A stretch of DNA of 61,249 nt from a virus, in IMG/VR virus record IMGVR_UViG_3300007871_000033, positions 1-61,249 of that record, one strand, 5' to 3'. Below, one piece after another: positions 1 through 61,249 of the stretch (within the stretch, counting starts at the first letter, position 1; each line of letters begins with the position of its first letter). The notes below the pieces were generated by a model. It worked only from the letters and a program-made list of their open reading frames with translations. It had not been told where the DNA came from and made no database searches. Both the position numbers and the translations under genes were made by a program.

Positions 1-76
1 TTTTTTTTTTCAAGCAGAAGACGGCATACGAGATCTAGTACGGTCTCGTGGGCTCGGAGATGTGTATAAGAGACAG
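1..76 (+). other. Illumina/Nextera sequencing adapter (artefact)
   Basis: Ten Ts are followed by the P7 flow-cell oligonucleotide (11-34), an 8-nt index (35-42) and the Nextera transposase read-2 adapter ending in the mosaic end AGATGTGTATAAGAGACAG (58-76). This is library DNA, not phage sequence. The small frames over it are meaningless. Confidence 0.97.
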
Positions 77-205
77 CGTCGAGCACGTCGAGCGCCCCCA
101 AGCACGTCGAGCACGTCGAGCGCCCCCAGCAAGCGCCCCCAAGCACGTCGAGCGCCCCCAAGCACGTCGAGCGCCGTCGAGCGCCCCCAAGCACGTCGAG
201 CGCTC
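77..205 (+). repeat. GC-rich degenerate tandem repeat
   Basis: Imperfect copies of a unit near AAGCACGTCGAGCGCCCCC (about 19 nt), with shortened units mixed in, run directly from the adapter to about 205. GC content is far above the flanking DNA. It could be a genomic repeat at a contig end or a chimeric or collapsed read next to the adapter. Open frames through it are by-products of the repeat. Confidence 0.85.
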
Positions 206-237
206 CAACCAAGGAAAAACATTTATCTACGTTATTT

Positions 238-251
238 GTGAGCTACCTCAC
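238..251 (+). promoter_or_regulatory. Operator-like inverted repeat, copy 1
   Basis: GTGAGCTACCTCAC is an inverted repeat (GTGAG / CTCAC, 4-nt spacer) about 40 nt upstream of the small gene at 289. An identical 14-mer lies at 824-837. It may bind a regulator; this is inferred only from symmetry and repetition. Confidence 0.4.
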
Positions 252-288
252 TGCACTCGAGATCTAGCTATGCTTTACTGTATACATG

Positions 289-462
289 ATGAATAACACG
301 CAAAACGAAATCGCCCGAATCGAAGCCACGATCACGGGCCTTTACACCATGATGCTCGATGCCAAGACGGCAGAGGAGAGGGAATACTGCAATGACGCGA
401 TCGAGTCATACGAGAACACGCTAGCGCAACTGGCGGAGGACGAATACTTCAACGGACGCTAA
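289..462 (+). CDS. Small hypothetical protein (57 aa)
   Basis: The ATG at 289 opens a 57-residue acidic, probably helical protein rich in Glu, Ala and Thr. It ends at TAA 460-462, 27 nt before a good intrinsic terminator. No family is recognised. The size, helical content and following terminator support a real monocistronic gene. It is the first complete gene after the contig-end repeat. Confidence 0.6.
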   Translation: MNNTQNEIARIEATITGLYTMMLDAKTAEEREYCNDAIESYENTLAQLAEDEYFNGR

Positions 463-489
463 GCCCTAAGGCTTAGGCCCCTCCGATGG

Positions 490-513
490 AAGGCCCCCTA
501 ACAGGGGCCTTTT
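490..513 (+). terminator. Intrinsic terminator
   Basis: AAGGCCCC, a short loop, then GGGGCCTTTT: a strong GC stem with a T run, just after the 57-aa gene. Confidence 0.85.
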
Positions 514-1102
514 CCAATTGTGCCATGGAAGGCCTCTAGCAGGCCCATACAGTCCCGATCGCCTCTACTGGTAGGGCAACCCATCCAAACCGTTTAGCAG
601 GGTTTTCACCCATAAGGGTTAGTGTAACTGTACAGTGTCACTGTGTGGCCCAGCCCACATCTATGGTCGATTATGTCGAATTCTGTTGACGTGGCTAAGT
701 ACCCGTAATGACTCGAGAATTGGGCCGTCAAGAGAAAAGCGACATGAGCCCAGTCAAATATCGTGCCATCCAGTCACAGCGGATAAATCCGTTGTCACTG
801 TAATGTGTCTAGTCTGGAGAAGTGTGAGCTACCTCACAAATCGGCCGCCGTCGAATGACCATACATGACCATACACTACATGACCATATACATAGGGCAA
901 CACACTTGGCACATACATTGCACCTAGCAAGAAGCGTGCCAGAGTTCTTGACCCGGGGGGTGAACATACACTGTGGGCGGGTCCCATACATGTGTGTGTA
1001 AAGTCCCTTCTCGACCGGTGTGTCAATATAACTTCATAAATATATTTTACAGCCAGTTATTGAAAAAGGGATCGTTTTGAAAGAAAGCACCCGATTACCC
1101 AT
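514..1102. other. Non-coding region before the first small-gene array
   Basis: About 590 nt without a convincing gene; the frames here are short, mixed-strand and lack ribosome binding sites. It holds the second GTGAGCTACCTCAC inverted repeat and several short direct repeats (CATACATGACCATACA-like, 860-895). It probably serves as a leader or control region. Confidence 0.5.
824..837 (+). promoter_or_regulatory. Operator-like inverted repeat, copy 2
   Basis: Exact second copy of GTGAGCTACCTCAC, about 300 nt before the first gene of the array. See 238-251. Confidence 0.4.
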
Positions 1103-1130
1103 TGACAGCCCTGGTAAGGGTCTTATCGTG
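1103..1130 (+). promoter_or_regulatory. Sigma70-type promoter for array 1
   Basis: TTGACA, 16 nt, TATCGT. The -10 box ends about 5 nt before the ATG at 1136, so transcription would start at or next to the start codon. This is the same geometry as the promoters at 11000 and 13277. Confidence 0.6.
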
Positions 1131-1135
1131 GGGAC

Positions 1136-1372
1136 ATGAGCGAAACGGAACCCCACAGCGTAGAATTTAGCACCAACTTCCGCTACCACTGCGTGCCCAA
1201 CGAGAGCAAAGAGACCCTGTGTGGAAACAGAGCCCTCGACATCGCCTGGGACCCACCCTACATCTGGTCCCAAAAGGACACATCGAGCCCCATCTCTGGG
1301 TCACTCCCCAGGTGTGACGCGTGCCTGGCGAGCGACGACCTACCCATGGCCCTCCTGGGAGACGTGCCATGA
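1136..1372 (+). CDS. His-CysGly-CxxC family protein, array 1 member 1
   Basis: A 78-aa protein and first gene of the array. It shows the pattern shared by 25 proteins here: a His near the N-terminus (H18), a Cys-Gly (C29-G30), and a C-terminal CxxC (C60, C63) followed by a hydrophobic tail ending LLGDVP. The four residues could make one His-Cys3 zinc site, which is inferred and not shown. The function is unknown. The GTGCCATGA junction couples it to the next gene. Confidence 0.85.
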   Translation: MSETEPHSVEFSTNFRYHCVPNESKETLCGNRALDIAWDPPYIWSQKDTSSPISGSLPRCDACLASDDLPMALLGDVP

Positions 1373-1599
1373 GCTTCGAAGTCATACAGGGTCACATGGC
1401 GTCCCGCGAGGAATACCTGAAGTGGGACAGATGGGACCAAGAGCACCTACTGGCGTTCTGCGGATTCAACCTGAACGACCAGTGGGGGGAGACCGGCGAC
1501 CTGGGGAGACAAGAGCACTGGGTAGCCGAGGACGGGCTGTGCCTGGAGTGCGTGGACCACCCTGACTACGTGCTCTCGGTACTGGCGGAGGTGCCGTGA
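1369..1599 (+). CDS. His-CysGly-CxxC family protein, array 1 member 2
   Basis: 76 aa. The start is set at ATG 1369, which overlaps the upstream TGA and follows GGAGA. Family residues are H26 (or H9), C31-G32 and C58/C61, with the tail SVLAEVP. Unlike member 1 the middle is rich in Trp and Glu. It overlaps the next gene at GTGA. Function unknown; a small zinc-ribbon-like protein is the simplest reading. Confidence 0.82.
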   Translation: MSFEVIQGHMASREEYLKWDRWDQEHLLAFCGFNLNDQWGETGDLGRQEHWVAEDGLCLECVDHPDYVLSVLAEVP

Positions 1600-1832
1600 A
1601 CCCGACCTACTACCACCTCGGGATGAAGCATGCCCCAGGGTGCGCCCCTATCATGGCGTGTGGCGTTCATCTGCGGAGTTCGGACGAGGGCAGCTGGGAC
1701 AACTGGCCTGAGTGGCAGCTGCACACCCACAGCTATGGTTCGAGGCATAACCCCAAGGTGCTTGGCGAACCCCGCTGCCCACGCTGTCTCGAAAGTGATT
1801 ACTACGGTATGTGTGTTCTGGGGGACCTGTGA
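1596..1832 (+). CDS. His-CysGly-CxxC family protein, array 1 member 3
   Basis: 78 aa from a GTG start (1596) overlapping the previous TGA. Family residues: H7 or H12, C22-G23, C61/C64, with a tail ending CVLGDL. The region between the two Cys motifs is rich in His and Trp. It is translationally coupled on both sides. Confidence 0.8.
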   Translation: MNPTYYHLGMKHAPGCAPIMACGVHLRSSDEGSWDNWPEWQLHTHSYGSRHNPKVLGEPRCPRCLESDYYGMCVLGDL

Positions 1833-2056
1833 GGGAGCTTCAGCATATCATCACTATCGTCTCCTTCGCTGATTCCCTGGGCGAGATGGATACTGTAACG
1901 ACAGGGTGTGGGCTGACCGTCAGCAACAAGGTACTGTTCGCCAAGGATAACAAGAGCCACAACCTCAATGCTGAGCGCTTCCTCCAGTCTGGGGTCAACA
2001 GGTGCCCAGGGTGTGAGGAGTACGCTACCCTCTATGTGCTAGCGAGCTTGCCATGA
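1829..2056 (+). CDS. His-CysGly-CxxC family protein, array 1 member 4
   Basis: 75 aa from a GTG at 1829, inside the stop overlap of member 3. An ATG at 1811 in the same frame is less likely because it lies well inside the previous gene. Family residues: H6, C27-G28, C59/C62; tail YVLASLP. Confidence 0.78.
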   Translation: MRELQHIITIVSFADSLGEMDTVTTGCGLTVSNKVLFAKDNKSHNLNAERFLQSGVNRCPGCEEYATLYVLASLP

Positions 2057-2346
2057 AGTATGATTTTTGGAAAAGGCGAGCGAAGGAAAAATCCGAACCT
2101 TCGGTTGACGAGGAGTTCTCGCTTCAACCGCTCAAACCCGACTTCTTATATAAAGATGTATTACTACATTGTTTCTCGTCGAGACCACTCGGCCTTTCCA
2201 CGTTGTGTGGGCTGGAGTACAGTGAGGTAGTGTTCGCCCACCGCCCTGGGATGTTCGTGGAACAACCCTATGATGATGTGCAGCTGTGCAAGGCCTGTAG
2301 GGACCACCCTGACCTGGCCTTGGAGATTCTAGGAGACCTCCCATGA
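2053..2346 (+). CDS. His-CysGly-CxxC family protein, array 1 member 5
   Basis: 97 aa with an extra basic N-terminal extension of about 30 residues. Family residues: H39, C52-G53, C79/C82; tail EILGDLP. The GGAGACCTCCCATGA at its end supplies the ribosome binding site and start of member 6. Confidence 0.85.
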   Translation: MKYDFWKRRAKEKSEPSVDEEFSLQPLKPDFLYKDVLLHCFSSRPLGLSTLCGLEYSEVVFAHRPGMFVEQPYDDVQLCKACRDHPDLALEILGDLP

Positions 2347-2606
2347 TATTGCCAGAGATAGGATCCATCTGGGTACATAAGTCTAGCCCCTACGACAAAG
2401 CGTATTACATGCCTAGGTCACTGAGGGTCGAAGACACCTACAAGACTATAGCCATCGAGCTGAATGATATGAAGACGCCATCTGAGCATATGGTCAAGGC
2501 AGTGGGGTGGGACTTCGTCCTGAAGGTAGAGGTGCTCCACCAGTGCTATGAAGAGGTCACAGACCCAGACGATATAGGATTCTTCCTGCTGCAGGAGATG
2601 CCATGA
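2343..2606 (+). CDS. Degenerate array member 6, metal residues lost
   Basis: 87 aa, placed and coupled like the other members and ending in the same type of tail (FFLLQEMP). It has no Cys-Gly and no CxxC; only one Cys remains, near residue 68. The frame is intact, so it is either a paralog with a new role or one kept as a translational bridge in the overlapping operon. Confidence 0.75.
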   Translation: MILPEIGSIWVHKSSPYDKAYYMPRSLRVEDTYKTIAIELNDMKTPSEHMVKAVGWDFVLKVEVLHQCYEEVTDPDDIGFFLLQEMP

Positions 2607-2854
2607 AGGTAGTTCACCTCATACACAAAGGAAAGGACGATAATGCCCTCTGTGGGCACAAATTAGATTACACTAAACATAAAGGAGACCAGGGCTGGTG
2701 TACCCTGCACCTAATAAGAAAGTATGCCCGTAACAACCCTCCTGATGCTGACCCCTCCAAGGAGTTCTGGAGAGTGCGGACCCCATGGAAATGGTGTGAG
2801 GAGTGCTTGACATCTTCTGATTACGCATTATTTGTATTGGGAGACCTCCCATGA
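2603..2854 (+). CDS. His-CysGly-CxxC family protein, array 1 member 7
   Basis: 83 aa. Family residues: H5, C17-G18, C65/C68; tail FVLGDLP. The linker between the Cys motifs is longer and basic. Its end again reads GGAGACCTCCCATGA. Confidence 0.85.
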   Translation: MKVVHLIHKGKDDNALCGHKLDYTKHKGDQGWCTLHLIRKYARNNPPDADPSKEFWRVRTPWKWCEECLTSSDYALFVLGDLP

Positions 2855-3069
2855 TTACTTTCCACATAGCGGTGAGAAAAGACCCAGAGATAGGCACGAT
2901 GATATTGCCTGTGCTTTGTGGGAAGCAAGTGTACTTCGATTCGCTGTGGAGGCAGGACGAGCGCTGGACTACTATAGAGGAGCTTGCGGAGGGCGACATG
3001 GAGTCGCTGCCTGACCATGTAAAGATTTGTGACGACTGTCTACTGCTGACCTTAGGAGAAGTAGGATGA
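2851..3069 (+). CDS. His-CysGly-CxxC family protein, array 1 member 8
   Basis: 72 aa. Family residues: H5, C23-G24, C60/C63. The segment after CxxC is shorter than in the neighbours (LLLTLGEVG). It overlaps the next gene at GGATGA. Confidence 0.82.
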   Translation: MITFHIAVRKDPEIGTMILPVLCGKQVYFDSLWRQDERWTTIEELAEGDMESLPDHVKICDDCLLLTLGEVG

Positions 3070-3290
3070 CCCAGGATCTAGACAAACTTGAGCAGCCTAT
3101 CTACAACCACTGCGCGGCCAGTGCCACTGACCAGAGTGTCACGCTGTGTGGTCAGAAGTGGCGGCTCTGGTGCTCTCTACCTGATCGCTTCCTTCTTTCG
3201 CTAGTCGGAAAAGACCCGGATAGCCCTCCGCCTTGCCCAGCGTGCATGGCCCACCCTGATTACCCACTCCTAGTCTTGGGACACATATGA
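3066..3290 (+). CDS. His-CysGly-CxxC family protein, array 1 member 9
   Basis: 74 aa. Family residues: H15, C28-G29, C57/C60; tail LLVLGHI. The start overlaps the previous stop. A Pro-rich stretch precedes CxxC. Confidence 0.83.
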   Translation: MTQDLDKLEQPIYNHCAASATDQSVTLCGQKWRLWCSLPDRFLLSLVGKDPDSPPPCPACMAHPDYPLLVLGHI

Positions 3291-3556
3291 TGACTACCAC
3301 CCACTTAGTTAGACAAGCCGTGGAGCCAGACTTCGAAGGCCTACTCCTACCTGCTACGCTGGTGTATTGTGGTGCGGACGACGTTCTGCGACACTCTGAC
3401 CATACAGAGGATGAAGTTCCGGTGGATGGCTGGTGTACCGTGGAGTTTGTGCTTAGCGAAGATGAAGACTATGAAGGTATCTATGGAGACACAACTCTTT
3501 GCCCTAAGTGCATGGAGCACCCCGATGTGGCTATAGCCTTTCTGGGGGAGCTATGA
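3287..3556 (+). CDS. His-CysGly-CxxC family protein, array 1 member 10
   Basis: 89 aa; ATG 3287 or 3290. Family residues: H6, C28-G29, C72/C75; tail AFLGEL. The middle is very acidic (many Asp and Glu). Confidence 0.84.
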   Translation: MMTTTHLVRQAVEPDFEGLLLPATLVYCGADDVLRHSDHTEDEVPVDGWCTVEFVLSEDEDYEGIYGDTTLCPKCMEHPDVAIAFLGEL

Positions 3557-3756
3557 GCCACCCAGACGAATCCCAGGACTTCCTCCATATCTACCCAGAC
3601 GGGCATGAGGACGGTACGGCCTACTGTGGGTCCTTGTGGCGCTACTCTGTCCCTCTGGAATGGTATCTCACCTCTGACAGTGTGGGTAACTATGAAATGT
3701 GCCAAGAGTGCCTGGCATCAGAGGAGTTCGCCCTGGCTGCGCTAGGCGCAGTATAA
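3553..3756 (+). CDS. His-CysGly-CxxC family protein, array 1 member 11
   Basis: 67 aa from ATG 3553, preceded by GGGGGAG. Family residues: H12, C25-G26, C50/C53; tail AALGAV. It is the last gene of the strictly overlapping run and is followed by AT-rich direct repeats (ATAATAAG twice). Confidence 0.84.
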   Translation: MSHPDESQDFLHIYPDGHEDGTAYCGSLWRYSVPLEWYLTSDSVGNYEMCQECLASEEFALAALGAV

Positions 3757-3818
3757 TAAGATATAATAAGCACTAAATCAATTGGCAAACCACTTACATA
3801 CAGCGACCTAACACTACT

Positions 3819-4073
3819 ATGTCATATAGACACCCATCAGAAACAGACGCATGTATCCACATAGCCACCACAGGCGACTGGAACAATGTGATGGTGTTCG
3901 TGGGCCTCAAGCCTTTGTGCGGCGTACTCTTACTGGGAATGAAAGACTTCGACTCCATTGTCACCGTATCGGACCTGGAGCACATGCCTCTAGCCGATGA
4001 TGAATACTTGTGTCCCTTCTGTCTGGAGCACGAGGACTACCCGCTACTTGTTCTCGCCTGCGTTGGCGAGTAG
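3819..4073 (+). CDS. His-CysGly-CxxC family protein, array 1 member 12
   Basis: 84 aa, separated from member 11 by 62 nt containing TATAAT-like sequence, so it may have its own promoter. Family residues: H14, C34-G35, C65/C68. Its last 30 nt overlap, antisense, the end of the convergent family gene at 4044-4271. Confidence 0.82.
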   Translation: MSYRHPSETDACIHIATTGDWNNVMVFVGLKPLCGVLLLGMKDFDSIVTVSDLEHMPLADDEYLCPFCLEHEDYPLLVLACVGE

Positions 4074-4271
4074 CATCAAGGTCCTAGCTTCCTCGTCCCT
4101 CCAGCAGATCTCACACTTCTCGTCTTCCGGGTAGTAGTCGATGTCTACTGCTGCCTCTTCCAGGGTGATGAGGACAGAGTATTGATCTCTCCATGCGCTG
4201 TCAGCAGAAAGGCCACACAAGGTCATTTCTCCATCAGGGAGGGCAATATGTACTTCTTCTATAGGTCTCAT
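4044..4271 (-). CDS. His-CysGly-CxxC family protein, minus-strand member 1
   Basis: 75 aa. Family residues: H8, C19-G20, C53/C56. The very acidic segment before CxxC resembles the other members, but the tail is ANAGENK rather than LGDxP, consistent with no gene following it. It converges on and overlaps member 12 of the plus array. Confidence 0.82.
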   Translation of the reverse strand: MRPIEEVHIALPDGEMTLCGLSADSAWRDQYSVLITLEEAAVDIDYYPEDEKCEICWRDEEARTLMLLANAGENK

Positions 4272-4292
4272 CTTTAGTGTAGCTTATGTTGG

Positions 4293-4322
4293 CTTATACA
4301 AGATCATTCTGGACTAAATCAA
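4293..4322 (-). promoter_or_regulatory. Promoter for minus-strand member 1
   Basis: Read on the minus strand: TTGATT, 18 nt, TATAAG, about 20 nt before the start at 4271. The -35 box lies in a TGATTTAGT motif that recurs on the minus strand near 3770 and 4405. Confidence 0.45.
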
Positions 4323-4487
4323 ACTTGGCATGTAGTTTATGATTAGCGTTTCCCCTGCGATTTCCAATGGTTGCGAGCCTCTCGATCATTTCGATCATAA
4401 CACTAAATCATTCCAAAACGTCAACCACGATCGGACCAGAAACGCTTATCAAATATAGGGGCTAATTCACACACTTAAAACGTTTTA

Positions 4488-4505
4488 TTGATCTTTAATG
4501 ATCAA
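4488..4505 (-). terminator. Weak terminator-like inverted repeat
   Basis: TTGATC, 6 nt, GATCAA, immediately after the stop of the minus-strand gene ending at 4506. AT-rich sequence with T runs follows on the minus strand. Confidence 0.4.
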
Positions 4506-4811
4506 CTATGGGAGAACAGCCAATAACGCCAGGTTGTAGTCTTCAGATTCCAGACATCGTAGGCATATCGTCTCATCATACCTACTCCGCATAACAAACC
4601 GCGTACTAGTCGTGTTGCTCCCGGTTCGCACCCTGACAGCGTTCAGGTTTCCTTTGGGGTCGCGCGGTCCTTCCAGGTGGTACGAGTATTTGGTGAAGAT
4701 CATCCCAGCGCGTAGCTTCGCCCCACAGAAGGTTTTGGGCCTTCCCTTATGAGGATCATCCCAGGTAATGTGTATCGGAACCATTGGTGCTGCCATAGTA
4801 GAAATAGACAT
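4506..4811 (-). CDS. His-CysGly-CxxC family protein, minus-strand member 2
   Basis: 101 aa. Family residues: H14, C29-G30, C83/C86; tail LLAVLP. The linker is longer and basic (many Arg, Ser and Thr). It stands alone, with non-coding DNA on both sides. Upstream there is TATAAT on the minus strand and the ATAAAGCTTTAT palindrome at 4886-4897. Confidence 0.82.
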   Translation of the reverse strand: MSISTMAAPMVPIHITWDDPHKGRPKTFCGAKLRAGMIFTKYSYHLEGPRDPKGNLNAVRVRTGSNTTSTRFVMRSRYDETICLRCLESEDYNLALLAVLP

Positions 4812-4885
4812 GGTGGAGTTATAGATCCGTTTTGTATAACCGCACCCAATTACCCATAAAAACCGGGTAAGGGGCTGGTTATCTC

Positions 4886-4897
4886 ATAAAGCTTTAT
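4886..4897. promoter_or_regulatory. ATAAAGCTTTAT palindrome
   Basis: A perfect 12-nt palindrome beside a minus-strand TATAAT, upstream of the gene starting at 4811. The core ATAAAGCTTTA recurs at 8290-8300, upstream of the other minus-strand operon. A possible operator. Confidence 0.35.
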
Positions 4898-4933
4898 TAT
4901 AATGGGTTTGTGAAATAAAGTATAGCGAATTTG

Positions 4934-5287
4934 CTATACACGCGCTAAAGCTAAAAGGCCAAACTCCTCCGACTCCAGACAGTCCTTACAGATCGTGAAA
5001 GTGTTACCATATCGGTATGAGTTGTAATACCCGTACATCTTGATGGAGTCCTTCGCCACCTCTCGGAAGTCCAGGCTGCAAGCCTCGATACCAGTCCTGG
5101 TCAGGTGGACTGAGTAGCTGATCTCCTCGTGCAGCTCTAGCTCACACCCTCCTAGCCAGAAGAGGCTCTTGGTTGGCATAACCCCATGGGTGCTCCCAGC
5201 AATCCTGCCGCACAACACTTCGGCACCCAGTCTGCAGGGTTCGTCGTTGTAGGGACCGTCCCCAAGATGTATTACTGGTTTATTCAT
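4934..5287 (-). CDS. His-CysGly-CxxC family protein, minus-strand member 3
   Basis: 117 aa, the longest member. Family residues: H7, C26-G27, C100/C103; tail ALARV. A 50-residue insert between the Cys motifs is rich in Tyr, Ser and His. A GTATAGC / GCTATAC inverted repeat overlaps its stop codon. Confidence 0.82.
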   Translation of the reverse strand: MNKPVIHLGDGPYNDEPCRLGAEVLCGRIAGSTHGVMPTKSLFWLGGCELELHEEISYSVHLTRTGIEACSLDFREVAKDSIKMYGYYNSYRYGNTFTICKDCLESEEFGLLALARV

Positions 5288-5351
5288 AAATATGTATCTA
5301 CTTACACTTGCGTCAAATTCTCTGTAGAATAGAAATCCGCTCTCACTGTAA

Positions 5352-5633
5352 TTAGGCAGCTACCAGGATATGCATCGCGTAACAGTCCTTGCAGAGGTGG
5401 AATACGCTTCCGCTGGGTCCGTGGAGGTAGTAACCTGTTCCTATCTTTATGAAGTTCGCAGTATGGTCATATCTGTGTCTGTAGATCATCAGGTCTTTTT
5501 GGTCACTCCAAACCATCCCATTGGCTAGGCTGTTGGGGTCGTTCTCCTCCCCACACAAGGTCGTAAGCTTGGTGTGGTCGTAGATATGCATCCCCTTGAG
5601 TAGGGAGTCCTCTCCTATGGAATATGTTTCCAT
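5352..5633 (-). CDS. His-CysGly-CxxC family protein, minus-strand member 4
   Basis: 93 aa. Family residues: H16 or H20, C27-G28, C81/C84; short tail ILVAA. Its start lies within the last codons of the HNH gene, so it is coupled to the upstream operon. The linker has several Tyr-His-Arg pairs. Confidence 0.82.
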   Translation of the reverse strand: METYSIGEDSLLKGMHIYDHTKLTTLCGEENDPNSLANGMVWSDQKDLMIYRHRYDHTANFIKIGTGYYLHGPSGSVFHLCKDCYAMHILVAA

Positions 5634-6004
5634 GTCCGTCTCTTCTGGATATCATACACGGTGTTCAGCGAAACGTTGTACTCTTCAGCTAAAAGCTTGG
5701 TGGAGTCCCCCATGTCGAGCCTGTTCCTCATCAAGAGCACGTTTGCCGCAGTCAGGCGCTTGTCGATGGTCAGGTGACCCGGTCTAACGCACAAAGGGTT
5801 CTTGCAGGTGTGGCGAACTGCCGCACCCTCTGGGATGGGGCCTTTGGCTAGCTCCCAGGCAATCTTGCCTGCTGTGTAATACTTACCTTGATAATAGAAC
5901 CGACCGTAGCCCATGTCGTTGGTGCAGCCGGTCCACATCCAGCAGCCCCCTCCTACTTTGACCTTCCGCCAGAACTTGTCTTCCTTTGAGGTCATGGTGT
6001 CCAC
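5615..6004 (-). CDS. HNH endonuclease with C-terminal helix-turn-helix
   Basis: 129 aa. Residues 18-80 match HNH_3-type homing nucleases: a GCWMWTG start, then RHTCKNPLCVRPGHL, where the His and the Cys pair form the metal centre. The C-terminal 35 residues (LLAEEYNVSLNTVYDI) look like a helix-turn-helix for DNA binding. It could be a mobile nuclease or a domesticated one. It sits between the methyltransferase and a His-CysGly-CxxC gene and overlaps both. Confidence 0.85.
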   Translation of the reverse strand: MDTMTSKEDKFWRKVKVGGGCWMWTGCTNDMGYGRFYYQGKYYTAGKIAWELAKGPIPEGAAVRHTCKNPLCVRPGHLTIDKRLTAANVLLMRNRLDMGDSTKLLAEEYNVSLNTVYDIQKRRTWKHIP

Positions 6005-6609
6005 GGCACGCTTCCAATGTCCATCCCAAAATCATCGAAGAGGGGGTCTGTGGCGTTTGCCTGGTCGAACCTGCTGAACAGCTCAATCTTCTTCTGGAGA
6101 GGGTGCATCTGCACAATGCGCTCGCGCACCTCTAAAGGTTTAGCAGAGTGCTGGGTCCTAGGAGCGAAAACCACTTGACGGACCTTTCTAGAGCCTCGTG
6201 GCTTAGGAACCCTGCGGACCTTGCTCACGTTGACCATCTCGCAGCTAGAGAGCGTATAATGTCCAGGATTGACCTGCAAAACCTGCCCGCCCTTAGTCTT
6301 GACCCACACGAAGGCTGTAGTGGCGTGTTTGAAGCCCCAAGCCTCTGTTACCTTCATGGCGTCTTCCAGAATGGGTGGGCTATACCACAAATACAGCAAA
6401 CACCCTTCCGGGTCTGTTATTCGCTTGATGTCGTCGCCCATCTTGCACAAGTCATCAACAGACATAGTAGTGTAGTACTCAGCGGCGCTAGACGAGTAGT
6501 CCTGGTCCTTTCCACCTCTTTGGACCTGCCCTCTGTAGCTCCAGGGGCAGTCGGCGTAGATGACCTGGTAAACGTTCTTACACTTCTTGAGATCTTTAAT
6601 CAATGCCAT
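5992..6609 (-). CDS. MT-A70 family adenine methyltransferase
   Basis: 205 aa. The N-terminal VIYADCPWSY is the catalytic motif of MT-A70 methyltransferases, normally DPPW and here DCPW. YLWYSPP and AFVWVKTKGG, with a later SKVRRVPKP segment, fit the fold. Probably N6-adenine methylation of phage DNA (protection from restriction); RNA is possible. It overlaps the HNH gene downstream and the small gene upstream. The Pro-to-Cys change should be tolerated but is unusual. Confidence 0.85.
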   Translation of the reverse strand: MALIKDLKKCKNVYQVIYADCPWSYRGQVQRGGKDQDYSSSAAEYYTTMSVDDLCKMGDDIKRITDPEGCLLYLWYSPPILEDAMKVTEAWGFKHATTAFVWVKTKGGQVLQVNPGHYTLSSCEMVNVSKVRRVPKPRGSRKVRQVVFAPRTQHSAKPLEVRERIVQMHPLQKKIELFSRFDQANATDPLFDDFGMDIGSVPWTP

Positions 6610-6812
6610 TAATACTCCCGTTCGCCTCTGCGGCTTGCGTTAACTTCTTTTATAACAGCCAACGCTGCTGCGTTCCAAGCCTTGTTAGCTACACTCTGGT
6701 CTATGCAAATGCCAGAGGTAACCATGGCATGTCGGTAAACTTCTCCGAAAGCTTTGAGTGCCGCTGCGCCCTCGGGCGTGATGGGCTCTATTGGCTTTCT
6801 ACTCATAGCCAC
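6609..6812 (-). CDS. Hypothetical protein (67 aa)
   Basis: A small Ala-rich, mostly helical protein with no recognised domain. Its stop overlaps the start of the methyltransferase gene, and its start overlaps the end of a 29-aa gene. Confidence 0.7.
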   Translation of the reverse strand: MAMSRKPIEPITPEGAAALKAFGEVYRHAMVTSGICIDQSVANKAWNAAALAVIKEVNASRRGEREY

Positions 6813-6892
6813 ATCTCCGTTGGGTACTGAAGTACGCGGTACTTCATGTCCAGCTGTCCAATCCTATACAACTCTTTAATCAAGTACATCAT
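6803..6892 (-). CDS. Tiny hypothetical protein (29 aa)
   Basis: The ATG at 6892 overlaps the stop of the upstream gene (ATGA). The frame runs 29 codons to TGA at 6803-6805, inside the start of the next gene. The product is MMYLIKELYRIGQL followed by 15 more residues. The exact fit between two overlapping neighbours supports it as a real small gene. Confidence 0.55.
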   Translation of the reverse strand: MMYLIKELYRIGQLDMKYRVLQYPTEMWL

Positions 6893-7092
6893 TTCTTTAC
6901 CTCTCTAACAGGGTAGGCGGAACCGCACTTGGGGCAGAACAAATAGAAGCACTCTAGCTCATGTGAGTACCTTTCGTGTAGACCATAGTTGCACTGGTAG
7001 AACCCTGCTTGAAAATCGCACGTAGCGCCCCAATGCCCATCCCAACGTTTGGGAGTAGACAAGACCCGCTCATATGGTACGTCGAGATTCAT
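6889..7092 (-). CDS. Small protein with C-terminal zinc-ribbon half
   Basis: 67 aa. It has two isolated Cys in the first half (C25, C34) and FCPKCGSAY near the end, a typical zinc-ribbon knuckle. It does not follow the His-CysGly order of the large family. Function unknown. ATGA overlaps on both sides. Confidence 0.72.
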   Translation of the reverse strand: MNLDVPYERVLSTPKRWDGHWGATCDFQAGFYQCNYGLHERYSHELECFYLFCPKCGSAYPVREVKK

Positions 7093-7283
7093 TTCTCAAG
7101 CCTAATCTCTAGGTCGTCATAGAAACCCTCTATGCGCCTAGCTAACTCCTCATCTTCAATACCATAGAGAGGAGGATCTCCCATTACGTTCAGGAGTAGC
7201 TGTCCAAGCCGCAGGTCGGGGTATCGTTCCCACACCTGCTCAATCCGTTGCAGTATCAGCGGAATTCTGTCTGGGTCTCTCAT
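7089..7283 (-). CDS. Conserved phage hypothetical (DPDRI..RLGQLL type)
   Basis: 64 aa. The pattern IxxIExxWxxxPDLRLGQLL, then YGIEDEEL, is seen in many phage and bacterial small proteins of unknown function. Helical and soluble. It overlaps both neighbours. Confidence 0.7.
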   Translation of the reverse strand: MRDPDRIPLILQRIEQVWERYPDLRLGQLLLNVMGDPPLYGIEDEELARRIEGFYDDLEIRLEK

Positions 7284-7501
7284 TGGAAGTCCTTGTTGGT
7301 CTGGGGGAGGCTTTTCTCCAGCAAGAGCAGGTGCCTCTCGGCTTCCTTCACCAAAGTCACCATCTGGTAGCCTTTAGTCTCCGCCGACCCATAGTTGTTA
7401 GCAAAGATGTGCTGACGTAGCTCCTCTGGCTTCAACCCCTTGAGGTTGTCCAGAATGAGCCGTAGTTCCTCAACGGCCTTGAGTAAGTCATCTTTGTTCA
7501 T
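7280..7501 (-). CDS. Hypothetical helical protein (73 aa)
   Basis: Leu- and Glu-rich, probably a helical hairpin. No recognised family. It is coupled to both neighbours by ATGA-type overlaps in the minus-strand operon. Confidence 0.65.
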   Translation of the reverse strand: MNKDDLLKAVEELRLILDNLKGLKPEELRQHIFANNYGSAETKGYQMVTLVKEAERHLLLLEKSLPQTNKDFQ

Positions 7502-7686
7502 TAGAAGTCAACCTTTGCTAGCTTCTCTAGAAGCAAGTCCACCTTGGCTTCGAGGATCTCCAGGTTGAGTACCGCTATTTCCTTACGTCTCCACTCCCCC
7601 ACGTTGGGGCCGCCTATACCACAGCTTTGTGGCTTTTCTGTCTTCATTCGGTGCCGCATCGCCTCTAGCTCTTCTAGGCGGGTCAT
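7501..7686 (-). CDS. Hypothetical coiled-coil protein (61 aa)
   Basis: Charged, heptad-like N- and C-terminal helices flank a Gly-rich SCGIGGPNVGEWRRKE turn. Phage proteins of this layout often act as small assembly or regulatory factors, but no role can be assigned. Confidence 0.62.
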   Translation of the reverse strand: MTRLEELEAMRHRMKTEKPQSCGIGGPNVGEWRRKEIAVLNLEILEAKVDLLLEKLAKVDF

Positions 7687-7862
7687 ACGCCCCAGTCCTC
7701 TCTGATAAGATCCCGAATCTCTCGGGGCGTCTCGTCAACTAAAGCTGTAGCGCCTTGCTTGAAAACAACATAAGTGTGTGGCTCCTTGCGCTCTGCCAAC
7801 ACGATATTCTCCTCGTTAACGAAGATGTCTGCTCGTGTTTCCGATCCCTTCAATATAATCAT
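7683..7862 (-). CDS. Small hypothetical protein (59 aa)
   Basis: The ATG at 7862 overlaps the stop of the upstream gene, and the stop overlaps the start of the next. It begins MIILKGSETRADIFVNEENI and carries ETPREIRDLI near the end, a layout like small beta-strand FlbD-type proteins, though the similarity is weak. Confidence 0.62.
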   Translation of the reverse strand: MIILKGSETRADIFVNEENIVLAERKEPHTYVVFKQGATALVDETPREIRDLIREDWGV

Positions 7863-8230
7863 ACCTGAATCTCCACTTGCTTGTCTAGTTCATAAAACTC
7901 GGTCTCAATAATCCCGTACTTACCTTGTGTGGTAACGTTGACCATCTTCAGGTCGTAGCTTAGCCCTAGCCCAATGACCGTTACAGGGCCGTTCATCCAA
8001 GACATGGCCCCGAAGATAGTGTCACCACACTTCAGCTTAGCGGCTGCCTTGAAGGCCTTCACATCAGGGTCTAGCGAGTGCTGAGACACTTCCAGTGCGG
8101 CTACAATCCAAGGCTCCTGCTCCTCAGGGGAAAGGTCTTCCCAGGGGACGATGTCCTTGTTGTCTTTCTTGAAGATGGCGAACGTCGAATGGACGTTGTA
8201 GTTGAGCTTCCCTAATTCATCTCTGGTCAT
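7859..8230 (-). CDS. Hypothetical protein (123 aa), first gene of the minus-strand operon
   Basis: The PWEDLSPEEQEPWIVAA segment (about 29-45) resembles the WxxLxxExxxxW motif of RyR-like and HMG-like helical domains. The second half is beta-rich. No confident function. It is the first gene of a run of overlapping minus-strand genes, downstream of the palindromes at 8290-8328. Confidence 0.65.
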   Translation of the reverse strand: MTRDELGKLNYNVHSTFAIFKKDNKDIVPWEDLSPEEQEPWIVAALEVSQHSLDPDVKAFKAAAKLKCGDTIFGAMSWMNGPVTVIGLGLSYDLKMVNVTTQGKYGIIETEFYELDKQVEIQV

Positions 8231-8289
8231 GCCCTTACCATAAGTCGGGCTGTAAAGAGGTCAAGGGGGTAATGCTACTTTTATTTCTT

Positions 8290-8328
8290 ATAAAGCTTTA
8301 AAGACTACTTTTGTAAACATGTTTACAA
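8290..8328. promoter_or_regulatory. Twin palindromes upstream of the minus-strand operon
   Basis: ATAAAGCTTTA (8290-8300), shared with 4886-4897, is followed by the perfect 18-nt palindrome TTGTAAACATGTTTACAA (8311-8328). They lie between two minus-strand genes, about 60-100 nt upstream of the operon start. Repressor operators are the likely explanation. Confidence 0.5.
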
Positions 8329-8340
8329 GCACACTGTAAT

Positions 8341-8706
8341 TCACCAGCTATAGAAGCATATAAGAGGTATGCCCTTGCGCGCAGCCGCAGTTGTTACTGC
8401 GTGGGCTACAACGGTATTATCATTCTTCCAGAAGGCTATGATAGCATCTGCTTGGTCAACAGCCCTGATGTGTCCTACTAAGGACTCTTCGAGATCGTTT
8501 ACGAAAGGAGATAGCTTCACCAACTCCATTGGAAGCTCCATTTTCTCTCCCCAGGCCTTGAGACTCAGGCCGAGGTTGCTACCGGCCCTATCAAGGATGA
8601 GACTCGACGGAGGCTGCCCAAGAGCAAGAAGTAGGCAAGGAAGTATTGCATCCAAGTCCTCCGGGCTGATCGGGGAGAACATGGGCTCAATTATGAGCAA
8701 TTTCAT
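8341..8706 (-). CDS. SLOG / DUF2493-like protein
   Basis: 121 aa. The C-terminal half reads ADAIIAFWKNDNTVVAHAV then GIPLICFY, the nucleotide-binding layout of YspA/cpYpsA-type SLOG proteins. The N-terminal half is less like the family. A nucleotide or NAD-derivative ligand is likely but unproven. It is transcribed separately from the operon downstream. Confidence 0.6.
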   Translation of the reverse strand: MKLLIIEPMFSPISPEDLDAILPCLLLALGQPPSSLILDRAGSNLGLSLKAWGEKMELPMELVKLSPFVNDLEESLVGHIRAVDQADAIIAFWKNDNTVVAHAVTTAAARKGIPLICFYSW

Positions 8707-9130
8707 AGGCTTACACTATAAGCACGAATGACTTTGTTGTAAAGGCCTTTTAAGGCCCGTAGCCCTATATGGTGCCTACCCCTAGCCCTAACCCTTGGAA
8801 CGCCTCTAAGGTGCCTTCTGGGGCCTCTAAGGGACTACTGTGATTCCATCCCTGGGGGCGTTTGTATTTTGCGGCCCACTCTTACTGTATAGTGCTAAGT
8901 ACTAAACTGAATCCTTAGGGAGTTGTGGCCGGTTCGGGCACGGCCTGCCCTTCCACTTTACAATATTAGCTGCATTAGTCAAGTACTGAAATATGTTTAC
9001 ATTCTTTTACAAGTATCTTTGTCTTACCCCCTAGACATCGCTATTCTACGCGTTATAGTCCCCCAGACGCTTTGTAGGGAAGAGAATTAGAAGAGTAGGT
9101 AGAGTAGGACCAGTAGGGGCCTAGAGGCCC
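8707..9130. other. Divergent intergenic control region
   Basis: About 490 nt to the next gene at 9198, separating minus-strand from plus-strand transcription. No gene seen. Contents include an AAGGCCTTTTAAGGCC stem, clusters of CCTAG/CCCTA repeats, TTTACA boxes at about 8957 and 8993, and a GGGCCTAGAGGCCC inverted repeat near 9117. Promoters for both directions are expected here. Confidence 0.5.
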
Positions 9131-9158
9131 TTGGAAAGCTAAATACAAGAACTATACC
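9131..9158 (+). promoter_or_regulatory. Probable promoter for array 2
   Basis: TTGGAA, 16 nt, TATACC, about 40 nt before the first gene of the second array. Confidence 0.45.
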
Positions 9159-9197
9159 ATATGTAGTGGCTATGATGAGAAGAGTCCTAAATTAGTT

Positions 9198-9392
9198 ATG
9201 AATGAGATCACACACAAGCTGGATAGCCAGAACCACTCCAAGCATATCTTCACCATACGGGGACTATGCGGCTACTTCGAGGTCTACGACCTAGAGGTCC
9301 ATAAGCAGTACGACACTCCCTTCATCGAAGAAGACTACAACTGTGAAGAGTGTCTGAGGGAAGAGGGCCTTGCCTTGTTGGAGCGGCTATGA
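9198..9392 (+). CDS. His-CysGly-CxxC family protein, array 2 member 1
   Basis: 64 aa. Family residues: H16 (or H13), C24-G25, C49/C52; tail ALLERL, whose codons give GGAGCGGCTATGA, the ribosome binding site and start of the next gene. The linker is short and acidic. Confidence 0.83.
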   Translation: MNEITHKLDSQNHSKHIFTIRGLCGYFEVYDLEVHKQYDTPFIEEDYNCEECLREEGLALLERL

Positions 9393-9580
9393 AGGATACA
9401 GTACATAAGTACAGGTTCTTCTTCGGACCTCGAAGGAATGGACAAACTATAGGCTATGCTTGGTGTGGGGAGGAAACTACGTTCTATCGGCCCCTCACAG
9501 CTTTAGACCTGCTTCTGGAGCCCAACTGTGAGGCTTGTTTAGATGAGCACGCTTTGGGCCTGTTAGGAGATGCGGAGTGA
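9389..9580 (+). CDS. His-CysGly-CxxC family protein, array 2 member 2
   Basis: 63 aa from ATG 9389. Family residues: H6, C26-G27, C47/C50; tail LLGDAE. It overlaps the GTG start of the next gene. Confidence 0.82.
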   Translation: MKDTVHKYRFFFGPRRNGQTIGYAWCGEETTFYRPLTALDLLLEPNCEACLDEHALGLLGDAE

Positions 9581-9798
9581 TCAAGCATCGTCATAAATAC
9601 TTTCTGAGAGAAGGGGACTGTAGTCAGGTTTACTCTAAGGCTTGGTGCGATGTTGAGACTGTCATAGTGAGTGAAGGGGACGATAAAGTAGTATTAGACT
9701 GGGAAGAGCCAATTGCTTGGACTTTGAAATCTACCACTTGCGAAGACTGTCTAGACGCTATAGGTTTAGGTATGTTAGACGAGACCTACTATGACTGA
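9577..9798 (+). CDS. His-CysAsp-CxxC family protein, array 2 member 3
   Basis: 73 aa from GTG 9577. Family residues: H6, C24 followed by Asp rather than Gly, C55/C58. The tail MLDETYYD departs from the usual Leu-Pro end. Confidence 0.8.
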   Translation: MIKHRHKYFLREGDCSQVYSKAWCDVETVIVSEGDDKVVLDWEEPIAWTLKSTTCEDCLDAIGLGMLDETYYD

Positions 9799-9976
9799 CA
9801 TACACAAGTTCAAGTGCTTCAACGGCGATCTCTATGATGGGAAGCGTATGGAGATGTGGTGTGGTGTCACGCTGGACACTACAGAGCACGATCACTACAC
9901 CAGGGACATGGACGGCGGAACCTGTGAGGAGTGCCTAGCTGAGAGAGCGCTCTACATGCTTGCGAGGGTGCCGTGA
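9791..9976 (+). CDS. His-CysGly-CxxC family protein, array 2 member 4
   Basis: 61 aa. Family residues: H5, C24-G25, C45/C48; tail MLARVP. The start lies 8 nt inside the previous gene. Confidence 0.82.
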   Translation: MTDIHKFKCFNGDLYDGKRMEMWCGVTLDTTEHDHYTRDMDGGTCEECLAERALYMLARVP

Positions 9977-10206
9977 CTGTTCACCTCATCAATGAGACTC
10001 GCGACGAAACCTACTGTGGTATCTCAGCGAAGTTCTTTCTGGACAAGGAAAACACCACCATGTGTGGTAATGTCAAATACCTACGTGGTCCAGTCACTGA
10101 GACTCATACAGACTTCTACACCAACGTAGCTACTCATGCTGCAGAGTTTGCGGACTGTGACGACTGTATGGAAGAGTATGGCCTCATTCTACTGGAGCGG
10201 CTATGA
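9973..10206 (+). CDS. His-CysGly-CxxC family protein, array 2 member 5
   Basis: 77 aa from GTG 9973. Family residues: H4, C15-G16, C62/C65; tail LLERL. A second Cys-Gly at C31 hints at an internal duplication or alternative ligand. Confidence 0.82.
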   Translation: MTVHLINETRDETYCGISAKFFLDKENTTMCGNVKYLRGPVTETHTDFYTNVATHAAEFADCDDCMEEYGLILLERL

Positions 10207-10430
10207 CCGACCCGCCCCTACAGCTCATACATTTGCACACAACCAAAATGACGATGACTCTGACGAGTGATAAGCCCGAACGCTGGGATCGTGTCCAGTA
10301 TACCTGCTGCGGCCTAAGTGTGATGGACCCTACAGTGTGGAATGTTATTCACTCTCACCTCCTCAATAAGGTGACTTGCGAAGAGTGTTTGAGTGTTTAT
10401 GCTTTAGAGAAGTTAGCGGAAGTGCCATGA
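10203..10430 (+). CDS. His-CysGly-CxxC family protein, array 2 member 6
   Basis: 75 aa. Family residues: H10 or H12, C35-C36-G37, C59/C62; tail KLAEVP. Thr- and Met-rich N-terminus. Confidence 0.82.
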   Translation: MTDPPLQLIHLHTTKMTMTLTSDKPERWDRVQYTCCGLSVMDPTVWNVIHSHLLNKVTCEECLSVYALEKLAEVP

Positions 10431-10612
10431 TGGTTCATTCTCCAAGAGTAGGTTGGTGGTATACCAACAAGAAGCTTCAAAGGAAGGGCGGCCTTACCAG
10501 TTGCTCCCAGAGGATGTATACCTCGCGCCGGATGTCCAGGGACTGGAGCAAGGTGACCTGCAAAAAGTGCAAAGCGGAGCATGCCCTCCAGCTGCTAGGG
10601 AGCTTGCCATGA
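10427..10612 (+). CDS. His-Cys-CxxC family protein, array 2 member 7
   Basis: 61 aa; ATG 10427 or 10430. Family residues: H4, C26 (followed by Ser), C45/C48; tail LLGSLP. It is strongly basic, unlike the acidic members, so binding to nucleic acid is conceivable. Confidence 0.8.
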   Translation: MMVHSPRVGWWYTNKKLQRKGGLTSCSQRMYTSRRMSRDWSKVTCKKCKAEHALQLLGSLP

Positions 10613-10809
10613 TCCATTATCTCAAACAGAAGTATAAGAACGTAAAGGGCAGTATCTCCTTCCTCGCCTGGTGCGGGGAGGACGATGACGTGCCTCAGAG
10701 GGACCTTAGCAATCCTATCCCTCGTAAGTTCACCTACAACATCAGCAACGTGAACTGTGAGGACTGCAAGGAAGCAGCGGCCTTAGAGGAGCTGAGCAAG
10801 ATTCCATGA
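10609..10809 (+). CDS. His-CysGly-CxxC family protein, array 2 member 8
   Basis: 66 aa from ATG 10609; the longer frame upstream lies inside member 7 and is not used. Family residues: H3, C22-G23, C50/C53; tail ELSKIP. Confidence 0.82.
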   Translation: MIHYLKQKYKNVKGSISFLAWCGEDDDVPQRDLSNPIPRKFTYNISNVNCEDCKEAAALEELSKIP

Positions 10810-11003
10810 GCGTAACCCACTACCAGTTTGGTGTATCCTATATAGAGGACGAAGAAGGCTGGAGGGTGCAGACTGGTTGTGATGAGGTCCTTTACAATGA
10901 CAACGGAATGTCTGATGACTGGACTTCTGAACATTTGAGCGAAGTTGACTGCCCGAAGTGCAGAGAAGTATATTCTTTAGAGATTTTGGCCGAGGTGCCT
11001 TGA
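10806..11003 (+). CDS. His-CysAsp-CxxC family protein, array 2 member 9
   Basis: 65 aa, last member of the array. Family residues: H5, C25 followed by Asp, C49/C52; tail ILAEVP. The promoter of the next gene (TTGACA at 11000) starts at its stop codon. Confidence 0.8.
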   Translation: MSVTHYQFGVSYIEDEEGWRVQTGCDEVLYNDNGMSDDWTSEHLSEVDCPKCREVYSLEILAEVP

Positions 11004-11027
11004 CAATGAACCAAAAGGACTTACAGT
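11000..11027 (+). promoter_or_regulatory. TTGACA-TACAGT promoter, leaderless type
   Basis: TTGACA, 16 nt, TACAGT, then 6 nt to the ATG at 11034. The predicted start of transcription is at the ATG, and there is no Shine-Dalgarno sequence. Confidence 0.65.
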
Positions 11028-11033
11028 ATTATT

Positions 11034-11225
11034 ATGCAGATTAAAACACCCAGAGGAGAGGCTATCAATTCCCTCCTCAAGTCTATCGTGAATATCGAGC
11101 ATGCTATGGCGGTGGACGCTGATAGCTGGGACTACACTGACATTAGTGACGCCCGCGATGCACGCGATACCATTCGTAACCTTCTCCACACCTTCGAGGC
11201 GGAATCCGATGATGACAATAGCTAA
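11034..11225 (+). CDS. Hypothetical helical protein (63 aa)
   Basis: An acidic, helical protein with an Asp/Ala/Arg-rich centre. No family recognised. It begins a new transcription unit with a probably leaderless message, and its end overlaps the next start at GATGATG. Confidence 0.68.
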   Translation: MQIKTPRGEAINSLLKSIVNIEHAMAVDADSWDYTDISDARDARDTIRNLLHTFEAESDDDNS

Positions 11226-11379
11226 GATCGTTATTCTTGTTGGACTAGGCTTCTTTGCAGGCCAGACCTACCGTCCAGCCTCAGCTGAGGCCGGTGTAGT
11301 GGACCGAGTGGTTGAGGAGCTTCACGGAATCGCTGAGGCGGTAGACCGTGTGGGAGCCAGACTGGTTTGTCCCGAGTGA
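11209..11379 (+). CDS. Small single-pass membrane protein (56 aa)
   Basis: ATG 11209 (or 11212). The N-terminus IVILVGLGFFAGQTY is a membrane helix or signal anchor. The remainder is a short helical segment ending GARLVCPE. Reading from ATG 11101 would run through the upstream gene and is unlikely. Function unknown. Confidence 0.62.
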   Translation: MMTIAKIVILVGLGFFAGQTYRPASAEAGVVDRVVEELHGIAEAVDRVGARLVCPE

Positions 11380-11600
11380 GCCCCACCTACTGGTCTAGGT
11401 CGCAGGAACCCTTCCCTGAGGAGGATGTTAAGTACTACGCCAGGCTGGTCTCCAAAATAAGAACTGGTCTCCGCGTTATCCATACTCAAACAGGTATGGA
11501 GGAACTCACTGAGGAAGAGTACACGGAGTTCCTTATAAAGGAGTGGACTGGCTCACCTCGTGAGGGTGTGTGGACTATGATTGAGCATTTGTTAAAATGA
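11376..11600 (+). CDS. Hypothetical protein (74 aa)
   Basis: The GTG at 11376 overlaps the previous TGA; a TTG at 11367 is the alternative. A soluble acidic protein with an EELTEEEYTEFLIKEW helix. No family recognised. Confidence 0.62.
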   Translation: MSPTYWSRSQEPFPEEDVKYYARLVSKIRTGLRVIHTQTGMEELTEEEYTEFLIKEWTGSPREGVWTMIEHLLK

Positions 11601-11812
11601 CACGTTTTTGGCCCAATGACATCTATCGCGTTGCCTTCGGAGGGGGGCACATAGACATAGGCGTTTCAAAGGACTGGGTGCTCTGCATCAAGGTTCAGGG
11701 CACAGGAGAAGACAACTCGGTTAACATGTTCCACCAACTGTCCGAAGCAGACGCGCTGGAGTGTTGGATCGAGTTGCACAAGCTATTCAAGGGAAGTGAA
11801 GATGAGTCCTGA
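11597..11812 (+). CDS. Hypothetical protein (71 aa)
   Basis: Beta-rich, starting MTRFWPNDIYRVAFGGGHID. Its start overlaps the upstream stop and its end overlaps the 26-aa membrane gene. No family recognised. Confidence 0.62.
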   Translation: MTRFWPNDIYRVAFGGGHIDIGVSKDWVLCIKVQGTGEDNSVNMFHQLSEADALECWIELHKLFKGSEDES

Positions 11813-11882
11813 ACTCCAAGCCTTCCTTTTGTTCTTTGTCATCATGGGACTCTTTGCTTTAGTGCTGGGGTCTGTTAAATGA
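11802..11882 (+). CDS. Tiny membrane protein (26 aa)
   Basis: ATG 11802 to TGA 11880-11882. Almost all of it is one hydrophobic helix (AFLLFFVIMGLFALVLG). It overlaps both neighbouring genes by ATGA-type junctions, which supports it despite its size. Confidence 0.55.
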   Translation: MSPELQAFLLFFVIMGLFALVLGSVK

Positions 11883-12109
11883 AGCCCTTTGACATGTTAG
11901 TAGGTTCTGCCTTCATCCTGCAGGTGTACAACCTGTACGCGCTAGGCCAGGGACACATCCATTACGGGGTAATGGTTTGTATTTATGGACTCTTCGCTAT
12001 CTCTGAGGCCTGGGTAGCAATAGCGGACAACAGGAAGTCGTACTGGCTTTTTGTGGCCTTATCCACGTTCGGCGCGATTCAAGGAGTAATAGGATATGTC
12101 AGAGAGTAA
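11879..12109 (+). CDS. Small multi-pass membrane protein (76 aa)
   Basis: Three hydrophobic segments (about 5-22, 28-46, 53-73) separated by short loops. No family recognised; holin-like in size only. It lies in a run of small membrane genes. Confidence 0.6.
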   Translation: MKPFDMLVGSAFILQVYNLYALGQGHIHYGVMVCIYGLFAISEAWVAIADNRKSYWLFVALSTFGAIQGVIGYVRE

Positions 12110-12272
12110 AACATACACACTAGATCAACTTTCAACAATGCTTAACTGGCACAAGGCCGCCATCAAGGTCATCCTTCGAAAGATGGACGTTGACCCTGAT
12201 CTTCCTATTGAGGAAGAAGATGCTGAAGCCTTGGCCGAGAAACTAAGAAAACCCTGGCCCGTAGGTAAGTAA
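12096..12272 (+). CDS. Small hypothetical protein (58 aa)
   Basis: ATG 12096 overlaps the end of the previous gene. The N-terminus SKTYTLDQLSTMLNWHKAAI resembles the first helix pair of a helix-turn-helix, and an acidic linker EEEDAEALAEKL follows. A DNA-binding role is only a suggestion. Confidence 0.58.
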   Translation: MSESKTYTLDQLSTMLNWHKAAIKVILRKMDVDPDLPIEEEDAEALAEKLRKPWPVGK

Positions 12273-12273
12273 C

Positions 12274-12543
12274 ATGGATATTCTATTCTATTTTCTAGTC
12301 CTGGCAGCAGGATATGTCTTGGGTCTTGGAAGTCGCTTGGTCGTCAAGCAGACCCTGTCCGATTATGTGGATGCGCGAATGAAGGACCTCAACTCTGTTA
12401 CATCCTCCTATACCAACAAGGTTCAGATTCAATGTGACAAAATGGTTGAGGATGCCCAGGAGAAGGCTATCAACATCTACAAGGAAGCCCTAACAGAGGC
12501 AGCCGAGGTGGTTTTCCGCTCTGAGCCTAAAGGCTTGAACTAG
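12274..12543 (+). CDS. Membrane-anchored coiled-coil protein (89 aa)
   Basis: An N-terminal membrane helix (ILFYFLVLAAGYVLGLG) is followed by a long helical, heptad-like segment. Topology and size resemble spanin- or Rz-like or phage membrane scaffold proteins, but no family can be named. Confidence 0.6.
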   Translation: MDILFYFLVLAAGYVLGLGSRLVVKQTLSDYVDARMKDLNSVTSSYTNKVQIQCDKMVEDAQEKAINIYKEALTEAAEVVFRSEPKGLN

Positions 12544-12563
12544 CGGACCAAATGCGATATAGT
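12535..12563 (+). promoter_or_regulatory. Promoter for the metzincin gene
   Basis: TTGAAC, 17 nt, TATAGT, ending 8 nt before the GTG at 12572. Another start codon almost at the predicted transcription start. Confidence 0.5.
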
Positions 12564-12571
12564 GTAATATC

Positions 12572-13264
12572 GTGAAACTTTTTAGACAACGTGTGTGTTG
12601 TTTCGGCAGGAGACCCTTGTGTGTGTGGGGTTTCCTGCCACTTTTAATTGTGAGCATGCTCTTTCTAGCGACATCCATACCTGGTTGTAACAAAAACAAG
12701 AAGTATCTTCTTGATGGTGGCCACATGATCAAGAACGACCACGAGGTCTACTGGGAGGCTAAACACTTCCCTATTGTGGTGTTCGTGGATGAGAACATGC
12801 CTGGCCACGCTATCCTAGGTGTGTATGAAGCAGTAGAGGCTTGGAACGTTGCAGTTGGTGCTAGGGTGTTCGATCTTGTACCAATCAACTTCTTGGAGAG
12901 ACTCCCCCAGGGCTGTGGCTGGATCGCAGCTGTATACAAGGACATAAGCAACGACGGAAAGTGGAGAGGGGTTCAGAAAGAGGGGACCTCTAAGTTGTGC
13001 GTAGGCGAGGTTGCTATCCGACCCGGCACCCCTTGGGTGTACTCAGGAAAGCTGTATACACATGAGCTAGGACACGGGTTGGGCCTCGCGCACGACCACG
13101 GGGACAAGCGCTCTATAATGCACCCAACAGTGTTCTCAGATTACCCTCAGTACGTCATGCCAGATGATGTGGCCTCTGTCAAGCAAATGATGACAGCCAA
13201 CTTCAACCCCATGGAGTACACCCTCAAGTCAAGGCTTGAGAAAGCCCTTCTGGGTCTGAATTAG
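12572..13264 (+). CDS. Secreted metzincin-type zinc metalloprotease lipoprotein
   Basis: 230 aa from GTG 12572. A basic N-terminus and hydrophobic stretch end in SIPGC (C38), a probable lipobox, so the product is likely exported and lipidated. At 164-175 it has HELGHGLGLAHD, the HExxHxxGxxH zinc site of metzincins; SIM follows at about 181 as the Met-turn. Matrixin-like. A lipid-anchored protease encoded by a phage could act on host surface proteins or superinfecting phage. It has its own promoter. Confidence 0.85.
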   Translation: MKLFRQRVCCFGRRPLCVWGFLPLLIVSMLFLATSIPGCNKNKKYLLDGGHMIKNDHEVYWEAKHFPIVVFVDENMPGHAILGVYEAVEAWNVAVGARVFDLVPINFLERLPQGCGWIAAVYKDISNDGKWRGVQKEGTSKLCVGEVAIRPGTPWVYSGKLYTHELGHGLGLAHDHGDKRSIMHPTVFSDYPQYVMPDDVASVKQMMTANFNPMEYTLKSRLEKALLGLN

Positions 13265-13276
13265 GTGTTACCCCGG

Positions 13277-13304
13277 TTGACATATGCCCACTAAGACTTA
13301 CAGT
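13277..13304 (+). promoter_or_regulatory. TTGACA-TACAGT promoter, leaderless type
   Basis: TTGACA, 16 nt, TACAGT, then 6 nt to an ATG at 13311. Same spacing as at 11000-11034. The position argues against the earlier ATG at 13284. Confidence 0.6.
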
Positions 13305-13310
13305 ATGAGT

Positions 13311-13532
13311 ATGCCGCAGGTAGAACCATTTATTATTACTGGCAATAGTGCTATACTAAATGGTATGGAACAGCATCAAGAGAATATGCTAGTTCTGCAA
13401 GAAATGCTTTCGGTGCTAAGAGAAAGACAATCGGCGTGGGACTTGACCGCTAAAGAGAAAGAACGGTCGAAAAAAGGGATTGAAGCACTAGAGGCAGCAG
13501 CTGCAGCTCTATCAATCCAAATATACGCCTAA
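13311..13532 (+). CDS. Hypothetical helical protein (73 aa)
   Basis: The start is set at ATG 13311 from the promoter position; ATG 13284 would lie upstream of the -10 box. The centre and C-terminus are helical (LSVLRERQSAWDL, then EALEAAAAALS). No family recognised. Confidence 0.6.
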   Translation: MPQVEPFIITGNSAILNGMEQHQENMLVLQEMLSVLRERQSAWDLTAKEKERSKKGIEALEAAAAALSIQIYA

Positions 13533-13542
13533 GGGACGATAT

Positions 13543-14142
13543 ATGCCTAGACTTGTAGCCGTGTTCGATATTGATGGAACACTAGCGAACCACAATCATC
13601 GTGCGGCCATCCTCCAGAAGAGGTGTGACGTATGCTTGCATGAGCCGGTGCCTATCGGGCATCATGTGCCGTGTCCAACGTGCGGAAGCACAGACTCCAC
13701 ACCAACCCAGGAATCCTGGGATGCCTTCCTCGATTCTGACCTGATGGCCCACGACCCTGTCATTCAACAAGGAGTGGAAGTCCTAGAGCGGCTACGAGCC
13801 CTCGGAGCAGAGATTCACTTCATCACTGGCCGCCAGCGAACCCATTCTGGCGAGGTGACTGAGAACTGGTTGTTGTTCAACTGCAAGCGCAATGTTGAAA
13901 CAGAGCACCTTATGATGAGGGAGACTGAAGATTTTGACCTCCCGGCCTCTAAGTACAAAGAGAAGGCCGTTGGTAGGTTGAAGGAAAAGATTGGTGAGGA
14001 AGGAGTCTTCTTCTTCTTTGAGGATGACCCCCACGTCTTTTCTATGTATGACAAACACGGTATCGTGATTCGCTGTCCCCAGGGGCTCCAGCACTTCATG
14101 CCACCTGGTTCTAGGTTTGCGGAGCAAAACAGGAGCATCTAG
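13543..14142 (+). CDS. HAD-family phosphatase with zinc-binding insert
   Basis: 199 aa. FDIDGTLANHNHR (8-20) is HAD motif I; HFITGR (about 93-98) is motif II; a Lys in KYKEKA and FFEDD (about 165) complete the site. CDVCLHEP and CPTCGS (about 29 and 45) insert a four-Cys zinc finger into the cap. Related phage proteins act as nucleotidases or polynucleotide 3' phosphatases; the substrate here is unknown. Confidence 0.82.
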   Translation: MPRLVAVFDIDGTLANHNHRAAILQKRCDVCLHEPVPIGHHVPCPTCGSTDSTPTQESWDAFLDSDLMAHDPVIQQGVEVLERLRALGAEIHFITGRQRTHSGEVTENWLLFNCKRNVETEHLMMRETEDFDLPASKYKEKAVGRLKEKIGEEGVFFFFEDDPHVFSMYDKHGIVIRCPQGLQHFMPPGSRFAEQNRSI

Positions 14143-14460
14143 ATGCCCCGTCAGCGACGAGTTGGACTACGGCCACTGGCGCAGCCTGCCATAGGCACCT
14201 ACTGGAGGGCTACCAAGCCTTATGGACACGAGAATGGCGCTCCTACTTTCGTTGCTGTTATCAACACTGAGAGGAAGTACGCGCGCATGGGCATGCAGGA
14301 GTGCTTTGTTTGTTTTATTCCCGCAGTGTGCTATGCGACCAAGGAAGTCGTCCCTGCCATAAACATTCCTCAAGACACTTTTATGCGTTGCTTTAGAAAA
14401 GTGGATGACGAGGAACTAGGCCACGACCTAGGCTTGGAGATTCTGGCGCACTATGGATGA
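14143..14460 (+). CDS. Hypothetical protein (105 aa)
   Basis: It starts immediately after the HAD stop. Beta-rich, with three Cys in MQECFVCFIPAVC. The end EELGHDLGLEILAHYG overlaps the next gene. The tail LGLEIL-A resembles the ends of the His-CysGly-CxxC proteins, though the other family residues are missing. Confidence 0.62.
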   Translation: MPRQRRVGLRPLAQPAIGTYWRATKPYGHENGAPTFVAVINTERKYARMGMQECFVCFIPAVCYATKEVVPAINIPQDTFMRCFRKVDDEELGHDLGLEILAHYG

Positions 14461-14665
14461 CAAGTGGGAAGAAGGTTCATACTGGGTCGGAAAAGGCGAA
14501 GTATACGTCCTCTTGGAGTGTGTAGTAAATACTACTGTGTTCTATCACTACCTCACCGAACCAGGCCTCACACTAACTACTTCACGCCCTGCGTTCGAAT
14601 TATTCTATAGAAGACTTGAACCTGAAGAAGAAGGACTTATATTGCTTTCTCGGATGGACAAATAA
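14453..14665 (+). CDS. Hypothetical protein (70 aa)
   Basis: Overlaps the previous gene by 8 nt. Beta-rich, with EEGSYWVGKGEVYVLLE and a C-terminal EEEGLILLSRMDK again like the array-protein tails but without Cys pairs. Function unknown. Confidence 0.62.
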   Translation: MDDKWEEGSYWVGKGEVYVLLECVVNTTVFYHYLTEPGLTLTTSRPAFELFYRRLEPEEEGLILLSRMDK

Positions 14666-14741
14666 CACTTATTTGCTCTGGTATTATTGAGTTTCATACG
14701 TTACACTATGTTACACCCAACTTTCGGAGACACGACACACT

Positions 14742-16715
14742 ATGACTTTGGCACGCACGTTTAAACTCTCTTCTTCCTTCCTAGAAGAGTTCGAAGGACA
14801 GCAGCCAGAGTGGGGACCCGTAGGCTACATAACCTATAAGCGTACCTACTCTCGCCTCAACGAGGATGGAACCTCAGAAGAGTTTTGGCAAACGTGCCGT
14901 AGAGTGGTAGAGGGGTGTTTCAATGTGCAGAAGCGCCATTGTTATCGTCTCGGCCTTGAGTGGGACAATGTAAAGTCTCAGAACTCGGCACAAGAAATGT
15001 TTCGCCGCATGTGGGAGTTCAAATGGCTTCCACCTGGGCGCGGTCTTTGGATGATGGGAACCCCCTACATTGAGCGTGTGGGTGGTGCAGCACTTAACAA
15101 CTGCGGCTTCGTTTCCACAGCGGGCATCGCTATTGACCTTGCAGACCCTTTCTGCTGGTTGATGGACATGCTGATGTTGGGGGTGGGAGTTGGCTTCGAT
15201 ACAAAAGGCGCTGGGCTGGTTAAAGTCCACGAGCCCAAGCAAGGCGACGATCAGTTTCTGGTCGAGGATAGTAGAGAGGGGTGGGTATCCCTTTTACGCC
15301 GCATTATCACTGCTTATAATAATCGTGGGAGCCTACCAGCAGGGATTGATTACAGTGCCGTTCGCCCAGCCGGTTCTGCTATTCTCGGCTTTGGTGGCAC
15401 TGCTAGCGGGCACGGTCCTCTGGATGAACTCATAACGTCCGTCCAAGAGATCCTAGACCCTCTTATAGGCCAAGAGATTACAACCTCCGCGATTGTAGAC
15501 ATCTGCAACCTCGTTGGTCGCTGTGTCGTCGCAGGCAACGTTCGTCGCTCCGCTGAGATTGCTTTCGGTGATCCAGAAGATGAAGAGTTTATGAACCTGA
15601 AGAACCCTGACACGGCAGGAGAAGCTTTGTTCTCCCACCGCTGGGCCTCCAACAACTCCATCTTCGCTGAAGTGGGCATGGATTACACCAAGGTCGCTGC
15701 GCTGACCGCCAAGAACGGTGAGCCAGGCTACGAGTGGCTTGCTAACGCGCAGGACTATGGGCGCATGGGAAGAGACCCAGACTTCAAGGATCGTAGAGCT
15801 AAGGGCGGAAACCCCTGCCTTGAACAGACTTTGGAAGACCGAGAGCTATGTTGCCTCGTTGAAACCTTCCCAGGACGACATGAGGACTATGATGACTACA
15901 ACAAGACTCTCAAGTACGCATACCTATATGCAAAGTCTGTCACTATTATCCCCACACACGATATGCGTACTAACGCCGTACTCCTACGTAACAGGCGAAT
16001 CGGTGCATCTATGTCCGGTATCGTACAAGCTATCCAGCGTCACGGTCGTCGCGAGTTCTTTGACTGGTGCGACGAAGGCTACGCCTATCTGAGAGAGTTA
16101 GATAAGACCTACAGTGACTGGTTGTGCGTGCGAGAGTCCATCAAGATCACCTCCACCAAGCCCAGCGGCTCTGTGTCCCTCCTTCCGGGCGTAACCCCTG
16201 GAATCCACTACCCTCACTCCGAATACTACATTCGCCGCATCCGATTCCAAGACAACCACAATCTGGTCAAGAAGTTGAAGAAGAACGGCTACAAGGTAGA
16301 GAAGGACAAGTACAGCCCCAATACGGTGGTTGTGGAGTTCCCCATCAAGGAAGAGTTCTTCGATAGGTCCAAGACGGACGTATCTATGTGGGAGCAGCTT
16401 GAGATGGCTGCCCAAGTCCAGCAATACTGGGCGGATAATCAAGTGAGCGTGACTGTGACCTTCAAGCCCTCAGAGGCAGGGGACATCAAGCATGCATTAG
16501 AGCTTTATGAGACTAGGCTGAAGGGCGTGTCCTTTTTGCCACTCACAGAGCACGGCTACGAGCAGGCTCCCTATGAGGAGATTACTCAGAAGCAATATGA
16601 GAAGATGGCGGCCAAAGTGACCCCAATCAACCATAATGGAGATATTGAGCACGCAATCACCGATCGTTTCTGCGATGGTGACGTTTGTCAGATAGATCCG
16701 GTTTCCTCCACCTAA
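14742..16715 (+). CDS. nrdJ: B12-dependent (class II) ribonucleoside-triphosphate reductase
   Basis: 657 aa, somewhat shorter than the 739-aa Lactobacillus leichmannii enzyme. Matching residues: C121 in NNCGFVST (C119 there), C359 in NPCLEQ (thiyl radical C408), and C370 11 residues later (C419). The C-terminal CDGDVC pair (644, 649) is the redox-active swinging arm. It reduces NTPs to dNTPs with adenosylcobalamin, with no need of oxygen or a second subunit. The phage therefore depends on host cobalamin. Ribosome binding site CGGAGA. Confidence 0.92.
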   Translation: MTLARTFKLSSSFLEEFEGQQPEWGPVGYITYKRTYSRLNEDGTSEEFWQTCRRVVEGCFNVQKRHCYRLGLEWDNVKSQNSAQEMFRRMWEFKWLPPGRGLWMMGTPYIERVGGAALNNCGFVSTAGIAIDLADPFCWLMDMLMLGVGVGFDTKGAGLVKVHEPKQGDDQFLVEDSREGWVSLLRRIITAYNNRGSLPAGIDYSAVRPAGSAILGFGGTASGHGPLDELITSVQEILDPLIGQEITTSAIVDICNLVGRCVVAGNVRRSAEIAFGDPEDEEFMNLKNPDTAGEALFSHRWASNNSIFAEVGMDYTKVAALTAKNGEPGYEWLANAQDYGRMGRDPDFKDRRAKGGNPCLEQTLEDRELCCLVETFPGRHEDYDDYNKTLKYAYLYAKSVTIIPTHDMRTNAVLLRNRRIGASMSGIVQAIQRHGRREFFDWCDEGYAYLRELDKTYSDWLCVRESIKITSTKPSGSVSLLPGVTPGIHYPHSEYYIRRIRFQDNHNLVKKLKKNGYKVEKDKYSPNTVVVEFPIKEEFFDRSKTDVSMWEQLEMAAQVQQYWADNQVSVTVTFKPSEAGDIKHALELYETRLKGVSFLPLTEHGYEQAPYEEITQKQYEKMAAKVTPINHNGDIEHAITDRFCDGDVCQIDPVSST

Positions 16716-16762
16716 ATAATATGCTATCATATACATAGCTTTCCACCCTGAGGTAATACTTT

Positions 16763-17107
16763 ATGTCCGATTACAAAGACTCCAATGCTGGCACAGTGCC
16801 ACCAATGAAAGACGCAGGTCAGTACACCCCGCAGCCGCTTGCAGGCACGGGCACAACCGAGGATTCTAACTCTCGTGCCTTTTCGAAAGACCGCATGCAT
16901 GTGCTTTCTGTTGGTCTAGTGCCTATCCGCGTTCTGTTCGGAGACACCCCTGGTGGCGGTACTGATGTAGGTGCTACAGAAGGTGTGGTTTTGGCCGCAG
17001 CTTCTTTCTTCACGTTCCGTTCTAGTCTGAAGGCTTCTTACGTTTACGTGGAAGCAGCAGACGGTGCAGCTGTTTATGAAGCAGCTGTCTGGCAGCGCGA
17101 GAAGTAA
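16763..17107 (+). CDS. Hypothetical protein (114 aa)
   Basis: A disordered N-terminal third rich in Asp, Ser, Thr and Gly, then a beta-rich domain (HVLSVGLVPIRVLFGDTP, SYVYVEAADGAAVYEAAV). The layout suits a virion decoration or host-attachment protein, but no match is recognised. Monocistronic; upstream there is a TATACA box. Confidence 0.6.
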   Translation: MSDYKDSNAGTVPPMKDAGQYTPQPLAGTGTTEDSNSRAFSKDRMHVLSVGLVPIRVLFGDTPGGGTDVGATEGVVLAAASFFTFRSSLKASYVYVEAADGAAVYEAAVWQREK

Positions 17108-17156
17108 TTTCATAAACATTTATACAAACAAAACGCACAAGGTGGGTTTATACCCC

Positions 17157-17185
17157 TTGACCAGTAATACAATCATCCTTACAGT
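17157..17185 (+). promoter_or_regulatory. TTGACC-TACAGT promoter
   Basis: TTGACC, 17 nt, TACAGT: the same -10 as the promoters at 11000 and 13277, but here followed by a short leader with an AAGGGGAC ribosome binding site. Confidence 0.55.
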
Positions 17186-17207
17186 GGTATAAGCAAGGGG
17201 ACAGTGT

Positions 17208-18494
17208 ATGGCGAGACCACTAGATTACGTACTAAGTGAAATTCTTCGTGTAGCAGAAGATGCTGGTAGAGACCCACGTCTTCTTACTCGCAAACAGTTT
17301 CTCCCACATACGGACTGCAGTAAGCACGACTTAGAGAAGTATGGCGGATATGGCAAGCTAAGAGCCGATGCCGCGCATGCGGGCGGAGTCGCCCCCTACA
17401 AAGACGCCCCTGAAGCAAGAGGCGTAGATCTTCGTAACAGCTATGTACGAGGTCTAGAGAGGAAAGTCGCAACAGCAGACTACCTCTCCGAGAAAATCCT
17501 TCGTGGATTTAGCGAGATCTTTGAGAACAACCCCATTACAATCCCAGCCGGGAAAGTAAAACTCAAGAAGACTAAGTACAAGAAGCGAATGCTTACTCTT
17601 CTTTGGTCCGATCTACACTTCGGCGTAGACGTAGACCCTAGAGAGATTCTTAAGTCTGAGTTCAACTGGACCATCGCTAGCCGACGTATGGCTAAGTTGG
17701 TTCAACAGGCTGTGCAGTGGAAGCCAGAACACCGGGAAGAAACGACTCTTCAGATTGTCCTTAATGGCGATATCCTTCACGGAATCATCCATTTAAGTGA
17801 AGCCAACATTAAAGAAGTTACAGAGCAGATCTGGGGCGCTACTGCGATCCTTGCTAAGGCTATTGGCTACCTTTCTCAAGATTTTGGTCGCATTGACGTT
17901 CTTTGCCTTCCTGGGAATCATGATCGGGTTACCTACCGCACTGGTGAAAGGGCTATCGTTCAGCGCTGGAATTCTCACTCGCATCAGGTCTACCTGGCGC
18001 TGAAGTGCTGGTTCCGCGAAACAAAGCATGTCAACTTTGACATACCCATGGCGGGCCTTGGAACCTACGACGCCCCCGGTGGTCATCTCATCTTCGCCTC
18101 TCACGGCGACACCGAACCCTCCACGAGCAATGTCGGTAAGTCCTTCAACGTGTCTAAGACCACAGAGGCTTTACTAAAGATGAATGCTGGTGAGGTATTC
18201 GACCGAAAGGCCAGCGTGGTCTTGTTCGGTCATTGGCATCAGCCAAGTCAGTTCATGCTTCCAGACGGCACAGTTTGTATCGTCAATGGAAGCCTAATCG
18301 GGTCAGAGTCCTTTGCACAGAACGGTATTGGCTTCTTCAACAGTATGCCCGCTCAAATCATGTTTGAGTCCGTTCCTGACTATCCAGTGGGTGATTTCCG
18401 AATCGTCCAGCTAAGGGATGCAGACAACGACGAGAACCTGGACAAGATTATCCATATAGACGGTATCGAGCGCGGCGGCTTGATCGACTTCTGA
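17208..18494 (+). CDS. Calcineurin-like metallophosphoesterase (428 aa)
   Basis: All metal motifs are present: SDLHFGVD (DxH), NGDILHG (GD), LPGNHDR (GNHD), SHGDTE and FGHWHQ (GHxH). The first 110 residues form a separate helical domain with DNA-binding-like HTH character. Related phage proteins are DNA-repair or cyclic-nucleotide phosphoesterases; an exonuclease role in DNA metabolism is the best guess. Its stop overlaps the next coding region. Confidence 0.85.
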   Translation: MARPLDYVLSEILRVAEDAGRDPRLLTRKQFLPHTDCSKHDLEKYGGYGKLRADAAHAGGVAPYKDAPEARGVDLRNSYVRGLERKVATADYLSEKILRGFSEIFENNPITIPAGKVKLKKTKYKKRMLTLLWSDLHFGVDVDPREILKSEFNWTIASRRMAKLVQQAVQWKPEHREETTLQIVLNGDILHGIIHLSEANIKEVTEQIWGATAILAKAIGYLSQDFGRIDVLCLPGNHDRVTYRTGERAIVQRWNSHSHQVYLALKCWFRETKHVNFDIPMAGLGTYDAPGGHLIFASHGDTEPSTSNVGKSFNVSKTTEALLKMNAGEVFDRKASVVLFGHWHQPSQFMLPDGTVCIVNGSLIGSESFAQNGIGFFNSMPAQIMFESVPDYPVGDFRIVQLRDADNDENLDKIIHIDGIERGGLIDF

Positions 18495-18505
18495 TAGGGG
18501 ACACC

Positions 18506-19096
18506 ATCACTGTAGTAATCGGAATCATTTGTGAGGACGGCAAGATTGTCGTCGGAAGCGACGGAGCTATTAGCTTCGGGGACGGCTACCGTCGTCTTAT
18601 GTCCGAGGGCAAGTGGTGGAATATGGGTTGCCTAATGATAGGTGAATCCGGTTCTGACTTCGCCCTATCCCGCATCCGCCAGAAGACCGTCAAGCACGAC
18701 CCCTGGACTGACTTGAGAGACCCCTACACTTTTAGTGAGTTGGTGTGCGAGGTCCAGACAGAGGTCAAGGGTCAGGATGGTATTGATGACATTGATGCTG
18801 AGCTTCTCCACGTCTCTGGAGACAAAGACTGCAAGCCTATCATCCATGTGATTGGTGGAGACGGAGGCATTTCAGGCCCCTACCCCTACCAGGCCATCGG
18901 CCACGGAGCCACCCCAGCTATCATCTGCCTGGACACTAGGCTGGACCCGAAGTACTGGAAGAAGAAGCGCAACGTGTCTAACATGACCGAAGTTATGATG
19001 GAAGCCCTGGAGAGGTCTGCTCAGTACGCAGATAGCGTGGCAAAGCCTTTCTTCATCAAAGTTTTCGATCCATCAGCAGAATTCGTCGAGCTGTGA
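18506..19096 (+). CDS. Proteasome-like Ntn hydrolase, non-canonical start
   Basis: In-frame codons upstream of the first ATG (18599) read TVVIGIICEDGKIVVGSDGA, which aligns with the first strands of proteasome beta and HslV subunits. Thr at 18509 would be catalytic T1, Gly the fifth residue, D18 near position 17, and a Lys at 35 in GKWWNMG near K33. GGGGAC at 18497-18502 mirrors the binding site of the gene before it. The start would be ATC 18506, exposing the Thr after Met removal; CTG 18491, ATA 18494 or a -1 frameshift from the upstream gene are alternatives. About 196 aa, likely a self-compartmentalising protease or amidase. Confidence 0.75.
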   Translation: MTVVIGIICEDGKIVVGSDGAISFGDGYRRLMSEGKWWNMGCLMIGESGSDFALSRIRQKTVKHDPWTDLRDPYTFSELVCEVQTEVKGQDGIDDIDAELLHVSGDKDCKPIIHVIGGDGGISGPYPYQAIGHGATPAIICLDTRLDPKYWKKKRNVSNMTEVMMEALERSAQYADSVAKPFFIKVFDPSAEFVEL

Positions 19097-19611
19097 AATA
19101 CTGCGGCAAATGTAAAGAGTGGAAAGAGCGCTCTGAGTTCTACAAACAAAAAGGCAAGCCAGGCGGATTACAAGCCATGTGCAAGCCTTGCCGGAAGGTC
19201 TACAGAGCTAAGTACTACCAAGCCAATAAAGATAAACACCTAGCCTGGTCTAAGGCTGACTACGAGAAGAACAAGGAACGTAGGAAAGCTGACGTGAGAG
19301 CCTGGACGAGGCGCAACCCAGATTATGTTGCTAGGTGGCAGAAAGCCAACCCAGGCAAGGTAAGGGCTATATGGATGCGGAGGCACGCAGCTAAGCTCCA
19401 AAGAACGCCTATCTGGTCAGAGACTGCAGCTATTGCTTTGTTCTATGAGAGTTGTCCACAGGGGCACGAAGTAGATCATATCATCCCCCTGAGGGGAAAA
19501 GTAGTCTCAGGATTGCATGTCCTGGCTAACCTTCAATATTTGACGATACACGATAATCGTACAAAAAAGAACAAATACTGTGCGGAAACACTTGACAGGC
19601 TCATACTTTAG
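19093..19611 (+). CDS. HNH endonuclease (172 aa)
   Basis: GTG start at 19093, overlapping the Ntn hydrolase stop. An N-terminal zinc ribbon (CGKCKEWKERSEF, then CKPCRK) is followed by basic helices. The C-terminal HEVDHIIPLRGK and HVLANLQYLTIHDNRTKKN are the HNH motifs. Likely a homing or DNA-nicking nuclease. Confidence 0.88.
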   Translation: MKYCGKCKEWKERSEFYKQKGKPGGLQAMCKPCRKVYRAKYYQANKDKHLAWSKADYEKNKERRKADVRAWTRRNPDYVARWQKANPGKVRAIWMRRHAAKLQRTPIWSETAAIALFYESCPQGHEVDHIIPLRGKVVSGLHVLANLQYLTIHDNRTKKNKYCAETLDRLIL

Positions 19612-19620
19612 CCTTAGAGT
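19592..19620 (+). promoter_or_regulatory. Sigma70-type promoter
   Basis: TTGACA, 17 nt, TAGAGT, spanning the end of the HNH gene and driving the ribbon-helix-helix gene at 19673. Confidence 0.55.
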
Positions 19621-19672
19621 ATTATATATGGAAGTATGAGGCCGTGCGGTCTCTAACCAACTAGAGGGACAA

Positions 19673-19843
19673 ATGACAGAAAAGAATAAAGAACGCACGT
19701 CGATCACGATTGATCCAGATTTACTGGCCCGTGCGCGTGAGTATTGTAAGGCCGCTTCAGTGAAGCAAGGCCGCAAAGTTAGTTTTTCCGAGGTAGTCAG
19801 TGGTTCTCTCCAGAGAATGCTGGACCTCCTGGACGCAGAGTAA
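19673..19843 (+). CDS. Ribbon-helix-helix DNA-binding protein (56 aa)
   Basis: RTSITIDPDLLARAREYC gives the beta strand and first helix, and KVSFSEVVSGSLQRML the second helix, of an Arc/MetJ/CopG-type fold. A dimeric regulator is likely. GAGGGAC precedes the ATG at a good distance, and the gene follows a strong promoter, so it may repress its own transcription. Confidence 0.72.
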   Translation: MTEKNKERTSITIDPDLLARAREYCKAASVKQGRKVSFSEVVSGSLQRMLDLLDAE

Positions 19844-19847
19844 GAAT

Positions 19848-20258
19848 ATGTCTCTATACGAAACATACTTAGAAGAGCTGGAAAACGGCACCGATGTCTC
19901 TAGTGAAGCACTAGAGGCTGCTGCGGATTCCCTCGCCTTCACCACGTCCTTGCACAACGTCTTCCGTGAAAACGGCTACGACCTCCCGGAGAACCCAGAC
20001 ATGTCATCTCTAGAAGCAGTTCTAGATATGATGATGGGCGAACTTGCAGCAGCCAGTATCTTCTTGTCGGAAGACTCGTTTATGCAGGTGCCTCATATGC
20101 TCCGCACAATTGCAAAGGCCTTTGAGACCACGGCAGGCAGTGATGAAGTCCCCACCGTGATCGTCAATGGCTATAATAGACTCGCTGATAGGATTCAGGC
20201 CACACGAGTCCAACAGCAGCAGATGAAGGATTTGGTAACAGCACAGAACACCAAATAA
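19848..20258 (+). CDS. Hypothetical helical protein (136 aa)
   Basis: It starts 4 nt after the ribbon-helix-helix stop. Acidic, almost all helical, ending RVQQQQMKDLVTAQNTK. No family recognised. Pairing with a small RHH gene is reminiscent of a regulator-partner operon, but neither toxin nor antitoxin motifs are visible. Confidence 0.65.
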   Translation: MSLYETYLEELENGTDVSSEALEAAADSLAFTTSLHNVFRENGYDLPENPDMSSLEAVLDMMMGELAAASIFLSEDSFMQVPHMLRTIAKAFETTAGSDEVPTVIVNGYNRLADRIQATRVQQQQMKDLVTAQNTK

Positions 20259-20267
20259 AACATACTT

Positions 20268-20346
20268 CAACCGCTGCTGGGAAAGCCTGCCTCCTGTGTC
20301 CTCCGTGTCATATGCATCCTCCTTTCTTTCCTTCCTGGCAGCGGTT
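20268..20346 (+). terminator. Long-range hairpin before the tRNA cluster
   Basis: AACCGCTGC (about 20269-20277) pairs with GCAGCGGTT (20338-20346) around a pyrimidine-rich loop of about 60 nt; TTTTCT follows. It may be a terminator or a processing or antitermination element separating the upstream genes from the tRNAs. Confidence 0.5.
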
Positions 20347-20365
20347 TTCTAATTCTATTCCTTAT

Positions 20366-20439
20366 TCGGGCTTCGTCTAACGGTAGGACGGTGGTTTCTG
20401 GTACCATCAATTGGGGTTCGAGTCCCTAAGCCCGATCCA
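20366..20439 (+). tRNA. tRNA-Gln (CTG)
   Basis: Acceptor TCGGGCT/AGCCCGA, anticodon loop TTCTGGT, TTCGAGT T-loop, CCA encoded. First tRNA of the cluster. Confidence 0.9.
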
Positions 20440-20440
20440 T

Positions 20441-20514
20441 TGGGGGATCGTCTAACGGCAGGACGCGAGCCTTTGGCACTCGCTATCGAGGTTCGAATCC
20501 TCGTCCCCCAGCCA
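20441..20514 (+). tRNA. tRNA-Gln (TTG)
   Basis: Acceptor TGGGGGA/TCCCCCA, anticodon loop CTTTGGC, CCA encoded. One nt after the first Gln tRNA, from which it probably arose by duplication (same D arm). Confidence 0.88.
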
Positions 20515-20542
20515 TTGACAAGTAACCATACGTGACCATAGT
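20515..20542 (+). promoter_or_regulatory. Promoter inside the tRNA cluster
   Basis: TTGACA at 20515-20520, 16 nt, CATAGT, just before tRNA-Pro. Confidence 0.4.
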
Positions 20543-20551
20543 AAATAATAC

Positions 20552-20628
20552 CGGGGTATAGCACAGCCTGGCAGTGCGCTCGCTTTGGGAGCGAGAGGTC
20601 GCAAGTTCGAATCTTGCTACCCCGACCA
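20552..20628 (+). tRNA. tRNA-Pro (TGG)
   Basis: Acceptor CGGGGTA/TACCCCG, anticodon stem CTCGC/GCGAG around TTTGGGA, CCA encoded. Confidence 0.92.
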
Positions 20629-20668
20629 TGTTAAACAATAGTTCCTCTTTGACAACTGAATATTTCTT

Positions 20669-20741
20669 TGTGCGATAGGCAAATAGGTAAGCCAGCTGAC
20701 TGTTAATCAGTTGATTGCAGGTTCGAACCCTGCTCGCACAG
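20669..20741 (+). tRNA. tRNA-Asn (GTT)
   Basis: Acceptor TGTGCGA/TCGCACA, anticodon loop CTGTTAA, TTCGAAC T-loop; CCA not encoded. Confidence 0.92.
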
Positions 20742-20848
20742 CTACATAGCTCTGGCATGTTGCAACATGTGCAGAGTTAGGGTTAACCCGTCACCCGGTG
20801 GGGTGCAATCTAGAAACCTGTATTTATCGCAGGGGGCGGGTTCCCGGA
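20742..20848 (+). ncRNA. Unassigned structured element between tRNAs
   Basis: About 107 nt with three successive perfect symmetric elements: CTCTG-CATGTTGCAACATG-CAGAG (20750-20776), GGGTTAACCC (20780-20789) and CACCC-GGTG-GGGTG (20792-20805). A GGGTTCCCG segment like a tRNA T-arm end follows. No tRNA can be folded through it. A structured RNA, a processing site or a protein-binding region are possible. Confidence 0.4.
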
Positions 20849-20851
20849 TCT

Positions 20852-20921
20852 ATACCATTGATGTAGTGGCGCATGACTGATTCCAAACCAGTTCGACGGG
20901 GTTCGATTCCTCGATGGTATG
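20852..20921 (+). tRNA. tRNA-Trp (CCA)
   Basis: Acceptor ATACCAT/ATGGTAT, anticodon loop TTCCAAA, TTCGATT T-loop; 3' CCA not encoded. Confidence 0.85.
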
Positions 20922-20924
20922 CAA

Positions 20925-20996
20925 GCCGCCATGGTCCACCGGCTACGACGCCCCGTTGTCTGCGGGGAAAACTCGGTTCGACCCCGAGTGGCGGCG
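20925..20996 (+). tRNA. tRNA-Asp (GTC)
   Basis: Acceptor GCCGCCA/TGGCGGC, anticodon stem CCCCG/CGGGG around TTGTCTG, G73; CCA not encoded. Confidence 0.9.
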
Positions 20997-21000
20997 CAAT

Positions 21001-21076
21001 GCTCTGATAGCTTAGTCGGTATAAGCGTCTGGTTGAAGCCCAGAAGTCCCCCGTTCGATTCGGGGTCAGAGCACCA
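21001..21076 (+). tRNA. tRNA-Phe (GAA)
   Basis: Acceptor GCTCTGA/TCAGAGC, anticodon loop TTGAAGC, CCA encoded. Confidence 0.93.
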
Positions 21077-21082
21077 ATATTA

Positions 21083-21163
21083 GGAGCAGACGCCTATTCG
21101 GTAGGGCATCCGGCTGTAACCCGGTGGTTTTTATACATGGGGGTTCGAATCCCTCCTGCTCCA
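21083..21163 (+). tRNA. tRNA-Tyr (GTA)
   Basis: Acceptor GGAGCAG/CTGCTCC, anticodon loop CTGTAAC, extended variable region as expected for bacterial Tyr tRNA; CCA not encoded. Confidence 0.9.
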
Positions 21164-21165
21164 CT

Positions 21166-21239
21166 GTGACCGTAGTGTAAAGGCTGCATAGCTGATTGTG
21201 TCTCAGCTGGTGAGGGTTCAAATCCCTTCGGTCACCCCA
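21166..21239 (+). tRNA. tRNA-His (GTG)
   Basis: Acceptor GTGACCG/CGGTCAC, anticodon loop TTGTGTC, C73, CCA encoded. Position -1 is T in the gene, so G-1 is not encoded. Confidence 0.88.
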
Positions 21240-21243
21240 TTTT

Positions 21244-21319
21244 GCTACCGTAGTAGATTGGTATAGCACGCTACGCTGATAACGTGGAAAAGGCAGTTCG
21301 ATTCTGCCCGGTAGTACCA
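21244..21319 (+). tRNA. tRNA-Ile (GAT)
   Basis: Acceptor GCTACCG/CGGTAGT, anticodon stem CTACG/CGTGG around CTGATAA, CCA encoded. Confidence 0.9.
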
Positions 21320-21330
21320 AAGGAGGCTCA

Positions 21331-21582
21331 ATGCCGAAGTGTAGATATTGTGGAGAACCTGAAGCCTATGACAGTGGCTTCACCGTTGAGTGTTGCAACA
21401 TAGACTGCGATCACTACAACGAGGAGCAGAGGCTCAAGAGAGCTTACTCCACCGTGGAGAAGCTACAACGTGAGGCGTTCCTAAAGGAATACCTGAAAGA
21501 GGAGTCAACCGACCCTGATATAACACCAACGTTTCATTGGGGCATCGACTCAACACTAAACGACGATTTAAGTGAAGATTAA
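21331..21582 (+). CDS. Small zinc-finger protein within the tRNA cluster (83 aa)
   Basis: N-terminal CRYCGEPEAY and later CCNIDCDHY provide a four-Cys/His metal site like treble-clef or restriction-alleviation (Lar-like) small proteins. A charged helix and an acidic C-terminus follow. A very strong ribosome binding site (AAAGGAGG) precedes the ATG. Lar-like identity is tentative. Confidence 0.68.
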   Translation: MPKCRYCGEPEAYDSGFTVECCNIDCDHYNEEQRLKRAYSTVEKLQREAFLKEYLKEESTDPDITPTFHWGIDSTLNDDLSED

Positions 21583-21589
21583 ACCTTTA

Positions 21590-21658
21590 TGCGGGCGGTC
21601 AAGCGACCAGCCAGGTCTCATAAGCCAGGTTAGCCGAGAGCGTTACTCGGGTCCGCTA
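21590..21658 (+). tRNA. Probable tRNA-Met-like (CAT), atypical
   Basis: Anticodon loop CTCATAA, D stem GGTC/GACC, T stem CCGAG/CTCGG, acceptor GCGGGC/GTCCGC with an unpaired 1-72 position. The T-loop is AGCGTTA, not TTCGANT, and CCA is not encoded. It is the only Met candidate in the cluster; tRNA-Ile2 (CAT) is the alternative. Confidence 0.5.
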
Positions 21659-21661
21659 CAA

Positions 21662-21737
21662 GGGGGATTAGCTCATCTGGGAGAGCGCCTGCTTTGCACG
21701 CAGGAGGCGGTCGGTTCGAGTCCGACATCCTCCACCA
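21662..21737 (+). tRNA. tRNA-Ala (TGC)
   Basis: Acceptor GGGGGAT/ATCCTCC, anticodon stem CCTGC/GCAGG around TTTGCAC, CCA encoded. Confidence 0.93.
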
Positions 21738-21903
21738 GCCTAGGACGATATTCCTAGACAAAGACACATTGCCCGTCCCGTTGGGAACTCACTCTTGAGA
21801 GGGGCTTTGTGTAAGAAGTACCGTGATACAGCGTAAGGTGTCAAGAGCACGGTATGGAAAGTCCCCTTCCGGTCCCACCAGCTGCGTTGGGTAAGGGGCA
21901 TTT
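21738..21903 (+). ncRNA. Unassigned structured gap in the tRNA cluster
   Basis: 166 nt with no gene. Pairings include CAAAG (21759) with CTTTG (21803), ACCGTG (21820) with CACGGT (21848), and CCCCTT (21863) with AAGGGG (21892). It ends near a CCCACCA. A small structured RNA or decayed tRNAs could explain it. Confidence 0.4.
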
Positions 21904-21975
21904 GGGTCCGTAGCTCAGCGGCAGAGCAGCTAGCTTTTAACTAGTCGTGCGAGGGTTCGAGTCCCTCTGGACCCA
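21904..21975 (+). tRNA. tRNA-Lys (TTT)
   Basis: Acceptor GGGTCCG/TGGACCC, anticodon stem CTAG/CTAG around CTTTTAA; CCA not encoded. Confidence 0.92.
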
Positions 21976-21979
21976 CTAA

Positions 21980-22051
21980 GGATGTGTAGCTCAGCGGCAG
22001 AGCAGCTAGCTCTTAACTAGTAACGCGGGGGTTCGAGTCCCTTCACATCTA
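21980..22051 (+). tRNA. tRNA-Lys (CTT)
   Basis: Acceptor GGATGTG/CACATCT, loop CTCTTAA. The D and anticodon arms are nearly identical to the preceding Lys tRNA, so probably a tandem duplication. Confidence 0.92.
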
Positions 22052-22052
22052 C

Positions 22053-22128
22053 GCCTTGTTAGCTCAGTCGGTAGAGCACCTGTTTTGTAATCAGGATGTC
22101 ATCCGTTCGACCCGGATACAAGGCTCCA
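22053..22128 (+). tRNA. tRNA-Thr (TGT)
   Basis: Acceptor GCCTTGT/ACAAGGC, loop TTTGTAA, CCA encoded. Confidence 0.93.
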
Positions 22129-22129
22129 T

Positions 22130-22203
22130 GCGGGTATGGTGTAGTGGCAACACAAAAGGTTTCCAACCTTTTATCGTGAGTTCGAATCTCACTACCCGCT
22201 CCA
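22130..22203 (+). tRNA. tRNA-Gly (TCC)
   Basis: Acceptor GCGGGTA/TACCCGC, anticodon stem AAAGG/CCTTT around TTTCCAA, CCA encoded. Confidence 0.93.
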
Positions 22204-22204
22204 T

Positions 22205-22279
22205 GCAGGTGTAGCTCAGCGGTAGAGCTTCTCGTTGCCAACGAGATTGTCGCTGGTTCGATCCCAGTCACCTGCTCCA
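22205..22279 (+). tRNA. tRNA-Gly (GCC)
   Basis: Acceptor GCAGGTG/CACCTGC, loop TTGCCAA, CCA encoded. Confidence 0.93.
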
Positions 22280-22280
22280 T

Positions 22281-22353
22281 GTAGCGAATCCGAATGGCTA
22301 GGGCTCCGGTTGCAACCCGGATAACGTGGGTTCGATTCCCACTCGCTACTCCA
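22281..22353 (+). tRNA. tRNA-Cys (GCA)
   Basis: Acceptor GTAGCGA/TCGCTAC, loop TTGCAAC, CCA encoded. Confidence 0.92.
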
Positions 22354-22354
22354 A

Positions 22355-22429
22355 GGTCCTGTAATTTAATGGTTAGAATGGCTGGCTTTCATCCAGTTAA
22401 TCGGAGTTCGATTCTCCGCAGGATCACCA
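22355..22429 (+). tRNA. tRNA-Glu (TTC)
   Basis: Acceptor GGTCCTG/CAGGATC, loop CTTTCAT, CCA encoded. Confidence 0.92.
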
Positions 22430-22433
22430 ATTT

Positions 22434-22518
22434 GCCGGGGTGGCGGAATTGGCAGACGCGCCGGATTTAGGATCCGGTGTCTTATGGCGTGGAGGTTCGA
22501 GTCCTCTTCCCGGTACCA
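22434..22518 (+). tRNA. tRNA-Leu (TAG)
   Basis: Acceptor GCCGGGG/TCCCGGT, anticodon stem CCGGA/TCCGG around TTTAGGA, long variable arm (class II), CCA encoded. Confidence 0.93.
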
Positions 22519-22519
22519 T

Positions 22520-22593
22520 GCTCCCATAGGTTAGAGGTAGACCGCTTGGTTCTCAGCCAGGTAGCCTGGGTTCGATTCTCAGTGGGAGTACCA
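22520..22593 (+). tRNA. tRNA-Glu (CTC)
   Basis: Acceptor GCTCCCA/TGGGAGT, anticodon stem CTTGG/CCAGG around TTCTCAG, CCA encoded. Confidence 0.87.
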
Positions 22594-22594
22594 A

Positions 22595-22672
22595 GGACGT
22601 GTAGCCCAACTGGCAGAGGCGGTTGTTTCAAACACAGCTTATGTGAGAGTTCGAATCTCTCTTCGTCCACCA
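22595..22672 (+). tRNA. tRNA-Leu (CAA), short variable loop
   Basis: Anticodon stem GTTGT/ACAGC around TTCAAAC; the acceptor has one T-T mismatch; CCA encoded. It lacks the long variable arm normal for Leu. Confidence 0.82.
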
Positions 22673-22673
22673 A

Positions 22674-22759
22674 GGAGAGTACCGCTAAGTGGCTGGCAAC
22701 GAGGTTTGAACCCTCGGGTGGGCGAAAGCTCAGGCGTTCGACTCGTCTACTCTCCGCCA
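22674..22759 (+). tRNA. tRNA-Ser (TGA)
   Basis: Acceptor GGAGAGT/ACTCTCC, loop TTTGAAC, long variable arm, CCA encoded. Confidence 0.92.
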
Positions 22760-22761
22760 AT

Positions 22762-22849
22762 GGATTATGCGGCAAGGTGGTCCTTGCTCTCGCCTGCTAA
22801 GCGAGCGGTGCCTTCGGGCATCGGGGTTCAATTCCTCCATTTTCCGCCA
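22762..22849 (+). tRNA. tRNA-Ser (GCT)
   Basis: Loop CTGCTAA in stem CTCGC/GCGAG, long variable arm, CCA encoded. The acceptor GGATTAT/ATTTTCC has two T-T mismatches, so it may be weakened. Confidence 0.82.
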
Positions 22850-22850
22850 C

Positions 22851-22925
22851 GCGCCTGTAGCTCAGTGGAAGAGCAGGATCCTTCTAAGTTCTTGGCCGGG
22901 AGTTCGAATCTCTCCAGGCGTGCCA
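22851..22925 (+). tRNA. tRNA-Arg (TCT)
   Basis: Acceptor GCGCCTG/CAGGCGT, loop CTTCTAA, one mismatch in the anticodon stem, CCA encoded. Confidence 0.9.
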
Positions 22926-22930
22926 TTTTT

Positions 22931-23005
22931 GCCCTCGTAGCTCAGCGGAAGAGCACTGGTTTACGGAACCGGGTGTCGGAGGTTCGAATCCTTCCGGGGG
23001 TGCCA
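22931..23005 (+). tRNA. tRNA-Arg (ACG)
   Basis: Acceptor GCCCTCG/CGGGGGT, stem CTGGT/ACCGG around TTACGGA, CCA encoded. Confidence 0.92.
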
Positions 23006-23009
23006 ATTA

Positions 23010-23019
23010 TATGCTATAC
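23010..23019 (+). promoter_or_regulatory. Extended -10 promoter element
   Basis: TGCTATACT between tRNA-Arg and the gene at 23051 matches an extended -10 box; no clear -35. Confidence 0.4.
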
Positions 23020-23050
23020 TTACTTTGTAGGGTCTTATCAGGAGCAGATT

Positions 23051-23707
23051 ATGGTAGATAGAACATCGGGCCTTGCCCAGAACCTAACCGGGATGCCAGC
23101 CGAGTATGTAGCTCGTCTTCTGGCCTCAGACGCCAAGACTGATGTCTTAGAGCGCACCACTGCCATCCACCACAAACCAACCCTTACTGCGGATGTTTCG
23201 GTCTCTGCTCCAGGTCTAGGTCCGCAGCCTGTGGCTATTGGAAATGTCATAACACTTCACTATGACACCCCCGCAACCGATGAGGGATACCGCATTCTGA
23301 AGATCCCCTATAACCTGGTTAGTGCAGGCAACGTGGCTGGGGTTGAGCCTTCCGTTAGTTTCCATATTCACTGGACCAAAGGCGTAAACTCCGACGAGAG
23401 CGCAGCTACGGTTCGCTGGGTATTTGAATACACCATGTTTGACGGCAAAGATGATGAGATTACCTCTCCTACGGTTTCTGGCCTAATCAACATGGATGAC
23501 GTTTATGATGATGCAGGAACGACTACCCGTGTTGTTTACAGAACCGCTGACTTTCCAGTCACGGATCTAGTAGCCGGGAACTATCTGGGTGTGAAGATTA
23601 CAAACGACGCAGGGAACAGTACAATACTTGGTGGACCCGTCCTTGTCTCAGCAGACATGCTGTGGAAGGGTTGGATCAATACCAACGCCGACACCTTCGA
23701 CCCATAA
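23051..23707 (+). CDS. Probable virion or surface beta-sandwich protein (218 aa)
   Basis: Starts at ATG 23051 after an AGGAGCAG ribosome binding site. Helical for the first 45 residues, then beta-rich with VSFHIHWTK (a motif seen in phage structural proteins) and repeated Thr/Asp/Gly turns. No enzyme motif. Placed alone between tRNAs. A head fibre or decoration role is possible. Confidence 0.6.
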   Translation: MVDRTSGLAQNLTGMPAEYVARLLASDAKTDVLERTTAIHHKPTLTADVSVSAPGLGPQPVAIGNVITLHYDTPATDEGYRILKIPYNLVSAGNVAGVEPSVSFHIHWTKGVNSDESAATVRWVFEYTMFDGKDDEITSPTVSGLINMDDVYDDAGTTTRVVYRTADFPVTDLVAGNYLGVKITNDAGNSTILGGPVLVSADMLWKGWINTNADTFDP

Positions 23708-23717
23708 ACCTTTATGT

Positions 23718-23792
23718 GCCCTTGTAGCTCAGGGGAAGAGCAACTGCATGGTAAGCAGTAGGCCGTGAGTTCGATTCTCACCGAGGGCTCCA
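23718..23792 (+). tRNA. tRNA-Thr (GGT)
   Basis: Acceptor GCCCTTG/CGAGGGC, stem ACTGC/GCAGT around ATGGTAA, CCA encoded. Separated from the main cluster by one gene. Confidence 0.92.
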
Positions 23793-23801
23793 TTTGTCCT
23801 A

Positions 23802-23829
23802 TTGACAAGGTAATATTAGGACTTATACT
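23802..23829 (+). promoter_or_regulatory. Sigma70 consensus promoter
   Basis: TTGACA, 16 nt, TATACT, the best consensus match in this part of the window. It is followed within 10 nt by a terminator-like hairpin. Confidence 0.75.
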
Positions 23830-23837
23830 AAACTTAG

Positions 23838-23863
23838 CCCCAGGACTTAATCTGGGGGTTTTT
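23838..23863 (+). terminator. Terminator or attenuator hairpin
   Basis: CCCCAG, 8-nt loop, CTGGGG, then TTTTT. It ends 18 nt before the lipoprotein ATG and would sit at the very 5' end of a transcript from the 23802 promoter. It may end the tRNA transcript or regulate the lipoprotein operon. Confidence 0.65.
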
Positions 23864-23881
23864 AAACGTTTGAGGGACAAA

Positions 23882-24334
23882 ATGAAAAACATTATTCTAA
23901 TTGCAGGTCTTGCCCTGTTTGCATTTGGTTGTGACGGCAACCATATCATAGGGGACTTGCCAAACTGTATTGATAGCGTTACTGACGAGTGCGTACCAGA
24001 GGTCATCGAGGAGTTCTGCGACGACTGTGAAGTGTGCGAAGTGTGCGAAGTGTGCGAAGTGTGTGAGGTTTGTCCTCCACCAGAGCCACCTGTTTGTTTC
24101 GAGCGTATCGAGACGGAAACCTGTGTAGAGGAGTGCATTCAGTGGTCCACTTGGGATGCCAACCGCTGTTGCAAGTGGGAAGATGCTTGCGAGACTACTG
24201 TTGACTTCGTGTTGGTCCCTTGTCCCGATGAACCGCTTGTGTGCCCAGAAGAGCCACTAAGCTGTGACTCTTATGGCGATGACGTGCCCCGTGGACACCT
24301 CCCCAAGGAGTGTCGGGGCAACGGCAAGAACTAA
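23882..24334 (+). CDS. Cys-rich lipoprotein with CEV repeats (150 aa)
   Basis: Start at ATG 23882. The signal peptide MKNIILIAGLALFAFGC ends in a lipobox (C17). The mature part has about 20 Cys, including a CEVCEVCEVCEVC run from a 9-nt DNA repeat (about 24026-24069), then CFERIETETCVEEC and more. Disulfide-bonded surface display or metal binding outside the membrane are possible. No known family. The repeat number may vary between phages. Confidence 0.75.
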   Translation: MKNIILIAGLALFAFGCDGNHIIGDLPNCIDSVTDECVPEVIEEFCDDCEVCEVCEVCEVCEVCPPPEPPVCFERIETETCVEECIQWSTWDANRCCKWEDACETTVDFVLVPCPDEPLVCPEEPLSCDSYGDDVPRGHLPKECRGNGKN

Positions 24335-24346
24335 AGAGGGAATACA

Positions 24347-24688
24347 ATGACTAGACTTCTACTGGCTGCATCTGTAGCCCTATTACTGGCAGCAGCTGTA
24401 TACTCAGAAGGTTGCGGCTCAGACTCACAGTTCGATAGCGGTGTAGCGCCCGTTGCAGAGATTGGGTGTACCGACCTAGTTTGCACGCTCCTTGTCTGGA
24501 ACGCCAGCGAGGTACGTGTCTATGACACCGTGGACCCTAACGCCTACCATATGTGGGAAGACTACCAAGGCTACCTCGATGAGCGCCGCCTGACATATCG
24601 CTTTCCACTGCCTCCTACCGGTGTTGCTCTTGCGGAAGCATGCAACCCGGAAGGAGTATGCACGACCGTAGAGTCTACAGAAGATTAA
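24347..24688 (+). CDS. Exported protein, possible lipoprotein (113 aa)
   Basis: MTRLLLAASVALLLAAAVYSEGC is a signal peptide; the SEGC site is only a weak lipobox. The mature part has paired Cys (CTDLVC, CNPEGVC). It lies in one operon with the preceding lipoprotein, 12 nt apart. Confidence 0.65.
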   Translation: MTRLLLAASVALLLAAAVYSEGCGSDSQFDSGVAPVAEIGCTDLVCTLLVWNASEVRVYDTVDPNAYHMWEDYQGYLDERRLTYRFPLPPTGVALAEACNPEGVCTTVESTED

Positions 24689-24861
24689 TGCACTACGAAT
24701 ATAGATGCCAATCCTGTGCCCACGAGTGTATCTTCGAACAGAAGATCACCGATAAGCCCAAGAAGAAGTGTCCGGTGTGTGGAAAGATGAAGCTCCAAAG
24801 GCAGATTTCCCGCACCTCGTTTGCTTTGCTAGGAACTGGTTGGTATAAAGATGGATATTGA
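24688..24861 (+). CDS. FmdB-type zinc-ribbon protein (57 aa)
   Basis: ATG 24688 overlaps the previous TAA. MHYEYRCQSCAHECIFEQ, then KKCPVCGKMKLQRQIS, matches the FmdB/CxxC_CxxC_SSSS zinc-ribbon family of putative regulators, common in phages. Confidence 0.82.
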   Translation: MHYEYRCQSCAHECIFEQKITDKPKKKCPVCGKMKLQRQISRTSFALLGTGWYKDGY

Positions 24862-25219
24862 TGATGCGCTATCTGAGCTAGAAGCGGTGGGGATTGGAAC
24901 CTCCACCACCTCTGCTAATATTGCTATAGATCCAAACTATCCAACCGCAACAGGAACAGGGATAGGCCAAATCTTTGTAGGAGACTCTAGTAATGATATA
25001 GTGTTCGGTAGTGGAGACAACGACTGGTCTACTATATCTGGTGCCCCCCAGATGACCCTGCAGATGGGACCTATGACGCTTAGCCCCCTAGAGAACGGGG
25101 ATGTCGAGATAGTAATGGACGTAGATGGTCTTCGTGAGGAATATCTTATCAATGCTGAGAAGGTTAGAGGCTTTCTCAGGAGTATTGCAGACGTTATTGT
25201 AGAGGGTAGAGAAACATGA
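24851..25219 (+). CDS. Hypothetical protein (122 aa)
   Basis: Overlaps the previous gene by 11 nt. A Thr/Gly-rich N-terminus, then an acidic beta and helical C-terminus (LREEYLINAEKVRGFLRSIADVI). No family recognised. Confidence 0.65.
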   Translation: MDIDDALSELEAVGIGTSTTSANIAIDPNYPTATGTGIGQIFVGDSSNDIVFGSGDNDWSTISGAPQMTLQMGPMTLSPLENGDVEIVMDVDGLREEYLINAEKVRGFLRSIADVIVEGRET

Positions 25220-25452
25220 TTAAGTACGAAATGGTTACTAGGAAACCGCTCCCCATCTACAAGGTGGAGCACAATGGAAACTTCGCTACGGTGAAGAAGA
25301 CAGAAGACAACCGCTGGGAGCTGTTCCTAGCAAACGAGAGTAAGTTCTTCAAGAGTCGAAGAGCTGCTTTCCACTTCTTCGAAACAGGAGAGAAGTTTAA
25401 GGTCAAGCCTGTGTATGCAAGCAGAGGGAAGGCTACAACGAGAATTAGATAA
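25216..25452 (+). CDS. Hypothetical basic protein (78 aa)
   Basis: Coupled to the previous gene by ATGA. Beta strands then a helix (RRAAFHFFETGEKF). Basic, no family recognised. Its TAA directly adjoins tRNA-Val. Confidence 0.65.
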   Translation: MIKYEMVTRKPLPIYKVEHNGNFATVKKTEDNRWELFLANESKFFKSRRAAFHFFETGEKFKVKPVYASRGKATTRIR

Positions 25453-25527
25453 GGGAGAGTAACTCAGTGGTAGAGTGGGATCTTTACACGGTCTTGGTCG
25501 CAGGTTCGAACCCTGTCTCTCCCACCA
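25453..25527 (+). tRNA. tRNA-Val (TAC)
   Basis: Acceptor GGGAGAG/CTCTCCC, loop TTTACAC, CCA encoded. Confidence 0.9.
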
Positions 25528-25528
25528 C

Positions 25529-25603
25529 GCTCCACAAAGCTCTGGTTGAGCTACGGTGTCTTATATGCATAGTGGCCCGGTTCGATTCTGGGGTGGAGTA
25601 CCA
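25529..25603 (+). tRNA. Probable tRNA-Ile (TAT), atypical
   Basis: Acceptor GCTCCAC/GTGGAGT, D stem GCTC/GAGC, T stem CCCGG/CTGGG, CCA encoded. The anticodon loop reads CTTATAT, with a weak stem and two extra nt between the D and anticodon stems. Confidence 0.6.
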
Positions 25604-25615
25604 AAGGAAAACAAT

Positions 25616-26185
25616 ATGAGATTTCTATATAAGGCGTTCTATTGGCTTGTTCCCTGGTGGTACGGTACGACTATGAGATTCACTCGTCGTAACCGAAAGC
25701 ACCCGCAGGTAGCTACCTACACCAACACACGGCAGATAGCAGATGCTATAAACTGGGGCCGTAACTGGCGACCAGATCCGTGGAAGCAAGCTCTGGATGT
25801 TGTTATGCATCCTCGTAAGTTCCAAGCTAAGATCAACGCGGGAGACTCCGAGTTCGGTGACTGTGACGACCACGCACTATATTGGGCAATAGCTCTACTA
25901 AAGTCAGGCCTGGCGGATCGCGCTTGGATGGGCACCATTTGGTACCAAAAGCCTGACAAGAAGAAGGGCACCGGCCACGCTATCTGTGTCTTTGAGAAAG
26001 ATGGAAAGACCTTTTGGGCGGACTACGGTATGCCCCGTGTGGTTGGAGAAGGCTGGGCTTGGGCGCACGACGCTGCTGGAGTTCGTAGATCAGAGCTAAA
26101 GGCTGCAGGTAAGATCGAGGTGACACTTAGACGCAACGGATCTCCAAAACTTAGGAAGCGAACCGGAAAGCGGTATCTTCCATAA
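25616..26185 (+). CDS. Transglutaminase-like cysteine peptidase (189 aa)
   Basis: ATG 25616. A catalytic triad is visible: C83 in FGDCDDHA, H121 in TGHAICVF and D136 in WADYG, as in bacterial transglutaminase-like cysteine proteases (BTLCP). The N-terminal 30 residues are hydrophobic and basic (AFYWLVPWWYG). It could process virion or host envelope proteins. Confidence 0.8.
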   Translation: MRFLYKAFYWLVPWWYGTTMRFTRRNRKHPQVATYTNTRQIADAINWGRNWRPDPWKQALDVVMHPRKFQAKINAGDSEFGDCDDHALYWAIALLKSGLADRAWMGTIWYQKPDKKKGTGHAICVFEKDGKTFWADYGMPRVVGEGWAWAHDAAGVRRSELKAAGKIEVTLRRNGSPKLRKRTGKRYLP

Positions 26186-26260
26186 GGCCACGTAGAGAAT
26201 TGGCATATCGGGCTGACTTAAAATCAGCTGTCTTTGCAGGTTCAAATCCTGCCGTGGCTA
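26186..26260 (+). tRNA. tRNA-Leu (TAA), short variable loop
   Basis: Acceptor GGCCACG/CGTGGCT, anticodon stem GCTGA/TCAGC around CTTAAAA, T stem GCAGG/CCTGC. It begins at the base after the preceding stop. No long variable arm; full CCA is not encoded. Confidence 0.8.
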
Positions 26261-26274
26261 CCGAGGAACCAAAC

Positions 26275-26820
26275 ATGACTGAAAGCACTACATTAATCTT
26301 GAATGCCTCCTACGAGCCAATGGGTATCGTAAAGTGGGAAAGAGCCATTTGCATGTGGCTCGATGACAAGGTAGAGATCCTTGCTACATACTCTGAGAGA
26401 GTCTATGACTCAATCCGAGACTGGTGTGGCAAGATGCCCGCAGTGGTGCGTCTTCTGAGCTATGTGAGCCTCAAGGTTAAGAGCGTGAAGTTCTCTCGTA
26501 TAAACGTTTTTGGTAGAGACGAGTTTCGTTGCCAGTATTGCACCTCGCAGCCTGGAACCGCAAGCTTGACCTACGACCACGTTGTCCCTAAGTCTCGTGG
26601 TGGAAAGACCAACTGGAACAACATCGTTACATGTTGCATCCAGTGTAACTGGCAGAAGGCAGACCGTACTCCAGAGGAGGCCGGAATGAAGCTAAAGAAG
26701 AAGCCCTACACCCCTGACCGTAGGCCGCTTATGCGTAACCTTGTATTTTCCGCCCCCAACTCTCCTGCAGAGTGGAGAGACTACCTTTACTGGCAAACGG
26801 AGCTTGAGAACGATGGCTAG
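26275..26820 (+). CDS. HNH endonuclease (181 aa)
   Basis: CQYCTSQPGTASLTYDHVVP, then GGKTNWNNIVTCCIQCNWQK (about 84-125), is a complete HNH with two CxxC zinc pairs. The N-terminal LNASYEPMGIVKWERAI domain is typical of a widespread bacterial and phage HNH family. A DNA-processing or homing function is likely. Confidence 0.88.
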   Translation: MTESTTLILNASYEPMGIVKWERAICMWLDDKVEILATYSERVYDSIRDWCGKMPAVVRLLSYVSLKVKSVKFSRINVFGRDEFRCQYCTSQPGTASLTYDHVVPKSRGGKTNWNNIVTCCIQCNWQKADRTPEEAGMKLKKKPYTPDRRPLMRNLVFSAPNSPAEWRDYLYWQTELENDG

Positions 26821-27169
26821 TCCTGACGACGAAATCTGGTTGGATAGAATATACTTCAAGTGCAACTGCACTCTGGAAGACCATCTTATCGAGTTTGAGG
26901 TCATTGACCTAGATGCGGGGATGGAACATAGGCATTGGAAGTCTATTCAGCTAGAGGTTTCTCCTATCCTCAACTTTGAGCGTTCTTTCTTCAAGAGAAT
27001 ATGGATAGCTCTTCGTTATATTGTAAAGAAGGAGCCCCGCTATGCTCGTCACTTCGGTTCAGTGTCCATCAACGCGGGACCGGACCTTGACAAGCTTGAG
27101 AAAATGATTAGAAGGGTATCAGCAGCTTCTAAGTTGCGAAAGCAAGTAAACGAGAAGAAGAAGGTCTAA
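26813..27169 (+). CDS. Hypothetical protein (118 aa)
   Basis: ATG 26813 overlaps the HNH stop. It begins DDEIWLDRIYFKCNCTLEDH; the two close Cys and beta-rich start resemble phage proteins of unknown function. Basic C-terminal helix. Confidence 0.65.
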   Translation: MASPDDEIWLDRIYFKCNCTLEDHLIEFEVIDLDAGMEHRHWKSIQLEVSPILNFERSFFKRIWIALRYIVKKEPRYARHFGSVSINAGPDLDKLEKMIRRVSAASKLRKQVNEKKKV

Positions 27170-27175
27170 AGTTTT

Positions 27176-27265
27176 GGAGAGGTGGCCGAGTGGTCTAAGG
27201 CGCGCGCTTGGAAAGCGCGTGGGCTTTAACGAGTCCCGAGGGTTCAAATCCCTCTCTCTCCTCCA
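27176..27265 (+). tRNA. tRNA-Ser (GGA)
   Basis: Acceptor GGAGAGG/TCTCTCC, stem CGCGC/GCGCG around TTGGAAA, long variable arm, CCA encoded. Confidence 0.93.
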
Positions 27266-27280
27266 TTTAGTAGGGGTACT

Positions 27281-28309
27281 ATGAAAACTGCGCTATCGTT
27301 CGATGATGTTCTATTGGTTCCAGGTTACAACGACATTGAGAGTAGGTCGGATGTGTCCCTGGAGACGGACGTAGCGGGCGTACACCTGCATCTACCGATC
27401 ATTGCAGCCAACATGCCCTCAGTCTGTGAGTACTACATGGCCGACGCCGTTGGTGCAGCAGGGGGCATAGGCATCATCCACCGTATGCAGTCTATCGGCT
27501 CCCAGTGCGACGATGTAGCTATGAACGCCCAGTTCAAGACAGGCGGAGCTATTGGCATTGGTGATGACTGGAAGGTGCGTGCTGAGAGCCTTATGGGGGC
27601 TATGGCCACTATGATCTGTTTGGACGTTGCCCACGGGCACCAGACCAGGGTTGTGGACGTAGCCTTGGAGTTCCTGGACACCTACAACTCCCCTCTAATC
27701 ATAGGCAACATCGCCACAGCCGCCGCCGCTGTACACTTCGCTGATGAGATCCAGGACATAGACCACTCTAGGGTGGCTCTGAAGGTAGGCGTTGGTGGAG
27801 GCTCCGTATGCACCACTCGCATCAAGACTGGCTTTGGGGTACCTACCCTCCAGTCTGTTATGGATGTCTACCAGGCCCTGGATGAGATGGACTCCGATAT
27901 CAGCATCATTGCTGACGGTGGCCTAAAGTCCAGCGGAGATATCGTTAAAGCCTTGGCTGCAGGAGCCGACGCTGTCATGCTAGGCAGTCTCCTGGCAGGA
28001 ACCAAGGAAGCCCCTGGAGATGTCATCAAAGATGACAAGACCGGGCTCAAGTACAAGGTCTACCGAGGAGCAGCCTCCTACGGAGCCAAAGCAGCCCACT
28101 TCGGAGAAGCCGAGTATGTGGAGGGCGCGGAGCGTCTCATCCCTTACAAGGGCGCTGTCATCAAGACTCTCAACTCCCTCGCAGACGGAATCAAGTCAGG
28201 CCTCACCTATTGTGGTGTGGACAACCTCGCAGACCTGCAGGAAGAGGTAGAGTTCGTCCGCATCACCGAAGCAGGCTTCAAGGAGTCCATGCCTCATGGA
28301 ATATTCTAA
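27281..28309 (+). CDS. IMP dehydrogenase / GMP reductase family enzyme (342 aa)
   Basis: TIM-barrel family start LSFDDVLLVPGY, IAANMPSV and GGIGIIHRM. The catalytic Cys is C177 in GSVCTTR; IADGGLKSSGDIVKALAAGADAVMLGS is the phosphate-binding part. No CBS domain, so it is short like GMP reductase, although the IMPDH reaction (IMP to XMP) cannot be excluded. It would adjust host guanine nucleotide pools. Confidence 0.88.
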   Translation: MKTALSFDDVLLVPGYNDIESRSDVSLETDVAGVHLHLPIIAANMPSVCEYYMADAVGAAGGIGIIHRMQSIGSQCDDVAMNAQFKTGGAIGIGDDWKVRAESLMGAMATMICLDVAHGHQTRVVDVALEFLDTYNSPLIIGNIATAAAAVHFADEIQDIDHSRVALKVGVGGGSVCTTRIKTGFGVPTLQSVMDVYQALDEMDSDISIIADGGLKSSGDIVKALAAGADAVMLGSLLAGTKEAPGDVIKDDKTGLKYKVYRGAASYGAKAAHFGEAEYVEGAERLIPYKGAVIKTLNSLADGIKSGLTYCGVDNLADLQEEVEFVRITEAGFKESMPHGIF

Positions 28310-28962
28310 TGACTGATATAGTTTGCATCTCTGACACCCACACCTACCATAAGCGTGTAGTTGTGCCAGCAGGGGACATCCTCGTCCACGCAGGAGACTT
28401 CTGTGGTAGAGGTGACCCACTAGAGGTGGGCCACTTCTTGGATTGGATGGAGGGCCTTCCCCACAAGGTGAAGCTGGTAGTCCCCGGCAACCACGATATT
28501 TGTGTGTATGAGGACGAATACGTTCGTGGTGAGTTCAAGAAGTCCGGTATCCACCTCCTTATAGATGAGGAGTATGTTGACTACCGTTCAGGTCTACACT
28601 TCTATGGCGTGCCCTGGACCCCAGACTTCTTCCCAGATACCTGGGCATTTCAGTATTGTCAAGCAGGTTGCACCCCTGAAGAGATTTGGAATAAGGTGCC
28701 AGACTGCACGGATGTTATCATTAGTCACGGACCCCCTCATGGGTGCGCTGACCAGATCGCTATAGGGGCTCCGCACCTGGGAAGCACCCATATGCGTGAC
28801 TGCATCCACGATAGGAAGGACACCCTACAGGGCGTCATCTGCGGACACATACATGGCGGGTACGGCCACCACAAAAATGAGGATGGTGTGAGCATCATCA
28901 ACGCGGCAATCAACACGGAGGCATATATGCCTACCAACGAGGCGATAGTATGGACCCTGTAA
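28309..28962 (+). CDS. Calcineurin-like phosphoesterase (217 aa)
   Basis: ATG overlaps the preceding stop. ISDTHTYH (DxH), HAGDFC (GD), VPGNHD (GNHD), ISHGPPHG and CGHIHGGYG (GHxH) are all present. Resembles small single-domain metallophosphoesterases acting on nucleotides or phosphodiesters; the exact substrate is unknown. Confidence 0.86.
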   Translation: MTDIVCISDTHTYHKRVVVPAGDILVHAGDFCGRGDPLEVGHFLDWMEGLPHKVKLVVPGNHDICVYEDEYVRGEFKKSGIHLLIDEEYVDYRSGLHFYGVPWTPDFFPDTWAFQYCQAGCTPEEIWNKVPDCTDVIISHGPPHGCADQIAIGAPHLGSTHMRDCIHDRKDTLQGVICGHIHGGYGHHKNEDGVSIINAAINTEAYMPTNEAIVWTL

Positions 28963-29303
28963 TAGTGGAATCACCCTTTGCTGGTGATGTGGAACGAAAC
29001 CTACGGTATGTGCGTGCCTGCATGCACGACTGTCTGGTAAACTATGGAGAGGCCCCATTTGCCTCCCACGCCCTCTATACACAGCCTGGCGTGCTGGACG
29101 ACGAGGTGCCAGAGGAGCGCCAGCTTGGAATACGTGCTGGCTTCGTTTTCAGGAAGCTTGCCAACAAGACCGTGGTGTATGAGGATTTTGGCCATTCAGG
29201 CGGAATGGAGTATGGTATCAACCATGCCGACGCTGCGGGCCATCTTATTGAGTTTCGTAAGCTTCCTTCAGAACTGCTAGAGTGGGTGAACAATGGCGAC
29301 TAA
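28950..29303 (+). CDS. DUF7768-like / nucleoside deoxyribosyltransferase-fold protein (117 aa)
   Basis: VIVESPFAGDVERNLRYVRA, PFASHALYTQPGVLDD and EDFGHSGGMEYGINHA match phage proteins of the DUF4406/DUF7768 type, with the nucleoside 2-deoxyribosyltransferase fold. Probably nucleotide binding. Overlaps both neighbours in a nucleotide-metabolism operon. Confidence 0.75.
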   Translation: MDPVIVESPFAGDVERNLRYVRACMHDCLVNYGEAPFASHALYTQPGVLDDEVPEERQLGIRAGFVFRKLANKTVVYEDFGHSGGMEYGINHADAAGHLIEFRKLPSELLEWVNNGD

Positions 29304-29796
29304 GAGCGTACTGACATATCCAGCCAAGGAACTACGTGAGAAGTGTACAAATGTGGTGGACTTCACCTCAGAGGAGTTCCTGACCGTGATGCAGGACATG
29401 GTTGACACCCTAGGCGCTTATGGCGCTATAGGACTGGCCGCTCCTCAGATTGGTGTCACTAAGAGGGTCTTCATCACCAACGTAGACGGAAAGCCCCAGT
29501 TCTTCATCAATCCTCGGATTACCCGCAAGGACGGCAGTATTACCACCAAAGAAGGATGCTTGTCCTTCCCTAATGTCTTTACCAGGGTGGAACGAGCCTC
29601 AGAGATCACCATCCACGCAATAGACGCTGATGGGGGAGAGTTCACGGCTGAGTTGACTGGAATAGACGCCGTTGCTGCTCAGCACGAGTATGACCATTTG
29701 GACGCAGTATTATTCATTGACAAGGTCGGTCAGCTCGAAAAGAGTATGATGCTGAAGAAACTGCGCAAAGTAAAGAAGAAGTTCGGCATCCGCTAA
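29293..29796 (+). CDS. def: Peptide deformylase (167 aa)
   Basis: All three motifs are present: GLAAPQIG (about 50-57), EGCLSFP (Cys at about 92) and HEYDH (131-135), forming the metal site. Removes the N-formyl group from nascent proteins. Phage deformylases are known and often lack the C-terminal extension; this one is nearly full length. Fits with the tRNAs as a translation aid. Confidence 0.93.
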   Translation: MATKSVLTYPAKELREKCTNVVDFTSEEFLTVMQDMVDTLGAYGAIGLAAPQIGVTKRVFITNVDGKPQFFINPRITRKDGSITTKEGCLSFPNVFTRVERASEITIHAIDADGGEFTAELTGIDAVAAQHEYDHLDAVLFIDKVGQLEKSMMLKKLRKVKKKFGIR

Positions 29797-29825
29797 TTGC
29801 TATTGGTAGTATGTCGTGATATACT
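29797..29825 (+). promoter_or_regulatory. Promoter for the 29853 gene
   Basis: TTGCTA, 17 nt, TATACT, beginning at the deformylase stop. Confidence 0.5.
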
Positions 29826-29852
29826 TATTCTGTATAAGGTGTACGTAAAGGT

Positions 29853-30191
29853 ATGATAGAAATAGGTTGGCCCACCCTGCAGAAGCAGGTGAACGCTCAG
29901 GTCTGGCGTGTCCTTGACTTGAGCGGTCTTACGACCAGTGTGCGAAATTCTAAGAACTATACCAAGTCTGGCTTCGTTTATATGGACGGTAATCGGGTTC
30001 AAGATCTTAGAGCTACTGTACCTTTAGGTTCTCCTTTCAGATTGGAAATACGATTTCCAAATGGACGCATCAAGGGTGAGGACATCATGCTTGTGCCCGT
30101 CAATCGCCTCTCTAAGAGGAAGCCAAGACAAACGTCGCCTGGCTCAACCCCCTATCTCAACGACCCACCCAAGTTTTTCTACAAGGGCTAA
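29853..30191 (+). CDS. S4-like RNA-binding protein (112 aa)
   Basis: TSVRNSKNYTKSGFVYMDG then NRVQDLRATVPLG resembles the core of an S4 domain (conserved Arg, then V-x-V-N-G-x-x-V). The tail is basic and Pro-rich. RNA binding is inferred. Confidence 0.55.
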   Translation: MIEIGWPTLQKQVNAQVWRVLDLSGLTTSVRNSKNYTKSGFVYMDGNRVQDLRATVPLGSPFRLEIRFPNGRIKGEDIMLVPVNRLSKRKPRQTSPGSTPYLNDPPKFFYKG

Positions 30192-30374
30192 ATGAATACT
30201 CCTTACGTTCCTAAGTTCCGCTGCGAATATTGTGGTAAAGATAAAGACGCGACTGTATGTGGTGAAGAGGGTCTTTTTATTCCATGCCAGTGCAAGGAAG
30301 CTAGGGAGGGTCGCGACCGCGATCACTACTTGATGATGGAACGACGTAAACAAGCTCGGAGACAGCAGCGATAA
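30192..30374 (+). CDS. Small zinc-finger protein (60 aa)
   Basis: FRCEYCGKDKDATVC and FIPCQCKEAREG give a four-Cys site; a basic C-terminal helix follows. The TAA lies inside the terminator stem. Confidence 0.65.
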   Translation: MNTPYVPKFRCEYCGKDKDATVCGEEGLFIPCQCKEAREGRDRDHYLMMERRKQARRQQR

Positions 30375-30393
30375 CTCGTTGCCGTCTCTTTTT
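30359..30393 (+). terminator. Intrinsic terminator
   Basis: GAGAC...GTCTC with an inner GCAGCG/CGTTGC pairing and TTTTT. It separates the metabolic genes from the head module. Confidence 0.8.
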
Positions 30394-30417
30394 CAATTCA
30401 ATCAATGAGGGACAACC

Positions 30418-31131
30418 ATGGCTACTAATATGACAGACCTAAAGCGCAGGAGGCGACAGCCCAATGTGCGAGCTATCAAGAAACACTCCGACATTGTTCG
30501 CGGCGCTGCTGGCGGCCTTGTTGTTGGTGGAGCACGAGAGAAGACCCCTACGGGAGTTGTCGTGCCTGGATACGTGGGAAAGACATTTGAGACCTACTAC
30601 GAGACTATGCTAGCTGGTACATCTACCGCAAGTCTTCGACACGACAAAAAGGATCGCACCGTCCGCATCATCACTGGTAGCCTATTCGTCCTTGTCCAAA
30701 AGGGAGACGAGCCTGGTTCCCAGCAGAGAGCTTACGCAGGAGACGAAATAGTTCTTGAGCGAGGCGTTACTTACCGTTTGGCTACATCAAAAGAGAACTG
30801 TGAGTTCTTTGTATGTCAGAGCGCTAAATACTCCGCTACTCTTGAGGTTGTGGACGATAGCTCCCTTACTACTAAGGAAATAAACGAATCCCTCTTGCAA
30901 GAGCCCACCCTTGGTCAGAGAGTCTCCCAGAGCAAACCATCAGATGGTCAGACTCGTCGTAGAGGCTCTAAGGCTAAGCAACAGCTTATGGCCGCCAAAG
31001 GTGCCAGAAACTCAGCACAAGTAATCAACTCTGCACCTTCTGATCCTGTCCCAGGCAGAGCCGGTGCTGTTGAAGCGGGCGTTAGCCCTAGGCCGTCCCA
31101 AGGACGCTTTAGCGATGAGGGTGCCGGATAA
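30418..31131 (+). CDS. Cupin-like head-module protein (237 aa)
   Basis: A basic N-terminus, then a beta-rich core (VRIITGSLFVLVQKGDEPG, AYAGDEIVLERGVTYRLA) like a cupin barrel, then a disordered C-terminus rich in Ser, Gln and Arg. Metal-binding His are few, so it may be structural. First gene of the head module. Confidence 0.6.
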   Translation: MATNMTDLKRRRRQPNVRAIKKHSDIVRGAAGGLVVGGAREKTPTGVVVPGYVGKTFETYYETMLAGTSTASLRHDKKDRTVRIITGSLFVLVQKGDEPGSQQRAYAGDEIVLERGVTYRLATSKENCEFFVCQSAKYSATLEVVDDSSLTTKEINESLLQEPTLGQRVSQSKPSDGQTRRRGSKAKQQLMAAKGARNSAQVINSAPSDPVPGRAGAVEAGVSPRPSQGRFSDEGAG

Positions 31132-31134
31132 ACA

Positions 31135-33525
31135 ATGAGTGATCCCTTCCTATATCTTGAGGACCTTATAAAGGCCGGAACCGATGGACCCCTAATTGCT
31201 GGTAAAGGCACTAAGGGTTCTGTCGCTGGGCCTAAGACTTCTGCTCCCAAGGATGGGCCGCTAACCCTTCCTAAGGGTCCAGGTGCCTCGGCAAAGCCTG
31301 CGGGTCCAACCAAGATGAAGACCCCAACACCTCCTGGTGGTTGGGATGTTTATCGTGGCTCTGGCGTTCCTCCTGCCGACGCTGGGTATTCTCTCATTGA
31401 TGGTAAGTATAAGCGACCTATGGGTTCTGGAGGAAAGGGCAAAGCCGCTCCAGAAGATGATCCTAAGAAGACGAAGGGCGCTGCGGCAGACCCCGCATCC
31501 ACTGCTGCTGGCGAAGAGGCTCCTCCACCTAAGAAAGGGAAGGCAGCCGACAAAGAGGCTGTTCAAGCCCAAGAGGCTAGTCAGAAGCCAGAAAAGAAGT
31601 TAGCAACTTCCGGCAAGGAGTCCGGTCCTGTTGGTTCCTCCGCTGCTAAGATTGAAGAGTCAAAGCAAGCAACATCTCTTGGCACAGACGATGCTGCTAT
31701 GCAAGGTCTTGAGGCAGCCGCCCAAGACGTGAGCGGTGGCAAGAAGAAGGCACCCGCCAAGAAGAAGGCAGGAGCCAAGAAGGCAGGAGCCAAGAAGGCA
31801 GGAGCCAAGAAGGCAGGAGCCAAGAAGGCACCCGCTAAGAAGAAGGCACCCGCTAAGAAGGCACCCGCTAAGAAGGCACCCGCTAAGAAGAAGGCACCCG
31901 CTAAGAAGGCTGCTCCTAAAGCTGTTCCGGCCTCTTCCCCAGAACAGAAGCTGTCACGAGACTTGCACAAGAAGCAGTCTAAAGAACTAGTAGCTTCCAT
32001 CAAAGCACACCTCGATTCCGGGTCAGTGGATTCCGCGAAGGAGAAGCAGCTTGAGTCAGTTCTCTCCATTCTGCAAGACAAAGCTGTTATGAGACACATG
32101 CCCTCCTCTGACCAGAAGAAGGCTCTTGCTCTAGCTAAGAAAGTTGCAGGCGAGCACGGAAAACCAATTAAGCAGCCTACAGCTAAAGACTTCAACCTGG
32201 ATATAAAAGACGCGGACAAGTTCGCAGATTCCGGGAACTGGGACAAAGCAGAGGCTCATTTGGCTTCCGTTTATGATAAGGCTCAGCATATACAAGACCC
32301 AGACCAACGAAGAGCGGTTACGCAGAGAGTTGGCGCTAAGGTAAAAGCGATTGACAAGAAGCGTAGGACTCAGGAAAACCAGATTCAGCGCGGCGAGGAC
32401 AAAGCAGCCAAGGCTAAACTCAAGGAAGAAGCCGCCGCTGCCAAGCTCGCACCAGTGCCCGTTACCACAGATGAGCAGGCTATCGAGCGGGATATGCACA
32501 AGCAGTCCGCCGCAGAGCTAATCGCCACCATCAACGAGCACCTGGATGCAGGAGCTGATGTGGATGATGCAAAGCGCGACCAGCTTGCAAGCGTTATAGG
32601 GGTTTTGGAAAAGCAAGGCGACATAAAGGATATGCCCTCTAAAGAAGAGAAGCAGGCATTGTCCGTAGCTAAGAAGGCGGCAGGTGAGTTCTCTAAGCCT
32701 TACAAGCCACCAAAGGAAGACCCACAAAAGAAGTCCCCTGAAAAGCCCAAGACCAACTATGCCGCTAAGTTCAACAGCGGAATGGCAGCGGGCACTCGCA
32801 TAGGCCATGCAGCGGCAACCACAGCGGGAGCCGGGGGAATAGCCTCCACCACAATAGATTACGCATCTAGCGGTGCTGTAAACGCAGGACACCACTTATT
32901 GAGTGGTGGAAAAGTAGAAGCTCCAGCATCATCAGCCGCAAAGGCTCCAAAAAAGGGAGCAGAAGTCGAGCAGTCATCCATGAAGACAGAGAAATCACTT
33001 GAACTGTATCTAGACGTAGATATGATAAAAGCAGTACAATCCCCAAACATTGGTACCTCCTCTACTACTGGAAGCCGAGCTAAGATGAAGCACGAGGCCT
33101 CTTACGACAAGCGACCAGCGGGCATCGCTAGCGCAGGCCTAGTAACCAAAGAAGACCCCGACCAAAAGAGGAAGACCTCTGGCGGCGGTGAAACTGTTTC
33201 GGAAGACATTGACGAGAAGCTCAAGTTCAAGAAGGAGGAGGAAGAGGATAAGGATGATAAGGATACAGAGAAGTCTCTAGTGACCGCTCCTAACCCTACC
33301 GATTTCTTGAAGTCTTTGAACAAAGACGTGCGGGAAGAACTAAAGATGTTTCTTCCAAACGACATGGAAACCAACTTCATGGTGGATATTCTAGAGTACG
33401 ACCCAATTCTTGTCTCCAAGGGACAGCTGTCCATCAAAGGCAGGGATCGTCACCGCTTCAACGAGTGGGCACAAGAGCGCCTACACAAGTCTATTGCTTC
33501 TCTAAATGAGAGGGTATCAAGCTAA
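31135..33525 (+). CDS. Lys/Ala-rich histone-like head-module protein (796 aa)
   Basis: N-terminal [11 protein letters not shown]; Pro/Gly-rich disorder; residues about 201-263 are tandem AKKAGAKK and APAKK repeats like histone H1 tails. Two related helical domains follow, at about 266-348 ([20 protein letters not shown]) and 443-528 ([20 protein letters not shown]). An acidic Lys/Glu/Asp stretch and a folded C-terminus come last. Probably a DNA-condensing or internal virion protein, possibly cleaved during maturation. Directly upstream of the portal gene. Confidence 0.7.
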
Positions 33526-35297
33526 TGTCCGATGACTGGAATGACCTAATCTCCTCTTGGAACAACCAGACCCAGGTTGTGCCCTCTATGGTAAGAGAGC
33601 ACATCGCCAAGTCTCGCTTGAAGCCAGAAGATGCTGCTCGCGGACTGCGCACGCAGATGTTCGACCCTCTTGCAATTCAATACGCAATGGGGTTCAAGGA
33701 CCGTAAGTACTCCCTCACCTATGATGTTCTCAAGCGCATCCCTCATCAGGTTTCCGTAATCTCCGCTATCCTTCAGACGCGCTGCAACCAGGTAGCCGCG
33801 TTCAGTGTGCCTTACCGTTCCTCAAAGAGCGTAGGGTACACCATCAAGCACAAAGACCCAAGCCACCTCACAACCAAGTCCGAGGTTGAGTTTATCAAGG
33901 ACCTGGAGCGTTTCATCTACAACTGTGGATATGACGAGCCTAACCCCTACAATAACAATAAGCGTGATGACTTCGAGAGCTTTCTCAAGAAGATTGTCCG
34001 TGACTCCCTCCAGTATGACCAGACTTGCGTAGAGGTCATTCCTGACCGCCGTGGCGCACCTTACGAGTTCATGGCTGTGGATGCTGCTACGATTCGTATC
34101 GCTGCGGTAGATACACCTTTCGGCCCTAACGACTCCTGGCATGGGCGCTCCCAGAACTTCAGTGGCCGCGTGCTCGCTGAGATGGACCAAGACCCTAACA
34201 GGCACCCATACCGTCACCTGAAGATGTATGAGGGCAGCAAGTACGACAAGAAGGCTGACTTCGTCCAGATTATCAACGGCCAGATTGAAACCGTTTACAC
34301 CCGCGAAGAGATGATCTTCGGTGTGCGTAACCCACGAACTGACATCTACATCCAGGGCTACGGCTATGGAGAGCTTGAGCAGTTGGTTACAACCATCACC
34401 GCTCACCTCTACGCAGAGGAATACAACCGTCGCTTCTTCAGCCAGGGCTCTGCTCCTAAGGGCATCCTGAACTTCAAGGGCGACTCCATGACCCCCGACC
34501 AGCTAGAAGGGTTCCGCCGTCAGTGGCGTGCGAACCTTGAGGGTGTGGACAACGCCTGGAGAACTCCTATCCTCCAGTCTGAGCAGGGCGTGGATTGGGT
34601 AGACCTCAACCCCACCAACAAGGACATGGAATATGGTTCCTGGTTGGAATACCTCATCAAGATCACTTGTGGTGTGTTCCTTATCGACCCAGCCGAGATC
34701 AACTTCGATCTCAAGGGCGGCGTCTCGCAGACACCTCTGTTTGAGTCCTCGCAGGAGTGGAAGCTCAAGGCATCTCGTGACCGAGGCCTCAAGCCCCTTC
34801 TTCGCTTCTTGGCCAAGCTCATCAACGAGAACATCATCAGCCAGATTGATGACCGCTACGTATTCGACTTCGCCGGTCTTGAGGAGCTGACAGAGCAAGA
34901 GAAGCACACCCTCCGCACGGAGCAGGTGGCTTCCTACCTCACCCTAAATGAGGTTCGCCGCTCTGATGACCTTCCTGACCTAGAGCATGGTGACATGCCA
35001 ATGAACCCAACCTACCTGCAGGCTATTCAGATGAAGCAGCAGGCAGAGCAGGCAGAGCAGCAGATGGAGCAGCAGAACCAACAAGCAGAGGCTCAGGCCG
35101 CTCAGATGGAGCAGCAAGCCCAAGCTGCCGCTGGCGGCGAAGAAGGAGACCCAGGCCAGGGAGAGCCTGAGGACAACGTTGATGCTCCTCAGTACAGCGA
35201 CTCCTTCGGCAAGTCCCTAGTTCTGCCTCAGTCGGATGGCAAGTATCTTGAGATTGCACTGGATGACCTAGACGACTGGAAAGATAGTGTGAGATGA
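33525..35297 (+). CDS. Portal protein (590 aa)
   Basis: Typical portal layout: YDVLKRIPHQVSVISAILQT, a wing region, a long crown with a Gln/Glu-rich coiled coil near the C-terminus (EQQMEQQNQQAEAQ). Forms the dodecameric ring at the packaging vertex. Followed by head genes in the usual order. No terminase gene precedes it here. Confidence 0.88.
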   Translation: MSDDWNDLISSWNNQTQVVPSMVREHIAKSRLKPEDAARGLRTQMFDPLAIQYAMGFKDRKYSLTYDVLKRIPHQVSVISAILQTRCNQVAAFSVPYRSSKSVGYTIKHKDPSHLTTKSEVEFIKDLERFIYNCGYDEPNPYNNNKRDDFESFLKKIVRDSLQYDQTCVEVIPDRRGAPYEFMAVDAATIRIAAVDTPFGPNDSWHGRSQNFSGRVLAEMDQDPNRHPYRHLKMYEGSKYDKKADFVQIINGQIETVYTREEMIFGVRNPRTDIYIQGYGYGELEQLVTTITAHLYAEEYNRRFFSQGSAPKGILNFKGDSMTPDQLEGFRRQWRANLEGVDNAWRTPILQSEQGVDWVDLNPTNKDMEYGSWLEYLIKITCGVFLIDPAEINFDLKGGVSQTPLFESSQEWKLKASRDRGLKPLLRFLAKLINENIISQIDDRYVFDFAGLEELTEQEKHTLRTEQVASYLTLNEVRRSDDLPDLEHGDMPMNPTYLQAIQMKQQAEQAEQQMEQQNQQAEAQAAQMEQQAQAAAGGEEGDPGQGEPEDNVDAPQYSDSFGKSLVLPQSDGKYLEIALDDLDDWKDSVR

Positions 35298-35800
35298 CTC
35301 GTAAGCTAGCCTATAGGACAGCCTTTCGGGGCCTGCCTATTTCTGTGGAGAACAGGGCTGGCTCATACCGCTACTGGTATGATCCACACGCAGAAGAAGA
35401 AGGCAAGACGAAACAGAAGTACCCCTATGGGTATATCAGAAGTACCCTTGGTACTGACGGGGATGAAGTAGATATCTACTTGGGACCAGATAAGGACTCA
35501 GAGCAGGTTTTTGTGATCACGCAACACAAGGCCCCTGACTTCAAGAAGGTAGATGAGCAGAAGGTAATGTTGGGGTTTTCCTCGGCTAAGGCAGCGAAGG
35601 CTGCTTATTTGAAGCATTTTGATGACCCCCGATTCTTCGGTAGTATGAAAGAACTGACAATGGATGAATTCAAGAAAAAGCTACAGGAGAAGAAGGGCAA
35701 GCTCATTAAAGCCCAACAGCCCCTGTATCTGCGCAAGTCCGTGGTGGGAAGTAATACACCCAGACTGCCAAAGCTGTATCTAAGCCCTGGAAAAGTGTAA
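35294..35800 (+). CDS. Inorganic-pyrophosphatase-like (InPase) domain protein (168 aa)
   Basis: GLPISVENRAGSYRYWYDP, YGYIRSTLGTDGDEVDIYLG and EQKVMLGFSSAKAA match the phage InPase-like domain often encoded next to portal or MuF genes. Whether it is enzymatic is unknown. The C-terminus carries two LYL motifs (PLYLRKSV, KLYLSPGKV). Confidence 0.78.
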   Translation: MTRKLAYRTAFRGLPISVENRAGSYRYWYDPHAEEEGKTKQKYPYGYIRSTLGTDGDEVDIYLGPDKDSEQVFVITQHKAPDFKKVDEQKVMLGFSSAKAAKAAYLKHFDDPRFFGSMKELTMDEFKKKLQEKKGKLIKAQQPLYLRKSVVGSNTPRLPKLYLSPGKV

Positions 35801-35837
35801 GACTAAGTGTTATACTGCTATGGAGTGTATTCTATAA

Positions 35838-36542
35838 ATGCCTGCTTTTAAATCACCCAACCCCGGCCCAATCTCTAAAGAGGTTGACAGGGCTGCTTAT
35901 ATGAACAAGGGCGAGAAGCTCGTTGGTGGAAAGGGCGACAACCGCCCCGATTCTGACTTCTGCCCAGTTCAGCTCAAGGCTGGTATCAAAGTAGAGATGG
36001 AACACACCAACGACAGAGCCAAAGCCAAAGAGATTGTCAAAGACCATCTCACCGAGAGCAAAGATTACTACGAGCATCTAGACAAGATGGAAGATAAGAT
36101 GAAAGATACCGAAAAAAGCTTAGGCCGAGCAAACGACCTTATCAAGTCTATTAGGGAAACAATCCCCGCTCCCGCTGAGGAGTACGACATTGTCACGCCA
36201 GAGCCCGCTCCCGAGCCTGAGCCCGTCTCTATTCTTGCCAAGGCTTTGAAGGCCATCGCTGTTATCGGCCTTAGCCGTAGAGCGCGCATGGATGCTGCCT
36301 ACACCGTAGGCGTTGGCCAGGGTAAGCAAGTAGCCACTCCTTTCGCCACAGAAGACCTTTCTGGACAAGACTTGAGCATTGGTGTTCCTAAAGAGCAGCT
36401 CCGCCCAGCCCACGAGCCTCCTGTTGTTCCTGTTCGTAGAGTTGAGACTCCCAGCGAGATCGCACCCAAGCCTTGCAGCGACCACACATACGCCACCCCC
36501 GATAATGGCACAGCCCCCGCCAAGCCTTTCTGGAGACGCTAA
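35838..36542 (+). CDS. DUF5661-like head-module protein (234 aa)
   Basis: DFCPVQLKAGIKVEMEHTND followed by DHLTESKDYYEHLDKME (about 35-80) matches the DUF5661 helical domain. Then DTEKSLGRANDLIKSI and a Pro/Glu-rich, disordered C-terminus. Virion-associated by context. Confidence 0.72.
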   Translation: MPAFKSPNPGPISKEVDRAAYMNKGEKLVGGKGDNRPDSDFCPVQLKAGIKVEMEHTNDRAKAKEIVKDHLTESKDYYEHLDKMEDKMKDTEKSLGRANDLIKSIRETIPAPAEEYDIVTPEPAPEPEPVSILAKALKAIAVIGLSRRARMDAAYTVGVGQGKQVATPFATEDLSGQDLSIGVPKEQLRPAHEPPVVPVRRVETPSEIAPKPCSDHTYATPDNGTAPAKPFWRR

Positions 36543-36982
36543 TGGACAAACGTTTATACATTAGAGCAGACTTGCTCAGCAAGAGCAAAGAACAGACCGG
36601 AGAGCACGCAGGAGGCACCTACGTTGCCCGCGTTGTAACCGGTACCGAGAAGGACGGCTCCCCGCAGTATCGTTACTTCCGCTCCCAAGCTGACTACAAT
36701 AAGTACCTCAGCCAGCAGAGAGATGCCAAGAAGAAGGGCAAGAATCTCGGCCAGGGCAAGAAGACCAAGACTGGCGCTAAGGGCGAGAAGGGTCCTTCTC
36801 ACGATGAGAAGCTCCGCTCTAAGCTAAAGGAGCAGCAGGAAAGCTCCTCCACAAAAACAAACAGTAACCCATCCAAGAAACTAAGTGAGTCACACAGCAA
36901 GAAGAGAAGCTTGTTTAGTGGTGGCTCCAAGAAGGCCCAGAAAAGCCTCACATTGTACCTAGGAGATATTGATGTCGAATAA
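36542..36982 (+). CDS. Basic low-complexity head-module protein (146 aa)
   Basis: N-terminal RLYIRADLLSKSKEQ; Lys/Gly/Ser-rich centre; C-terminal AQKSLTLYLGDIDVE. Mostly disordered, possibly DNA-binding. Its end overlaps the next gene. Confidence 0.65.
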   Translation: MDKRLYIRADLLSKSKEQTGEHAGGTYVARVVTGTEKDGSPQYRYFRSQADYNKYLSQQRDAKKKGKNLGQGKKTKTGAKGEKGPSHDEKLRSKLKEQQESSSTKTNSNPSKKLSESHSKKRSLFSGGSKKAQKSLTLYLGDIDVE

Positions 36983-37490
36983 CCTTCCCCGAAGACCAGT
37001 TCGTTTCGTTGAACAAAACGAAGAGCTGTTGAAGTCCCAAGAGGGCATCGCAGGTCAGAGACAGGGCGCGACTGACTTCAGTGAAGATCAGCCAGTGGCT
37101 CAGATCTCTCGCCCAACTGCCCAGTATCGCACCCCAATCGACCGCGTTAGCGGCAACGAGTTCTTCCGCCGATACCTTTCTGGCGAACTCGACATGGGAT
37201 ACGCAGTCAGCAAAGTTGTTGATGCTCTTCACCGCGCCAAAGATGGTGGCGGAGTAGACCAGCTAAACAACGAGGAAAAGACTTGCCTAAGCATTCTCTT
37301 CCCTCAGCAGTTTCATGGTATGGAGAACGCCTATGTTTCCGGTACCATCGCTGCAGTACAGCTTAGAATTCAACCAGAAGAGATTATGGCAATCCGAGTT
37401 GAAGTAGCTAAGCACGTACAGGAAGAGATGAACTACAACGCCGGTCGCGGTGGTGGTTCTGCCGCAGGTCGTCACCAGACTCGTTCGTAA
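36972..37490 (+). CDS. Hypothetical head-module protein (172 aa)
   Basis: ATG 36972 with GGAG 7 nt upstream is preferred over TTG 36969. A disordered N-terminus, then a helical domain (GNEFFRRYLSGELDMGYAV, LRIQPEEIMAIRVEVAKHVQ) and a Gly-rich tail. No family recognised. Confidence 0.65.
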   Translation: MSNNLPRRPVRFVEQNEELLKSQEGIAGQRQGATDFSEDQPVAQISRPTAQYRTPIDRVSGNEFFRRYLSGELDMGYAVSKVVDALHRAKDGGGVDQLNNEEKTCLSILFPQQFHGMENAYVSGTIAAVQLRIQPEEIMAIRVEVAKHVQEEMNYNAGRGGGSAAGRHQTRS

Positions 37491-37491
37491 T

Positions 37492-37698
37492 ATGAAAGTC
37501 AAGACAAATCTCTCGGCTGAGGAACTAAACCTCGTCAGCAAAGGGCTGAGTCGTCTTGCAGCTAAACAGCAGGAGGACGGCCAGTTCGTCCCAAACAACG
37601 CAGCGGAGAGAGAGCTGCTAGCCTCAGCTACCGACTCGCTGGAGGAAATGCTGCTTAGTCTGAAATACCAAGTATCTGAAATGTTCAAAGGGGAGTGA
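37492..37698 (+). CDS. Hypothetical helical protein (68 aa)
   Basis: MKVKTNLSAEELNLVSKGLS and SLEEMLLSLKYQ form two helices; ATG 37492 follows the previous stop. Possible small chaperone or scaffold; unproven. Confidence 0.62.
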   Translation: MKVKTNLSAEELNLVSKGLSRLAAKQQEDGQFVPNNAAERELLASATDSLEEMLLSLKYQVSEMFKGE

Positions 37699-37708
37699 AA
37701 GGCCGTAT

Positions 37709-38404
37709 GTGCGTTACCTTCTAGTTCTCCTACTCGTTCTTTGCAGTTGTAATCACCTCCCCAAACCTGTTATACCAGGGAAGCAGGTAGGCAACTCTTC
37801 GAACTCAACGGTTGCCTTGGTAGCCCCTACTAGCTTCTTTGATAAGGAAGGAGACCAGTGGGCTTTCTGCACGGGCTCCTTTATTAGCGAATATGAAGTA
37901 TTGACGGCCAATCATTGCGTAACAGAGATAGGCGATAGAATAAACGTAGCCACCTATAGCGATTACGCGGCTACAGACGGAACCTTCGAGAAGAGACACT
38001 TCACAACGTTCCAAGTAATAAAGATGTATAAGTCAGCGGATCTAGCGCTGCTTAGGATTGTAAAAGAAGAGAGATCACGTTTACCTGCCCACTCGGTTAT
38101 TCACGTTGGGCACAGAGCCCCTCACGTAGGGGAGAAGGTCTACATCGTAGGCCACCCAAACTCCGCCCTCTGGTCGTACACAGTTGGTATCGTATCAAGC
38201 GGGATTAGGCTCATTGAGAAGTTCGGAAAGTCAAGCAAGTTCTTTCAGCACCAAACCCCGGTTTTCGAGGGTAACTCAGGTGGACCAGTAATAACCATGA
38301 ATGGGGAACTCGTAGGAGTAGTATCTCTTTACACCCCAGGAGTCAGTCAGCTAAACCTCTCAGTCCACTTGGACGAAATTAGAGAGTTCCTAGGAAGAAA
38401 ATAA
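37709..38404 (+). CDS. Trypsin-like serine protease lipoprotein (231 aa)
   Basis: GTG start. Signal peptide LLVLLLVLCSC with a probable lipobox. The catalytic triad is complete: H69 (TANHCV), D111 (SADLALL) and S190 (GNSGGP). A lipid-anchored or exported chymotrypsin-fold protease sits inside the head operon, which is unusual because head maturation is served by a separate prohead protease. It may act on host envelope proteins. Confidence 0.85.
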   Translation: MRYLLVLLLVLCSCNHLPKPVIPGKQVGNSSNSTVALVAPTSFFDKEGDQWAFCTGSFISEYEVLTANHCVTEIGDRINVATYSDYAATDGTFEKRHFTTFQVIKMYKSADLALLRIVKEERSRLPAHSVIHVGHRAPHVGEKVYIVGHPNSALWSYTVGIVSSGIRLIEKFGKSSKFFQHQTPVFEGNSGGPVITMNGELVGVVSLYTPGVSQLNLSVHLDEIREFLGRK

Positions 38405-38405
38405 C

Positions 38406-38903
38406 ATGTCAGAATACAAAGATTCGCCCAAGCCATTGCGACAAAGTGACCCTAACCCCCTTTTCAAAGAGGCGGATGATGGTTATGTTATCAAAGGTAG
38501 GACAGCGATTGAGCGACAAAGAGATGCCGATGGAACTGGCTATTCTTCCCGCCGCCCAAGCTCTGTTGAACCTAAGGACTACAGCCTTTACGTTGAGGCG
38601 GACAAAGTCAGCAAGTCTAAGTCCCTCTCCACTAAAGAAGAGATTGACCCAGACGAGGTAATCAAGTCCTACATGACCAAAGCCTCGTTGCCCCCAAACC
38701 CAGCTTTGGACAAGGGCTGCGATGAAGACGACGAAGATACCGAAAAAGCTGTGGTTTCCGTAGACGGGAAGAAGCCAAGCAGCCTGGATGTCATCACCAG
38801 CACCCCTAAAAAACCCAAAGCTTCCACGGATCGCAACCGCACGGGGGGCCCAAACAACACTCCTCGATTTGGCATGGCCAACCTTACTACACCTAAGAAG
38901 TAA
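38406..38903 (+). CDS. Disordered head-module protein (165 aa)
   Basis: Lys/Ser/Pro/Asp-rich. Contains SLYVEADKVSKSKSL and DEDTEKAVVSVDG, motifs shared with neighbouring virion genes. No folded domain recognised. Confidence 0.6.
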   Translation: MSEYKDSPKPLRQSDPNPLFKEADDGYVIKGRTAIERQRDADGTGYSSRRPSSVEPKDYSLYVEADKVSKSKSLSTKEEIDPDEVIKSYMTKASLPPNPALDKGCDEDDEDTEKAVVSVDGKKPSSLDVITSTPKKPKASTDRNRTGGPNNTPRFGMANLTTPKK

Positions 38904-38916
38904 AATAAGATAAACG

Positions 38917-41811
38917 ATGGACAATCGGTTAGCGTCATTACGCAGGATTCTGCGTATACACATCAATTGGCTGACCGTAAAGTTGCTCGGTAAAGAGCTA
39001 GTCTCAAAAGAGGAGCTAGCTGAACTGAAGGACTACGGAAGGCTTGACCTGGGGGACGAGGTAGGACTTATAGAAAGTTCCTTCGTTCTTGGCCGTACCA
39101 GTGCGCTCTCCAAGAAATCCGAATATAAAGACATCACCCTAGAGAAGCTCTCGATGCTCAAGAAGAGAAAGTTCTCTTCCATCGAGAAGCTCGCAATTAG
39201 AGAAGCAAAGCTCCACGCCTCGCGCCGTCTTCAGATTCTGTCAGAAGAGGCTGCCGCTGGAGCTTTCGCGCGTGTGAACAAGGCCACCCAGGACCTCATC
39301 GCTGATGCCACCGCAAAGGACATCATCCAAGAGGAACTAGCCCTGGCCTTAGCTGAGAAGAAGACCCGCAAGCAGTTGGCCACCTCCGTAGGCAACAAGC
39401 TCGGCGCTGACCTCACAGCGGGGTTCCGCAAGCTACTCGTCACAGAGATGCACAGAGCCAAGACTCGTGGCGTTGCTATGGCGATTTCCAACAAGGTGGA
39501 CATCTACTCCACCTCTGAGGGTGCGCAGTCTATCGTTAGCGTAGTTCCCAACAGGGGAGCATGCAAGGACTGCGAAAACCTGTATCTCTCAGAGACAGGC
39601 GATCCCAGAACATTCAAACTATCGGACCTTGTAGGACAGGGTACCAACGCCGACCCCGGCATTAGCCATGCCCGCACGCATGGGCTACACCTAGGCTGGC
39701 GTCCAGTTATGCCCCCGGCACACCCTAACTGCTTCTGCGAGCTGGTGTACGTCCCCGCAGGCATGGGCTGGAAGAACGGCAAGCTGGTAGTTGTAGACGA
39801 GCTAAAGTACAAGGAGCAAATCAGCAAGGCTGTTGACAAAAGCACCATGTCCGCTACGATCAAGCCTCATGGCGCACCAAGCAACCAGGGCGATAAGACA
39901 CCCAAGCCTGGTAGTTTGCCAAAACTAGGAGGAGACGCTCCTGCTCTAGATGTATCCGCACACGCATCCACCCCAGAACCCACACAACAACAGCAAGAAC
40001 CTGCTGGAGACTCTAGGGAATATGATTACTGGGCACCAAAGTCAGGAGTCCCTCCTACAGGAGAGGGCTGGGAACAAGCAGAGGATAGCCAAGCATGGAG
40101 GCGTCCTAAGGGCTGGGCCGATGTAGGCGAAGGCGAGGACGAAGGCAACGAACGACCAACTATGTCCCCGGAAGAGAACATCGTTGCGAGACAGAAAGTA
40201 AAGGACTACAGCCACAAAGAGCACTCAGTTGCCGAAGCCAAAGATCACATCCAGAACGGAGAAGTAATCAACTCTGTTTCTATGAAAAAGATGGAGGAGT
40301 CAGGCGAGGGCTTGGCAGGCATAAATGATACGTTCAAACAGGACATAGCCGGAAACGGATCAAAGCTTACGAAGCCAGGTAACGCAGCGTTCGGCTCTGA
40401 TATTCAAAGAGAAGCTTCTGCGTATTCGGGCTTTGTTCTGGGCGGATGTGGCGACAGATGCTCACCCACCTTTATCTCAACTAAGGACAAGCAACCATCC
40501 AGTGGTATGGCTTGGCTGGGTGACTACCGCAATGCCATGACAGCCATCGACAGTATTTACCACCGTCCCGAAGGTCCTTCGAAACGAAGTGATGCCGAAA
40601 ACCTAGTTCAAGGCCTACTAGATATGGCTCCAGACAAGGACGCAGCTGTTGAACAGATGTCCAGGATAACAATCATGGACATGGTTCACAACAACACTGA
40701 TAGGCACGTTGAGAACCTTATGGTTAATGAGGACTTCTCGGACATACAAGCTATTGACCACGGCTATTGTTTTGAGCCAGGACTTCAGTCATATAAAAGC
40801 AAAATACATCAGGGGTTCAATGCCACCGGCAGGCACTTGAAGATACCCGCCAGTGTGCGGGAGCGCCTTGAGAAGACCTCCTATGGTGACATGAGGCAGG
40901 CCCACGGCGATCACCTCCAGGAGTGGCAAATAGCTCAGACCTATATGCGCATGCAGTATGTTATGCACATCGCTGACGAGAATGATGGCAACTTGCCCTA
41001 TGACGCTTTCCAAGGCGATTACACAAAGGATCGCCTAATAGGCAATGCTCGCTTCGAAGACTTTATGGTAGACTGGATTGATACCCACTCAGCAGATCCA
41101 GACAGCCCGCACCACGCCGCAGCAAAGCGCTTCGACCAAGTAGGAGTGTTCGTAGATCCTGCCAACGTCAGAGCCGAACCATATGTTATGATGACAAGGC
41201 TGGGCGTAGGAGAGAACTATACTTACGAGCAAGAGGTACGGTCAGAGAAGGCCGCCGCCGAGGCTTATAGAAACCCAGGTGCCCCGTGGGTCTTGGCTGC
41301 TAAAAACAAACAAGATGACATGATAGAGGCCATCAACGCTCCTCAACTAAAAGAGGCTAAAGCTAAGCAGGATGCTGCGATGAGGATCTACCAAGACGCT
41401 CAGCATGAGATCTTTGAGTTCAAGAGGCTCAATAAAGATCCAAACGATGAATATTGGGCGATGCAGGAAGCAATTCAACCTTTAGCCAAAAAGTACAAAG
41501 AGGCTCGGAAAGAGTTCGTCGATTTGAATACTAAGACCGAAAACCTAAAGACCCGAGAGCGCCGCATGTTCAACATCGTTCCTGAAGGTTTCCGAGAGAA
41601 GTTCGACGAGCTTGAAGAGAAGGTTAACAACGCTAGGGAGGATAGGCGTGTTGGCAGGCGTGGAGCCAGGGCCTATAGAATGGAACACGGCACGAGGGTT
41701 AAGTCACCAGCGGAGATAGAGAAAGAGAAGCGCCACGGCGCACCTGAAGGCTTTAAGGCGTGGCAGAGTGAGGGCAATAACGCTGATGGTGCGACCACGG
41801 AAAGGGACTAA
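38917..41811 (+). CDS. MuF-type head protein fused to a kinase-like domain (964 aa)
   Basis: Residues about 1-310 are a phage Mu gpF-like head morphogenesis domain: helical, RKLLVTEMHRAKTRG, then CKDCENLY and HPNCFCELVY zinc-type Cys. After a disordered linker, about 465-640 resembles PI3/PI4-kinase or HipA-like kinases: NNTDRHVENLM (D595, R596, H597, N600) then AIDHGYCF (D614). C-terminal helices follow. MuF proteins can be packaged in the virion, so the kinase could be injected into the host. Confidence 0.72.
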   Translation: MDNRLASLRRILRIHINWLTVKLLGKELVSKEELAELKDYGRLDLGDEVGLIESSFVLGRTSALSKKSEYKDITLEKLSMLKKRKFSSIEKLAIREAKLHASRRLQILSEEAAAGAFARVNKATQDLIADATAKDIIQEELALALAEKKTRKQLATSVGNKLGADLTAGFRKLLVTEMHRAKTRGVAMAISNKVDIYSTSEGAQSIVSVVPNRGACKDCENLYLSETGDPRTFKLSDLVGQGTNADPGISHARTHGLHLGWRPVMPPAHPNCFCELVYVPAGMGWKNGKLVVVDELKYKEQISKAVDKSTMSATIKPHGAPSNQGDKTPKPGSLPKLGGDAPALDVSAHASTPEPTQQQQEPAGDSREYDYWAPKSGVPPTGEGWEQAEDSQAWRRPKGWADVGEGEDEGNERPTMSPEENIVARQKVKDYSHKEHSVAEAKDHIQNGEVINSVSMKKMEESGEGLAGINDTFKQDIAGNGSKLTKPGNAAFGSDIQREASAYSGFVLGGCGDRCSPTFISTKDKQPSSGMAWLGDYRNAMTAIDSIYHRPEGPSKRSDAENLVQGLLDMAPDKDAAVEQMSRITIMDMVHNNTDRHVENLMVNEDFSDIQAIDHGYCFEPGLQSYKSKIHQGFNATGRHLKIPASVRERLEKTSYGDMRQAHGDHLQEWQIAQTYMRMQYVMHIADENDGNLPYDAFQGDYTKDRLIGNARFEDFMVDWIDTHSADPDSPHHAAAKRFDQVGVFVDPANVRAEPYVMMTRLGVGENYTYEQEVRSEKAAAEAYRNPGAPWVLAAKNKQDDMIEAINAPQLKEAKAKQDAAMRIYQDAQHEIFEFKRLNKDPNDEYWAMQEAIQPLAKKYKEARKEFVDLNTKTENLKTRERRMFNIVPEGFREKFDELEEKVNNAREDRRVGRRGARAYRMEHGTRVKSPAEIEKEKRHGAPEGFKAWQSEGNNADGATTERD

Positions 41812-41814
41812 TAA

Positions 41815-42048
41815 ATGGCTGAAGAAGAGACAAAAGAGAACGAGATTGAGTTCATTGCTTACGGCAAGAATGAGGAAGTCGTGGGAACCGTTTGGTGGAA
41901 TGGCAAGAAAGTGGACTCAGATTCACACATATTGCTTGGAAGATTACGAGACCTTGAAGTTAAGGGTCTTACAATAGATGATGGGGTAGAGTTCTTGAAT
42001 GAACTCCCCGGTAGATTCAGAAGCTACCTGACAGCAAGGAAACTATAA
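41815..42048 (+). CDS. Hypothetical small protein (77 aa)
   Basis: Acidic N-terminus, then IEFIAYGKNEEVVGTVWWNG and a helical C-terminus. Located directly after the MuF-kinase gene and overlapping the next gene, so it may be a partner or inhibitor of the fusion; this is inference from position. Confidence 0.62.
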   Translation: MAEEETKENEIEFIAYGKNEEVVGTVWWNGKKVDSDSHILLGRLRDLEVKGLTIDDGVEFLNELPGRFRSYLTARKL

Positions 42049-42527
42049 TGCTACGTAAATGTATATATGGAGGAGGAGATGGCTGCTCACGCCAGGGCGG
42101 GGATGGTTCTCTCCAGCATGGTAATACTTTTGTCCATCGCTACCCTACTATTGAAGAAGCAGGGAGGCCTGTGGGCTCCTTCGTAAAGTCTGCAAACCCA
42201 GCGGATGAAACCCCTCAATCTATCGCAGATTTCACTATTGCCTTTGATGAGGATAACACTTCTGCTATTATGTCATTAGTTCTGTCAAAGAGCATTGATG
42301 TAGAAGAACTCATCAAGTCGCTCTATGACTTCGACCTGGAGACTGAGGAAGGCATCGAGAAGTTGCTTGAGCTTCTTCCAATCATGGATCCAGATATCGT
42401 TGTTGAGATGGTAGAGAAGATTTGGCCTGGGTATACTGTAGATCAAGCAGACCCCGACCTCCTAAGAGCCGAGATTAAAGGCTATCTCTTAGACTATCTA
42501 GGAGAGGATGAAGATGCATCTATTTGA
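42048..42527 (+). CDS. Hypothetical acidic protein (159 aa)
   Basis: Basic Gly/Cys-rich start, then an acidic, helical C-terminus (VEELIKSLYDFDLETEEGIE). Contains two KS-hydrophobic motifs. Coupled to both neighbours. Confidence 0.62.
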   Translation: MLRKCIYGGGDGCSRQGGDGSLQHGNTFVHRYPTIEEAGRPVGSFVKSANPADETPQSIADFTIAFDEDNTSAIMSLVLSKSIDVEELIKSLYDFDLETEEGIEKLLELLPIMDPDIVVEMVEKIWPGYTVDQADPDLLRAEIKGYLLDYLGEDEDASI

Positions 42528-43020
42528 GATTACACTCACATGCTCTGCTGCAGGAGCCATAGTAGCCTGGCTCTGGTCACTCCACAAGGTAAAGATGATG
42601 GAACACAATCTGGATAGCGCTACTTGTCTTGTTAGGAAGAGGACAGTGGCCCTCCACAACCTGGAGAAGTTGATTGAGAACAGCCTTACCGCGTTCTCCC
42701 AACTAGAAGTATTCGCAGAAAAGACAATAGACGGGATGGTGGTAGTGAAGGATATAGATGAGGAAGATTCCCACTTCGTTTATGCCAACCCGGCTATGAG
42801 TGAAACATTAGGCTACACACAGGATGAGCTTATAAGCCGTCCGTGGAGAGATTTCTTGGTAACCACATCGAAGGATCAAGCCGACAAGCTAGACCAGCAA
42901 TGCTGCGGGGTTCTAGCTGAGTACCGATGTAAGAGTGGAGAGAAGAAGCTACTTTCTGTTTCGTCCTGCCCTGCTGATGAAGAGGGCTATGTATATGCTG
43001 TTTTTAGAGAGATAAAGTAA
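42514..43020 (+). CDS. Membrane-anchored PAS-domain protein (168 aa)
   Basis: ATG 42514 is best placed after GGAGAGG; an ATG at 42508 is possible. A membrane helix at 9-25 (SAAGAIVAWLWSL), a coiled coil, then a PAS domain from about 70: DGMVVVKDIDEED, FVYANPAMSETLGYTQDEL, and a C-terminal strand YVYAVFREI. PAS domains sense ligands or redox. No kinase or cyclase output domain is attached. Confidence 0.75.
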   Translation: MHLFEITLTCSAAGAIVAWLWSLHKVKMMEHNLDSATCLVRKRTVALHNLEKLIENSLTAFSQLEVFAEKTIDGMVVVKDIDEEDSHFVYANPAMSETLGYTQDELISRPWRDFLVTTSKDQADKLDQQCCGVLAEYRCKSGEKKLLSVSSCPADEEGYVYAVFREIK

Positions 43021-43244
43021 TGGCCAACAAAGCAGACCTTACAGGAGGAAATGGTTGGCAAGAGTATCAGCGTTTGGTCCTTTACGAATTGAAAGCCCAC
43101 ACCGACACCCTAGCGGAGTTTGGTGCAGAGCTTACGACCGTTAAGGTTGAGATCGGTATGCTCAAAGTTAAGGCAGGCCTATGGGGTTTGCTAGGCGGTT
43201 TGATCCCTGTGGCTATCGCTGTTGTTTCTAAGATGGTAGAATGA
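43020..43244 (+). CDS. XhlA-like coiled-coil membrane protein (74 aa)
   Basis: A helical N-terminus (LYELKAHTDTLAEFGAELTT, TVKVEIGMLKVKAG) and one C-terminal membrane helix (LWGLLGGLIPVAIAVVS). Same topology as XhlA/holin-associated phage proteins. Lysis or membrane anchoring is possible. Confidence 0.6.
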   Translation: MANKADLTGGNGWQEYQRLVLYELKAHTDTLAEFGAELTTVKVEIGMLKVKAGLWGLLGGLIPVAIAVVSKMVE

Positions 43245-43462
43245 GTCTAAACGAACGACAATTCAATACTATGGATTTACTGGTTCTAAAGAACCTACAG
43301 CAGCTTGGTCCCAAAACCAAACTACAGCTCATGCAAAAAGGCGTACATTCGGCAATGGTCAATCGCCTCGAAGAATTAGGTGTTCTCACCAAAGAACACG
43401 ACCCAGCAACAAACCTAAACTACTACACGGTGAATAATGACTGTTTCGACACGGGGACATAA
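43241..43462 (+). CDS. Winged-helix-like protein (73 aa)
   Basis: TKLQLMQKGVHSAMVNRLEE, then LGVLTKEHDPATNLNYYTV, fits a winged helix: recognition helix then a beta wing. DNA binding is inferred. Overlaps both neighbours. Confidence 0.58.
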   Translation: MSLNERQFNTMDLLVLKNLQQLGPKTKLQLMQKGVHSAMVNRLEELGVLTKEHDPATNLNYYTVNNDCFDTGT

Positions 43463-44981
43463 AGGACACGCGCATCGCTGGACTCTTAGACAGGGTCCTC
43501 AGATCGTTTCGTCCGTAACAGAAGGTGCAGACCACCGGCACGAGGTAAGAGGCAACCTATCTGGTCCTCCTATCACTGTTGGTGATAAGCATATTCACGA
43601 GTTGATGATGGATCACATACTTGTGCAATCGGGACCTCCTGTTGAGCAGTCAGAGGCTAAGAAAGATATGGATGACTACGGAACAGGCCTAGGCACTCCT
43701 AGGGACCTAAGCAAGGGCATGATGCCTGACATGGTGGATCCAGATCACTCCTACGTGTTCAAGTCTGGTGAGTTTGGTCTATACGATTACTGGTACATTG
43801 ACAACTTCCACAACTACTGGAAGTACTCTAACGCGCCGGAAGGCACCCCAGACTACGACCCAACTCTTGGCATTCCGCTAATGGCTAAGGACCAGCCCAT
43901 GCCAGCAGAGAACCCTCAGTTCTTTACCGCAGATGGCCAAAAGCGCAGCCAGGCAGTTCCCCCAGATATGATGCCTGAAGAGAACCCAGACTACAACTCC
44001 CTAGACCCCAGAAACATTTGGTATGAGATGTACGAGCGCGACGTTGATCGCCGCTACATCTACTTGGACTCTGACGTTCGAGAGAACCTAGACCTGTGGG
44101 TTCAGTACCAGCTTCGCGTCACAGACGCCAATATTCCAAAGCTTCGTAACTTCGCGAGAGAAAAGTTCACATCCGAACACCCCAAGGATAGGGTCATAGG
44201 GGCCATGCTTCTGCTTATGGATCAGGGCCTTTATGAGCTTGAGGAGCTGGCGGAAGCCACAGTCTCCGACCTGTCTTTCATCGACAAGACTGTGAAGCTA
44301 CTAGGACGCAAGTTCCTTTGTGACCCAGACCTGCTTGACTTCTTGACAAGCCTGCAAGGCCCTAGAGACCCTGCAGCTCCTCTGTTTAGCATTATCTCTA
44401 TGCAGGGAGAAGGAAAGCTTGGCGTAAAGCATCTAGCTTCCATCTTCAAATACCTCAGGGTATCTCCAGCCTACCTCCTCTCCTGGCACGCCAGCCACAT
44501 CTACTCGCGCATCATCAACCGCCTAGCCTTTGAGGACTTCGATCCTGATGAAGTAGACGGAGAAACTCTTAGTGAGTTGAAGAGAGTGTTTGGGACCCAG
44601 AAGGATTTGCAGTATCTGGTAGACCCCAAGCTCAGAGACTTACTGCTTGAAAACTACGGCACTACCGTCCAGAAGAGTATTGTGCCGAGAATCGACGCAG
44701 ACGACTATACTGCTCTCACCGTGTTCTCCGACCTTGTAGGTCGCCGGGACGATGAGATTGAGTTCTCCACCTGGCTCCACGCCCAGCCTATGCACGACAT
44801 ATCTCCAGAGGAGCAGGCAGAGGTTGACGCCGCTGTAGCAGCCTCTAATGAAGAAGCCGCCGCAGAAGAAGAAGGCGAAGACAGCTCCGGTACGGATGCA
44901 GACGGCAACATAGTGGAATCAGAAAACGCCGACCAGGAAGCTGGGGCAGTTGACACTGACCAAGAAAAGGTGGCAGAGTAA
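43437..44981 (+). CDS. Topoisomerase-IB-like virion-module protein (514 aa)
   Basis: The N-terminus has His-rich repeats (GHKGHAHRW, GADHRHEV, DKHIHEL) as in metal-binding phage structural domains. About 200-390 resembles the topoisomerase IB/tyrosine recombinase fold: IPKLRNFAREKF, RVIGAMLLLMDQGLY, then SWHASHIYSRI near the expected catalytic segment. Key catalytic Arg/Tyr positions are not obvious, so it may be structural only. Acidic C-terminus. Confidence 0.5.
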   Translation: MTVSTRGHKGHAHRWTLRQGPQIVSSVTEGADHRHEVRGNLSGPPITVGDKHIHELMMDHILVQSGPPVEQSEAKKDMDDYGTGLGTPRDLSKGMMPDMVDPDHSYVFKSGEFGLYDYWYIDNFHNYWKYSNAPEGTPDYDPTLGIPLMAKDQPMPAENPQFFTADGQKRSQAVPPDMMPEENPDYNSLDPRNIWYEMYERDVDRRYIYLDSDVRENLDLWVQYQLRVTDANIPKLRNFAREKFTSEHPKDRVIGAMLLLMDQGLYELEELAEATVSDLSFIDKTVKLLGRKFLCDPDLLDFLTSLQGPRDPAAPLFSIISMQGEGKLGVKHLASIFKYLRVSPAYLLSWHASHIYSRIINRLAFEDFDPDEVDGETLSELKRVFGTQKDLQYLVDPKLRDLLLENYGTTVQKSIVPRIDADDYTALTVFSDLVGRRDDEIEFSTWLHAQPMHDISPEEQAEVDAAVAASNEEAAAEEEGEDSSGTDADGNIVESENADQEAGAVDTDQEKVAE

Positions 44982-46138
44982 TGGAACTAGATCTATTTGA
45001 CTCCTGGGAGCCTATCACGAAAGCAAGGAAGCCCCTTGGCCTAGAGAACTGGAAGCGCCTTTCCCACATGGCAGAGCAGCTAAAGGGCAAGAAGGCAGCC
45101 GACCTGACCTTCACCACCAGCTACCCTGGCCACGAGGGCAAGAAGAAGACCCTAGGGTCTATTGAGGGCAACCTCCATTTCCTTCTGGGATATGGCAACC
45201 CTGCCTTCCACTTTGCCCCCTACCACTGGATGGTAATGGATCCTAACCTCAATGAGGAGGATGCGCTCATTCTCCACAGCACCAAGGGCCACCCTTCCCG
45301 ACCAGAGCTTTGGGAACGCGCAGAGCTTGAAATGGACGACGAGGGGGATCAAATCGAAGGACAGCCCCATCCATCCGTAGCTGACGTTCGTGAGATGGTC
45401 AAAGTTGCCAGAGCCAAGAAGGCCGAGAGCATCACCGTCGATTCGGGCATAGGAAACTACACAGCCATTCCATCTGAGGGATTGGTCTACGGCAACCACA
45501 ACGACCACTCATACTCCTGGGCCATGGTCAAGGACTCCTTCTTCGCTGCAGCCAATCCTGAGCTGATGGAGAAGATGAACGAGGCTCAAGAAGCCCACAC
45601 TGCTATGGAAGCAGAAATCTCCTACACAGCAGAGCCAGAGGAAGAGACCTCCGAAGTTCCTGAGATTCCAGAAATGGTCAAGCACATCGCTTACCAGTAC
45701 ATGGGCGAGGCCTTCGAGGACACAACCTACTCGCTAGTCAAGTCCCACTTCCCTGTGCCTAGCTCAACGGTCCCCGTAGAGTCAGTCAAGGGTACGACTC
45801 TGTATGGGGTGGTTACGACCAACTCCATCGACTTCTACGATAGAGAGGGCTGCCCAGTAAACGTTTCTGTGTATGATATCCCCTTCACCAGCTTTGACCT
45901 GACCAAGGGCGGTAATATGTTCGCCAGCGTGGTTCATAGCTTCGGAGCCAAGTACTTCGGTATTACTCCAGACCTCGCGCAGTATGTAGTAGAGAACGCC
46001 CCACCGCAGGCCCCTAGGGTGCTTGAAGCTGAGGCTTCGCCCAACTTCGGTGATGTTGGCGGGACCTACGCAGACCTAGAGAACCTAGACAAAGCAATAG
46101 TCATAGAGGAAGACGGAACCTATCGGGTGGTGGTTTAA
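44981..46138 (+). CDS. Hypothetical head-module protein (385 aa)
   Basis: No domain recognised with confidence. Beta- and helix-mixed, with an acidic middle (EPEEETSEVPEIPE) and a C-terminal region GTTLYGVVTTNSIDFYDREG. Linked to neighbours by ATG overlaps, so part of the head operon. Confidence 0.65.
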   Translation: MELDLFDSWEPITKARKPLGLENWKRLSHMAEQLKGKKAADLTFTTSYPGHEGKKKTLGSIEGNLHFLLGYGNPAFHFAPYHWMVMDPNLNEEDALILHSTKGHPSRPELWERAELEMDDEGDQIEGQPHPSVADVREMVKVARAKKAESITVDSGIGNYTAIPSEGLVYGNHNDHSYSWAMVKDSFFAAANPELMEKMNEAQEAHTAMEAEISYTAEPEEETSEVPEIPEMVKHIAYQYMGEAFEDTTYSLVKSHFPVPSSTVPVESVKGTTLYGVVTTNSIDFYDREGCPVNVSVYDIPFTSFDLTKGGNMFASVVHSFGAKYFGITPDLAQYVVENAPPQAPRVLEAEASPNFGDVGGTYADLENLDKAIVIEEDGTYRVVV

Positions 46139-46380
46139 TGAGTAATACAGTATTCCTAGCCTGTTCCAAGTGCCACGAGATGGTCATCAAGAGCATTGAT
46201 GGCGAGATCAAGATGAGGACCAAGATTCTCCTCATCTCTGAGGAAAAGGGAGCACGCGCCGTCTGCAAAGGATGTGGGGACGAGATTCCTATCCCTGTAA
46301 AGCTGGACGTTGACATGGTGAAGTCCCTCGCTCAAGAACGTTCACCTTCCCTTTATCTACGGTCTTTCGACAAAAAGTAA
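46138..46380 (+). CDS. Small zinc-ribbon protein (80 aa)
   Basis: CSKCHEMV and CKGCGDEI make a four-Cys zinc ribbon, like Com-type phage translational regulators. Ends SLYLRSFDKK, carrying the recurring LYL motif. Confidence 0.68.
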   Translation: MSNTVFLACSKCHEMVIKSIDGEIKMRTKILLISEEKGARAVCKGCGDEIPIPVKLDVDMVKSLAQERSPSLYLRSFDKK

Positions 46381-46389
46381 TCTTTTTAG

Positions 46390-46417
46390 TTGACAGTACG
46401 ATAGGATGTTATATACT
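46390..46417 (+). promoter_or_regulatory. Sigma70 consensus promoter before the capsid operon
   Basis: TTGACA, 16 nt, TATACT, beginning 10 nt after the preceding stop. Likely source of a leader RNA and of strong capsid expression. Confidence 0.78.
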
Positions 46418-46423
46418 TAGTAG

Positions 46424-46527
46424 TGAAGCTTGAGGTCTCCACCTTATAGAGGGCTTCTGTACAGAATAGCCTTCTCCACAAAGGGAGTTACTTGACACCT
46501 ATAAAACGTGTCTAGTGCTCCCTTTTT
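46424..46527 (+). ncRNA. Leader or small RNA ending in a terminator
   Basis: From the predicted start (about 46424) to the T run at 46527 is about 104 nt. The 3' part is AAGGGAG-ACT-GACAC, loop, GTGTC-AGT-CTCCCTTTTT (46481-46527), a near-perfect intrinsic terminator. Either an attenuated leader of the prohead-protease operon or an independent small RNA. Confidence 0.55.
46481..46527 (+). terminator. Strong intrinsic terminator / attenuator
   Basis: The stem described for the leader RNA, followed by TTTTT, only 28 nt before the ATG of the prohead protease. Confidence 0.82.
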
Positions 46528-46554
46528 ATTTTAGACTACAAGGTAATACTCAAT

Positions 46555-47301
46555 ATGCAACATGGCTGGACTGACGAAGACACATTCACATTCTTCATGC
46601 CCGCGACCGCTCTTGAAGTAAAGAAGTCTGGAAAAGGCAAAGACACCAAGCGTTGGATTCAGGGAATCGCTTCCACTGACTCCCGCGACTTACAGGGTGA
46701 AATTGTCAAGCAACACGGCATTGACTTCTCATACTTCCTGAAGCACGGGTACTTCAACGATGATCACAAGACCGGACCTGAACACAAGGTCGGGCAACCT
46801 ACTGAATGCAAAATCACCAAGAACGGTATGTGGGTGAAGGGTTTTCTCTTCAATAGCCACAAGAAGGCAGACGAGTACTGGGAGCTAATGCACGCTCTCA
46901 ACGAGTCTGGTTCCACCCGTCAGGTTGGTTTCTCTATTCAGGGCAAGGTAAAGAGGCGTGCGGGCAAAGAGATTGCCGAATGTTGGATTCAAGACATCGC
47001 ACTAACCCCCGCACCAGTAAATACAACTACGTGGGCAGAGATTGCAAAATCCTTGTCTGCAGATAAATGGGCACTAACTAAATCTGACGTTGCTGATGAA
47101 GCAGAAGAGGATGAAGAGAAGGCATTAACCGCAGGCGGTGGATCACCGCTTGTACCAGAGAGTCTTGAAGGTGGCGTCAAAAAGGATCGCACTAGCAAGG
47201 CATTAACCTACGACGAGACTGTAGATCACCTCCAGAAGTCCGAAGGACTAACAGAGGAAGCTGCAGTGGCTGTCGCAAATGTAGTGTTTGAGCTTTTTTA
47301 A
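46555..47301 (+). CDS. Prohead serine protease, HK97-type (248 aa)
   Basis: GIASTDSRDLQGEIVKQHGID is the family start. Catalytic H71 in DDHKTG and S127 in VGFSIQG fit the HK97 gp4/herpes assemblin fold; IQDIALTPAPVN follows. It cleaves scaffold and capsid proteins during maturation. Residues after 175 (EEKALTAGG and onward) may be a scaffold-like tail that it removes itself. Confidence 0.86.
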   Translation: MQHGWTDEDTFTFFMPATALEVKKSGKGKDTKRWIQGIASTDSRDLQGEIVKQHGIDFSYFLKHGYFNDDHKTGPEHKVGQPTECKITKNGMWVKGFLFNSHKKADEYWELMHALNESGSTRQVGFSIQGKVKRRAGKEIAECWIQDIALTPAPVNTTTWAEIAKSLSADKWALTKSDVADEAEEDEEKALTAGGGSPLVPESLEGGVKKDRTSKALTYDETVDHLQKSEGLTEEAAVAVANVVFELF

Positions 47302-47312
47302 GGAGCAATCAA

Positions 47313-48269
47313 ATGAGTGAAAAAACTGTAGCAGAAGAGAGTGTCTCAAAGGCACTTGAAACGCTCCAGGATCTCGCAAAGGGCCACAGCTCACGCGGCA
47401 CCGCAACGACTGATGTAGAGTCGATGCGAGATGCTGGCGCAGGCGCTGGTTCCGATGGTGGATCAACTCAGGTATTCCATACGCCAACCAACTCTGACCC
47501 AGGAACATGGGCCGGAACAGGACAGCGTACGTCACCTGAGGATGGAGCAACAGACGGTATTGACGAGAACGGAACGGACTATTCCGGTTCCGCAGAAATG
47601 GTCAAGTCCGTACTAGCCAAGGCAGCAGCAGGGGAAACCCTTGATGCAGTAGAGAAGGCCGTTCTTTCCGCAGTAATCGAGAAGGGTATGTTCGACAACT
47701 TCTCCGGTACTGGCAAGAAGAGCGTCTCTAAGGCAGCTGACTGTGATGACAAGGACGACGACAAGGATGACGACAAGGACGACAAAAAGAATCCTTTCGC
47801 CAAGAGCCTTCTTGAGAACGAAGACGTTTCCAAGGGTCTTGAGGTTTCGTCCTTCCTAGCTGGCTGGGCCAACGTAAACAGCGATGCACTTTCGGGTGTT
47901 GAGGCTCGTCTTACGAAGTCCCTCGAAGGCGCACACGCGGAGCAAAACGGATACAATGCAGAGCTTGCGAAGTCAATCGTAGGTCTTGCAGAGGTTCTTA
48001 CCCTCCAGTCTCAGCGCATCGAGCAGCTTGAGAGCACGCCAGCGCGCGCTCCTAAGTCCGCAACGGCCGTTGAGAAGAGCTTTGGCGCAGGCGGAGCAGC
48101 AGCACCTGAGGGTGAGCAGCTTTCGAAGAGCCAGGTTCTAGGCACCATGACTGAAATGGTTCAGTCGGGAGATCTCAGTGCAACTGAGGTCGTTAAGTTT
48201 GAGTCCACAAATGTCCTCGCATCGGACTTGGACGCTAAAATCCGCGCATACCGTACCGGTAGTCGCTAA
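47313..48269 (+). CDS. Probable scaffolding protein (318 aa)
   Basis: Acidic/basic, disordered and helical, with a Lys/Asp run (KDDDKDDDKDDKK) and SKALETLQDLAKG. Placed between prohead protease and capsid, the usual place for a scaffold. Contains several EKS and KSL motifs that could be cleavage points. Confidence 0.65.
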   Translation: MSEKTVAEESVSKALETLQDLAKGHSSRGTATTDVESMRDAGAGAGSDGGSTQVFHTPTNSDPGTWAGTGQRTSPEDGATDGIDENGTDYSGSAEMVKSVLAKAAAGETLDAVEKAVLSAVIEKGMFDNFSGTGKKSVSKAADCDDKDDDKDDDKDDKKNPFAKSLLENEDVSKGLEVSSFLAGWANVNSDALSGVEARLTKSLEGAHAEQNGYNAELAKSIVGLAEVLTLQSQRIEQLESTPARAPKSATAVEKSFGAGGAAAPEGEQLSKSQVLGTMTEMVQSGDLSATEVVKFESTNVLASDLDAKIRAYRTGSR

Positions 48270-48293
48270 TAGAATCTATTAGGAGAATATAAA

Positions 48294-49748
48294 ATGACTA
48301 TTGGTCTTTCGTCCTTTCAGAACTCAACGTCAGGTATGTCTGGTTTCGGTGCAGGAACCGATCAGGATATCGCTGAGCTGAGCAAAGCACTTGAAGCTGG
48401 TTACCAGACCGGCGCAGGTAAAACAGGTGGTTCCGCACTTCGTGTCGAGTCCCTTGAAGCATCACTTAAGGTGCTTACCTACACCTCCTCCCATATTAAA
48501 CTATGGAAGAAGATCCCCAAGAGCCCAGCTTACTCGACCGTTGAGGAATACAACCAACTAATTAACTACGGTGGAAACCAGAATCCTTTCGTTCAGGAAG
48601 GTGAGCTTCCACAGGCTACCGACACTTCGTACGCACGTCGTGTTCAGCTTGTTAAGTTCCTTGGTACCACCCGCGAGGTCACGCATCAGGCGTCCCTTGT
48701 CCATCCAGCTCATGGCGACTTGATCGCTCTTGAGAACCAGTCGGGCATCCTTTGGTTGCTCGAACAAGTTGAACGTAACTTGTTCGCTGGTGACTCCTCT
48801 CTCTCCTTCGATGGTGAAGCAGAGCAGTGGGATGGCCTTGACTCCTTGATTGATGCATCGTCCGTTCTCGACTTGGAAGGTAACTCCATCCAGGAAGCAG
48901 ACATGGAAGAGGCAGCAAACGAGATCATCGAGAACTACGGTTTCCCAACCGACATGTTCCTCGGTACTCGCACGATGTCCGACCTTGTAAAGACGTTCTA
49001 CCCTCGTGAGCGCGTCTCCCTACCTGCACCACAAAATGGTCAGGTTGGTCAGTCCATCCAGACAATCAGCACCCAGGCTGGCGTAATCGAGTTCAACCCT
49101 GACGTATTCATTCGTCAGACCTCGACCCCACCTGCAGCTGCAACGTCTCCAAATGCTCCAGCGGCTCCAGCGATCATCGCTGCGATTACGCCAACTGGCA
49201 CATCTGGTGACCACAACAAGGGTGCCCCAACCGGTACCTCCAACGTGAACTACGTCGCAACGGCTTGTAACCGTTTCGGTGAGTCCGCTCCTTCCCCAGT
49301 TCAGGCTGCGGTTGAGGCACAGACTCAGGTTAACAAGGACGCCGGAACTTACCTTCCTGTCTCTGTTGATAACGCACCTTCTGTTGGTGCCTTCCCAGCT
49401 GAATACCTTCGCATCTACCGCTCGTCTGCAACTCTTGCAGCTGGCGTTCCTACGGATCTTTCGGCTTACGCCCTTGTCGCTCAGGTTCCAGTTGCCTCCC
49501 AGGCAGCCTCAGGTACCACAGTCTGGAACGATGAAAACCTTACCCTACCATTCACGTCTACGGCGTACTTGGGTGAGCTTACACCATCGGTTCTTACATT
49601 CCGTCAGCTCATGCCTATGATGAAGATGGACCTTGCAGTTCTCTCCCCAGCTTACCGTTGGATGATTCTTCTGTACGGTACTCCAATCCTCTTCGCTCCT
49701 AAGAAGTGGATTCGCATGATCAACATCGGTCGTCTCGAAGTTCGTTAA
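48294..49748 (+). CDS. Major capsid protein, HK97-fold (484 aa)
   Basis: ALRVESLEASLKVLTYTSSH, FVQEGELPQATDTSYARR and VTHQASLVH match major capsid proteins of SPO1/A511-like myoviruses. A Pro/Ala/Thr-rich insert of about 100 residues near 280-385 looks like an Ig/FN3-type surface domain. GGAG binding site; strong expression expected. Confidence 0.85.
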   Translation: MTIGLSSFQNSTSGMSGFGAGTDQDIAELSKALEAGYQTGAGKTGGSALRVESLEASLKVLTYTSSHIKLWKKIPKSPAYSTVEEYNQLINYGGNQNPFVQEGELPQATDTSYARRVQLVKFLGTTREVTHQASLVHPAHGDLIALENQSGILWLLEQVERNLFAGDSSLSFDGEAEQWDGLDSLIDASSVLDLEGNSIQEADMEEAANEIIENYGFPTDMFLGTRTMSDLVKTFYPRERVSLPAPQNGQVGQSIQTISTQAGVIEFNPDVFIRQTSTPPAAATSPNAPAAPAIIAAITPTGTSGDHNKGAPTGTSNVNYVATACNRFGESAPSPVQAAVEAQTQVNKDAGTYLPVSVDNAPSVGAFPAEYLRIYRSSATLAAGVPTDLSAYALVAQVPVASQAASGTTVWNDENLTLPFTSTAYLGELTPSVLTFRQLMPMMKMDLAVLSPAYRWMILLYGTPILFAPKKWIRMINIGRLEVR

Positions 49749-49757
49749 AGGATAGGT

Positions 49758-49783
49758 AGGGGCTAGGAATCATTCTAGCCCCT
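49758..49783 (+). terminator. Hairpin after the capsid gene
   Basis: AGGGGCTAG, 8-nt loop, CTAGCCCCT: a perfect 9-bp stem, with only a weak T run (TTGTTTT). Likely a leaky terminator or RNA-stabilising stem lowering expression of the neck genes. Confidence 0.7.
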
Positions 49784-49795
49784 GCCCCTTGTTTT

Positions 49796-50443
49796 ATGGC
49801 TAAGTGTCAATGGTGTGATAAAGAACTTCCTTCAAATAATGAGGAAGTTAACTCTTGTGGCTCTTGCCTATTTCGATCCCGAGAAGAAGCTAATAAGGCT
49901 TCGGACGAAGATGGAGATACAAACCCAGAAGGTGTCAAGGTAAACTTTGACCTTTCTGGACTGGGTGAGGATAAGAAGATATCCAAAGCCAAGGGTAAAA
50001 GAGCAGGAGAGATTAGATCTACCGTGTTCGCTAACTCCATGAAACCGGAACATCCACAAACGAATCAGGAGATACTGATGAAGAGAGTGAAAGTAAAGAG
50101 TAATAGCATTCGCGGCAAAGTTCTTGTCGTGGGTGATTCATTAGTTCTTAACTTCGATGAGAATGGTGTCGCTGAATGTTTTGCAAGCGATGTCCCTCAG
50201 ATCAAAGCCTACTCCCGTGTACGCCCTAACAGGATCGCGGTAGTCGAAGAGGCCCCTAAGAAGGCCGCTCCAGCCCCAGCTCCAGCCCCTGCTCCAGCCC
50301 CTAAGAAGGAAGAGAAGAAGGAAGAGAAGAAGGCTGAGGTCAAGGTTTCGAAGCCTAAGAGCGATAAACCTAAAGAAGACAAACCCAGCTTCTTCAAGAA
50401 GGCAGCCCCTAAGAAGGCAGCCCCTAAGAAGGACGTTGAGTAA
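49796..50443 (+). CDS. Zinc-ribbon protein with Lys/Ala/Pro tail (215 aa)
   Basis: N-terminal CQWCDKELPSNNEEVNSCGSC zinc ribbon, a small middle domain, then AP-rich and KKAAPKK repeats from about 150. The tail resembles those of the 31135 and 55891 genes. Probably virion-associated or DNA-binding. Confidence 0.68.
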   Translation: MAKCQWCDKELPSNNEEVNSCGSCLFRSREEANKASDEDGDTNPEGVKVNFDLSGLGEDKKISKAKGKRAGEIRSTVFANSMKPEHPQTNQEILMKRVKVKSNSIRGKVLVVGDSLVLNFDENGVAECFASDVPQIKAYSRVRPNRIAVVEEAPKKAAPAPAPAPAPAPKKEEKKEEKKAEVKVSKPKSDKPKEDKPSFFKKAAPKKAAPKKDVE

Positions 50444-50454
50444 GGAATATAATC

Positions 50455-50700
50455 ATGGCAAGAGCAAGAAAAGTCGTAAGCGACCAGAACAGCCAGGAGT
50501 TCGATGAGCTTCGCCGCCAGTTTAACAACCTACTAGCTATTATGGAGGCAACCACTGATTTCAGTACCCTTCAGACAGCTATCACAGCCGGTGTAGACGC
50601 CGCTGATACAGGTCGTGAACTTAACGGTGTTCGTCCAACCCCAACCCATCCTCGCCGTCCCCGTAATCTGGAGACTGAGGAATTGGGTACTGACTACTAA
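50455..50700 (+). CDS. Hypothetical protein (81 aa)
   Basis: Basic helical start (ARARKVVSDQNSQEFDELRR), then a Thr/Asp-rich end. Follows the capsid-linked gene within 15 nt; no family recognised. Confidence 0.62.
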   Translation: MARARKVVSDQNSQEFDELRRQFNNLLAIMEATTDFSTLQTAITAGVDAADTGRELNGVRPTPTHPRRPRNLETEELGTDY

Positions 50701-50726
50701 GTCGTAGACATAAGAAAATAATACCA

Positions 50727-50770
50727 TACCCTCCTCCCCCTTCTAAAGGGCAGGGGGGTATTGTATTTTA
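50727..50770 (+). terminator. Intrinsic terminator
   Basis: TACCCTCC pairs with GGGGGGTA around a second small stem, followed by TTGTATTTT. Closes the capsid transcription unit. Confidence 0.65.
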
Positions 50771-50830
50771 AGCCCCTTGATGCTACAATGAGCTAGTATC
50801 AATTTCCACTCCTATAGAGAGTTTTAAATT

Positions 50831-51772
50831 ATGTCGTGTGTAATACTCTTACAGAGCACGCCGTCAACCGTCGCGGTATACCTTGAGTTGACCGCTGGTG
50901 GCGCTGCCACAGGTCTAGTCTATTCTGATGTTACCGTAGACCTGCAGAAGGCTGGTGGCTCTTTTGTCAACAAGAGCCCCCTGACCACAGCTAACGCCGC
51001 TGCCACTATAGGCACTGGTGCTAATGGAGCTGTAGACATCACAGCAGACGGGTTGCTAACAGGAGCAGCAGGCAACGCTGCCACAGTTCAGGTAGTAGAT
51101 CCCTCCCCAACCAACGGAGCCCTTTCTGCTGTTGCAGTAGGGGGTGTTCTTACAGTTACCCTTGCAGTCGCCGCTGGTGTCCTTGACACAGGGTCTAACA
51201 CGGCTGCTCTAGTAGCTACTGCTATCGACGCGCTTGACGACTTCACAGCCTCTGAGACCGGAACCGGAGCTGACTCTCTCACACTTGATGAGGGTCCTAC
51301 GGCTTTCACTGGTGGTGTTGACTTATTCAATGAGATTGGGAGCGGTTGGTACAGCGTCTCTGTTTCGGCTACTGATACAGATACCCTAGGAAATATGTAT
51401 GTAAGGGTATCCTCCGCCACCACCAAGACCTCCCTCACCCCGGCTTTTATTGCTGTGGCTGCCCCAGCCCCTACGGCCACTCTGAACATTGGAACTACCC
51501 TGTTGTTCGGCTACATAGTAGACGCTCAGGGAGCACCACTAGCAGGAGCCGCTGTTTCCGCCAAAGTTCTAGCTACCCCATCCGTGGGCTACTCTGTAAC
51601 AGAGGGCTACGTGCAGGGCACCTCCTTAGTTACAACTAACACTGACGCATCTGGGTTCTTTCAGATCTCCTTGGTGACTGGTTCGCAGGTTGATTTCTTC
51701 ATCCCTTCGTCCAACTACCGCCGCACATTAGAAGTGCCCACGACCTCACAAAACGTTTTCGACATTCCCTAG
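50831..51772 (+). CDS. Virion protein with beta-sandwich domains (313 aa)
   Basis: Ala/Thr/Val/Gly-rich. Residues about 55-165 share a domain with the next gene (IGTGANGAVDITADG, GVLDTGSNTAALVATAIDAL). The C-terminal VDAQGAPLAGAAVSAKVL...TNTDASGFFQISL looks like a CNA-B/carboxypeptidase-regulatory-type sandwich. Capsid decoration or neck fibre is likely. Confidence 0.65.
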   Translation: MSCVILLQSTPSTVAVYLELTAGGAATGLVYSDVTVDLQKAGGSFVNKSPLTTANAAATIGTGANGAVDITADGLLTGAAGNAATVQVVDPSPTNGALSAVAVGGVLTVTLAVAAGVLDTGSNTAALVATAIDALDDFTASETGTGADSLTLDEGPTAFTGGVDLFNEIGSGWYSVSVSATDTDTLGNMYVRVSSATTKTSLTPAFIAVAAPAPTATLNIGTTLLFGYIVDAQGAPLAGAAVSAKVLATPSVGYSVTEGYVQGTSLVTTNTDASGFFQISLVTGSQVDFFIPSSNYRRTLEVPTTSQNVFDIP

Positions 51773-51780
51773 GAGCTTAG

Positions 51781-53613
51781 ATGGCTACTCCGACAGCAAT
51801 TGAAGTCTCCGTAGACGCGGAGGAATACTCCCGGTATGAAACAGGCAGAGACACCATCACGGTAACTCTGGCTATTTCTGGGGGCGCTCCCTATACAGCA
51901 GAGCAGGTTTTCGTGGACCTTGTAAAGGCCCGTAGATCCAGAGATGCTGTTGTGGCTACCTCCACAGCTACCTTCACCAACACCGCTGATCCACAGATGA
52001 CGGTCGTTGAGTTCTTCCTACCGGACATCGTGGACCAGGACCTTATCAGTCTTATCCGCCATGGCCAGTACTTCATCCAGGCTACCAGCGTAACAGACGA
52101 CACCATTACGGCCACTACCGACGATTTTGACATCAGCATCGTCACTGTAGAGCGCCTGAAGAGTGACTTCCTGTTCGGCCTAGATCTATCCGCAACAGAG
52201 ATTAGAGAGCCAAAGTTTCAGCCCCAAGAGATTACCGGCGTAACCATTGAGGAGCTATCCAAGACACATCCCCTTGGTGTGGGCAATTTGGGTTACGTCT
52301 ATAATGAGGATGATACAGCAAACGCTACCGCCTCTATTGGAACCGGCGCTGATGGAGTGGTCACCATCACAGCAGAAGGGGACCTCGCCGGATCTGACGG
52401 AAACGCCTATACGGTGTCTGTTATTACGACAGCCGGAACTCAGTCACTTTCCGCTGCTGTAGTTAGTAACGAGCTTCAAGTAACCCTAGCCGCCACAGGC
52501 GGAGTACTCGACGTTGGTGCCAATACCGCTACTCTCATAGCAGCTGCTATTGGTGCTCTTGATGATTTTAGCGCCGTAGCTTCAGGCACAGGCGCAGACG
52601 AAATAGTCGCCGCTGAAGGCCCCTTCCAGTTCTCTGGTGGAGCCACCACTGTCATACGTCAGCTCAACTGGAATGCAGGCCCCCTAGTCAGCATCTCTCA
52701 GGCTGGCGTCTACATCCTTCTATCCGGCAACGGTGGAGGAGGCGGCAACGACTGCGCAGGCGCAGGCGGAGTGCTCGCTATCGGTGACGGTCGCGAATAC
52801 ATTTGCGTGCGCGTAAAGAGCGCACTACTAACTCCTTCCGCAAGCGTCACTGAGGCCATCCTCATTGACAAGAAGAAGATGGACGATGACTCCATCAAGC
52901 GCTACATTTGCCAGGCTGTTTCCTGGGTGGAAAAGGACTTCCTTGCCACCTATGTAGAGCCAACCAACGTGGTGACGGACAGAGATCCTACCACAATCCA
53001 GTACTCTGCGGGCATCAATGCCCCGGCCCCTATCTTCACAGATACGGACTTCGATTACATCGTGAGCCCCTTGACCTACTTCGTTCCACGAAGCCAGGGT
53101 AAGTGGGTTCAAATCCAAACACCGTACCCGCAGCTTCTCCGTGTAGACAGCCTGTTTGGTGCAATCGCTAACACTCGTGTTATCGACATTGACCTAGAAT
53201 GGATCGAGCACTCTGAACAGGGTGGCATGATCCAGTTGGTCCCATTTAACCAAGAGATTGCTTTCGACTTTATCGGGCTTCTCTGGGTGAATGCTATTAG
53301 AGGTGCAGCCGAGCTTCCGAACTTCTGGCATTTCAATGCCATAGTCGGCTTGCGTGAAGCAAGCTGCGATATTCAGGAGCTTATCGCAAAAAAGGCTGCT
53401 GTTGATGCCCTCGTAATGGCCGGTCAGGCGCTGCGTCCTGGCTTGGGTTCTGTTAGCCTCTCACGAGACGGTGTCTCCGAGAGTGTTAGCTACCTGAACT
53501 CCGCTACATACGGAATGTTCACAGGAACAATCAACTCATATAAAGAGTGGATTTCAGACCATGGCAGAGAGCTTAGAGCTAAGTACCGTGGTGTTACAAT
53601 GGTTGTTGTGTAA
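51781..53613 (+). CDS. Virion protein containing the same beta domain (610 aa)
   Basis: An N-terminal beta-rich part with an inserted domain at about 180-290 (IGTGADGVVTITAEG, GVLDVGANTATLIAAAIGAL) like that of the preceding gene. The C-terminal 300 residues (PRSQGKWVQIQTPYPQLLRVD, QEIAFDFIGLLWVNAIRGAAELPNFWHF) are a different fold. Adjacent to neck genes, so probably a head-tail connector or collar protein. Confidence 0.65.
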   Translation: MATPTAIEVSVDAEEYSRYETGRDTITVTLAISGGAPYTAEQVFVDLVKARRSRDAVVATSTATFTNTADPQMTVVEFFLPDIVDQDLISLIRHGQYFIQATSVTDDTITATTDDFDISIVTVERLKSDFLFGLDLSATEIREPKFQPQEITGVTIEELSKTHPLGVGNLGYVYNEDDTANATASIGTGADGVVTITAEGDLAGSDGNAYTVSVITTAGTQSLSAAVVSNELQVTLAATGGVLDVGANTATLIAAAIGALDDFSAVASGTGADEIVAAEGPFQFSGGATTVIRQLNWNAGPLVSISQAGVYILLSGNGGGGGNDCAGAGGVLAIGDGREYICVRVKSALLTPSASVTEAILIDKKKMDDDSIKRYICQAVSWVEKDFLATYVEPTNVVTDRDPTTIQYSAGINAPAPIFTDTDFDYIVSPLTYFVPRSQGKWVQIQTPYPQLLRVDSLFGAIANTRVIDIDLEWIEHSEQGGMIQLVPFNQEIAFDFIGLLWVNAIRGAAELPNFWHFNAIVGLREASCDIQELIAKKAAVDALVMAGQALRPGLGSVSLSRDGVSESVSYLNSATYGMFTGTINSYKEWISDHGRELRAKYRGVTMVVV

Positions 53614-54404
53614 TGAGTATCTTAGGCGTAGACTTTGACTTCGCCCGACTGGAAGAGCTGATTGAGGCTCGCGGGGACGAGGTTATCCTAGAGACAGCAG
53701 TTGCTTGCACCTGCCGTAATGGTGACCTGCACTCTGCACTCATCTCCCGAGAGGGCCGACCAGCCAACCAGAGAAGCCTAGCCTGCCCACAGTGTATGGG
53801 TGACGGCTTCCTTTACCGCAATGCCCGCAAGGTCAGAGGCCTTATGACCTCCCTTGACCCAGGCAGGAACCGACAGCTATACGAGATGGGTTACGCCGTT
53901 CCTGGCGATGCCACATTCTCCCCCTCCCTACGAGCTGGCTTCCTCACAGACTTTGACAAGATCACATTCTGCACAGCTATGCCAGTAAATGAGGGACAGG
54001 TCATCCGTCGTGGAGGCCACACCTTCGAGGACAACGTTCAGTACGTCACCGACCTGGAAACCAACGAGGACCGCCTCTGGTACCGCCCAGCCTGCTCCAT
54101 CTGGTGCGAGGACAGCAACGGCGTGGTTTACACCCAGGGTTCGGACTTCGTGTTCGAGTCCAAGAAGATTCAGTGGGTTGGAAACCAACCAGACCTTGGA
54201 ACCTTGTTCACCGTCAAGTTCACTGCCTACCTTGAGTGGGTAGCCTACTCCTCTCCTTTCCAAAGGATTGATAGAGGACGAAGCCTCGGTCAGCGTGTGA
54301 TGATTCGCAAGAAGCACGTCACGTTCACCACAGACAGTCCAATGGACAGCCCAGCTTACAGGGCTCAGAAAGAGGCAGACTTCACCACTAGGACCAAGAT
54401 CTAA
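53613..54404 (+). CDS. Neck / head-completion protein with zinc site (263 aa)
   Basis: ACTCRNGDLHSAL and LACPQCMGDGF give a CxC...CxxC zinc site near residues 28-55, a layout found in adaptor-type neck proteins of large myoviruses. The rest is beta-rich. Coupled to neighbours by stop/start overlaps. Confidence 0.62.
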   Translation: MSILGVDFDFARLEELIEARGDEVILETAVACTCRNGDLHSALISREGRPANQRSLACPQCMGDGFLYRNARKVRGLMTSLDPGRNRQLYEMGYAVPGDATFSPSLRAGFLTDFDKITFCTAMPVNEGQVIRRGGHTFEDNVQYVTDLETNEDRLWYRPACSIWCEDSNGVVYTQGSDFVFESKKIQWVGNQPDLGTLFTVKFTAYLEWVAYSSPFQRIDRGRSLGQRVMIRKKHVTFTTDSPMDSPAYRAQKEADFTTRTKI

Positions 54405-54880
54405 TGGCTGAGTATGAAATAGTCAAGATTCACATCCCTGATACGTTGTTCAACGTAGGGGAGTTCGACGACGCTATGGATATGGTGCTTCACAAGATTG
54501 CCTGGGAAGCGGAGGATTTCTGGCGCACCCTAGCGGGTCAGAGACTGAAGACCACCAGAGAGCAGTATCAGAACGCGATCAAGACCACAGGCGCTTCCTC
54601 TGTGGGAACCATCTCCATTGTGTTGGACGGAGGCTTCCTACCCTGGGCCGTAGAGCAAGGAACCGGGAGCTACACTATGAATGTCAAACGAGGACAAATT
54701 GTCCCAATGAACATGAATAGGCAAATCATCTTCACCAGCCCAAGCTCTTGGGTAACAGGAACAGGTGAAGCGTGGAAGCATCCCGGCTTCCCTGGCATGA
54801 ATATGGTGGACGATGTTATAGAGGAAATTCAGAACGTGATTGCTCCTAAATATATTGGAGAGGCATTGGACGAGCTATGA
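54404..54880 (+). CDS. HK97 gp10-like neck protein (158 aa)
   Basis: Helical start (MDMVLHKIAWEAEDFWRTLA), then VLDGGFLPWAVEQGTGSYTM and the C-terminal helix, as in gp10/tail-completion proteins. Position between adaptor and tail terminator supports it. Confidence 0.68.
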   Translation: MAEYEIVKIHIPDTLFNVGEFDDAMDMVLHKIAWEAEDFWRTLAGQRLKTTREQYQNAIKTTGASSVGTISIVLDGGFLPWAVEQGTGSYTMNVKRGQIVPMNMNRQIIFTSPSSWVTGTGEAWKHPGFPGMNMVDDVIEEIQNVIAPKYIGEALDEL

Positions 54881-55878
54881 GTGTAATCCCAGAGGTAATA
54901 CTACAGAAGGCCATTATAGCGGGCTTTAGAGCGATGCGAGAAGACAGTCGTATCCTTGACGCAATCTTCCGTCATATGAACCAGGATCAGCTCGATGCTA
55001 TCAAGAGCTTCATTCTGGAGACCCCTATCGACTTCTCCATCAACTACCCTCGTAAAGAGCCCACCCTTCCCTCCTTGATATTACTTCTCAGAGGCGAGAG
55101 CGAGTCAGAGACCTTCCTGGGTGACGTTATGGGAGATCGCAGCGATCTATACGTCCCAGACCCAGAGCTGTCATATGACACCCTTGGGGGCAGCGGTGCC
55201 TCTACAAGCGGTTCTAGCGGCCTTCCTGTGAAGATGGCAGGGCCTCTCGGAGTCCAGTCTCAGACCAGTTCTGGCACAATCCTGTTTGACGATGACGAAG
55301 ATATTACTTCTTTGGTGTCGAATATCCTTGAAAATCCTGTTGGATGCCTTATACTATATGTAGTAGAGGGCACTGGTGCTGGCGAGACTTACAATATACT
55401 TCGACTTAGAAGTGATGGTCTTGACATCGACGGTGCGTTCAACCCAGCCCTAGACAACACAAGCGTTGTCGATATTCGTAAACCAGATGATCCCATGCTT
55501 GCCTCAGGCGAGCCTAGCAGGGTCTACGATAGCGAAGGTTCCTACCTTAGAAAAGGTGTGAACTATGCGGCTAACTACAATTTGCATGTGTTAGCTGGAA
55601 AACAGGACGAGGTTATTTACCTATATGCGACAATGAAGGCTCTCCTTTTGTCGCAACGAGCATTCCTGGAAAGCCAGGGAATAATCAACTTAAAGATTGG
55701 CGGATCTGATTTCGCTCCCAGAACTGAGTTCCTACCTGATGAGGTCTTTCAACGAATGATGACCCTTCAGTTTGTTACCCCGTTTAGCTTCCTTGAAGAG
55801 CAAGAAGTCTTTAGTCAGATTCAGCTCAACTACGAAGTTTATGGTGAGACCATCGCTGGTTTCACTTTTACCCTATAA
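54877..55878 (+). CDS. Probable tail terminator / neck protein (333 aa)
   Basis: LDAIKSFILETPIDFSINYP, a Ser/Gly-rich middle, then YLYATMKALLLSQRAFLESQGIINL and EVFQRMMTLQFVTPFSFLE, as in large myovirus tail-terminator proteins. Precedes the sheath gene. Confidence 0.6.
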   Translation: MSVIPEVILQKAIIAGFRAMREDSRILDAIFRHMNQDQLDAIKSFILETPIDFSINYPRKEPTLPSLILLLRGESESETFLGDVMGDRSDLYVPDPELSYDTLGGSGASTSGSSGLPVKMAGPLGVQSQTSSGTILFDDDEDITSLVSNILENPVGCLILYVVEGTGAGETYNILRLRSDGLDIDGAFNPALDNTSVVDIRKPDDPMLASGEPSRVYDSEGSYLRKGVNYAANYNLHVLAGKQDEVIYLYATMKALLLSQRAFLESQGIINLKIGGSDFAPRTEFLPDEVFQRMMTLQFVTPFSFLEEQEVFSQIQLNYEVYGETIAGFTFTL

Positions 55879-55890
55879 GGCGGTTGGTGT

Positions 55891-56172
55891 ATGTCCGAAG
55901 ACACTAAAAAAGAATATAAGCCAGAGTTTGAGCGCGAGTTCAAGTCTGTGGAAAAGAAGGTAGCCCCTAAGAAGGCAGCCCCTAAAAAGAAGGTAGCCCC
56001 TAAGAAGGCAGCCTCCGCCCCAGCCCCCTTTGTGAAACGATACAGTTTCGAGCAGTGGGCATCTCGTCGCGGCGTAAAGAATCACCATCGCGGTGGTCTT
56101 CGCGCATTTATCACCAACTCTAAGAAGTCTCGCACTCTATCTGAGTGGGATGCTTGCTTCACCGGCTATTAA
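55891..56172 (+). CDS. Basic Lys/Ala/Pro repeat protein (93 aa)
   Basis: APKKAAPKKKVAPKKAA repeats, then RYSFEQWASRRGVKNHHRGGLRAF, whose core is a helix. A third gene with histone-like repeats in the virion module. DNA or scaffold binding is inferred. Confidence 0.65.
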   Translation: MSEDTKKEYKPEFEREFKSVEKKVAPKKAAPKKKVAPKKAASAPAPFVKRYSFEQWASRRGVKNHHRGGLRAFITNSKKSRTLSEWDACFTGY

Positions 56173-56188
56173 TAGGAGATAAGCTATC

Positions 56189-58717
56189 ATGGCTAGATCA
56201 GTAACTTTCAATGGTATTACACGTTTCTCCCCTGGCGGAATCACTAAGATTAACGCAGCGGGCTTGGCGCAAGTTACCCTTTCCGACAATAGCATCGTTG
56301 GTATCGTAGGCGAAGCCGATGGCGGAGCTTCTGGTGCCGAGGGTGGACTAGTAACCCTTTTCGATCCAGCACGAGCTAGAGAGCTTTTCAAGAGCGGCCC
56401 AATCGTGGACGCCCTTGGTCTTGCCTTCCAGTCTTCGAACGACCCCGACGTTCCAGGCGGCGCTTCTCGCGTGCTTGTATACAAGACTAACGATTCCACA
56501 GCTTCCAGCTTGAGTCTCCCAGCAGAATCAACTGTGCTTGTAAACAGCGCTGCAGAGAGTGGTACTACTACTACTCTTGTTGACACCGTAGGACTTGCAG
56601 ATTACACCTTGGACGACGACCCCCGTCTAGTTGGTAAGCGACTTGTAGTTGCTCCAGGTACCGCCCCTGCCGAGTCTGTCCTAATTACGGCTTACGACGC
56701 AACCGCTAAGGAGCTTACGTTTACCGCAATAACAATAATTGCAACGCAGGCTTACCTCATTATGGAGGTTGGTCAGGTAGAGGTTCAGGACTTCGCTGCT
56801 AGCGGCACGACTCTTACAGTCGTTCTGGCAAACGAGGTTATGGTTGCTGACGAACATATTGGTCGTTGGATGTCCTACACGGACGCTAGCGGAACCACTC
56901 TTCGCCAGATCACTGATAATGACACCACCACTCTTACGTTTAGCCCAGCACTCGCAGCTACTACCGTAGCAGGCGGCTACGTTCAGATTCTTGGCAGCTC
57001 TGTAGATCTTACCTCTAAGGACTGGGGCGAGCACACCAACGACATTACTGTTGATGTGGCCACCGGTACTGGCGCGGACACTAAGGTTGTAACTGTTACC
57101 TTCGAAGGCGAAGAGGAAGTATCCCCTGACCTCGGTGGCAAAGTACAGCTAAAGGTTCTTTACAAGGCAGGACAGACCACTACCGATACTGCCAAGACTG
57201 CCCCAACAGTTCCTCACACAGCTAGCTCCATTGAGATGACCACGGCTATGACTGCTAACGAGTACGCCGGAACTCAGGTTCTAATCAACGGTGAGTACAC
57301 TGAAGTAGTTAGCAATACTACTTCGGTTATTACTCTAAGCCCAGCACTATCGGCTGCTCCAGCAGACCTCGATGATGTAAGTTTCAGAGGAACAAACGCT
57401 ACCTTTACGGTTGGCGGAGCTGCAGGCGTTGCAACAGGTCTTACTACCGCTAACACGGCTTCCCCACTGGCTATTACCTTCACCACCGGTCAGACTCTTC
57501 GTCAGTTGCTTGCTGTAATCAATGCAGACGTAAACTACGAGGCAGAGGCTGGCCAGGGAGTCAACCCAGATACCACTTTGGTAGCTGACCTTGACTATGG
57601 TACACCTACCGCTGCAAGCGCTCAGGTTACCCTAGACTTGGCTGTTGAGGGTGCTACCCGCAACACAATGGCTGTTGTAGATTACTTGAACGACTTCTCC
57701 TCCTTTGTTAGCGCATCGCGCTCGGCAGAGACAGGAAGCACCGTTTCGGGATGCTGCCCTCCAGCAGACATCGCTGAGCCTCTCTACCTAACAGGTGGTG
57801 CTCGCGGTGACTCAACCAATGCGTTCTTCCAGGCAGGCCTAGACGAGCTTCTAAAGCTTCGTTGTAACTCGGTCGTTCCTCTAATCGACGAGGACCTTAC
57901 AAACGAGGGCTTCGGCTCCACAGCAACAGTTGCTTCCGTAGCAGCCCAGCTTGCTGAGCACGTCGCGATTGCTCGCGGTACCGCTCAGGATAAGGCTGGC
58001 GAGCGCGGTGGCTTCATGGGCTTCCAGGGAACTAAGGACCAGGTTATCGCCCAGGCTAACGCTTTGAATGACCAGGACGTTGCTCTTGTAGCTCAGAACC
58101 CAACCGTTCTGAACTCCCTCGGCTCTCTCGAAGAGTTCGGTCCACGTATGCTCGCCGTAATGGCAGCTTCGATGCGCTCCGGTGTTACCGAAGTCGCAGA
58201 GCCCCTAACTCACAAGCTAATCCGTATCTCCGGTCTTACTCAGGACGCTTCCTGGGATCCAAACGACCTTACGGACGCAAATGAGATGATCATCAACGGT
58301 CTTCTGTTCGCAGAGGTCGTTGACGGTGTCGGAACCCGCTGGGTTCGAGACCTCACTACTTGGGTTGCAGACGATAACCTCGCCTACAGCGAAGGTAGTG
58401 TTCGGGACGCGGTTCGTTACGTAGCTTACGGGCTCCGTACGACTCTTGTAGAGCGCTTCACAGGTAAGAAGGCGGCTCCATCCACTATCGCTAACGTGAA
58501 GGATGCAGCTAACACTTTCCTTGAGACAGCTCGTCAGGATGACATTATCGTTGATTCTACTGACCCAGTAACCGGTTCGACCGTCAAGGCGTACCACAAC
58601 CTAAAGGTGACATCATCCGGTGACACCGTTCGCATCAACGTTGGTATCTTCCCTGTCCCAGGGATTAACTTCCAGTTGAGTGATATTTTCCTACAGTTGC
58701 CAACGCAATCGTCGTAA
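56189..58717 (+). CDS. Tail sheath protein (842 aa)
   Basis: N-terminal ITRFSPGGITKINAAGLAQV, LFKSGPIVDALGLAFQSSND and a C-terminal sheath domain (LVAQNPTVLNSLGSLEEFGP, TRWVRDLTTW, SGDTVRINVGIFPV). At least three Thr/Val/Ala-rich beta modules of about 60-70 residues are inserted in the first half, making it larger than most sheaths (about 500-650). Confirms a contractile tail. Confidence 0.85.
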   Translation: MARSVTFNGITRFSPGGITKINAAGLAQVTLSDNSIVGIVGEADGGASGAEGGLVTLFDPARARELFKSGPIVDALGLAFQSSNDPDVPGGASRVLVYKTNDSTASSLSLPAESTVLVNSAAESGTTTTLVDTVGLADYTLDDDPRLVGKRLVVAPGTAPAESVLITAYDATAKELTFTAITIIATQAYLIMEVGQVEVQDFAASGTTLTVVLANEVMVADEHIGRWMSYTDASGTTLRQITDNDTTTLTFSPALAATTVAGGYVQILGSSVDLTSKDWGEHTNDITVDVATGTGADTKVVTVTFEGEEEVSPDLGGKVQLKVLYKAGQTTTDTAKTAPTVPHTASSIEMTTAMTANEYAGTQVLINGEYTEVVSNTTSVITLSPALSAAPADLDDVSFRGTNATFTVGGAAGVATGLTTANTASPLAITFTTGQTLRQLLAVINADVNYEAEAGQGVNPDTTLVADLDYGTPTAASAQVTLDLAVEGATRNTMAVVDYLNDFSSFVSASRSAETGSTVSGCCPPADIAEPLYLTGGARGDSTNAFFQAGLDELLKLRCNSVVPLIDEDLTNEGFGSTATVASVAAQLAEHVAIARGTAQDKAGERGGFMGFQGTKDQVIAQANALNDQDVALVAQNPTVLNSLGSLEEFGPRMLAVMAASMRSGVTEVAEPLTHKLIRISGLTQDASWDPNDLTDANEMIINGLLFAEVVDGVGTRWVRDLTTWVADDNLAYSEGSVRDAVRYVAYGLRTTLVERFTGKKAAPSTIANVKDAANTFLETARQDDIIVDSTDPVTGSTVKAYHNLKVTSSGDTVRINVGIFPVPGINFQLSDIFLQLPTQSS

Positions 58718-58756
58718 AGCAGCTTTTTGATTGAAAGATACTAAGGAGTAATTAAA

Positions 58757-59671
58757 ATGGCTATCACTTTAGACACAGTCGTTAGTGCTTATCTCACAGC
58801 ACTAAAAGATGCGTTGACAACCGGTACCGATACAGGCGACCCAGGTGCCTATGCGGGTGACGTTCACGCTGCTGCGCAGAATTACATGCGCGCATCGGAC
58901 TTGGCAACAGCAATCGAGCTTCTCTTCGAAGCTACGGAGCTTACAACCCCCCTGACAACTACAACCGGTGGTTCAACTACTACAGTGCTCGATACCAGCG
59001 CATTTGTTATAAGTGAGCAGATCGGTAACGTAGTTACTATGGTAACCGCTACTGAGGCCGCTATTGTAGGAGAATCTAGGACTGTTATTTCTAACACCGC
59101 AGACGCTCTTACTGTTGCCCCTGCATTCTCGGCAACCACTACGGTAGGCGACACCTACACGATTGCCAACCCACGGGCTGAAACAGTAGTTGCCAACCTT
59201 AGAAAGGGAACGTCAATCGCTGATGCGACCCCTGGTAATCCTTACGCAGACCAGAGAGTCGCAATAAACGCTTTGATGGTAGCGCTAGAGGCTTACGGTT
59301 CCGCTCCTGTAGAGCGTCTTATCAGCCGTGCAGGTCTTACCGCCCTAGCAGGCTCCACGGATACCGTGCTTCTCCTCTCGGAAGGCACCTACCGCGTTGA
59401 CCAGTTCAAGGGCCATAGAGCAACCGTGACCGGCGTTGGTGCAGGATTCGTTGTAAGTAGCAACGAGAACTCTGTCACTCTTCGTGGTCCACTGCCATCT
59501 GCCCCATCAGGCGATGCTCTTGCTCTTACCATTCCTGTCAATGATTTTGGTGGCACCTCTGCTCCTAAGGTTGTGACCCATGCTGGTCCTCAGCCTGGCG
59601 AAAACGCATATCTGGCTCATCTCATTGACCAGCTGCAGACGGTTATTGAAGCCCTTACGGTGCCTTCATAA
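58757..59671 (+). CDS. Virion protein with a sheath-like beta module (304 aa)
   Basis: Residues about 75-140 (LDTSAFVISEQIGNVVTM, then SNTADALTVAPAFSATTTVG) resemble the inserted modules of the sheath. The remainder is helical and beta-mixed. Located between sheath and tube; may be a decorating or tail-associated protein. Confidence 0.62.
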   Translation: MAITLDTVVSAYLTALKDALTTGTDTGDPGAYAGDVHAAAQNYMRASDLATAIELLFEATELTTPLTTTTGGSTTTVLDTSAFVISEQIGNVVTMVTATEAAIVGESRTVISNTADALTVAPAFSATTTVGDTYTIANPRAETVVANLRKGTSIADATPGNPYADQRVAINALMVALEAYGSAPVERLISRAGLTALAGSTDTVLLLSEGTYRVDQFKGHRATVTGVGAGFVVSSNENSVTLRGPLPSAPSGDALALTIPVNDFGGTSAPKVVTHAGPQPGENAYLAHLIDQLQTVIEALTVPS

Positions 59672-59685
59672 GTAATCTTTAGTGG

Positions 59686-59736
59686 ACCTGGGGGCTGATC
59701 GTCGTCCCCTCCGAAAGGCCCCTGGGTTTACTTTTT
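59686..59736 (+). terminator. Intrinsic terminator
   Basis: ACCTGGGGGC pairs with GCCCCTGGGT (10 bp with two wobble pairs), followed by TTTACTTTTT. Confidence 0.75.
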
Positions 59737-59782
59737 CTCGATTCCGCTCTAAAAGAGTGCTATAGTATATTAGGAGTTTATA

Positions 59783-60205
59783 ATGGCGTCACAAACATTT
59801 TCAGGAGCTAGAGCCATATTCCTGGTCAATGGCGCAGCTGTAGGTTTTGCAGGCGGAGTTTCCGGTGAGGAAATGATCGACTATGAGCCAATTGATGTGC
59901 TCAACTTGCTCGAAGTGCGTGAACACGTACCAGTCGCATACCGTACCAGTTTGAATGCTCAGATCTTTAGAGTCGTTGGTGACTCCCTCAAGGCCCAGGG
60001 CATTATGCCTGTTCAGAGTGATATCATCACTTCGGGTGACCTAGAGGCCGCTATCCAGGATAGCGTAACCGCCAACACCGTACAGTTGTTCCAGGGCGTT
60101 CGATGCTCCGGTCACAGCTTTGACATCACTGCAAGAGGCGTCGTCCAGGAAAACGTTCCGTTCGTAGCTATCCGCGTGATTGACGAGTTCGAGAATCCAG
60201 TATAA
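59783..60205 (+). CDS. Tail tube protein (140 aa)
   Basis: Size, position after the sheath, and the beta-rich pattern GARAIFLVNGAAVGFAGGVSG, EMIDYEPIDVLNLLEVREHV and ENVPFVAIRVIDEFENP fit contractile-tail tube proteins. A TATAGT box lies upstream. Confidence 0.75.
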   Translation: MASQTFSGARAIFLVNGAAVGFAGGVSGEEMIDYEPIDVLNLLEVREHVPVAYRTSLNAQIFRVVGDSLKAQGIMPVQSDIITSGDLEAAIQDSVTANTVQLFQGVRCSGHSFDITARGVVQENVPFVAIRVIDEFENPV

Positions 60206-60251
60206 ACTGGGTTAGGACTCGCATCTTACAAGTTCTTAAAGAGATCCTTAT

Positions 60252-60270
60252 GCCGCCCATGTCGGGCGGT
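60252..60270 (+). other. GC hairpin before the chaperone gene
   Basis: CCGCCC, 5-nt loop, GGGCGG, with no T run, about 30 nt upstream of the next ATG. May reduce read-through or regulate translation. Confidence 0.5.
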
Positions 60271-60302
60271 ATGGGTCGTTCTCTCTATAAGGGGAAATAA
60301 CA

Positions 60303-60776
60303 ATGGTAGATCCAAGCCTACTGCACACCTTTAGCGTAGACGTTCCATCCGAACGTCGCAGGTATGCAGGAACATTTACGACAAAGAAACTAAGCATCCG
60401 TGACCTCTCGCAGGTTGGTGTTCGCAAAGTGCAGCTCAATGGTGGCATGCACTACGACTCCACCAAGCCGGGACAAGGCATTGATGCGGCCACAGATGAA
60501 CTCAACTCTATGGTAGCCCATATGGAGCTGGCTCTTACTGCCGCTCCAGACTGGTGGAACCTGGATGACATCACAGACCCCACAGTGCTTACAGCCGTTT
60601 ATTCGGAGGTGATCTCTTTCGAGAATACGTTTCTCGGACGAGGGCAAGCTTCTGGAGGAGCAGAGTCTGGAGTCAGCGGCCAAGAAGATAGCGCGTCGGC
60701 GCAAGAACAAGCCAACCCTGCTGGAAGTACTCAGCCGGTGGTGGTCGGACAAGTACAAGCTGCCCTCGAACCATGA
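60303..60776 (+). CDS. Tail assembly chaperone, first reading frame (157 aa)
   Basis: Placed between tube and probable tape measure. Helical; ends ISFENTFLGRG, then a low-complexity Ser/Gln/Ala stretch in this frame. A second frame from 60613 overlaps its end with clear coding character, the hallmark of gpG/gpGT-type frameshifted chaperones. Confidence 0.75.
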   Translation: MVDPSLLHTFSVDVPSERRRYAGTFTTKKLSIRDLSQVGVRKVQLNGGMHYDSTKPGQGIDAATDELNSMVAHMELALTAAPDWWNLDDITDPTVLTAVYSEVISFENTFLGRGQASGGAESGVSGQEDSASAQEQANPAGSTQPVVVGQVQAALEP

Positions 60777-61152
60777 TCTGTTCCAGAGCAGCACAATAGT
60801 AGACCTGTTGTCTGAGTTCTGGGAAGACTACTATCGTGATAACCCACTAGCCGCCTCCACTAAAGAAGACGGTACGGTACAGTTTGAAGATACGGGAGAT
60901 CCTCTTATCGACAAATGGGAAACCCAGTTGGCTAATGGAGAGATTCCAGATTACATGGAAGCTCTTAATGATGAGCAAAGAACTAAGCTCAACAACCTTA
61001 GAAAGCATGGTAGAACCCGGCACGGGCACCTTGTGAAGCCCCCGGCAACTCTAAAGGGAACGGCAGACTCAGTAGCGCAACAAGCCATAGACCAGGGTCT
61101 CAACGACCCAAACAACAAGCACTTTTACCCACTAAGGTTTAAAGACGACTAG
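60613..61152 (+). CDS. Tail assembly chaperone, frameshifted C-terminal part
   Basis: Open in the +1 frame relative to the 60303 gene from 60613. It reads DEGKLLEEQSLESAAKKIAR, KPTLLEVLSRWWSDKYKLPS and DLLSEFWEDYYRDNP, well before its only plausible internal start (TTG 60808). A +1 (or -2) shift near TTTCTCGGAC (60630-60639) would fuse FENTF to this sequence and make the long chaperone form. Confidence 0.72.
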   Translation, partial: SLSRIRFSDEGKLLEEQSLESAAKKIARRRKNKPTLLEVLSRWWSDKYKLPSNHDLFQSSTIVDLLSEFWEDYYRDNPLAASTKEDGTVQFEDTGDPLIDKWETQLANGEIPDYMEALNDEQRTKLNNLRKHGRTRHGHLVKPPATLKGTADSVAQQAIDQGLNDPNNKHFYPLRFKDD

Positions 61153-61176
61153 GGACGGTTAGGCTAGAGAAAGACA

Positions 61177-61249
61177 TTGCTAGATCCAACTAAAAAGATT
61201 GAAGTAGAGATTGTCGCTAAAAAGGACAAGTTTGAGGACGAGCTAAAGA
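61177..61249 (+). CDS. Start of probable tape measure protein (partial)
   Basis: From a TTG at 61177 the frame is open to the window end, beginning MLDPTKKIEVEIVAKKDKFE, basic and helical as at the N-terminus of tape measures. Position after the chaperones supports this; the start codon is uncertain. Confidence 0.5.
   Translation, partial: MLDPTKKIEVEIVAKKDKFEDELK

What the first reader, a model, noticed from the sequence alone, without database searches (positions are those of the whole stretch)
1136..11003. 25-member expanded family of His / Cys-Gly / CxxC mini-proteins
Seen: three blocks (12 at 1136-4073 plus, 4 at 4044-5633 minus, 9 at 9198-11003 plus) encode 61-117 aa proteins. Each has a His near the start, a Cys-Gly (twice Cys-Asp, once Cys-Ser), a variable linker, and a C-terminal CxxC followed by a short hydrophobic tail. 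One is degenerate. Known: single small H-C-CxxC proteins occur in actinobacterial phages. Inference: a zinc-binding scaffold with a hypervariable middle, amplified in place, such as a panel of host-factor or defence inhibitors or decoys.
Basis: partly seen in the sequence, partly recalled or inferred. Interest (0 to 1): 0.9.

Follow-up and report, generated by a model that had tools for sequence, protein, structure and literature searches.

The report
Phage array of zinc-binding mini-proteins
A phage distantly related to Bacillus phage SPO1 carries 24 intact, very divergent copies (plus one decayed copy) of one tiny, probably zinc-held protein in tightly coupled gene arrays, at a spot where related phages amplify other small proteins; it looks like a self-made panel of proteins for taking over the host cell, although no function has been tested.

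Summary
Three blocks (1136-4073 +, 4044-5633 -, 9198-11003 +) encode 24 intact members and one degenerate copy (2343-2606). All 24 keep His, Cys and C-terminal CxxC despite about 25% mean identity; residue shuffles give 0.08 matches (max 2). Profiles from one block recover members of the others. After correcting starts, 17 of 18 junctions in blocks 1 and 3 are 4-nt stop/start overlaps, and the next gene's ribosome site often lies inside the C-terminal tail codons.

The phage has an SPO1-like head module (~42% identity) and 29 tRNAs; it is not actinobacterial. No Pfam, PHROG, NCBIfam or PADLOC family fits. Relatives carry the family: nine copies in G008 at the same locus, two in G006, one in G018, two or three in G059. 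At that locus G009 amplifies two other small families (11 and 7) and G008 a second one (7).

Best reading: zinc-stabilised mini-scaffolds with variable loops, an early, lineage-specifically expanded host-takeover or counter-defence cassette. A lead to the tRNA-binding domain of pyrrolysyl-tRNA synthetase (profile E 0.0025; fold ranks 2 and 5) failed most cross-checks, and the charge is wrong. Zinc, targets and timing are untested.

The parts
1102..1129 (+). sigma-70-like promoter candidate directly before block 1
   Evidence: TTGACA-16-TATCGT, 10/12; the region holds 23 such sites against 10.8 +/- 2.6 in shuffles; consensus match only
1136..1372 (+). m01, 78 aa
   Evidence: H-CG-CxxC; 4-nt overlap with m02
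1369..1599 (+). m02, 76 aa (start corrected)
   Evidence: H-CG-CxxC
1596..1832 (+). m03, 78 aa
   Evidence: H-CG-CxxC
1829..2056 (+). m04, 75 aa (start corrected)
   Evidence: H-CG-CxxC
2053..2346 (+). m05, 97 aa
   Evidence: H-CG-CxxC
2343..2606 (+). m06, degenerate copy, 87 aa, frame open
   Evidence: no CG, no CxxC; both 4-nt overlaps kept
2603..2854 (+). m07, 83 aa
   Evidence: H-CG-CxxC
2851..3069 (+). m08, 72 aa
   Evidence: H-CG-CxxC
3066..3290 (+). m09, 74 aa
   Evidence: H-CG-CxxC
3287..3556 (+). m10, 89 aa, net charge -17
   Evidence: H-CG-CxxC
3553..3756 (+). m11, 67 aa (start corrected); structure model pLDDT 75
3819..4073 (+). m12, 84 aa, not coupled
   Evidence: H-CG-CxxC
4044..4271 (-). 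m13, 75 aa, convergent overlap with m12
   Evidence: H-CG-CxxC
4506..4811 (-). m14, 101 aa
   Evidence: H-CG-CxxC
4934..5287 (-). m15, 117 aa
   Evidence: H-CG-CxxC
5352..5633 (-). m16, 93 aa, start overlaps the HNH gene
   Evidence: H-CG-CxxC
5615..6004 (-). HNH endonuclease with an HTH-like C-terminus, upstream of block 2; possible mobility element
   Evidence: PF13392 2e-9, PHROG HNH 8e-26
5992..6609 (-). MT-A70 adenine methyltransferase, same minus-strand gene run
   Evidence: PF05063 2e-14
8707..9197 (.). divergent intergenic region between the minus gene run that ends in block 2 and plus block 3
   Evidence: promoter-like sites 8743-8715 (-) and 9032-9059 (+), each 10/12
9198..9392 (+). 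m17, 64 aa
   Evidence: H-CG-CxxC
9389..9580 (+). m18, 63 aa (start corrected)
   Evidence: H-CG-CxxC
9577..9798 (+). m19, 73 aa (Cys-Asp)
   Evidence: H-CD-CxxC
9791..9976 (+). m20, 61 aa
   Evidence: H-CG-CxxC
9973..10206 (+). m21, 77 aa
   Evidence: H-CG-CxxC
10203..10430 (+). m22, 75 aa
   Evidence: H-CG-CxxC
10427..10612 (+). m23, 61 aa (Cys-Ser; net charge +11; start corrected)
10609..10809 (+). m24, 66 aa (start corrected)
   Evidence: H-CG-CxxC
10806..11003 (+). m25, 65 aa (Cys-Asp); structure model pLDDT 85

Best explanation
This is an early-type gene cassette in which one metal-held mini-fold has been duplicated about 25 times and then diverged. A His on the first strand, a Cys-Gly at the end of the hairpin, and a CxxC at the start of the C-terminal helix most likely hold one zinc ion. 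That fixes the frame and leaves the loops free to change in length, sequence and charge. Genes within the two plus-strand blocks are translationally coupled, so one transcript would make the whole panel together. The panel most likely binds host proteins (or other macromolecules) early in infection, for host takeover or counter-defence, in the position where SPO1 keeps its host takeover module. Shown: family, ligand invariance, gene overlaps, presence in relatives, amplification of other small families at the same locus. Inferred: zinc, translational coupling, early expression, binding role. Unknown: the targets.
For: H, C, C, C invariant in 36 of 36 proteins while mean identity is about 25%, so the fold is under selection. 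Models agree on strands plus a C-terminal helix. 17 of 18 junctions are 4-nt overlaps; 12 of 18 coupled starts but 0 of 7 uncoupled ones have an SD-like GGAG/GAGG about 6-12 nt upstream, written in the previous gene's tail codons (Fisher p about 0.004, my arithmetic). Promoter-like sites are enriched, 23 against 10.8 +/- 2.6, and sit before blocks 1 and 3. G008 has nine members upstream of an M10-protease-like gene, HAD and RNR genes, as in the window. At that locus G009 has 11 + 7 paralogs of different ~70-aa families, and G008 seven of another. In SPO1 the order is 26-gene takeover module, small genes, tRNAs, RNR, portal, capsid (PMC6873191); the window has arrays, RNR, tRNAs, portal, capsid.
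Against: No target, expression or metal data. No sequence homology to SPO1 takeover genes. The left end of the contig is an adapter artefact, so a terminal-repeat position cannot be tested. Some relatives with long contigs (G007, G027, G014) show no array of this family. Promoter hits are consensus matches only. Some members could be translationally coupled passengers without function.
Confidence: 0.55

Rival explanations
1. The family is a stand-alone relative of the N-terminal tRNA-binding zinc domain of pyrrolysyl-tRNA synthetase (PylSn). Each copy would bind the core of particular phage or host tRNAs, shielding or steering them, in a phage group rich in tRNA genes.
For: The 36-row profile ranks two PylRS N-terminal domain chains first of 177,635 PDB sequences (E 0.0025 and 0.0047), with His, Cys-Gly and CxxC in register. 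Foldseek with the m25 model ranks 5ud5 and 5v6x 2nd and 5th of 350,542 chains. In G006 and G018 the members lie beside or inside tRNA arrays.
Against: Fold E-values are about 0.9-1.1 and TM 0.44. Window-only, G008-only and block-3-only profiles do not hit it; hhalign probability is 1.6-13%; a PylSn HMM does not pick out the members; TIGR03912 finds nothing in the window; the block-1 model does not match it. PylSn net charge is +10 to +17, the window members average -5.5. Copy number does not follow tRNA number: G008 has nine members and 2 tRNAs, G009 38 tRNAs and none found.
Confidence: 0.1
2. The proteins are acidic nucleic-acid mimics or decoys: zinc-held, negatively charged bodies that occupy DNA- or RNA-binding host and defence proteins.
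For: 21 of 24 members are net negative, down to -17. SPO1 Gp44, a takeover-module protein, is a DNA mimic (PMC8208478, listed).
Against: Neighbouring small ORFs are also acidic (mean -3); m23 is +11 and m14 +5; three G008/G059 members are basic (+3 to +6). One mimic would not need 25 forms.
Confidence: 0.12
3. The proteins are small DNA- or RNA-binding zinc fingers that regulate phage genes.
For: CxxC-based zinc modules often bind nucleic acids (general knowledge); some G008 members are basic.
Against: Mostly acidic in the window, and no hit to known zinc-finger families above chance level.
Confidence: 0.1
4. Runaway duplication with little function: copies spread by recombination or nearby HNH nucleases and are drifting; frames stay open only because translation is coupled.
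For: One copy is degenerate but open (2343-2606); HNH genes lie next to members in the window and in G059.
Against: All four ligands are invariant in every other copy, uncoupled ones (m12-m16) included, despite saturated divergence.
Confidence: 0.1

Closest known systems
SPO1 host takeover module (Bacillus phage SPO1, genes 37-60; PMC6873191)
   Same: Cluster of small genes in operons at one end of the genome, before tRNA/RNR/portal/capsid genes; the window's head genes are SPO1-like
   Different: SPO1's module is a set of differing proteins; here one fold is repeated 25 times, and no member is found in SPO1
[quoted passage not shown] PDB 5ud5, 5v6x)
   Same: Small domain with His, Cys-Gly and CxxC in the same order; binds one zinc (PMC11467909); top profile hit
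   Different: Strongly basic tRNA binder; most cross-checks fail
Paralog arrays in related phages G009 and G008 (other families)
   Same: Dense arrays of about 60-90 aa genes at the same locus upstream of HAD/RNR
   Different: Different sequence families without the H-C-CxxC ligands
FmdB/Zn_ribbon_8 zinc ribbons (TIGR02605, PF09723)
   Same: CxxC-containing small zinc modules; weak hits for two members
   Different: Defined by two CxxC pairs; here there is one, plus His and Cys-Gly

Membership tests
   invariant columns; cross-block HMM recovery
   m25 pLDDT 85 and m11 pLDDT 75 share strands plus a C-terminal helix starting at CxxC; other members not modelled, models not superposed
   inferred from four invariant ligand-type residues
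SPO1-type host takeover module | cluster of small genes upstream of tRNA/RNR/portal/capsid genes | tested here: met
SPO1-type host takeover module | early promoters | tested here: inconclusive
   promoter-like sites enriched 2-fold, no expression data
SPO1-type host takeover module | lies in the terminal redundancy | not testable with these tools
   contig end is an adapter artefact
SPO1-type host takeover module | homologous genes | tested here: not met
   A2 profile finds nothing in SPO1 or three SPO1-like phages
PylSn (PylRS N-terminal domain) | passes TIGR03912 cut-off | tested here: not met
PylSn (PylRS N-terminal domain) | H, C-G, CxxC ligand order | tested here: met
PylSn (PylRS N-terminal domain) | basic, tRNA-binding surface | tested here: not met
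   net charge -5.5 against +12.5
PylSn (PylRS N-terminal domain) | same fold | tested here: inconclusive
   ranks 2 and 5 but E about 1; absent for the second model
Known defence proteins (PADLOC-DB) | match to any of 5027 models | tested here: not met
   no hit in 36 members

The most novel reading that the evidence does not exclude
A diversifying locus: each lineage of this SPO1-like phage group amplifies a different small fold into dense multi-gene arrays at one site, and this phage has turned a single zinc-held mini-scaffold into about 25 binders with different loops and charges, a viral equivalent of a binder library aimed at host or defence proteins.
Probability: 0.3. Interest if true: 0.8.

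Novelty: new variant of a known kind. Interest (0 to 1): 0.6.

Why it matters
Takeover modules of large phages are usually read as lists of unrelated orphan genes. Here most of the cassette is one family repeated under strict ligand conservation, and relatives use other families at the same place. If confirmed, this gives a testable route by which phages make new host-binding proteins (duplicate one stable zinc scaffold, vary its loops) and about 40 natural variants of one scaffold to screen against host and defence proteins. It also shows a family that PHROGs, Pfam and NCBIfam do not hold.

Tried and rejected
Known-family scans (PHROG, Pfam, NCBIfam, PADLOC) gave only chance-level hits. DNA- and protein-level searches of 50,697 phage records with a block and three members gave no hit with E below 1. 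Actinobacterial-phage origin: not supported. PylSn kinship: pursued with 26 archaeal PylSn sequences, reverse HMM, profile-profile comparison, subset profiles and a second model, and demoted to a rival. One member per phage tRNA: rejected, counts do not match. Family-wide alignments A1 and A5 were too divergent for the collection scan; scans with m07, the MT-A70 gene and the M10 protease found no relatives. Near-identical strains covering the arrays were not found, so strain-level variation and selection tests could not be done. The family tree is saturated (median end branch 3.55 changes per column) and only shows clustering by phage. Weak candidate members in G007/G020 (L108:1142-1483) and in Pumpernickel were left undecided.
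Full report
OBSERVATION. Twenty-four match H-x(8-45)-C[GDS]-x(10-95)-CxxC close to the C-terminus. Shuffling residues within the same proteins gives 0.08 matches on average and never more than 2 in 5000 trials; 0.36% of 9718 control ORFs match; the rest of the window has none. Profiles from single blocks recover the others: with the block-1 profile 11 of 13 outside members outrank every non-member among 916 ORFs, with the block-3 profile 12 members do. Only two members were modelled, one at pLDDT 85 and one at 75; both show strands followed by a C-terminal helix that begins at the CxxC.

ANATOMY. Correcting starts by the previous stop gives ten of ten 4-nt overlaps (ATGA or GTGA) in m01-m11 and seven 4-nt plus one 8-nt overlap in m17-m25. 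The conserved tail endings (LGDLP, LAEVP and similar) contain GGAG or GAGG about 6-12 nt before the next start in 12 of 18 coupled junctions; none of the seven uncoupled genes (m01, m12-m17) has such a site. So part of the tail conservation is a ribosome-binding constraint on DNA, while the L-x-x-L helix pattern is protein-level. The degenerate m06 has lost Cys-Gly and CxxC but keeps its frame and both overlaps, which fits a need to keep downstream translation coupled (inference). H to first Cys spans 11-27 residues and first to second Cys 19-74. Net charge runs from -17 to +11, mean -5.5. Block 2 lies at the distal end of a minus-strand gene run that includes an MT-A70 methyltransferase and an HNH nuclease; that run and block 3 diverge from the intergenic region 8707-9197, which holds promoter-like sites for both directions.

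PHAGE. Portal and capsid match Herelleviridae/SPO1-type phages at about 42%, with a ribonucleotide reductase, sheath and 29 tRNAs. Capsid relatives in IMG/VR reach 100%. The record is a 61,249-base viral fragment.

RELATIVES. Members occur in G008 (77% capsid identity; nine aligned members at L066:3544-6857, upstream of an M10-protease-like gene, HAD and RNR genes, as in the window), in G006 (two, beside tRNAs; 84% capsid), in G018 (one, among tRNAs; 72% RNR) and in G059 (two clear, one weaker; same metagenome as G008 and perhaps the same phage). The four ligands are invariant over 36 aligned proteins. A tree is saturated but copies cluster by phage: 14 label changes against 22.8 in shuffles. 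At the same place G009 has arrays of 11 and 7 paralogs of unrelated ~70-aa families and G008 a further array of seven; the members of those families that I scanned are also unannotated. Long contigs G007, G014 and G027 show no array of the H-C-CxxC family.

MECHANISM. Invariant ligands with saturated divergence and variable loops point to a stable frame presenting changing surfaces. Overlapping genes and promoter-like sites suggest joint, early production. The gene order (small-gene arrays, RNR, tRNAs, portal, capsid) resembles SPO1, whose 26-gene host takeover module lies in the terminal repeat (PMC6873191). The best reading is therefore a host-takeover or counter-defence panel built on one scaffold. 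Zinc binding, expression time and targets are inferred or unknown.

THE PYRROLYSINE LEAD. The 36-row profile put the PylRS N-terminal domain first in the PDB, and the m25 model put it 2nd and 5th by fold. That domain binds one zinc and fits into the concave surface of the tRNA's T- and variable loops (PMC11467909) and is described as lacking known homologs among RNA-binding proteins (PMC11363022), so kinship would be striking. I fetched 26 archaeal sequences. Reverse HMM search, hhalign, subset profiles and the second model did not support it, PylSn is strongly basic while this family is acidic, and copy number does not track tRNA number. It stays as a rival at about 0.1.

NOVELTY. The family is in none of the four libraries searched. 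Small-gene takeover modules are known; one made of a single repeated scaffold, at a site where relatives repeat other scaffolds, was not found in the papers searched (open-access only). I rate it a new variant of a known kind.

Noticed in passing
window 1-76 (and perhaps to about 207): Poly-T plus Illumina P7 primer, index and Nextera transposase sequence, then GCGCCCCCAAGCACGTCGA-type repeats: an assembly artefact at the contig end, not phage DNA.
   Followed up: yes
L081 3491-5635, 6090-6338 and 6941-8097 (G009): Two other expanded families of ~70-aa proteins (11 and 7 members) in dense minus-strand arrays at the locus that corresponds to the window's arrays.
   Followed up: partly
L066 644-3513 (G008): Another array of divergent ~80-aa paralogs (pattern IYxAIDxxSKxxxxSIIVxxIYY), seven by phmmer linkage, directly beside the H-C-CxxC members.
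   Followed up: partly
window 20366-27265: 29 tRNA genes; capsid relatives G007, G009 and G027 have 33-38. ARAGORN labels one tRNA of G009 as tRNA-Pyl (L082:12246), not checked.
   Followed up: partly
window 12572-13264: Predicted matrixin-type (M10) metalloprotease with a lipoprotein-like N-terminus; G008 has a similar protein at L066:8979-9617.
   Followed up: no
window 7683-7862: 59-aa protein with a weak FlbD (flagellar/swarming) Pfam match (E 0.0005, below the curated cut-off).
   Followed up: no
window 31135-33525: 796-aa protein with a long [18 protein letters not shown] lysine-alanine repeat just before the portal gene.
   Followed up: no
window 1129-1136: The -10-like hexamer before m01 ends 6 nt before its ATG, which would make the block-1 mRNA nearly leaderless; uncoupled members also lack SD-like sites.
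   Followed up: no
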